A stretch of DNA of 20,857 nucleotides. It comes from a virus. This document shows positions 1-20,857 of this stretch, piece after piece; the stretch's first letter is position 1; each line of letters opens with the position of its first letter. A program made the position numbers and the translations under genes. The notes beneath the pieces are model-generated. The model was not told the DNA's origin. It searched no databases and saw only the letters and a list, made by a program, of their open reading frames with translations. The DNA is taken from positions 1 to 20,857 of the IMG/VR virus record IMGVR_UViG_3300048779_000112, one strand, 5' to 3'.

Positions 1-549
1 GGTGGAAATCAAGAATACGGCTGGACTTACTATCGTCAATACGCTTCTTCAACTCCTACGATGCCAGGCAATGCGACGATTAATTATCAGACTGGGCAGA
101 TAACAGGGCTAACATTCGCTGACCCAATTCCTGAAGGCACTCCGATTCAGATTCAATACAATCCTAAACAGCTCTCGATTCCGCTCGCGATCATGTTTTC
201 GCAGAACCAATTTACACTCGTCCCAGTGCCTGATGCCGGTTACACTATCGAGCTCACATGCTATCGTCAGCCTATTCAAGCGCTATTAGCGGCTGACATG
301 GCTGGAAATCCTGAGCTATCGGAATGGTGGGAAATACTTGCTGTAGGAGCATCCAAAAAGATATTCGAAGAAAGACTGGATTCCGATGGCGTCATGTTCA
401 TCGACAAGATGCTGAAAGAGCGCTACGACATCATTGAGACAAGAACATACGCGCAGATAGGACAGGAACGAATTAAAACACTTTATACTGATCAACTGAC
501 AGAAAACTATGGTTCTGGCGGCGGATTAACAAACTTTGGTTCGATATGA
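1..549 (+). CDS. Head-to-tail adaptor-like virion protein, 5' end cut off by the window
   Basis: The frame is open from base 1, so the ATG at 61 is internal and the true start lies outside the window. The visible part is 182 residues. The first half is beta-rich (segments such as ATINYQTGQI and GTPIQIQYNP). The second half is helical and acidic/basic, with NPELSEWWEILAVGASKKIF followed by a long helix. This layout, just before a gene 10-like gene, fits the P22 gp4-type adaptor that joins the portal to the tail. The family assignment rests on position and general resemblance, not on a diagnostic motif. The stop codon overlaps the next start (ATGA), so translation is probably coupled to the small basic gene downstream. 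Confidence 0.6.
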   Translation, partial: GGNQEYGWTYYRQYASSTPTMPGNATINYQTGQITGLTFADPIPEGTPIQIQYNPKQLSIPLAIMFSQNQFTLVPVPDAGYTIELTCYRQPIQALLAADMAGNPELSEWWEILAVGASKKIFEERLDSDGVMFIDKMLKERYDIIETRTYAQIGQERIKTLYTDQLTENYGSGGGLTNFGSI

Positions 550-671
550 AACAAAAGAGCAAGCCTCAGAAAATTCCTGATATCAATAAGAAAAAGAAAC
601 TCAAACCGTTGCCGAACAAGCCGATTCCTATGGGAGGAGGGCCATTCGTTGGGAGACATACGACAGGTTAA
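546..671 (+). CDS. Small lysine-rich protein (41 aa)
   Basis: The ATG sits in an ATGA overlap with the preceding stop, and the stop overlaps the next ATG (TAATG). These tight junctions on both sides are the main reason to accept a 41-codon gene. About a quarter of the residues are lysine, with a KKKKLK run and many prolines, so it is probably disordered and strongly basic. It lies between the adaptor and fibre-type genes. A role in binding packaged DNA or acidic capsid surfaces is only a guess; the product belongs to no family I recognise. Confidence 0.55.
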   Translation: MKQKSKPQKIPDINKKKKLKPLPNKPIPMGGGPFVGRHTTG

Positions 672-814
672 TGAAAATGGCCGTTATTAAGGGAAAAGAA
701 AAAGTATTAAAAAAACCTCTCTCGGCTGCCAAAGCCAAGATGAGTGAAAAGGCTAAGAAAAAGCTGCGCAGTCCGCAGAATGTTCAGCCAATTCCAACTG
801 TAGCAGTTAGCTAG
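671..814 (+). CDS. Small lysine/alanine-rich protein (47 aa)
   Basis: The start shares bases with the previous stop in a TAATG junction, indicating coupled translation. The product starts MKMAVIKGKEKVLKKPLSAA and has a helical, lysine-rich centre (KAKMSEKAKKKLR) and a proline/valine tail. It ends 8 bases before the next ATG, which has its own GGGAG ribosome-binding site. It pairs with the preceding basic protein as a two-gene set of short cationic peptides in the virion operon. Function unknown. Confidence 0.5.
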   Translation: MKMAVIKGKEKVLKKPLSAAKAKMSEKAKKKLRSPQNVQPIPTVAVS

Positions 815-822
815 GGAGTAAG

Positions 823-1446
823 ATGCCTATACCAACATACACGCCAGGATATCCACCAGATGGGTCATCTTTAGGTCAAACAAAGTCGACGATTAGAAAT
901 AACCTAGATGGAACGTTTCAGACGCTAGCGGTCGATCACATCAATAACAATGGTCAGCCAGGCACTCAGCCGGCCGGATACCATACAATTATTCACCAAG
1001 TTCCTCAGGTGAGTGTTGCGACTGTAAGCGGCTACAACCAGGTATTCTCTGGAGTTCCTGGGACTTTGATTGTCAATGGTGTGACAACTCCTGCGATTCC
1101 ATCCAATGGAGATACTCAACTTTATTCCTTAACAGGACAGGGTGGTTTATCTCAATTAACTGGAAATAGCGTTGCAATGAGTGGATATAATTGGTTCGGA
1201 GGGATTCTTATCCAATGGGGTAGAATTAGACCTCTCGTTAGTCAAACGACTACTCCTCAATCTTTCAATATAAATTTCCCAAATAATTGTTTCAACGTGC
1301 AATTAACGCTTGGAAACCCATCTTCGACTGGGAATGCTCAAACTGCATCTGTAAGAGATGGAAGTATATCCACATCGGCATTTAGTTATAACTATTCCGG
1401 AGGAAGTGCCTATGACACCATTTACTGGTTAGCTATAGGTAATTAA
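823..1446 (+). CDS. Phage fibre-type protein with tip-like C-terminal beta domain
   Basis: 207 aa. GGGAG precedes the ATG by 4 bases. The N-terminus is polar and contains the metal-binding-looking string DHINNNGQPG and a YHTIIH motif, a pattern found in phage tail proteins. The C-terminal part, from about residue 120, reads GGILIQWGRI, then a PNNCFNVQLTLG strand, and ends YWLAIGN. This matches the gp53-like C-terminal fibre domain, where a G-x-x-x-QWG strand, an FPN-C-x-V-x strand and a final W-x-A-x-G strand are conserved. It is probably a minor tail fibre or tail-tip component. It sits beside the gene 10-like gene, roughly where P22 keeps tail hub genes. The receptor-binding role is inferred. 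Confidence 0.6.
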   Translation: MPIPTYTPGYPPDGSSLGQTKSTIRNNLDGTFQTLAVDHINNNGQPGTQPAGYHTIIHQVPQVSVATVSGYNQVFSGVPGTLIVNGVTTPAIPSNGDTQLYSLTGQGGLSQLTGNSVAMSGYNWFGGILIQWGRIRPLVSQTTTPQSFNINFPNNCFNVQLTLGNPSSTGNAQTASVRDGSISTSAFSYNYSGGSAYDTIYWLAIGN

Positions 1447-3996
1447 ATGACAGGATTCCAACAAGTATTGATCGGAGGATATCCTGGAGGAGGTTTAACC
1501 CAGGACAGGAAGCCGGCTCTATTAGCAAACGAAGCTTATTCCGATCTCGAAAACGCCTATGTATTTCGCGAGAGGACAAAGAAAAGAGATGGCGAAGTCC
1601 CTATGGGTCGTTTATCTCGTGTCTTTTCGAATGTTGCGATTGGCAACAGTGGTGCTTCTCCTTGGACTTTCAATCTCTATACGGCCATATCAGTCACTCC
1701 AGAAGCAAATGCAGAAATTGCACCTGGAAGCGTCACTATTACGATTGCCACACTGGCCACTCCTTTTGTCGATCAAGGAAATGGAATTTTGTCAAACGCC
1801 ACTCCAGGAAATTCCGGAATCATCAACTATATGACCGGTTCGGTGACTCTGACTACTACAGTCGGAGCAGGGAATGCAACAACAGTCAGTTTGACCTATT
1901 ATCCAGCTCTTCCCGTGATGGGAATTATAAAAAGGGACGTATCAACATTCGGCATCGACTCTACTGTCTTTTTTGATACGAAATATGCTTATCAGTATGT
2001 CAATGGTTTTGTTGAATTGGCCCCAGGAACTACTTGGACAGGAACGAATACGGATTTCTTCTGGGCAGCAAACTATCAAGGCGCGACTCCAGATTTAAGA
2101 TATTTCTTCGCAACGAACAATAACATCGACATCCTTCATACTCTATATGACCCGATTCGCTATTACAATAACTCAACCTGGACAAATCTTCAGCCTTTAG
2201 TCACAGCAACAATCACACTTTGGCAGGGGTTGATTTTAATCCCTTACTATGGCCGTTTGCTTGCCCTTAATACATGGGAAGGCCCAACAGCCTCTACTTA
2301 CACAGGCGCAACCAATTTCTTCTCTAGGTGCAGATTTAGTCAGATTGGCGACCCTACCGATCAAACGAATGGCTGGCGTTCCGATATCTTCGGTCGCGGT
2401 GGATTCATTGATGCCCCGACAAACGAAGCTATCGTCAGTGCAGCGTTTTTCCGAAACACTTTAATCGTCTTTTTCGAATATTCAACTTGGCAACTTCGCT
2501 ACATTGGAGAGTATGGACTTCCCTTTATTTTCGAACGAATTTCTTCCGACTTTGGCGCCGTTAGCCCTTATAGTCCTATTGTATTTGACCAAGGAGTCAT
2601 GGCAGTCAGCGACAGAGGAATCATACAGGCAGCAGCAAACGGAGTCACTAGACTAGATGACCAAATTCCAGAACAAGTCTTTAGCTTTGAAATCCAGAAC
2701 AGCGCTCCTAACTTTGTCCATGGAATCAGAGATTTTGAGAAGGAGCTTGTCTACTGGAACTACGTAGACACCGCCAACGCTTCAACTAATCAATCTTATC
2801 CGAATACCGTTCTTGTCTTCAATTATCGAAACAATACCTGGGCTAAATTCCGAGATACCATTACCTGTTTCGGCACAGCTCAATTCCAGTTCGGAATTAC
2901 CTGGGATAGTTTGACAACTTTCTGGGAAAGCAATGTGAGCTGGGATAACGTAGACGATCAACAATATGTTGATTTCGTAGCGGCCGGAACTCAGCAAGGT
3001 TTTATCAACATCTATCAGAATCCAGATGCCGAAACCCCTCAAGCGATCACGACATTATATGCGAATACCATGGCTATCACTGATATTGCTTTTAGTGGAA
3101 CTATTACAGGACTGACTGAGGTTACTATTCCTAGTCATAATTTGGCAAATGGAGAGATTATCTATATTCTAAATACAATCTGGAATGGAACCGACCCAGG
3201 ACTGAATGGACTCATCTATAATGTGACAGTCGTAGACGCCAACACTGTCACATTGGCTACATGGGATTTCGCAGCTCAGAGCTACACAGCAGTGAATATC
3301 ACTTCATCAGCCGTTTACCTCGGTGGCGGCCGCGTGACACTATTTCCTAAGATGAATATCCAAGGGAAGGACTTCAATCCATTCCAGGGAGAAGGAAAGC
3401 AGTTTAAACTTTCTTATATTGATTTCCAGATGGACGCCAATATTCAATCTCCTGCAATCGTGGCGACTACCATTCAGTTATTTGTAAACTCTTATCTTGG
3501 AGAGCAAGCCAATCTCCTGGCAACGAATGATTCGCTAGTAAACTCGGCTTTAAATAATTCATCTCAAAATTCTCGTTTCATAACAAATGCGACACGATCA
3601 AATCCTTGTCAAATCACTAGCCCCAATCACAGTTTAATTCCTGGAACCCTAATTTATATCGGTGACGTTCAAGGAATGACCCAACTCAACTCGGCTATCT
3701 ATTCGATCACGGTCGTGGATGCAAACAATTTTACGCTGGACAATACGGATTCTTCTGGGTTCAGCGCGTATACAAAAGGTGGTGTATGGAACACTAGCCC
3801 CGTCAATGGTCAAACCTATATTCCTGGCTCTCAGTACGCCTGGTATCGCTTCTACAGCACTCAATTCGGGCAGTATTTGCGAGTAGGTCTGACGTATGAC
3901 GACAACCTGATGAATCAGCTTGCTACCCACCAAACTCCCATGGAATTGAACGCGATGAATCTATGGTTTCGCCAGGGAGGAAGGCTTATTAACTAG
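1447..3996 (+). CDS. Large tail accessory / DNA-stabilisation-like protein (P22 gp10 position)
   Basis: 849 aa, starting 1 base after the previous stop (TAAATG). The N-terminus has GGYPGGGLTQDRKPALLANE, then a YSDLENAYVFRERTKKRDGE segment. This is the pattern of P22 gp10-type tail accessory proteins, in which a glycine-rich start is followed by an EN-Y-V-R-x-G-x-KR motif. P22 gp10 is much shorter (about 470 aa). The extra length here is made of inserted beta domains, including two FCCH-like modules at about residues 550-605 and 712-780. The second has SPNHSLIPGTLIYIGDVQGM, then a TVVDANNFTLD strand and a YTKGG end; the first is a divergent copy with IPSHNLANGEIIYIL and TVVDANTVTL. It probably builds part of the short tail below the adaptor. 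Confidence 0.65.
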   Translation: MTGFQQVLIGGYPGGGLTQDRKPALLANEAYSDLENAYVFRERTKKRDGEVPMGRLSRVFSNVAIGNSGASPWTFNLYTAISVTPEANAEIAPGSVTITIATLATPFVDQGNGILSNATPGNSGIINYMTGSVTLTTTVGAGNATTVSLTYYPALPVMGIIKRDVSTFGIDSTVFFDTKYAYQYVNGFVELAPGTTWTGTNTDFFWAANYQGATPDLRYFFATNNNIDILHTLYDPIRYYNNSTWTNLQPLVTATITLWQGLILIPYYGRLLALNTWEGPTASTYTGATNFFSRCRFSQIGDPTDQTNGWRSDIFGRGGFIDAPTNEAIVSAAFFRNTLIVFFEYSTWQLRYIGEYGLPFIFERISSDFGAVSPYSPIVFDQGVMAVSDRGIIQAAANGVTRLDDQIPEQVFSFEIQNSAPNFVHGIRDFEKELVYWNYVDTANASTNQSYPNTVLVFNYRNNTWAKFRDTITCFGTAQFQFGITWDSLTTFWESNVSWDNVDDQQYVDFVAAGTQQGFINIYQNPDAETPQAITTLYANTMAITDIAFSGTITGLTEVTIPSHNLANGEIIYILNTIWNGTDPGLNGLIYNVTVVDANTVTLATWDFAAQSYTAVNITSSAVYLGGGRVTLFPKMNIQGKDFNPFQGEGKQFKLSYIDFQMDANIQSPAIVATTIQLFVNSYLGEQANLLATNDSLVNSALNNSSQNSRFITNATRSNPCQITSPNHSLIPGTLIYIGDVQGMTQLNSAIYSITVVDANNFTLDNTDSSGFSAYTKGGVWNTSPVNGQTYIPGSQYAWYRFYSTQFGQYLRVGLTYDDNLMNQLATHQTPMELNAMNLWFRQGGRLIN

Positions 3997-3998
3997 AC

Positions 3999-4051
3999 AA
4001 GGTGGACTCTTATATGTATAACATATATCGGATATATAAGAGATATATATA
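3999..4051 (+). promoter_or_regulatory. Shine-Dalgarno separated from its ATG by a perfect hairpin
   Basis: AAGGTGGA (3999-4006) is followed directly by a 9-bp perfect inverted repeat: CTCTTATAT at 4007-4015 pairs with ATATAAGAG at 4034-4042. A further G-U and a U-A pair extend the stem. The ATG is at 4052. Folding would leave 9 bases between stem and ATG, giving a normal ribosome-binding spacing. No other good Shine-Dalgarno sequence lies near the ATG, and a TAA at 4037-4039 rules out an earlier in-frame start. A competing small hairpin is possible: TATATGT (4011-4017) with ACATATA (4021-4027). GATATATA also occurs twice (4031-4038, 4042-4049). Confidence 0.6.
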
Positions 4052-4555
4052 ATGACCTTTTCAAGCGACCTTTCTCTCAATACCAATCAGCTTCCAGTCT
4101 CGCTGGATGTCAATCCTCAGGATAGGGATTTTGAGAATATTTTATTGCTTTATCTTCGTCGGGTCGCGAATGCGGTCAACACCAAAGAAAGCGGATTGTT
4201 TCTTCTTCAAGAGAATGCAAACTTTGAGCAATGGTATCAGATTGGAAATCCCCAACAGAATCGTAATGCTTATAGGATTACCGCTGATTTGGTCATGCTA
4301 AATGGCGGAAACATTCCAGCGGGAACCACAAATATTGTTTTGTCATCATCGACACAACCGAAAAACATTAACGGATATCTTTATCCTGTTCAAGGATTTG
4401 GTGGCGCAAATGATACAACTGGACTTTCTTATTTCTTAAACGACCCTGACATTTATGTCCGATATAATAACTCGACAAATACAATTATTATCCAAAATAA
4501 TTCGGGTAATGACTTGACTTGGTGTGTGTGGGTCATGGAATATTTGAAGTCCTGA
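4052..4555 (+). CDS. Virion-associated beta protein (P22 gp14 position)
   Basis: 167 aa. A helical N-terminus (DFENILLLYLRRVANAVNTK) is followed by NANFEQWYQIGNPQQNRNAY, then a beta-rich body with LNGGNIPAGTTNIVL and an ending WCVWVMEYLK. This 'GNPQQNRNAYR ... LNGGNI' layout recurs in uncharacterised phage structural proteins with a final EYLK strand. P22 gp14, of similar length (about 172 aa) and in the same place before the three ejection genes, helps assembly of the ejection apparatus. The equivalence is by position only. Translation probably depends on the hairpin-spaced ribosome-binding site just upstream. Confidence 0.55.
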   Translation: MTFSSDLSLNTNQLPVSLDVNPQDRDFENILLLYLRRVANAVNTKESGLFLLQENANFEQWYQIGNPQQNRNAYRITADLVMLNGGNIPAGTTNIVLSSSTQPKNINGYLYPVQGFGGANDTTGLSYFLNDPDIYVRYNNSTNTIIIQNNSGNDLTWCVWVMEYLKS

Positions 4556-4556
4556 C

Positions 4557-4582
4557 TTGTTTATAAGGCTAGTTATAAACAA
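4557..4582. other. Perfect 10-bp AT-rich hairpin between virion genes
   Basis: TTGTTTATAA (4557-4566) pairs with TTATAAACAA (4573-4582) around a GGCTAG loop, one base after the preceding stop. No T-run follows on the plus strand, so it is not a classical terminator. It may act in RNA processing or protect a 3' end. The next gene has its own AGGTGA ribosome-binding site. Confidence 0.55.
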
Positions 4583-4605
4583 TAACAAAAAAATATAGGT
4601 GAACT

Positions 4606-5199
4606 ATGCCAAAATTCAGCGAATGGCTCTTCGGAAGCCCAGACAAATTGAAAAAAGTAGCTACAGGGACAAAAGAGCAGCAAGGTTTGCATAATAGCAT
4701 CCTTGGTCAAGCCATGGGGATGCAAGGCCAGGGCGGCGGTTATGACCTCGCTCAAAACTATTTCAATAATTTCCTTGGTGATAATCAACAGCAAGCTTTC
4801 GATCAGTTTTCCCAGCCATATATGCAGCAATTCCAAGAGCAGATGCTTCCTCAGATTGCAGAGAGATTCGCAGGCGGTGGAGCATTGTCTTCAAGTGGCT
4901 TTGGTCAATCATTGGGGGGAGCAGCTTCCGGATTACAATCCCAGCTAGCTCAACTATTTTCACAGCTTCAAAGTCAAGCGGCTGGACAACAGTACAATCA
5001 ATACAATCAACTTTCTCAGACAGGACTTAATTACCAGCCCTTTGCTTATCAACAAAAACAAGGTTCTGGGGGCATGTTAGCTCCTCTTCTTGGTGGTATT
5101 GGCACTGCTATGGGGGGTCCGATTGGAGCCGCTCTAGGGCAGGGAATCGGAGGAGGAATAAGCAGCCTGTTTAAAGGCGGCGGGGGAGGAATGGCATAA
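4606..5199 (+). CDS. Putative DNA-ejection protein 1 (P22 gp7-like position and size)
   Basis: 197 aa, rich in glutamine and glycine. A short N-terminus (FSEWLFGSPDKLKKVATG) is followed by a glutamine-rich helical core, with a GGGALSSSGFGQSLGGAASG hinge at about residues 87-106. The C-terminus is a glycine-rich hydrophobic stretch (about 158-190: LAPLLGGIGTAMGGPIGAAL) that could insert into membranes, ending in a GGGGG tail. These are typical features of internal virion proteins delivered into the host envelope with the DNA. It is the first of three consecutive genes whose lengths (197, 429, 594 aa) track P22 gp7, gp20 and gp16 (229, 471, 609 aa). The stop overlaps the next start (TAATG). Confidence 0.6.
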   Translation: MPKFSEWLFGSPDKLKKVATGTKEQQGLHNSILGQAMGMQGQGGGYDLAQNYFNNFLGDNQQQAFDQFSQPYMQQFQEQMLPQIAERFAGGGALSSSGFGQSLGGAASGLQSQLAQLFSQLQSQAAGQQYNQYNQLSQTGLNYQPFAYQQKQGSGGMLAPLLGGIGTAMGGPIGAALGQGIGGGISSLFKGGGGGMA

Positions 5200-6488
5200 T
5201 GGTTCAAGTAATTAAAACAGAAAATCCTCAGGGAAGACTATCCGAAATGCTTGGCATGAGTTTAGGTCAAGGTATCGGAAATGGTCTTAATACTTTCTTT
5301 GCAAATAGAAGTTTAGAAAGCGTCATGAAAGATAAATCTCTCGAAGGAGCCCCTCAATCTAAAAAGCTTGAAGCTTTGCGTAGTGCTTTAAGTCCCTACG
5401 GAGAGAAAGGTCAAGAAATCTTTCAACAACGCATGATGATTGATCAACAGGAAAGAAACGAAGCTGAGATGGCAAAGAATGAAGCTCAGCAAGAAGTATT
5501 AAGCCGTGTGGTTACTGGCGAAAAAGTTCCTGCTAAAGATTTGAAAAAGCTTACTCCAGAAAACCAGCTCAAAGTCATGGATTTGCAAAAGAGAAGGGAA
5601 GCCGGCAAAAGTGTGCTAGATTCCCTAATTAAGGCTGGTTATCCTGAAGAAACTGCAAAAATATGGCAAAATCAGATGGAAAATGCTCCAATAGGAGGCC
5701 AATCTGACGTAATTAAGAACGTAAACGATCTAATCAGACGTTCGAAAGCAGGTAAAGGTTTAGGACAACCACAGCAAGAAAAACAAGAAATAAGTCCAAA
5801 TATTGATATACCTGGCACGAGTTTAGGAGCTTTAGATTTAGATTTTCCTGAGCTTCCTGAACCTATTGGCATGACTCCTTCTGATATCGTTAAGCAAAAC
5901 GAATACAGAGAAAAAACGATTAGTCCTCTTTATGAAGATACGGTTAATCGTCTAAATGCTTTAGATGATGAATATCGTGAAGTAAAGCATCTCCAAGAAC
6001 TTAATGAAATTCCTGGCGCTTTGCCTACCGGAGTGGAAAAATGGAACGTGGATTGGGATTCCGGTGATTTGAGAGTGAAAGCTTTAGCAACCCCAGAAGC
6101 TCAGGACTATGTTAAAACGATTGCGCGTATGGCAAGAAGGGCTAAAGACTTCTTCCCTGGACGAGTAACCAACTTTGACTTAGATCAATTTAAACAAGGT
6201 TTCCCAACTCTAGCTAACAGTCCAGATGGAAGAAGGTTAATTGCCGAACAGCTAGCTTTAGGAAATAGAATTGCTTATTTAAAAGATGAAACTTATAAAG
6301 CCGCAGTTGAACATTATGGTTCTGGAGCTGATCCAGTTTTAGTTAAAAAGTATGCAACAGAAAACTATAGAAGATTGAAAACTCAATTAGAAGATCAATT
6401 GAAAATGGTTAATTCTAAAGCTCGTTCTATGGTTAAAGAAGAAGGTGCTAAGGAAAACAGACCCTCACTGGAAGATATTTTTAGATGA
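5199..6488 (+). CDS. Putative DNA-ejection protein 2 (P22 gp20-like position and size)
   Basis: 429 aa, starting in a TAATG overlap with ejection protein 1 and ending in an ATGA overlap with ejection protein 3, so the three are made together. The N-terminus has a glycine-spaced amphipathic helix (MLGMSLGQGIGNGLNTFF). A long predicted coiled region follows at about residues 75-140, rich in E, Q and K. A KAGYPEETAKIW segment near residue 147 resembles the AGY helix motifs of the next protein. The second half is charged, helical and without cysteines or a recognisable enzymatic motif. The P22 gp20-like assignment is based on order, size and helical character. Confidence 0.55.
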   Translation: MVQVIKTENPQGRLSEMLGMSLGQGIGNGLNTFFANRSLESVMKDKSLEGAPQSKKLEALRSALSPYGEKGQEIFQQRMMIDQQERNEAEMAKNEAQQEVLSRVVTGEKVPAKDLKKLTPENQLKVMDLQKRREAGKSVLDSLIKAGYPEETAKIWQNQMENAPIGGQSDVIKNVNDLIRRSKAGKGLGQPQQEKQEISPNIDIPGTSLGALDLDFPELPEPIGMTPSDIVKQNEYREKTISPLYEDTVNRLNALDDEYREVKHLQELNEIPGALPTGVEKWNVDWDSGDLRVKALATPEAQDYVKTIARMARRAKDFFPGRVTNFDLDQFKQGFPTLANSPDGRRLIAEQLALGNRIAYLKDETYKAAVEHYGSGADPVLVKKYATENYRRLKTQLEDQLKMVNSKARSMVKEEGAKENRPSLEDIFR

Positions 6489-8269
6489 ACTATCAAGAAA
6501 AGTATCAAAAGGCTAAACAAGCTGGATATTCTGACGAAGAAATCATGGAATTCCTTGGGGAAAAAGACCCAAGCTTTGGACAGAAGATTGAGCAGGCGAA
6601 AGAAGCTGGCTATACCCCTCAAGAAGTTTTAGGTTTCTTTAATTCCGCTCCCAAGAAAGAAAAAATGGGCTTCGGCGATTATGCTGCGGATTTCGGCAAG
6701 CAAACGGCCCAGGGCTTCGGAATTGGTGCGCTTGGTACATATGGTGATATTCTCGATTTATTCGGCCTACAGGCCAAGGAAACGCTTCCTGGCGAGCAAG
6801 CCAAATACAGCCGAGAATTCGATATCTTAGAGAAAATGGAAAGGGGAGAAGTTCCTTCAGCCGGCGAACTCATGGAACTTTCCGGAGATGATGATATAGC
6901 TCCTCGATTCTCAAGGCTTCCATCTTCTGAAGATATTCAAAATATAGGGTCTGAATTAGGACTCGTTTCCGAACCAAAATCAGCAGCAGGTCGTTATGGT
7001 CGTCGCATTGGTAAAATTGGTGGCGGAAGCCTTGCGGTTGGTGGCACGGGCCTTGTGGCTCCTATCGTAGCTGGCGCAGCTGGACAGACATTAGAAGAAG
7101 CTGGAGCTCCTCCCTGGGCACAAGCCGCAGCTGAAATCATAGCTGCCTTAAAGTTCGCGCCTAAGACTAATGTACCTGTCACATCCAAATCAAAAGAAGT
7201 TGAAAACGTAATCAAGGACTTGAGAAAAGCTGGTTATTCCGAGAAAGACATCACCCTTGCAAAGAGTGCTCTTGAAGAAAGAAAGATACTGAAAAAGTAT
7301 GCCTCACTAACGCCAGAAGCAGAAAATGCAATAAATTCTGGAGTTAAAAACAGTGAGAATCTATTTAAAGAACAAATCAAAAAGGGGTTACCTGGCTATG
7401 CTGAAGGCGGTTTACAATACCTTGAAAAACAAGCTTCAAACGTTTATCAATCAATGGAGGAATTGGCCTCCAGCGTGCCCATAAAAAACACTGCTCCAGT
7501 TAAGAAATCCATCGAAAACGCCATTGCCTATCTTGAGAAATATCCTCTTCTCGATGAACAAAAGAAGTTCATTGAGTTCATGAAAGACGGTCTCACAAAG
7601 CTTGACAAGGCAGACACAGCAGAATTCTTCACAGGATTCTATCGGAATTTGGGCAAAGCTGGAAATTGGGGAGACCCGAAGCAGAAAGAACATTTGCTTG
7701 GATTAGTCAAGCAGGGGATTAAGGATACTTTTGCAGAATCTGGCCCAGAAGCTGCCAAATTCGGGAAGTATTTCGATGCCACCAATGAAGCCTGGAAGAA
7801 ATGGCTTAATGCTCGAGACCTGATGCAAACTATTGAGAAAGCTCAAAACGTCGATGGCATGAACTTCAAAAAGCTAACTTCTATTCTTAATGATTCCCAT
7901 AACCATGAACTTGCCAAAAAAGTTTTAGGTCCTGAGCAAGTAAAAAATATCCAAACTATTTCTGATGGTGCACAAGCTATCGAATCTTTGCTTAAACAGA
8001 TTCCAAAAAATGATAAAAGTGCTCAGGAATTAAAATTACTATCAGCTTTAGGGGCACTTTTTATTCATGGCAGAAAAGAACCATTAGCAGCCTTTATCGG
8101 CTTGGAAGCGGCCAAGAGATTTTCTACTAATCTTTTGACTGATCCTGCAAAGCAAAACACAATGAAACGTCTTATCATAGCTGCAAAAAATAACTCACCT
8201 CAACAAGCAGCTATATTAGCTCAAGAATTGATTAAAGAAGATTCCTCTCAATCCAAAGCAAAACAGTAG
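6485..8269 (+). CDS. Putative DNA-ejection protein 3 (P22 gp16-like position and size)
   Basis: 594 aa. Two tandem helical repeats open the protein: KAKQAGYSDEEIMEFLG (about residues 8-24) and QAKEAGYTPQEVLGFFN (about 37-53). A related third copy, LRKAGYSEKDITLAKSAL, lies near residue 245. A glycine/alanine-rich hydrophobic region at about residues 170-210 (GKIGGGSLAVGGTGLVAPIV) could cross or enter a membrane, as expected for a protein that helps DNA cross the inner membrane. The rest is charged and helical. No lysozyme or transglycosylase motif is evident. It is the last gene of the left virion operon. Its final codons overlap a tiny antisense gene. Confidence 0.6.
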   Translation: MNYQEKYQKAKQAGYSDEEIMEFLGEKDPSFGQKIEQAKEAGYTPQEVLGFFNSAPKKEKMGFGDYAADFGKQTAQGFGIGALGTYGDILDLFGLQAKETLPGEQAKYSREFDILEKMERGEVPSAGELMELSGDDDIAPRFSRLPSSEDIQNIGSELGLVSEPKSAAGRYGRRIGKIGGGSLAVGGTGLVAPIVAGAAGQTLEEAGAPPWAQAAAEIIAALKFAPKTNVPVTSKSKEVENVIKDLRKAGYSEKDITLAKSALEERKILKKYASLTPEAENAINSGVKNSENLFKEQIKKGLPGYAEGGLQYLEKQASNVYQSMEELASSVPIKNTAPVKKSIENAIAYLEKYPLLDEQKKFIEFMKDGLTKLDKADTAEFFTGFYRNLGKAGNWGDPKQKEHLLGLVKQGIKDTFAESGPEAAKFGKYFDATNEAWKKWLNARDLMQTIEKAQNVDGMNFKKLTSILNDSHNHELAKKVLGPEQVKNIQTISDGAQAIESLLKQIPKNDKSAQELKLLSALGALFIHGRKEPLAAFIGLEAAKRFSTNLLTDPAKQNTMKRLIIAAKNNSPQQAAILAQELIKEDSSQSKAKQ

Positions 8270-8300
8270 CTCCAAAAACAAACGCTAAAATAATAATCAT
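8232..8300 (-). CDS. Candidate 22-aa single-pass membrane micropeptide
   Basis: The product is 22 aa, starts MIIILAFVFGATVLLWIE and ends RNLL: one hydrophobic segment and a charged end. The start shares an ATGA overlap with the stop of the 63-aa gene, and that gene shares an ATGA overlap with the HNH gene before it, so it would be the last member of a coupled chain. Its last 38 bases run antisense to the end of ejection protein 3. Chance hydrophobic ORFs of this size occur, so the overlap pattern and the clean membrane segment are the only support. Confidence 0.4.
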   Translation of the reverse strand: MIIILAFVFGATVLLWIERNLL

Positions 8301-8488
8301 TTCTTAAACTCCTTAAATACACTATGGAAAATATCTTCATTACCTTCTTTTCTTAATGAATGTGCTAATGCTCCAATTAACTCTTCTAACTCGCTATTAT
8401 CTTTACCTTTTAAAAACTCAACTTGATGCGCTATTGCTAAAGTTTCTAATAATAGTTTCTTTTGTTTTTCGTTTATATATAAATTCAT
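8297..8488 (-). CDS. Small charged helical protein (63 aa), function unknown
   Basis: 63 aa, coupled by ATGA overlaps both to the HNH gene upstream and to the 22-aa micropeptide downstream. The sequence is fully helical in character (NEKQKKLLLETLAIAHQVEF, then ELEELIGALAHSLRKEG), with no cysteines and no membrane segment. It is a distal gene of the minus-strand cassette containing the SPFH protein. I recognise no family. Confidence 0.6.
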   Translation of the reverse strand: MNLYINEKQKKLLLETLAIAHQVEFLKGKDNSELEELIGALAHSLRKEGNEDIFHSVFKEFKK

Positions 8489-8673
8489 TTTCTACCGTAG
8501 TTTTTTGTAATTACTATCAAATTTTCTATTCTATTATCTCTTGAATCTCCATTAATGTGATAAACATGTTCATGGGATTCTAATAATCTACCAAGGTGTT
8601 CTTCCATTACATGGCGATGAACTGTTTTCTTTACTCCTTTTATTGTCTTATGTGGATAGAAATTCTTGCTCAT
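8485..8673 (-). CDS. Minimal HNH endonuclease-like protein lacking the last ligand, probably a remnant
   Basis: 62 aa, with AAGGAT 6 bases before the ATG. It contains RHVMEEHLGRLLESHEHVYH, then an INGD and DNRIENL stretch, the core of HNH-type phage endonucleases. In that family the core is followed by a further helix carrying the last histidine (compare QEHARIHHK in the second HNH protein at 15570-16205). Here the protein stops at VITKNYGRK, so that histidine is missing. The two proteins share most positions between MEEHLGR and DNRIENL and are clearly paralogues. This copy is likely inactive or the trimmed relic of a homing endonuclease, though it still couples by ATGA to the next gene. Confidence 0.7.
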   Translation of the reverse strand: MSKNFYPHKTIKGVKKTVHRHVMEEHLGRLLESHEHVYHINGDSRDNRIENLIVITKNYGRK

Positions 8674-8698
8674 ACTAATCCTTAAAATCTATTTTCTT

Positions 8699-9565
8699 TC
8701 ATTTTTTTTCTACAAATTTACTGACATCAATTATATTAGAACCTGATCCCGATACAATACTCAAGCGGCCATCCCATTTCTGAACTGCTTGCCACTGAAT
8801 CAATTCAGCGGTGACGGATTGTGATAGCAAGTGATTGGCTTTGGCTTCGGATTCAGCTTGCACGATAGCACACTTAGCTTGTCCTTCTGCTTTGGCCACT
8901 TGTTTTTTTGCCTCGGCTTCAGCTTCTCTAAGTTCGTTTTCACGTTGCTGAGCCCTCTGGTTTGCTTCAATCTTAGCATTTAAGGCAGCGATAACATTGG
9001 TAGGAAAGTGAAACCTTCCTATTAGATAGATTCGGCTTAGGTCAATTCCGATAGGCGCTAAATCCTCTCTCACATGCTTCTCTACGTCTTCGAAGAAGGA
9101 TTCTTTCCCAGAGTACAAATCTTCGATGCGAGTTTTACTAGCAGACTTATTGATAGCATCCCTAATATAATTCCTGATAAATACGTGAGTAATTTCATCC
9201 ATCCCGCGTCTATATCGTTGAAATATGAGAGGGATAGACTCTGGTCTAAGATGATAAGTAATGCCAATATCTGCACTAACCGCCATACCTTCTGACGTTT
9301 GAAAGTTAAAGCCTTCACGGTCTCCCTCCCATGTATCATTTTGTTCAAAGATTGGAAATTGATAGACACTGCGCCAAGGTGCTATCCAGTGCATGCCTAC
9401 ATGCAGCTCTTTTGATTCAACGCCTTTATTGTCACCTAAAAGATCAACAACCACTCCAACATATCCTGGAGAGATCATTTTGAAGCAGAACGCCCATGCA
9501 AAAAATAATGGGATTACAATCACGCAACTCCATCCTATCAGTTTTTTTTCCAAGCCTTTTTTCAT
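8699..9565 (-). CDS. SPFH / band-7 (prohibitin, HflC-like) membrane protein
   Basis: 288 aa. I chose ATG 9565 with AAGGAC upstream; the codon before it is TTG. Residues 9-29 form a single membrane segment (LIGWSCVIVIPLFFAWAF). The band-7/SPFH fold covers about residues 32-190, starting SPGYVGVVVDLLGD and including GMHWIAPWRSVYQFP. Residues 196-248 form the alanine/glutamate coiled coil typical of the family (ELREAEAEAKKQVAKAEGQA). SPFH proteins form large cage-like oligomers on membranes and often regulate membrane proteases. It would be anchored in the inner membrane with its bulk on one side. It lies in an antisense cassette between ejection and fibre genes, where P22 has its superinfection-exclusion gene sieA. 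Confidence 0.88.
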   Translation of the reverse strand: MKKGLEKKLIGWSCVIVIPLFFAWAFCFKMISPGYVGVVVDLLGDNKGVESKELHVGMHWIAPWRSVYQFPIFEQNDTWEGDREGFNFQTSEGMAVSADIGITYHLRPESIPLIFQRYRRGMDEITHVFIRNYIRDAINKSASKTRIEDLYSGKESFFEDVEKHVREDLAPIGIDLSRIYLIGRFHFPTNVIAALNAKIEANQRAQQRENELREAEAEAKKQVAKAEGQAKCAIVQAESEAKANHLLSQSVTAELIQWQAVQKWDGRLSIVSGSGSNIIDVSKFVEKK

Positions 9566-9578
9566 CAATTGTCCTTTT

Positions 9579-9773
9579 TTAAGGGTCTGTTTTTGGTTTG
9601 CTTCTAATTTTCTCTTCTGTAGTGCAAAGTCTTCCGTGGAACTGCTTCATTTCTGCTTGAATATTTTCGATTATTCTACAGGTGTGCAGAAAGTCAGTTC
9701 TGGACTGTCTTACGGCCCAGAGAAACAATCCTAAATTAGCCCCTACTATTGTTAAGACTTGATACCATTCCAT
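9579..9773 (-). CDS. Small membrane-anchored coiled-coil protein (64 aa)
   Basis: 64 aa, with GGGAG 7 bases before the ATG. An N-terminal hydrophobic segment (MEWYQVLTIVGANLGLFLWA) is followed by a soluble helical tail containing QAEMKQFHGRLCTTEEKIR. The combination of a short N-anchor, a helix and an 'FHGRLC-x-x-EE' end recurs in unannotated phage and mobile-element proteins. It sits 10 bases upstream of the SPFH gene, in the same transcript, so a joint membrane complex is plausible. It could be mistaken for a holin or inner spanin. I see no second membrane segment or partner outer spanin next to it. Confidence 0.7.
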   Translation of the reverse strand: MEWYQVLTIVGANLGLFLWAVRQSRTDFLHTCRIIENIQAEMKQFHGRLCTTEEKIRSKPKTDP

Positions 9774-9784
9774 ATTTTTACTCC

Positions 9785-9979
9785 CTATTTTTTATTCTCA
9801 CACATGCCCTGAAGATGCAATCTCTCTAGCTCAGACTCGGCAATTCTATAGGGGCCTTTCTTGCCCATGCTAGGACGCGTTGCGAATATTTTACCTTGCT
9901 TGATTGACCTTCGAACGCTTCCAGGATGCATCTTAATACGCTTAGCGAACTCTTCTACGGTCAGAAAATTCATGTCCAT
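9785..9979 (-). CDS. Small helix-turn-helix DNA-binding protein (excisionase/HTH_17 type)
   Basis: 64 aa. The frame is open to 10012, but the predicted transcript starts near 10006. AAAGGAG lies 8 bases before ATG 9979, so I take that as the start. LTVEEFAKRIKMHPGSVRRS followed by KQGKIFATRPS is the standard first half of a MerR/excisionase-like winged HTH (sensor helix, turn, recognition helix SVRRSIKQGKI, wing). No integrase is present in the window, so it is more likely a regulator of its own cassette than an excision factor. It is the first gene behind the duplicated promoter and is well placed for autoregulation. Confidence 0.7.
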   Translation of the reverse strand: MDMNFLTVEEFAKRIKMHPGSVRRSIKQGKIFATRPSMGKKGPYRIAESELERLHLQGMCENKK

Positions 9980-10006
9980 ACCTCTTACTCCTTTAGTAAC
10001 ACACAC

Positions 10007-10042
10007 GATCACATTGTCACATATTTCGCATTAGAAGTCAAC
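10007..10042 (-). promoter_or_regulatory. Promoter/operator copy A, driving the antisense SPFH cassette
   Basis: On the minus strand TTGACT (complement of 10036-10041) is followed by 17 bases and GACAAT (complement of 10013-10018). Transcription would begin near 10006, 27 bases before ATG 9979. The block 10007-10025 is identical over 19 bases to 18493-18511, and the AAGTCAAC at 10035-10042 recurs at the same 28-base offset. The -10 lies within TGTGACAATGTGA, a TGTGA direct repeat that may bind a regulator. Confidence 0.75.
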
Positions 10043-10129
10043 CTTTTGTTACTCAATAAACATATATATTGACTTGCGTGAATTTTATACAGCAGTTTTT
10101 GGAATAGAACCCCAAACCGGAGTAAAACT

Positions 10130-10942
10130 ATGTCCAAGATGTTTCAAGTTTACGGGATCGGTCAGGCTTTAATTCCTGTACTGCCTCCCCCTTTGCCTTT
10201 CGAAAATCCACCAACTAGCAACCAAACAAACTATGAAATTGGACAGCTAGTTTTTAGTCCACCTCAAGCTCCTACAGCTTTTTATCTGTATGGTGGTGCA
10301 GGTAACTGGATTCAATTTGCCAGCAGCTCTGGAGATATTATCGCTATTAACGATACAGCAAACCAAGTCACCGTTACTACGGTCGCTGGTGTTGCCACAG
10401 TTTCACTTCCCGCTGCTATTACGACACCAGGCTCTTTAACCACTACTACCAGCTTAGCCGCAGGGACTACCGTCACAGCCGGTACAGGAATCACAGCCAC
10501 CACAGGCAACATCGTTGCTTCTGCTGGAGCGGTTTCAGCAAGTACCACTGTCACAGGGGGAACGGGTGTCACAGCTACCACAGGAAACGTCACAGCCTCA
10601 GCAGGTAACTTGGTTGTGGCTGGTGCAGGAAAAGGTATCGTTATACCTCCTGTTGTTGTTGGCGCTGGCGCTTCTCCTCAGACAGCCAATGGACGTGCGT
10701 TTGCAGTGACATTCAGTGGAGTTAGCATTGGGGCAACAGCTACTCAAACTTTTGTTATCAATAACTCGGCAGTGAATACTCAGGCTTTGATTTCTATGAT
10801 AGGAGCAACAACAGGGTCTGCTCTTACCATTCAAAGTGTGACCTATTCAGCTGGCGTATCCATAACCATTGTTGTAGAAAACGGCGCGGCTCTCCTTACA
10901 AGCACTGCGAATATCACGTTCACAGGCTTATGCCTTAACTAA
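10130..10942 (+). CDS. Tail-fibre-like repeat protein (270 aa)
   Basis: 270 aa, preceded by CCGGAG about 9 bases before the ATG. A proline-rich start (residues 10-32, including VLPPPLPFENPP) leads into a small beta domain (GQLVFSPPQAPTAFYLYGGA). Residues about 105-165 are a low-complexity T/A/G/V region with two copies of 'TVTAGTG-ITATTGN-IVASAG' (first TAGTGITATTGNIVASAG, second TGGTGVTATTGNVTASAG). Such repeats form trimeric beta-helical or beta-prism shafts in phage fibres. The C-terminal domain is beta-rich (TFVINNSAVNTQALISMIGA). It begins the fibre locus after the antisense cassette, and probably forms a short fibre or a fibre base. Which virion part it joins is unknown. Confidence 0.6.
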   Translation: MSKMFQVYGIGQALIPVLPPPLPFENPPTSNQTNYEIGQLVFSPPQAPTAFYLYGGAGNWIQFASSSGDIIAINDTANQVTVTTVAGVATVSLPAAITTPGSLTTTTSLAAGTTVTAGTGITATTGNIVASAGAVSASTTVTGGTGVTATTGNVTASAGNLVVAGAGKGIVIPPVVVGAGASPQTANGRAFAVTFSGVSIGATATQTFVINNSAVNTQALISMIGATTGSALTIQSVTYSAGVSITIVVENGAALLTSTANITFTGLCLN

Positions 10943-10956
10943 TAGGAGGAAACGTT

Positions 10957-11304
10957 ATGTCTTTTACAAATAGAGCTTTAGTAGATACGCTTAGAACTAT
11001 AGCTTTTGGTGCCGTAGGCGCTACCTTTGTTCCCGTAGGTCCTCCTCTTGCTTTCCCAGCAAGGATTATCTGCTTCACCAATACCAGTGCTGTAGACTTA
11101 ATCTTCAGCATGGATGGCGTTACCGATCAATTGATTGTTCCTGCTGGGAGCTTCAAGCTGTTCGATATTACTACAAATCACCGCCCTGTCAACCAAGATG
11201 ATTTCTGTTTCTCAAACGGAACTCAATGGTATGTCAGGTATGTTTCTGGAGCCCCCTCATCAGGATCGGTGTATATTGAAGTCGTCTACGCGCAACCATA
11301 CTAA
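10957..11304 (+). CDS. Small beta-sheet virion protein (115 aa)
   Basis: 115 aa with a strong AGGAGG 8 bases before the ATG. The N-terminus is RALVDTLRTIAFGAVGATFV and the rest alternates strands and turns (ARIICFTNTSAVDLIFSMDG, PAGSFKLFDITTNHR), ending YIEVVYAQPY. This pattern, a short beta-sandwich with a 'FTNTS ... F.MDG ... PAGS' core, appears in uncharacterised phage structural proteins near fibre genes. It may be a fibre-associated decoration or connector. No enzymatic motif is visible. Confidence 0.6.
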   Translation: MSFTNRALVDTLRTIAFGAVGATFVPVGPPLAFPARIICFTNTSAVDLIFSMDGVTDQLIVPAGSFKLFDITTNHRPVNQDDFCFSNGTQWYVRYVSGAPSSGSVYIEVVYAQPY

Positions 11305-11356
11305 TCCGCACGTTCTAGGAGCGGAAAAAAGATTCGATGCCCTTGTTAAGAAGGAG

Positions 11357-11968
11357 ATGATGGAACATGAACACATCATCTCCTCTCATCATAAAGAGAT
11401 GCAGGAATTAAGGAATGGACTATCTCTTGCCATGGAAAGATTTGAATCTTTATCCAAAAAGAACGAACAAGAATTGAAAGAATTTAAGGAATATTCCTTA
11501 AAACATATCTGTCTGATAAAGGACAGAATGATAGCCAATGACAATATTATTGCTGACCAAAAGAAGACAATTGAATCTCTTCATAAGCAATTAAATGAAT
11601 TCCATGAGGTTTATGCGAGCAAAATAGTTGTCCAGAAGTTCAAAGATAATTTTCAGCTCGAAATAAAAGCCAACACAATCAGTCATTTAAACGCCTTTCA
11701 GGAGTTTCAAAGGGAATTAAAGAATTTAATAAACTCCCTGCAAAATGAATTGATAAAACTAAGATGTGACACGTCATTGATGAATGGCGAACTCGATAAT
11801 AAGATTGAGAAAGCTCTTTCTATATCAAGAATGGATCGAAGTGATGTTTTAAAAGAAATTAGAACGTACGAAAAAACTATCTTTATTATCGAAAAGAAGA
11901 TTGAAAATATTTATACGTTAATAGAAAGACTAAATAAAAGGGGTGAAGTATGTCACAAGCCGGAATAG
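11357..11968 (+). CDS. Long coiled-coil protein between fibre genes (203 aa)
   Basis: The frame is open further upstream, but everything before 11305 is the shadow of the previous gene, so I start at the ATGATG pair (11357 or 11360). The start is odd: AAGGAG (11351-11356) abuts the first ATG. The product is almost entirely helical, with heptad-like runs (KKNEQELKEFKEYSLKH, then RELKNLINSLQNELIKL). It ends CHKPE, overlapping the start of the large fibre gene by 19 bases. It could be a fibre stalk, an assembly chaperone, or a clamp between fibre and baseplate; the sequence does not decide. Confidence 0.65.
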   Translation: MMEHEHIISSHHKEMQELRNGLSLAMERFESLSKKNEQELKEFKEYSLKHICLIKDRMIANDNIIADQKKTIESLHKQLNEFHEVYASKIVVQKFKDNFQLEIKANTISHLNAFQEFQRELKNLINSLQNELIKLRCDTSLMNGELDNKIEKALSISRMDRSDVLKEIRTYEKTIFIIEKKIENIYTLIERLNKRGEVCHKPE

Positions 11969-14784
11969 TAGACTTCGAGGGTTCACATCCTCAGGTCCCA
12001 ACATTATTTGTCGCCAACGTAGGTTCGGCTGTCCCCATAGCTAATACTCTAGAAATCCTAGGTACAGCGGTTTCTGCACATAGCATTCCCTTGGAAACCA
12101 TAGGGTCTGGCAATACTATCACCATTGAAGCTCAGTATACTTCGGCAAGCGGTTCCTCCTCTGCCAATAACGCCGGCTTAGCTTCTTTCAACTCAACTTA
12201 TTTCAATGTCGATGCAAATGGATTTGTTACACTGAACGGCTCTTCCATGGGAGAGACGATTACAGGGAATACCGGAGGGGCTCTTTCTCCCGTTGCAGGT
12301 AATTGGAATATTTTGGGAACTTCGACTGCTGCCGGAACCACTCCAGTTCAGACGTCCGGTTCAGGAAATACGCTAACAGTTCAGGTTCAGAAATCACAAG
12401 CTATTGCTTCCACAAATGCATCAAATGTGGGTTTAGCTGCATTCAATAGCACCTATTTTACTGTGGACGCTAATGGCTTCGTTTCTTTAGTAGCTGCTTC
12501 TCTTGTTGAATCTTTGGTTGTAGATACATTTACCGCTCCAGGCACTAATCCTGTCCTATCAAACTCCAGCGGACAAATTGGCATTACAGGAGGGCAAGTC
12601 GCCGCAGGGACAACAACCAACGTCATTCGCACCGATTCTCTAGCTGCCAACACTTATACAATCCAAATTCAGAGAAGCCAAGCTGTAGCCTCTTCAACAG
12701 TGGGCGATAATGGTGTGTCTCACTTCAACAGCACTTATTTTACCGTAGATGCTAATGGTTTTGTTTCATTAAATGGGTCTGGTGTAGGCGAAACCATTAC
12801 AGGGAATACAGGAGGCGCCTTATCTCCAACAAGCGGAAATTGGAACATATTAGGCTCAGGAAGCATCACAACTTCAGGAAGCGTAAGCACCTTGACCGTC
12901 CAATTGACTGGCTTAACAAACCATGCAATCCAAGTAGGAGCTGGTACGGCTACTTTAACACAAGTGGGCCCATCAGCCACCTCAGGTCAGCTATTTCAGT
13001 CTAAGGGCTCAACTACTGACCCCGCGTTTACGACATCAACTTACCCAAGCACTAATGCCACGGGCGATATAGTTTATGGGTCAACTACGAACGTTTTATC
13101 CACTTTAGCTATTGGTTCAACTGGAAACGTCCTACAAGTGGTTGGAGGACTCCCAGCATGGGCTCCTCCTGCGACTGGAGGAACAGTCACAAGCGTCTCT
13201 GGAACTGCTAACCAAGTGGCTGTTGCCAATGGCACTACAACTCCGGTGATTTCTCTTATCGGGCCATATACACCTGCTACGTATACCGCTCATGGCGTCC
13301 TTATTGGTGAAGGCACAAGCTCTATCGTTGCTACGACAGCAGGCTCCGCTGGCCAACATCTTCAATCAGGCGGAGGGGCTGCTGATCCGAACTGGACGAC
13401 TGCAACGTTTCCTTCAACTGCTACCGGAACAGGAACTATTTTAAGGGCTGATGGTACTAACTGGAGTGCAACAACAACCACATATCCAAATACGAACGCC
13501 ATCAATACTATAATGTATGCTAGCAGCGCGAATATTCTAGGTTCAATCACAGCTGCAAATAACGGCGTCCTTATATCAGGAACTACAGGGGTTCCTTCTT
13601 GGCTAGGTGCAGGAACAACAGGACAAATTCTTACTGCGACAACAGGATCTCCTCCTTCTTGGGCAAGCCCCTCGGCATCTGCGATAACGATAACGGGTGA
13701 TAGTGGGGGAGCCTTATCCGGGAGCGCCTTTACTTTTACCGGTGGCACGACAGGGTTGACTTTTGCAGGTGCTGGAACGACTGAAACACTGGGAGGTATC
13801 TTAGCTTTAGCTAACGGCGGTACAAATGCCAATCTAACCGCATCCAATGGGGGCATTTTTTATTCTACAGCGACAGCCGGAGCTATATTAGCAGGTACGG
13901 CAACGGCGGGTCAAATGTTGCAATCGGGAGCTTCTACAATCCCATCTTGGAGCACATCGACTTATCCATCTACTAATGCTATCAATACTTTACTATATGC
14001 TTCGTCGGCTAACGTCATGTCTGCCTTGTCTACAGCAAACAACGGCGTTTTAACCACGAATAGCTCAGGTGTCCCGGCAATAACGGCTTTAGGAAATAAC
14101 CAATTCATAGCTACAAATTCGGCGGGTACTCCAGCGGCTCGAAGTTTCTCAGTCGTTCGTCAAGTTTTTACTTCTTCAGGAACCTACACGCCTACGACAG
14201 GAATGCTCTATTGTGACATAGAGGTTGTAGGTGGTGGTGGTGGCTCTGGAGGCGTTTCAGCTACATCCGCCACAACTATCTCAGCTTCTGGAGGTGGCGC
14301 AGGGGGTGGATATGCTAGAAAGCTTGTGAGTGCTGCAACAATAGGGGCTTCTCAAACAGTCACAATTGGCGCAGGAGGAACGGCTGGATCAGCAGGAGCT
14401 AATACTGGTGGTACAGGGGGAATAACATCGGTAGGAGCAATTGTTTTAGCTACAGGAGGAGGTGGTGGTGCGGGAACTGCAGCCGGCAGCGCGATATCTA
14501 ATGCAAACATAAATTCTGCTGCAGGAGGAACGGGTTCGGGAGGCGATTTTAATACTACTGGTGGTATGGGAGGGTGTCCATTTGGCTTTTATCTGGCAGG
14601 TATAGGCTCACCTATCATTAATGGACAAGGCGGAACAACTTTTTTCGGTGGCAATTATTATGGTTCAACTGCTTCATATGGAGCTGGAGCACTCGGTCGC
14701 ACGAGTTATGCTGGAACAGTAGCGAGCGTGGGACTTGCGGGATTTAAGGGTATTGTCATCATTACCGAATTTATTATAAATTAA
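11950..14784 (+). CDS. Major tail fibre with repeat shaft and glycine-rich receptor-binding tip
   Basis: 944 aa; GGGTGAAG precedes the ATG. Residues about 70-330 hold three copies of a module with FNSTYFxVDANGFVxL (near 79, 165 and 258); copies one and three add GETITGNTGGALSP and GNWNILG. A second module, 'TYPSTNA-x-x-x-x-x-YASSANV ... NNGVL ... GVPxW', occurs near residues 362, 510 and 670. After about residue 735 the tip opens FTSSGTYTPTTGMLYCDIEV and then becomes more than a third glycine (GGGGGSGG, GGGAGGG, GTGSGGDFNTTGGMGGC), ending KGIVIITEFIIN. Glycine-rich C-termini of this kind form polyglycine-helix tips that contact the receptor in T4-like gp38 adhesins. A fragment of an alternative tip lies directly downstream. 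Confidence 0.8.
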   Translation: MSQAGIVDFEGSHPQVPTLFVANVGSAVPIANTLEILGTAVSAHSIPLETIGSGNTITIEAQYTSASGSSSANNAGLASFNSTYFNVDANGFVTLNGSSMGETITGNTGGALSPVAGNWNILGTSTAAGTTPVQTSGSGNTLTVQVQKSQAIASTNASNVGLAAFNSTYFTVDANGFVSLVAASLVESLVVDTFTAPGTNPVLSNSSGQIGITGGQVAAGTTTNVIRTDSLAANTYTIQIQRSQAVASSTVGDNGVSHFNSTYFTVDANGFVSLNGSGVGETITGNTGGALSPTSGNWNILGSGSITTSGSVSTLTVQLTGLTNHAIQVGAGTATLTQVGPSATSGQLFQSKGSTTDPAFTTSTYPSTNATGDIVYGSTTNVLSTLAIGSTGNVLQVVGGLPAWAPPATGGTVTSVSGTANQVAVANGTTTPVISLIGPYTPATYTAHGVLIGEGTSSIVATTAGSAGQHLQSGGGAADPNWTTATFPSTATGTGTILRADGTNWSATTTTYPNTNAINTIMYASSANILGSITAANNGVLISGTTGVPSWLGAGTTGQILTATTGSPPSWASPSASAITITGDSGGALSGSAFTFTGGTTGLTFAGAGTTETLGGILALANGGTNANLTASNGGIFYSTATAGAILAGTATAGQMLQSGASTIPSWSTSTYPSTNAINTLLYASSANVMSALSTANNGVLTTNSSGVPAITALGNNQFIATNSAGTPAARSFSVVRQVFTSSGTYTPTTGMLYCDIEVVGGGGGSGGVSATSATTISASGGGAGGGYARKLVSAATIGASQTVTIGAGGTAGSAGANTGGTGGITSVGAIVLATGGGGGAGTAAGSAISNANINSAAGGTGSGGDFNTTGGMGGCPFGFYLAGIGSPIINGQGGTTFFGGNYYGSTASYGAGALGRTSYAGTVASVGLAGFKGIVIITEFIIN

Positions 14785-14798
14785 TTTTAAAACCATAA

Positions 14799-14957
14799 AT
14801 TTACGGCGGTGGTGGCGCATCCAAATTAAATAACGGTGCTGGTATTACAGGTCAAGCTTATGGCGGTGGTGCTAGCGGAGCAGGAGGAATCGGAACCGTA
14901 GCCCAGGCCGGTGGTGCTGGAGCCGCTGGTCTTGTTATCATTACCGAATATATCTAA
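14799..14957 (+). pseudogene. Orphan 3' end of an alternative tail-fibre tip
   Basis: The open stretch has no start codon (TAA at 14796-14798, then ATT). It translates to IYGGGGASKLNNGAGITGQA, then a GGGASGAGG segment, and ends LVIITEYI followed by TAA. The end matches the end of the intact fibre 170 bases upstream (IVIITEFI; both DNA copies contain ATTACCGAAT). It is therefore the displaced C-terminus of an older or alternative glycine-rich tip. The fibre stop at 14782-14784 and TAA 14796 prevent read-through. Confidence 0.75.
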
Positions 14958-14992
14958 GAAAAAAATTGAAAAAAATAAATCGGAGGGTGTAC

Positions 14993-15202
14993 ATGTATTA
15001 TTTATTATTGCTAATGCCGTTCATAACAGGCTGTCAATATCTCCCACAAGTTGCGCAGGATATTGAAAACATAGCAACTGATACAGCGATTAGAGTAGAA
15101 GTTTCAAGAGAAACCTTCCTAAAGGAAACCGATCTTGAGATTAACATTAATGTTCAAAACAAAGATGAACCGGTGGTCAAGACCCCAAAGGAAAAATCAT
15201 AA
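14993..15202 (+). CDS. Small lipoprotein (69 aa)
   Basis: GGAGG stands 6 bases before ATG 14993; the frame is open to a TTG at 14966, but that start has no ribosome-binding site. The N-terminus MYYLLLLMPFITGCQYLPQ is a short lipoprotein signal with lipobox I-T-G-C, so Cys14 would be lipidated and the protein attached to the outer or inner membrane. The mature part is about 55 residues, helical then beta-like (AIRVEVSRETFLKETDLEIN), with a charged lysine-rich end. Small late lipoproteins next to fibre genes are often outer spanins (Rz1-like). This one is not proline-rich, and no inner spanin is visible beside it, so that role is a guess. The stop overlaps the next start (TAATG). Confidence 0.65.
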   Translation: MYYLLLLMPFITGCQYLPQVAQDIENIATDTAIRVEVSRETFLKETDLEININVQNKDEPVVKTPKEKS

Positions 15203-15429
15203 TGCTAGACGAAATCAAAAATCTATTTAATGAAGGATTACAGTATACACATACTGCCGGTCTTTTGCAACAAATCGCTAACATCGTCAATATCGTGCAT
15301 GCTCAATACATGAAAGATGGCGGAGATGGAAAGAATGCAGCGATTGACGCGATTTGTGCAATTCTCCAAAGCCATAAAGATGCACCAGCTCCAGTAGCTC
15401 AACCGGCAGCACCTGCCCAGGCGGCATAA
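15202..15429 (+). CDS. Small helical protein with alanine/proline tail (75 aa)
   Basis: 75 aa, coupled to the lipoprotein gene by a one-base overlap. A helical body (GLLQQIANIVNIVHAQYMKD, then GKNAAIDAICAILQSHK) is followed by the low-complexity tail APAPVAQPAAPAQAA. No signal peptide, membrane segment or metal site is seen. It belongs to the short late operon of the lipoprotein and DUF6496-like genes; function unknown. Confidence 0.65.
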   Translation: MLDEIKNLFNEGLQYTHTAGLLQQIANIVNIVHAQYMKDGGDGKNAAIDAICAILQSHKDAPAPVAQPAAPAQAA

Positions 15430-15430
15430 C

Positions 15431-15580
15431 ATGCCACTAGTAAAGAGCGGCTCGAAAAAAGCCATAGGCGAGAATATAAAGGAAGAATCAAAGACTAAAC
15501 CTCATAAACAGGCAGTCGCGATAGCTTTGAATGTAGCTCGCAAAGCGGGATCTTCCATACATAAAAAAGTTAAGAAGTAG
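15431..15580 (+). CDS. DUF6496-like small basic protein (49 aa)
   Basis: 49 aa, starting one base after the previous stop. It begins MPLVKSGSKKAIGENIKEES and contains KPHKQAVAIALNVARKAGS. The 'KSGSKKAIGENI ... PHKQAVAIAL-x-x-ARKAG' pattern is characteristic of the small phage proteins grouped as DUF6496, whose role is unknown. The last 11 bases overlap the end of the antisense HNH gene. Confidence 0.75.
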   Translation: MPLVKSGSKKAIGENIKEESKTKPHKQAVAIALNVARKAGSSIHKKVKK

Positions 15581-16205
15581 ATATTTTTTTATGATGAATG
15601 CGTGCATGCTCTTGCGGTGACAAAACCTGAAGATTTTCAATTCGATTATCTGTGGGATCTTCGTTTATGTGATGCACGTGTTCTTTCTTTTTTAATTTTC
15701 TTCCCAAGTGCTTTTCCATTATAGAGCGGTGTTCATAGAATCTTATTTTGTTTATTTGTTTTCTTTTTCGGGGATTGGACCCTAATTTTACAGATTTTTT
15801 TTTGAATCCATAGCTCAATTTTTCTTCGCTCATAGATTTACCTTTGCATTTTCTAGAACAGAATCTTATTCCCGTTTTACTAAATAAGAATGTACTGGGA
15901 GAAGTCATGAATTTCCTATGACAAAAATGACATGATATCTCTATCTTAGAGTATCTTTTTGCTCCATTTAGGCTTCCGAGTCCACTGCATTTTTTAGAAC
16001 AATATTTTTTATTTATCTGGCTAGGTGTAACATAAATATTTTTTTCACAAATTAAGCATTTTTTTTCTTTACCATTTTTTATTTTAGGTATTAAATTTGA
16101 ATTATGAATCCTAGACCTTGCGGAACATGATCTTGAACAAAAAATTTGATTTTTTTTGTTCCTTTTAGGTAAAAATTCTACTTTGCATTGAAAACAAATT
16201 TTCAT
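15570..16205 (-). CDS. Zinc-ribbon HNH endonuclease (free-standing homing type)
   Basis: 211 aa from ATG 16205. The frame runs further upstream to 16349, but those 48 codons are the shadow of the lysine-rich gene on the other strand. Three CxxC...CSxxC zinc modules come first: CFQC with CSRSC, CLIC with CSKKC, and CHFC with CSRKC. A basic linker (GSNPRKRKQINK) leads to the C-terminal HNH domain: EHRSIMEKHLGRKLKKKEHV, then HHIN, DNRIENL and QEHARIHH. All three histidine/asparagine positions are present, so it is probably active. It is antisense to the surrounding late genes, very rich in A and T, and has the look of a self-inserted homing endonuclease gene. It is a paralogue of the short HNH protein at 8485-8673. 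Confidence 0.8.
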   Translation of the reverse strand: MKICFQCKVEFLPKRNKKNQIFCSRSCSARSRIHNSNLIPKIKNGKEKKCLICEKNIYVTPSQINKKYCSKKCSGLGSLNGAKRYSKIEISCHFCHRKFMTSPSTFLFSKTGIRFCSRKCKGKSMSEEKLSYGFKKKSVKLGSNPRKRKQINKIRFYEHRSIMEKHLGRKLKKKEHVHHINEDPTDNRIENLQVLSPQEHARIHHKKISTS

Positions 16206-16233
16206 AAACAATCCCGGTTGATTGGAGGATACC

Positions 16234-16368
16234 ATCGATAAACAAATAAAGAAAGAAAAGAAAGCCATGGATAAGGGCATGGAAAAGCTCGAACGCATGG
16301 ACAAGAAGAATGACAAGAAGCATGAGAAAATGGGCATGAAAAAGGCCATGAAGAAGAAAGGATGCTAA
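16234..16368 (+). CDS. Lysine/methionine-rich small protein with possible ATC start (44 aa)
   Basis: The stop at 16366-16368 and frame are clear. The strong GGAGG (16224-16228) stands 5 bases before an ATC, not an ATG. Reading from ATC gives IDKQIKKEKKAMDKGMEKLE, then DKKNDKKHEKMGMKKAMKKK and a final GC. The first ATG is at 16267 and has no clear ribosome-binding site; using it leaves 33 aa. The repeated (M/I)DK-x-x-KK pattern continues through the ATC part, so that part is coding in character. TTG 16222 is another possibility but overlaps the GGAGG. It follows the HNH insertion, which may have disturbed its start. Confidence 0.5.
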   Translation: MDKQIKKEKKAMDKGMEKLERMDKKNDKKHEKMGMKKAMKKKGC

Positions 16369-16370
16369 GT

Positions 16371-16403
16371 TAATCCCTATAGTCGCTAGTACTATAGGGA
16401 TTA
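16371..16403. terminator. Bidirectional terminator hairpin between convergent operons
   Basis: TAATCCCTATAGT (16371-16383) pairs perfectly with ACTATAGGGATTA (16391-16403): 13 bp with a CGCTAGT loop. It lies 2 bases after the plus-strand lysine-rich gene and 6 bases after the minus-strand exonuclease stop, so it could end both transcripts. U-tracts are weak on both sides. Confidence 0.7.
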
Positions 16404-16409
16404 TTTCAG

Positions 16410-17276
16410 TCAAGCAACCATAATCTTCCAGGTGGTCGTTGTACCCTTTCGATATTTATCGAGGTCAACGCCTTTGATTTCTGGAATCTCATCATAGGCC
16501 ACACGGCCGCGAACTATCGTCTTCATAACCTTAATCCCATCCCCTAAACAGTTTTGATCGCCACAGAGCTTTAAAAGCTCTTTCCTATAGCTTTCTTTAA
16601 CCTCTTCAAGAGTTTTAATCTGCTCATTGAGCTTGCGATACTGCTCGGCATATCCTTTCCATGTGGGCGTATCTGACATGTCCTTATAGTCAGAGTCTTG
16701 CAAAGTAGGAGGCTCATTGAAAGCTATACACTTCAAGAAAGCTCGCGCTACTGGGATAAAATTCTTTGCAAAATCAGGATGAGGGAACACCTCAATTACC
16801 ACATCTTTTTCCTCATCTTCACTACCTACTTGGTAGAAGCATTTCTCTGCCCCCGTCACTAGCAATTGATGTTGCATTTGGTCGAGGTAATATTGCGGTA
16901 CAACAGCCTCTAGGGCCTGTTTATATAGGTTGTGACCTCCAGTTTTTACCTCCAATATGTACTTGCCGCAGTCAGATAACCCGTCCAAGGATGCACCTAG
17001 GAAGTCATATTCAGAACTTTCAACGACTATGGGAGTCATATTCAATCCGAATTTTTTTATGAACCTGTCACGTATGACAGGCTCTAATCTCTTACCTCTT
17101 TCCATCGCATCATTGCTAGGCTGCTCGGGGATGAGTCCCAGCTTTCTTTGCCAGCATTTATATGCGGTCGACCAAGGAGAGGAACCCAGAATAGCTGGGC
17201 AATCCGTCGCAGTGATGATTGTCTTTCTCCAAGACAGCCATTCTTCTGAACCTTGCTCAAGATTAATTGTTTTCAT
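16410..17276 (-). CDS. YqaJ / lambda-exonuclease-type recombination nuclease
   Basis: 288 aa. The N-terminus QGSEEWLSWRKTIITATDCP is the standard start of the family (Q-x-S-x-EW-x-x-R...ITAT). PD-(D/E)xK-type residues follow: E65 in GKRLEP, D98 in GASLDGL, and the E109/K111 pair in LEVKT, then the Q-rich helix QMQHQL (133-138). The C-terminal third contains a helical bundle (QYRKLNEQIKTLEEVKESYR). It degrades one strand from double-strand ends to yield single strands for the annealing protein encoded just upstream. The start overlaps that gene's stop (TAATG), so exonuclease and annealer are made together as a Red/Erf-like pair. Confidence 0.9.
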   Translation of the reverse strand: MKTINLEQGSEEWLSWRKTIITATDCPAILGSSPWSTAYKCWQRKLGLIPEQPSNDAMERGKRLEPVIRDRFIKKFGLNMTPIVVESSEYDFLGASLDGLSDCGKYILEVKTGGHNLYKQALEAVVPQYYLDQMQHQLLVTGAEKCFYQVGSEDEEKDVVIEVFPHPDFAKNFIPVARAFLKCIAFNEPPTLQDSDYKDMSDTPTWKGYAEQYRKLNEQIKTLEEVKESYRKELLKLCGDQNCLGDGIKVMKTIVRGRVAYDEIPEIKGVDLDKYRKGTTTTWKIMVA

Positions 17277-17971
17277 TATGCCACCGCCTTTGCTTGTTCT
17301 TTATTTTTGTCGTTTAGATACTTAATTTTAGCATTGAGAGAAACCATGCACTTCTCGAAACAAGCCTTAGGAATATCCTGTATTGATTCGGCGTTGAATG
17401 ACTTCTTAATCCAATCACGAAAGGATTTGTTGCTTTCCTCATCTAAGTTCTGAATTAGTGTTGTCAGAGCTATAATCTCCGTCTTGCCTACTCGCTCAGC
17501 GGGAGCTTGCTCTTTCGGTTGAGCTGGAGGTGGTGGCGGAGTCTGATTGTTACTTTGCTGTTGTGATTTCCCTCTTCCTGATTCTGTTTCTCCGTCATCG
17601 TCCTCATCGCATACTACGCCTACAATTGCGCTCAGGCTATATCTACGTAGATACGTAATTGCGGCGCCGATACCCTGGCTATCATTCTTAGCAGGATTCA
17701 AAGGAAGGAATGACTTAACCCATTGTCCAGAGGTATGAGCTAATGTGGTAACCATGATGATTTTGCTGCCATCAGAATTCATTTCGGTCGTCTGCATAAT
17801 GCAAAGGCCGTATTTACTAAGTACTGGGCGAGCTGCATCCCATACACTTCCTAAGTCCGCATAAGAACTCTTAAAGAAAGGGTTTACCTTATCCTTAATC
17901 GCTGCTTGCATTTCCCCTTGTGCTTTTGATAAAGCTGCTGCTAATTCATTAATAACTTCTGACTGTGACAT
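17276..17971 (-). CDS. erf: Erf-family single-strand annealing protein
   Basis: 231 aa. The frame continues to ATG 18037, but AGGAAAG 7 bases before ATG 17971 and family alignment favour MSQSEVINELAAALSKAQGE as the start. Erf-family features: NPFFKSSYADLGSVWDAARP, SKYGLCIMQ, TTLAHTSGQWV, then DSQGIGAAITYLRRYSLSAI and an acidic CDEDDDG. Residues about 130-160 form a Q/N and proline linker (TPPPPP), followed by a small helical tail. P22 Erf, the family's namespace, binds and anneals single strands, and can circularise phage DNA. It is encoded with the exonuclease and is read from the duplicated promoter at 18493-18528. Confidence 0.9.
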   Translation of the reverse strand: MSQSEVINELAAALSKAQGEMQAAIKDKVNPFFKSSYADLGSVWDAARPVLSKYGLCIMQTTEMNSDGSKIIMVTTLAHTSGQWVKSFLPLNPAKNDSQGIGAAITYLRRYSLSAIVGVVCDEDDDGETESGRGKSQQQSNNQTPPPPPAQPKEQAPAERVGKTEIIALTTLIQNLDEESNKSFRDWIKKSFNAESIQDIPKACFEKCMVSLNAKIKYLNDKNKEQAKAVA

Positions 17972-18039
17972 AATTTCTTTCCTATATAATTTTGTTTTTG
18001 ATAGTTTGGCGTTGCATATATATCCTCGTTTTTTCATAC

Positions 18040-18094
18040 GGGGTGGGATGGTCCCACCCCACTCCTTTCAGTCGGTTACAATTTGACACCGACT
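18040..18094. other. Two perfect hairpins in the leader before the Erf gene
   Basis: AGTCGGT (18070-18076) pairs with ACCGACT (18088-18094). GGGGTGGGA (18040-18048) pairs with TCCCACCCC (18052-18060) around a 3-base loop, a very stable 9-bp stem. On the minus strand the order is: stop of the 59-aa gene, hairpin 1, AAAGGAG, hairpin 2, GT, then the ATG at 18037. No U-tract follows, so they may tune expression or stabilise mRNA rather than terminate. Confidence 0.6.
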
Positions 18095-18273
18095 CAGAAA
18101 AAGTCTCTCCAAGAAAGACCTAAGCAATCCATACAATTGCCGCAGCAATGTTGCTCCAGATTTGTGTCGTCTTCATCTTGCTCCAAATCTGTGTCAACTT
18201 CGTTTTCTAATTCTACACCATGCATTGACATAATCTCCGCATGGCTCCATTGGCCCCAATATGCTGTGCTCAT
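18094..18273 (-). CDS. Small acidic cysteine-motif protein (59 aa)
   Basis: The ATG is 2 bases after the preceding stop, consistent with coupling. The product starts MSTAYWGQWSHAEIMSMHGV. A strongly acidic centre carries an imperfect duplicate (DTDLEQDE then DTNLEQH), visible in DNA as GACACAGATTTGGAGCAA and GACACAAATCTGGAGCAA. It ends HCCGNCMDCLGLSWRDFF. The CCxxC-x-x-C cluster could bind zinc or another metal. It lies in the early recombination operon, upstream of Erf, and its overall charge suggests it binds a protein. No family recognised. Confidence 0.55.
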   Translation of the reverse strand: MSTAYWGQWSHAEIMSMHGVELENEVDTDLEQDEDDTNLEQHCCGNCMDCLGLSWRDFF

Positions 18274-18275
18274 GA

Positions 18276-18461
18276 TTAGAACCCATACATGTACTCGATT
18301 TCTCGAATATTGCTTGCTTGCTTCTCAAGTTCTCTAATTGTATGTTCCATCAATGAGGATGCAAAAGAATTGTAGTTCTCTGGCTTATTGATAAAGGACT
18401 CTAGACCTTTTGCAATAGCTGCGATGTTGGCGCTCGCAGTTTCTATTTCTTGATTTTTCAT
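18276..18461 (-). CDS. Small helical early protein (61 aa)
   Basis: First gene behind the duplicated promoter, with its ATG about 30 bases from the predicted transcript start. A GTG at 18473 in frame would add four residues, but it has no better ribosome-binding site. The product is one helical unit (QEIETASANIAAIAKGLESF, then SSLMEHTIRELEKQASNIRE) ending YMYGF, with no cysteines or hydrophobic membrane segment. Function unknown; expressed with Erf and exonuclease. Confidence 0.6.
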   Translation of the reverse strand: MKNQEIETASANIAAIAKGLESFINKPENYNSFASSLMEHTIRELEKQASNIREIEYMYGF

Positions 18462-18492
18462 ATCTACTCTCACTTGGTTTTGTGTTACGTAA

Positions 18493-18528
18493 GATCACAT
18501 TGTCACATATTGTAACATGCAAGTCAAC
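18493..18528 (-). promoter_or_regulatory. Promoter/operator copy B, driving the recombination operon
   Basis: On the minus strand TTGACT (complement of 18522-18527), 17 bases, then GACAAT (complement of 18499-18504); the start would be near 18492. Bases 18493-18511 are identical to copy A (10007-10025), and AAGTCAAC falls at the same offset. TGTCACA (18501-18507) and TGTAACA (18511-18517), both TGTNACA palindromes, lie 10 bp apart, one helical turn, and overlap the promoter, as operators would. Confidence 0.75.
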
Positions 18529-18554
18529 GTTATTTTCATCTTATCTTAAATCGC

Positions 18555-18583
18555 TTGTTTTTAACAGCTCTTCTTGATATACT
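18555..18583 (+). promoter_or_regulatory. Candidate promoter of the Cro-like gene
   Basis: TTGTTT (18555-18560), 17 bases, then TATACT (18578-18583). It points rightward at the regulator, divergent from copy B 27 bases away, giving about 50 bases of leader. A CGGAATTCCG palindrome (18595-18604) lies at the start of the transcript. Confidence 0.5.
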
Positions 18584-18640
18584 TCCAAATGTATCGGAAT
18601 TCCGGATTTTTGTCCACAAAAAGAAATAAAAAAGGGTTAT

Positions 18641-18901
18641 ATGGTGAATAAATTCGCAGAATGGATGAAAAATAACGATAAGAAACAGAGAGGAGTAGCA
18701 GAAAAACTCGGCATCAGTACATCTACACTTCACGATATACTGAGAAAAGAACAAATGCCAAGTCTTAAGGTTGCCTATGAGATAGAGCAGTGCACAAAAG
18801 GCGCTGTTACTATCTATGATTGGCTGGATCAACCAGCTGAACAAAAAAAGCCAATCAAAAAAATCGATGCCAAACCAAAAGCACAAAAAATCAAGAAATA
18901 A
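18641..18901 (+). CDS. Cro/CI-type helix-turn-helix regulator
   Basis: 86 aa, with GGGTT just before the ATG. The HTH is clear: FAEWMKNNDKKQRGVAEKLG then STSTLHDILRKEQMPS, i.e. helix 2 (RGVAEKLG), the turn and the recognition helix (STLHDILR), followed by helices 4-5 (LKVAYEIEQCTKG). The shape resembles YdaS/Cro-type proteins. The C-terminus is disordered and lysine-rich (PAEQKKPIKKIDAKPKAQKI), longer than a bare Cro domain. It is divergent from the recombination operon and 100 bases from the TGTNACA-like sites there. It is the best candidate for the regulator of both copies of the duplicated promoter, though no binding evidence exists. Confidence 0.8.
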   Translation: MVNKFAEWMKNNDKKQRGVAEKLGISTSTLHDILRKEQMPSLKVAYEIEQCTKGAVTIYDWLDQPAEQKKPIKKIDAKPKAQKIKK

Positions 18902-19233
18902 CGAATTTCCGGCGTGGTCTTCACGGCCAGCCAAATTTCGCCCCATACTTCCTTCATACATAACCCCCTCATGTTGTTAACACTCTGAGGGTGAACCGTA
19001 CTGAATAACTGAAAGTAATTGCAAATAAATTTTGATAAATATTATGAAAGTGAATCCCCTAACGCCAATTAGGGGATTCGGGAGAATAGAATACTACTAT
19101 CAAAAACGCCACAATCACAGGAGGTTGTAGTCTAATCGAGAAGAATAAACCCACAAAATCGGGGAAAGCGGAATTTTCTACGGATAATCCTAACTTTTCC
19201 TCGACAAAAAAACAACAATTTTTATTGAGGATT
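18902..19233. other. 332-base intergenic region with hairpins
   Basis: No canonical gene is seen. It holds CCCTCA/TGAGGG (18966-18971, 18986-18991) around a TGTTAACA palindrome; a weak promoter candidate TTGCAA (19019-19024) with TATTAT (19040-19045, spacer only 15); a perfect 11-bp hairpin GAATCCCCTAA/TTAGGGGATTC (19052-19062, 19069-19079); and a strong AGGAGG (19119-19124) without a normal start codon after it. The reading frame of the next gene is open back to 19090. Confidence 0.55.
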
Positions 19234-19509
19234 ATGAAGGATTATAGTGAATTCCCGCCATTGAAGTACTTTATACGAGTGTTAAAAACCTGTCCCAAGT
19301 CAGCCCTTTTGTATACCCAGCTATGGAGAAAAAAGGGCAAGCACATGAATCTTATCACGAATAAAAGAGAAGTCCGAAAGGAATATCTCATCTCTCCTAC
19401 GATGTTTAGGAATCTTCTATCGCCTTTGATGTTTCTAAATCTTATTAGTTTCATCGAAAGTGACGAAAAATTTCAGATCGACATCTTAGGGCCACATTTA
19501 AATGAATAA
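19234..19509 (+). CDS. Small phage protein, probable winged-helix type, before the replication gene (91 aa)
   Basis: From ATG 19234 the product is 91 aa. TTG 19225 is possible, and the frame is open to 19090, where an AGGAGG points at an ATC (19135). The sequence has KYFIRVLKTCPKSALLYTQL, RKEYLISPTMFRNLLSPLMF and ends with FIESDEKFQIDILGPHLNE. The central part (KREVRKEYLISPTMFRNLL) looks like the recognition helix of a winged helix, and the following 'LNLISF ... F-x-IDILG' would be the wing. Similar short proteins occur before phage replication genes. A DNA-binding role in replication or its control is plausible but unproven. The last 8 bases overlap the next gene (ATGAATAA). Confidence 0.6.
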   Translation: MKDYSEFPPLKYFIRVLKTCPKSALLYTQLWRKKGKHMNLITNKREVRKEYLISPTMFRNLLSPLMFLNLISFIESDEKFQIDILGPHLNE

Positions 19510-19693
19510 TAAAGAACTTTATTGCTTTGGGTGTGACATTTATGCTAGGGTATTAAATGAAAATGCCTCGATTCGTAGTCGAGGCATATTCGGTGGCGCT
19601 TGGGAACGCACTTATGATTGTCTTATGGAGACGTCAATCATTCTAACATCCCATGTTAAAAGATGCAACTCTTTTATGGGGTGGTATGTCTGA
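19502..19693 (+). CDS. Small cysteine-containing protein (63 aa), coupled between replication genes
   Basis: 63 aa. It overlaps the previous gene by 8 bases (ATGAATAA) and the next by 8 bases (ATGTCTGA). Such fit on both sides is the main evidence that it is translated. It contains CFGCDIYARV near the start and two more cysteines, RSRGIFGGAWERTYDCLMET, and no hydrophobic segment. A perfect 9-bp hairpin, ATGCCTCGA/TCGAGGCAT (19563-19571, 19579-19587), lies inside it and may mean that this stretch has an RNA role as well or instead. Function unknown. Confidence 0.45.
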   Translation: MNNKELYCFGCDIYARVLNENASIRSRGIFGGAWERTYDCLMETSIILTSHVKRCNSFMGWYV

Positions 19694-20501
19694 AAGATTT
19701 CTCAAATTTATCCCCTCTGAGGAGGCGTTCTGGCTAATGCAATATAAGCCAAATGCTTTCAGATTACTTTCACATATAGCCAATACAGCTCGCCGATACA
19801 ATGGTCATCCTGATGGATTAATCGTTGGTCAATGTCATTTGCAATCATGGAATTTTTATGGTTTAAGCGAACAAGAATACCGAACAGCCAAATCAATTCT
19901 TCTAAAGAGAAAACATATAATAATTATTGAAACTAACAGAACACGCAAAAAGTCAACGACCGGAGCAACGACCAATTCAACTCTCGTACAACTTTGTAGC
20001 TTAACGATTTGGGATATAAATTCTGAAGAGCCTAACGACCGAATCAACGACCGAGCAACGACCGAGCAACGACCGAGCAACGACAAACAAGAAAGAATAA
20101 GAAAAGATATATCTAACGATATATCTAATGAAGAAGAAGCTCTGCGCGCTGGCACTCATCCGGCTTCGCCGATTCGCGCAAAAGATTTATTAATTTTCAA
20201 TTTCGAGAAGTGGGAATTCGAAGGCATCACGGAACAAGATCTCGCTGACTGGAAACTCATGTATCCGCACATCGACATCAAAGTTGAAACTCTCAAAGCC
20301 TCTCAATGGCTAAAAAACAATCCTTCAAAAAGCAATAAGAAACAATGGAGGAAGTACCTTACAGGTTGGTATGGACGATCAAATGACTCAATTGAGAACA
20401 AAAAAGCTTACCGATCTGCTACCGGCGGAGCTACGCAAGATAGGCGAACAAAAAACAAAGACGGTACCCCAATCAGCAGTCGAGCCGAGGACCTCTTTTA
20501 A
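19686..20501 (+). CDS. Phage replication initiator (lambda O-like) with internal iterons
   Basis: 271 aa from ATG 19686, preceded by GGGGTGG; an ATG at 19653 is in frame but lacks a site. The N-terminal ~105 residues form a winged helix typical of phage initiators (AFRLLSHIANTARRYNGHPD, then GQCHLQSWNFYGLSEQEYRT). Residues ~115-150 are a low-complexity linker encoded by DNA iterons. The C-terminal part (FEKWEFEGITEQDLADWKLM ... LKASQWLKNNP ... KKQWRKYLTGWYGR) has the tryptophan-rich pattern of domains that contact the helicase loader. The next gene is a DnaC-like loader, as O is followed by P in lambda. It should bind the iterons within its own gene and recruit the host helicase. Confidence 0.75.
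   Translation: MSERFLKFIPSEEAFWLMQYKPNAFRLLSHIANTARRYNGHPDGLIVGQCHLQSWNFYGLSEQEYRTAKSILLKRKHIIIIETNRTRKKSTTGATTNSTLVQLCSLTIWDINSEEPNDRINDRATTEQRPSNDKQERIRKDISNDISNEEEALRAGTHPASPIRAKDLLIFNFEKWEFEGITEQDLADWKLMYPHIDIKVETLKASQWLKNNPSKSNKKQWRKYLTGWYGRSNDSIENKKAYRSATGGATQDRRTKNKDGTPISSRAEDLF
19955..20128. other. Candidate replication origin: iterons plus AT-rich direct repeats
   Basis: AACGACC occurs at 19955, 19967, 20034, 20046, 20057 and 20068, with AACGACA at 20079. The last four are 11 bp apart (unit AACGACCGAGC), the pair before that 12 bp. The 11-bp period breaks the reading frame, so the DNA rather than the protein is repeated. About 20 bases downstream GATATATCTAA occurs twice (20106-20116, 20118-20128) in an AT-rich tract. 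This is the lambda layout: iterons, then an easily melted region, inside the initiator gene. Confidence 0.65.
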
Positions 20502-20857
20502 AATGCCGACACTGAGCGAAATAGATAATAAAACTCCTGAGCAAATGGCTAAAATCATGGCCTATGCGAAGAATCCAAGAGGTTTTTTACTTCTTGCAGG
20601 AGCTAACGGAACGGGTAAAAGCTTTGTTGCACAGGCTATTTATGACAGGCATTCTAGATTCAAATTGCCTTACTACGACATGGACGAGGCATTTTTCATC
20701 AATCAAGCTGATCTAAATGAAAAGTGGTTACATGCAAAAGCGGAATTTAGTTCGCTTGAGCTTTCTGGCAGAATGAGACAAACGAAGTTACTAGTTTTAG
20801 ATGATTTGGGTACAAAGACACCCACGGATACCTTTGCAGACTTTTTGTATGGGATTA
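20383..20857 (+). CDS. DnaC/IstB-type AAA+ helicase loader, 3' end beyond the window
   Basis: At least 158 residues, cut by the window end. Walker A is GANGTGKSF and Walker B is LLVLDDLG (about residues 73-81 and 136-143 from ATG 20383). Between them lies LPYYDMDEAFFINQADLNEK, as in phage DnaC-like loaders. The start is uncertain: ATG 20383 (MTQLRTKKLTDLLPAELRKI) gives a helical N-terminus of the length expected for helicase binding and overlaps the replication gene by 119 bases; ATG 20371 adds four residues; ATG 20503 would avoid the overlap but remove 40 residues. None has an ideal ribosome-binding site. It is expected to load the replicative helicase onto the origin opened by the upstream initiator. 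Confidence 0.85.
   Translation, partial: MTQLRTKKLTDLLPAELRKIGEQKTKTVPQSAVEPRTSFKMPTLSEIDNKTPEQMAKIMAYAKNPRGFLLLAGANGTGKSFVAQAIYDRHSRFKLPYYDMDEAFFINQADLNEKWLHAKAEFSSLELSGRMRQTKLLVLDDLGTKTPTDTFADFLYGI

Follow-up and report, generated by a model that had tools for sequence, protein, structure and literature searches.

The window, the whole stretch of DNA analysed here, is a virus record of 20,857 nt that holds no further contig. Its minus strand carries two putative promoter/operators, designated A and B, which lie 8.5 kb apart, each followed by a leftward group of genes:

9991–10042, minus strand: putative promoter/operator A, 52 nt, with -35 TTGACT (10036–10041), a 17-bp spacer and extended -10 GACAAT (10013–10018); units TGTGACA (10015–10021) and TGTTACT (second unit, 9995–10001)
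9785–9979, minus strand: HTH_17 protein, 64 aa, excisionase/Cox-type winged helix, constantly present behind A; proposed regulator
9579–9773, minus strand: small protein whose N-terminal part is hydrophobic; most relatives have short proteins like it
8699–9568, minus strand: SPFH/Band_7 protein, variable cargo
8297–8673, minus strand: HNH endonuclease (8485–8673) and a 63-aa protein of unknown function (8297–8488), variable cargo
18477–18528, minus strand: putative promoter/operator B, 52 nt, with -35 TTGACT (18522–18527) and -10 GACAAT (18499–18504); units TGTGACA (18501–18507) and CGTAACA (second unit, 18483–18489), and an additional TGTTACA in the spacer (18511–18517)
18094–18461, minus strand: two small conserved genes of unknown function heading the operon behind B (18276–18461 and 18094–18273)
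16410–18037, minus strand: Erf-like annealing protein (17276–18037) and RecE-like exonuclease (16410–17276)
15570–16349, minus strand: HNH endonuclease gene downstream of the exonuclease
18590–18611, no strand assigned: predicted Cro-type operator TGTATCGGAATTCCGGATTTTT, unlike the A/B operator
18641–18901, plus strand: Cro-like HTH_3 protein, divergent from B

The start of the HTH_17 gene was placed at the ATG at 9979 and not at the GTG at 10012, which overlaps the -10 of A.

As the original prediction held, the two minus-strand elements are nearly identical: both have TTGACT, a 17-bp spacer and GACAAT preceded by TG (extended -10 TGTNACAAT), an identical 19-mer, GATCACATTGTCACATATT (10007–10025 in A and 18493–18511 in B), and AAGTCAAC at offset 28. 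The 19-mer occurs only these two times in the window, with no further match at up to 3 mismatches (0.01 expected in shuffled sequence), and the likeness of A and B is far above chance. A recent duplication of the promoter region was ruled out, because only defined blocks match, the surrounding bases being different, and because both positions are old in relatives; this agrees with the view that the blocks are under selection, as what is predicted from their sequence to be a promoter-operator.

Relatives were fetched from viral contigs with Erf, HTH_17 and Cro-like proteins, giving approximately 43 records, many of 37–41 kb. They share a gene order of rightward Cro-like and replication genes, a leftward recombination operon and rightward tail genes, with the leftward HTH_17 cassette situated among the latter. 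Just upstream of the rightward tail gene at 10130, the plus strand of the window (10069–10095) contains a conserved TTGAC(T/C)-N6-GAATTTTATACAGCA element, kept in more than 20 relatives in essentially one copy per genome, which is a putative late promoter of unusual spacing.

A position matrix was refined on the contigs of these relatives for sites of 52 nt. With a cut-off of at least 15 bits it identified A before the HTH_17 cassette in 25 contigs and B before the Erf operon in 12, both counts including the window, and the reversed matrix used as control gave zero matches on the same contigs. G035 and G036 each contributed a further A site (52 bits). In G039 the site is weak (18 bits), and a small-protein gene stands before the one for HTH_17. 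Free divergence of the blocks, which the original prediction had named as contrary evidence, is thus not what the relatives display: about 28 related uncultured phages keep a recognisable A ahead of the HTH_17 cassette, and B is kept in 12. A calibrated sequence profile found a match in 29 of the 43 whole records, and at most two strong copies in any one of them. In two phages (G003 and G035) a third, weaker site, C, adjoins the terminase small subunit gene and precedes small genes on the strand of the Erf operon (C lies at 4755 in L005 and at 907 in L089; the small leftward genes behind it include one for a J-domain-like protein). In a stringent exact-pattern scan of the collection with the correct spacing there were four matches, one of them a known relative, and the same kind of scan with an 18-bp spacer, as a chance control, also gave four. 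No phage record in the annotated collection matched the tail-region protein at 6485–8269 or the HTH_17 protein, and the genome contigs matched in a search for the host or cultured relatives were mixed metagenome bins.

Both A and B were seen in ten records, which are all the B-bearing records that hold an HTH_17 gene; the two records with only B are fragments without it. Many relatives possess the same Cro-like gene and Erf operon but have no B. The 19/19 identity of the window is extreme: in the nine further phages that have both sites, 9–15 of the 19 bases are identical, and among 290 pairs made of A from one phage and B from another the mean is 11.8 and the highest value 17. The likeness of A and B within a phage barely exceeds that between phages (four segments tested, p 0.04 in one), and the evidence for their co-evolution within one phage is marginal.

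TGTGA and TGTNACA elements overlie the -10, as had been claimed, a TGTNACA unit there being shared by the A/B sites, and position 3 of the -10 is a C in 32 of 37 sites, whereas sigma-70 prefers a T there. Beyond the hexamers, the sites share a T and an A near -28, a TG near -25, RTGTNACAATRTG over the -10, and a pattern of T/A past the transcript start. A second TGTNACA-like unit is situated downstream of the first, the distance being 20 bp for A and 18 bp for B; its mean score of 4.57, compared with 3.28 (sd 0.12) in shuffles, beats all 500 composition shuffles, and it varies together with the first unit (rho 0.42, p 0.005), these p-values overstating independence because all the sites are related by descent. 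Repeat self-similarity peaked at 20 bp in A and at 18 bp in B, with 1 and 9 out of 100 column shuffles as high, respectively; between the units so spaced there is a weak extra unit, and the 10-bp periodicity is weak. Direct and inverted arrangements are hard to distinguish because TGTNACA is palindromic, and a palindromic unit would also suit a dimeric repressor. Elements covering the -10 and the start region are typical of repression. The shared units beyond the sigma-70 features lead us to regard A and B as a shared operator, a reading of the sequences that is well supported. In the diverged relative G039 (L092, ca. 2766–2817, minus strand), an inverted repeat, TGTCATTC-N9-GAATGACA, replaces the TGTNACA units.

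Alternatively, A, B and C might be plain strong extended -10 sigma-70 host promoters, kept for their strength and sharing no phage regulator. Much of the conservation does consist of the -35, the TGn and the -10; the exact pattern also matches an apparently unrelated contig with an ordinary-looking promoter, CTTGAC...TATGTTACAATATGATTACAAGGAGG (L098/L100); and the matching of A and B within a phage is weak. However, the -10 retains its C at position 3, the TA..TG of the spacer is conserved along with the second unit past the start, and the PR (TATACT) and PL (TACATT) candidates of the same genomes lack this signature. Additionally, G005, a relative whose HTH_17 has diverged, has a more canonical -10, TATAGT, and no TGTNACA at the position of A. 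We consider this alternative rather doubtful. The poor -10, matching the consensus at only 4 of 6 positions in most sites, and the two to three copies per genome, always on the leftward strand, would also fit a phage-specific class of promoters that need an activator or a modified RNA polymerase and fire together at one stage; nevertheless, the near-perfect -35, the 17-bp spacing and the extended -10 should suffice for transcription, and the extra conservation covers the -10 and the bases after it, not the upstream side, on which an activator would normally bind, which makes this possibility improbable.

The original prediction also named the product of the gene at 18641, along with that of the gene at 9979, as a protein whose binding to both sites should be checked. 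The predicted Cro-type operator TGTATCGGAATTCCGGATTTTT near this gene lies within a second candidate for a leftward promoter (18616–18588 on the minus strand, TGGACA-17-TACATT), and in most relatives a TATCGGAATNCCGGAT-like palindrome occurs around 29 nt before the start codon of the Cro-like gene, with or without B. Three relatives (G001, G002 and G008) have B and lack the palindrome. The Cro and A/B systems thus appear to be separate, because the palindrome of the Cro-like gene differs from the A/B operator and occurs independently of B. That this HTH_3 protein of the Cro/CI type, which adjoins B and whose identity shows a non-significant trend with the score of A (rho 0.44–0.47, p 0.06–0.09, n 16), is the common regulator of A and B is hence very improbable, given the different conserved palindrome at its own promoter. 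Elsewhere on this side of the window there are an 11-base tandem repeat, CAACGACCGAG (20045–20082), inside the reading frame 19653–20501, a ACGACCGA-rich stretch like it being present in the relative L077, and a terminator-like structure on the minus strand (19563–19587), with a strong 9-bp hairpin and a T-rich tail.

The cassette behind A varies among relatives. In a family search of 30 relatives with the HTH_17 gene, an RtcB RNA ligase was found in 12 and SPFH in six, all 12 RtcB and six SPFH genes being on the strand of A and within ca. 4 kb behind it; a methyltransferase-like protein and HNH nucleases were also read from sequence in the cassettes of relatives. Because of this variability, the genes that A drives are probably an accessory island and not a set membrane module, and the particular tie to membrane functions that had been proposed is not supported, RtcB being commoner than SPFH in the same island. 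In one relative (L038 of G027, ca. 3743–5737), a 726-aa RtcB reading frame behind A is apparently interrupted by an intein-like insertion.

The HTH_17 gene is the one DNA-binding gene constantly found behind A. Its product matches PF12728 (34.8 bits, with a cut-off of 27) and PHROG 66, 575 and 2907 (excisionase/Cox), and this match, together with its short winged helix-turn-helix, fits the phage regulators of the Cox/Apl/Xis type. The integrase that proteins of this type are expected to accompany, aiding excision, was not found in 21 related records: neither tyrosine integrases (PF00589) nor resolvases (PF00239) were detected there, with control genomes positive and the window itself partial, nor was the S24 repressor family. 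This argues against the prophage stage suggested for the cassette, the signs of a temperate switch sought in the 21 relatives (an integrase or an S24-type CI repressor) being absent, and makes a purely transcriptional role of HTH_17 likely. The divergence of HTH_17 did not correlate significantly with loss of the element (rho 0.13–0.18), and the co-divergence of site and protein was not significant either when the neighbouring tail gene was used as a control. As these comparisons were unsupportive, HTH_17 is a candidate binder. Its predicted structure has low confidence (pLDDT 62); a Foldseek search of the model against the PDB gave nothing significant, BldC being among the weak structural matches, and no PDB relative was found by sequence. 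HTH_17 is nevertheless the most likely regulator of A and B, judging from its constant position and protein family, and the idea of a single regulator, with HTH_17 as best candidate, is plausible. The shared operator is compatible with one regulator switching both operons, as originally predicted, but this coupling appears to be optional, because many relatives have the same Erf operon but no B; B would add the recombination operon to A-type control in about half of the lineage.

Temperate phages with repeated operators include those with L5-type stoperators and P1 with its c1 sites. The A/B system resembles them in reusing one recognition sequence at distant places of the genome, and differs in that whole putative promoter-operators are involved, two or three per genome, and in that no immunity repressor was found here. 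The direct repeats bound by Apl of phage 186 are helically spaced, and Apl represses both early promoters (PMC7498355). As with Apl and with Cox of P2, a small winged-helix protein of the excisionase type would here act on repeated units over early promoters; unlike in those phages, a search of 21 relatives detected no integrase, 8.5 kb separates the two sites, and the island has exchangeable cargo, with the units spaced by 18/20 bp instead of the 10–11 bp of Apl sites. BldC, a wHTH protein of about 68 residues, acts through repeated promoter units and binds in the same manner as Apl (PMC5859096). HTH_17 is similar to this protein of a MerR-like family in being a small wHTH associated with repeated promoter units, with a structural match that is not significant, although HTH_17 is phage-encoded and its unit would be TGTNACA, in contrast to the 9-bp units AATTXXXX(C) of BldC.

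We consider it about an even chance that A and B are copies of one promoter-operator and that HTH_17 is an autorepressor similar to Cox and Apl, co-regulating the accessory island and, where B is present, recombination. RNA polymerase would start leftward transcription, that of the early strand, from both sites: from A, of the HTH_17 protein, the small membrane-like protein and an exchangeable cargo (SPFH in the window; RtcB RNA ligase, HNH nucleases or methyltransferase in relatives), and from B, of the Erf/exonuclease recombination operon. The TGTNACA unit over the -10 and the one that follows shortly after the transcript start would be on approximately one face of the helix, and HTH_17, as a winged helix of the Cox/Apl/Xis/BldC type, would bind them cooperatively, repressing rather than activating its own promoter A and also B.

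More tentatively, in this uncultured lineage without detectable integrases, an excisionase-type protein may have turned into a stand-alone regulator heading a swappable island (SPFH, RtcB, HNH or methyltransferase), its operator being planted also before the recombination operon, with a third early operon included in some phages, such that a small regulon would couple island and recombination. The HTH_17 protein is then predicted to bind pairs of TGTNACA units, and the cargo genes behind A in relatives to have early functions. If true, this would illustrate how phages can place accessory genes within the late region in the opposite orientation and still keep them under early control through one operator-regulator pair; site A would mark a cargo slot in which to seek new accessory genes of the lineage.
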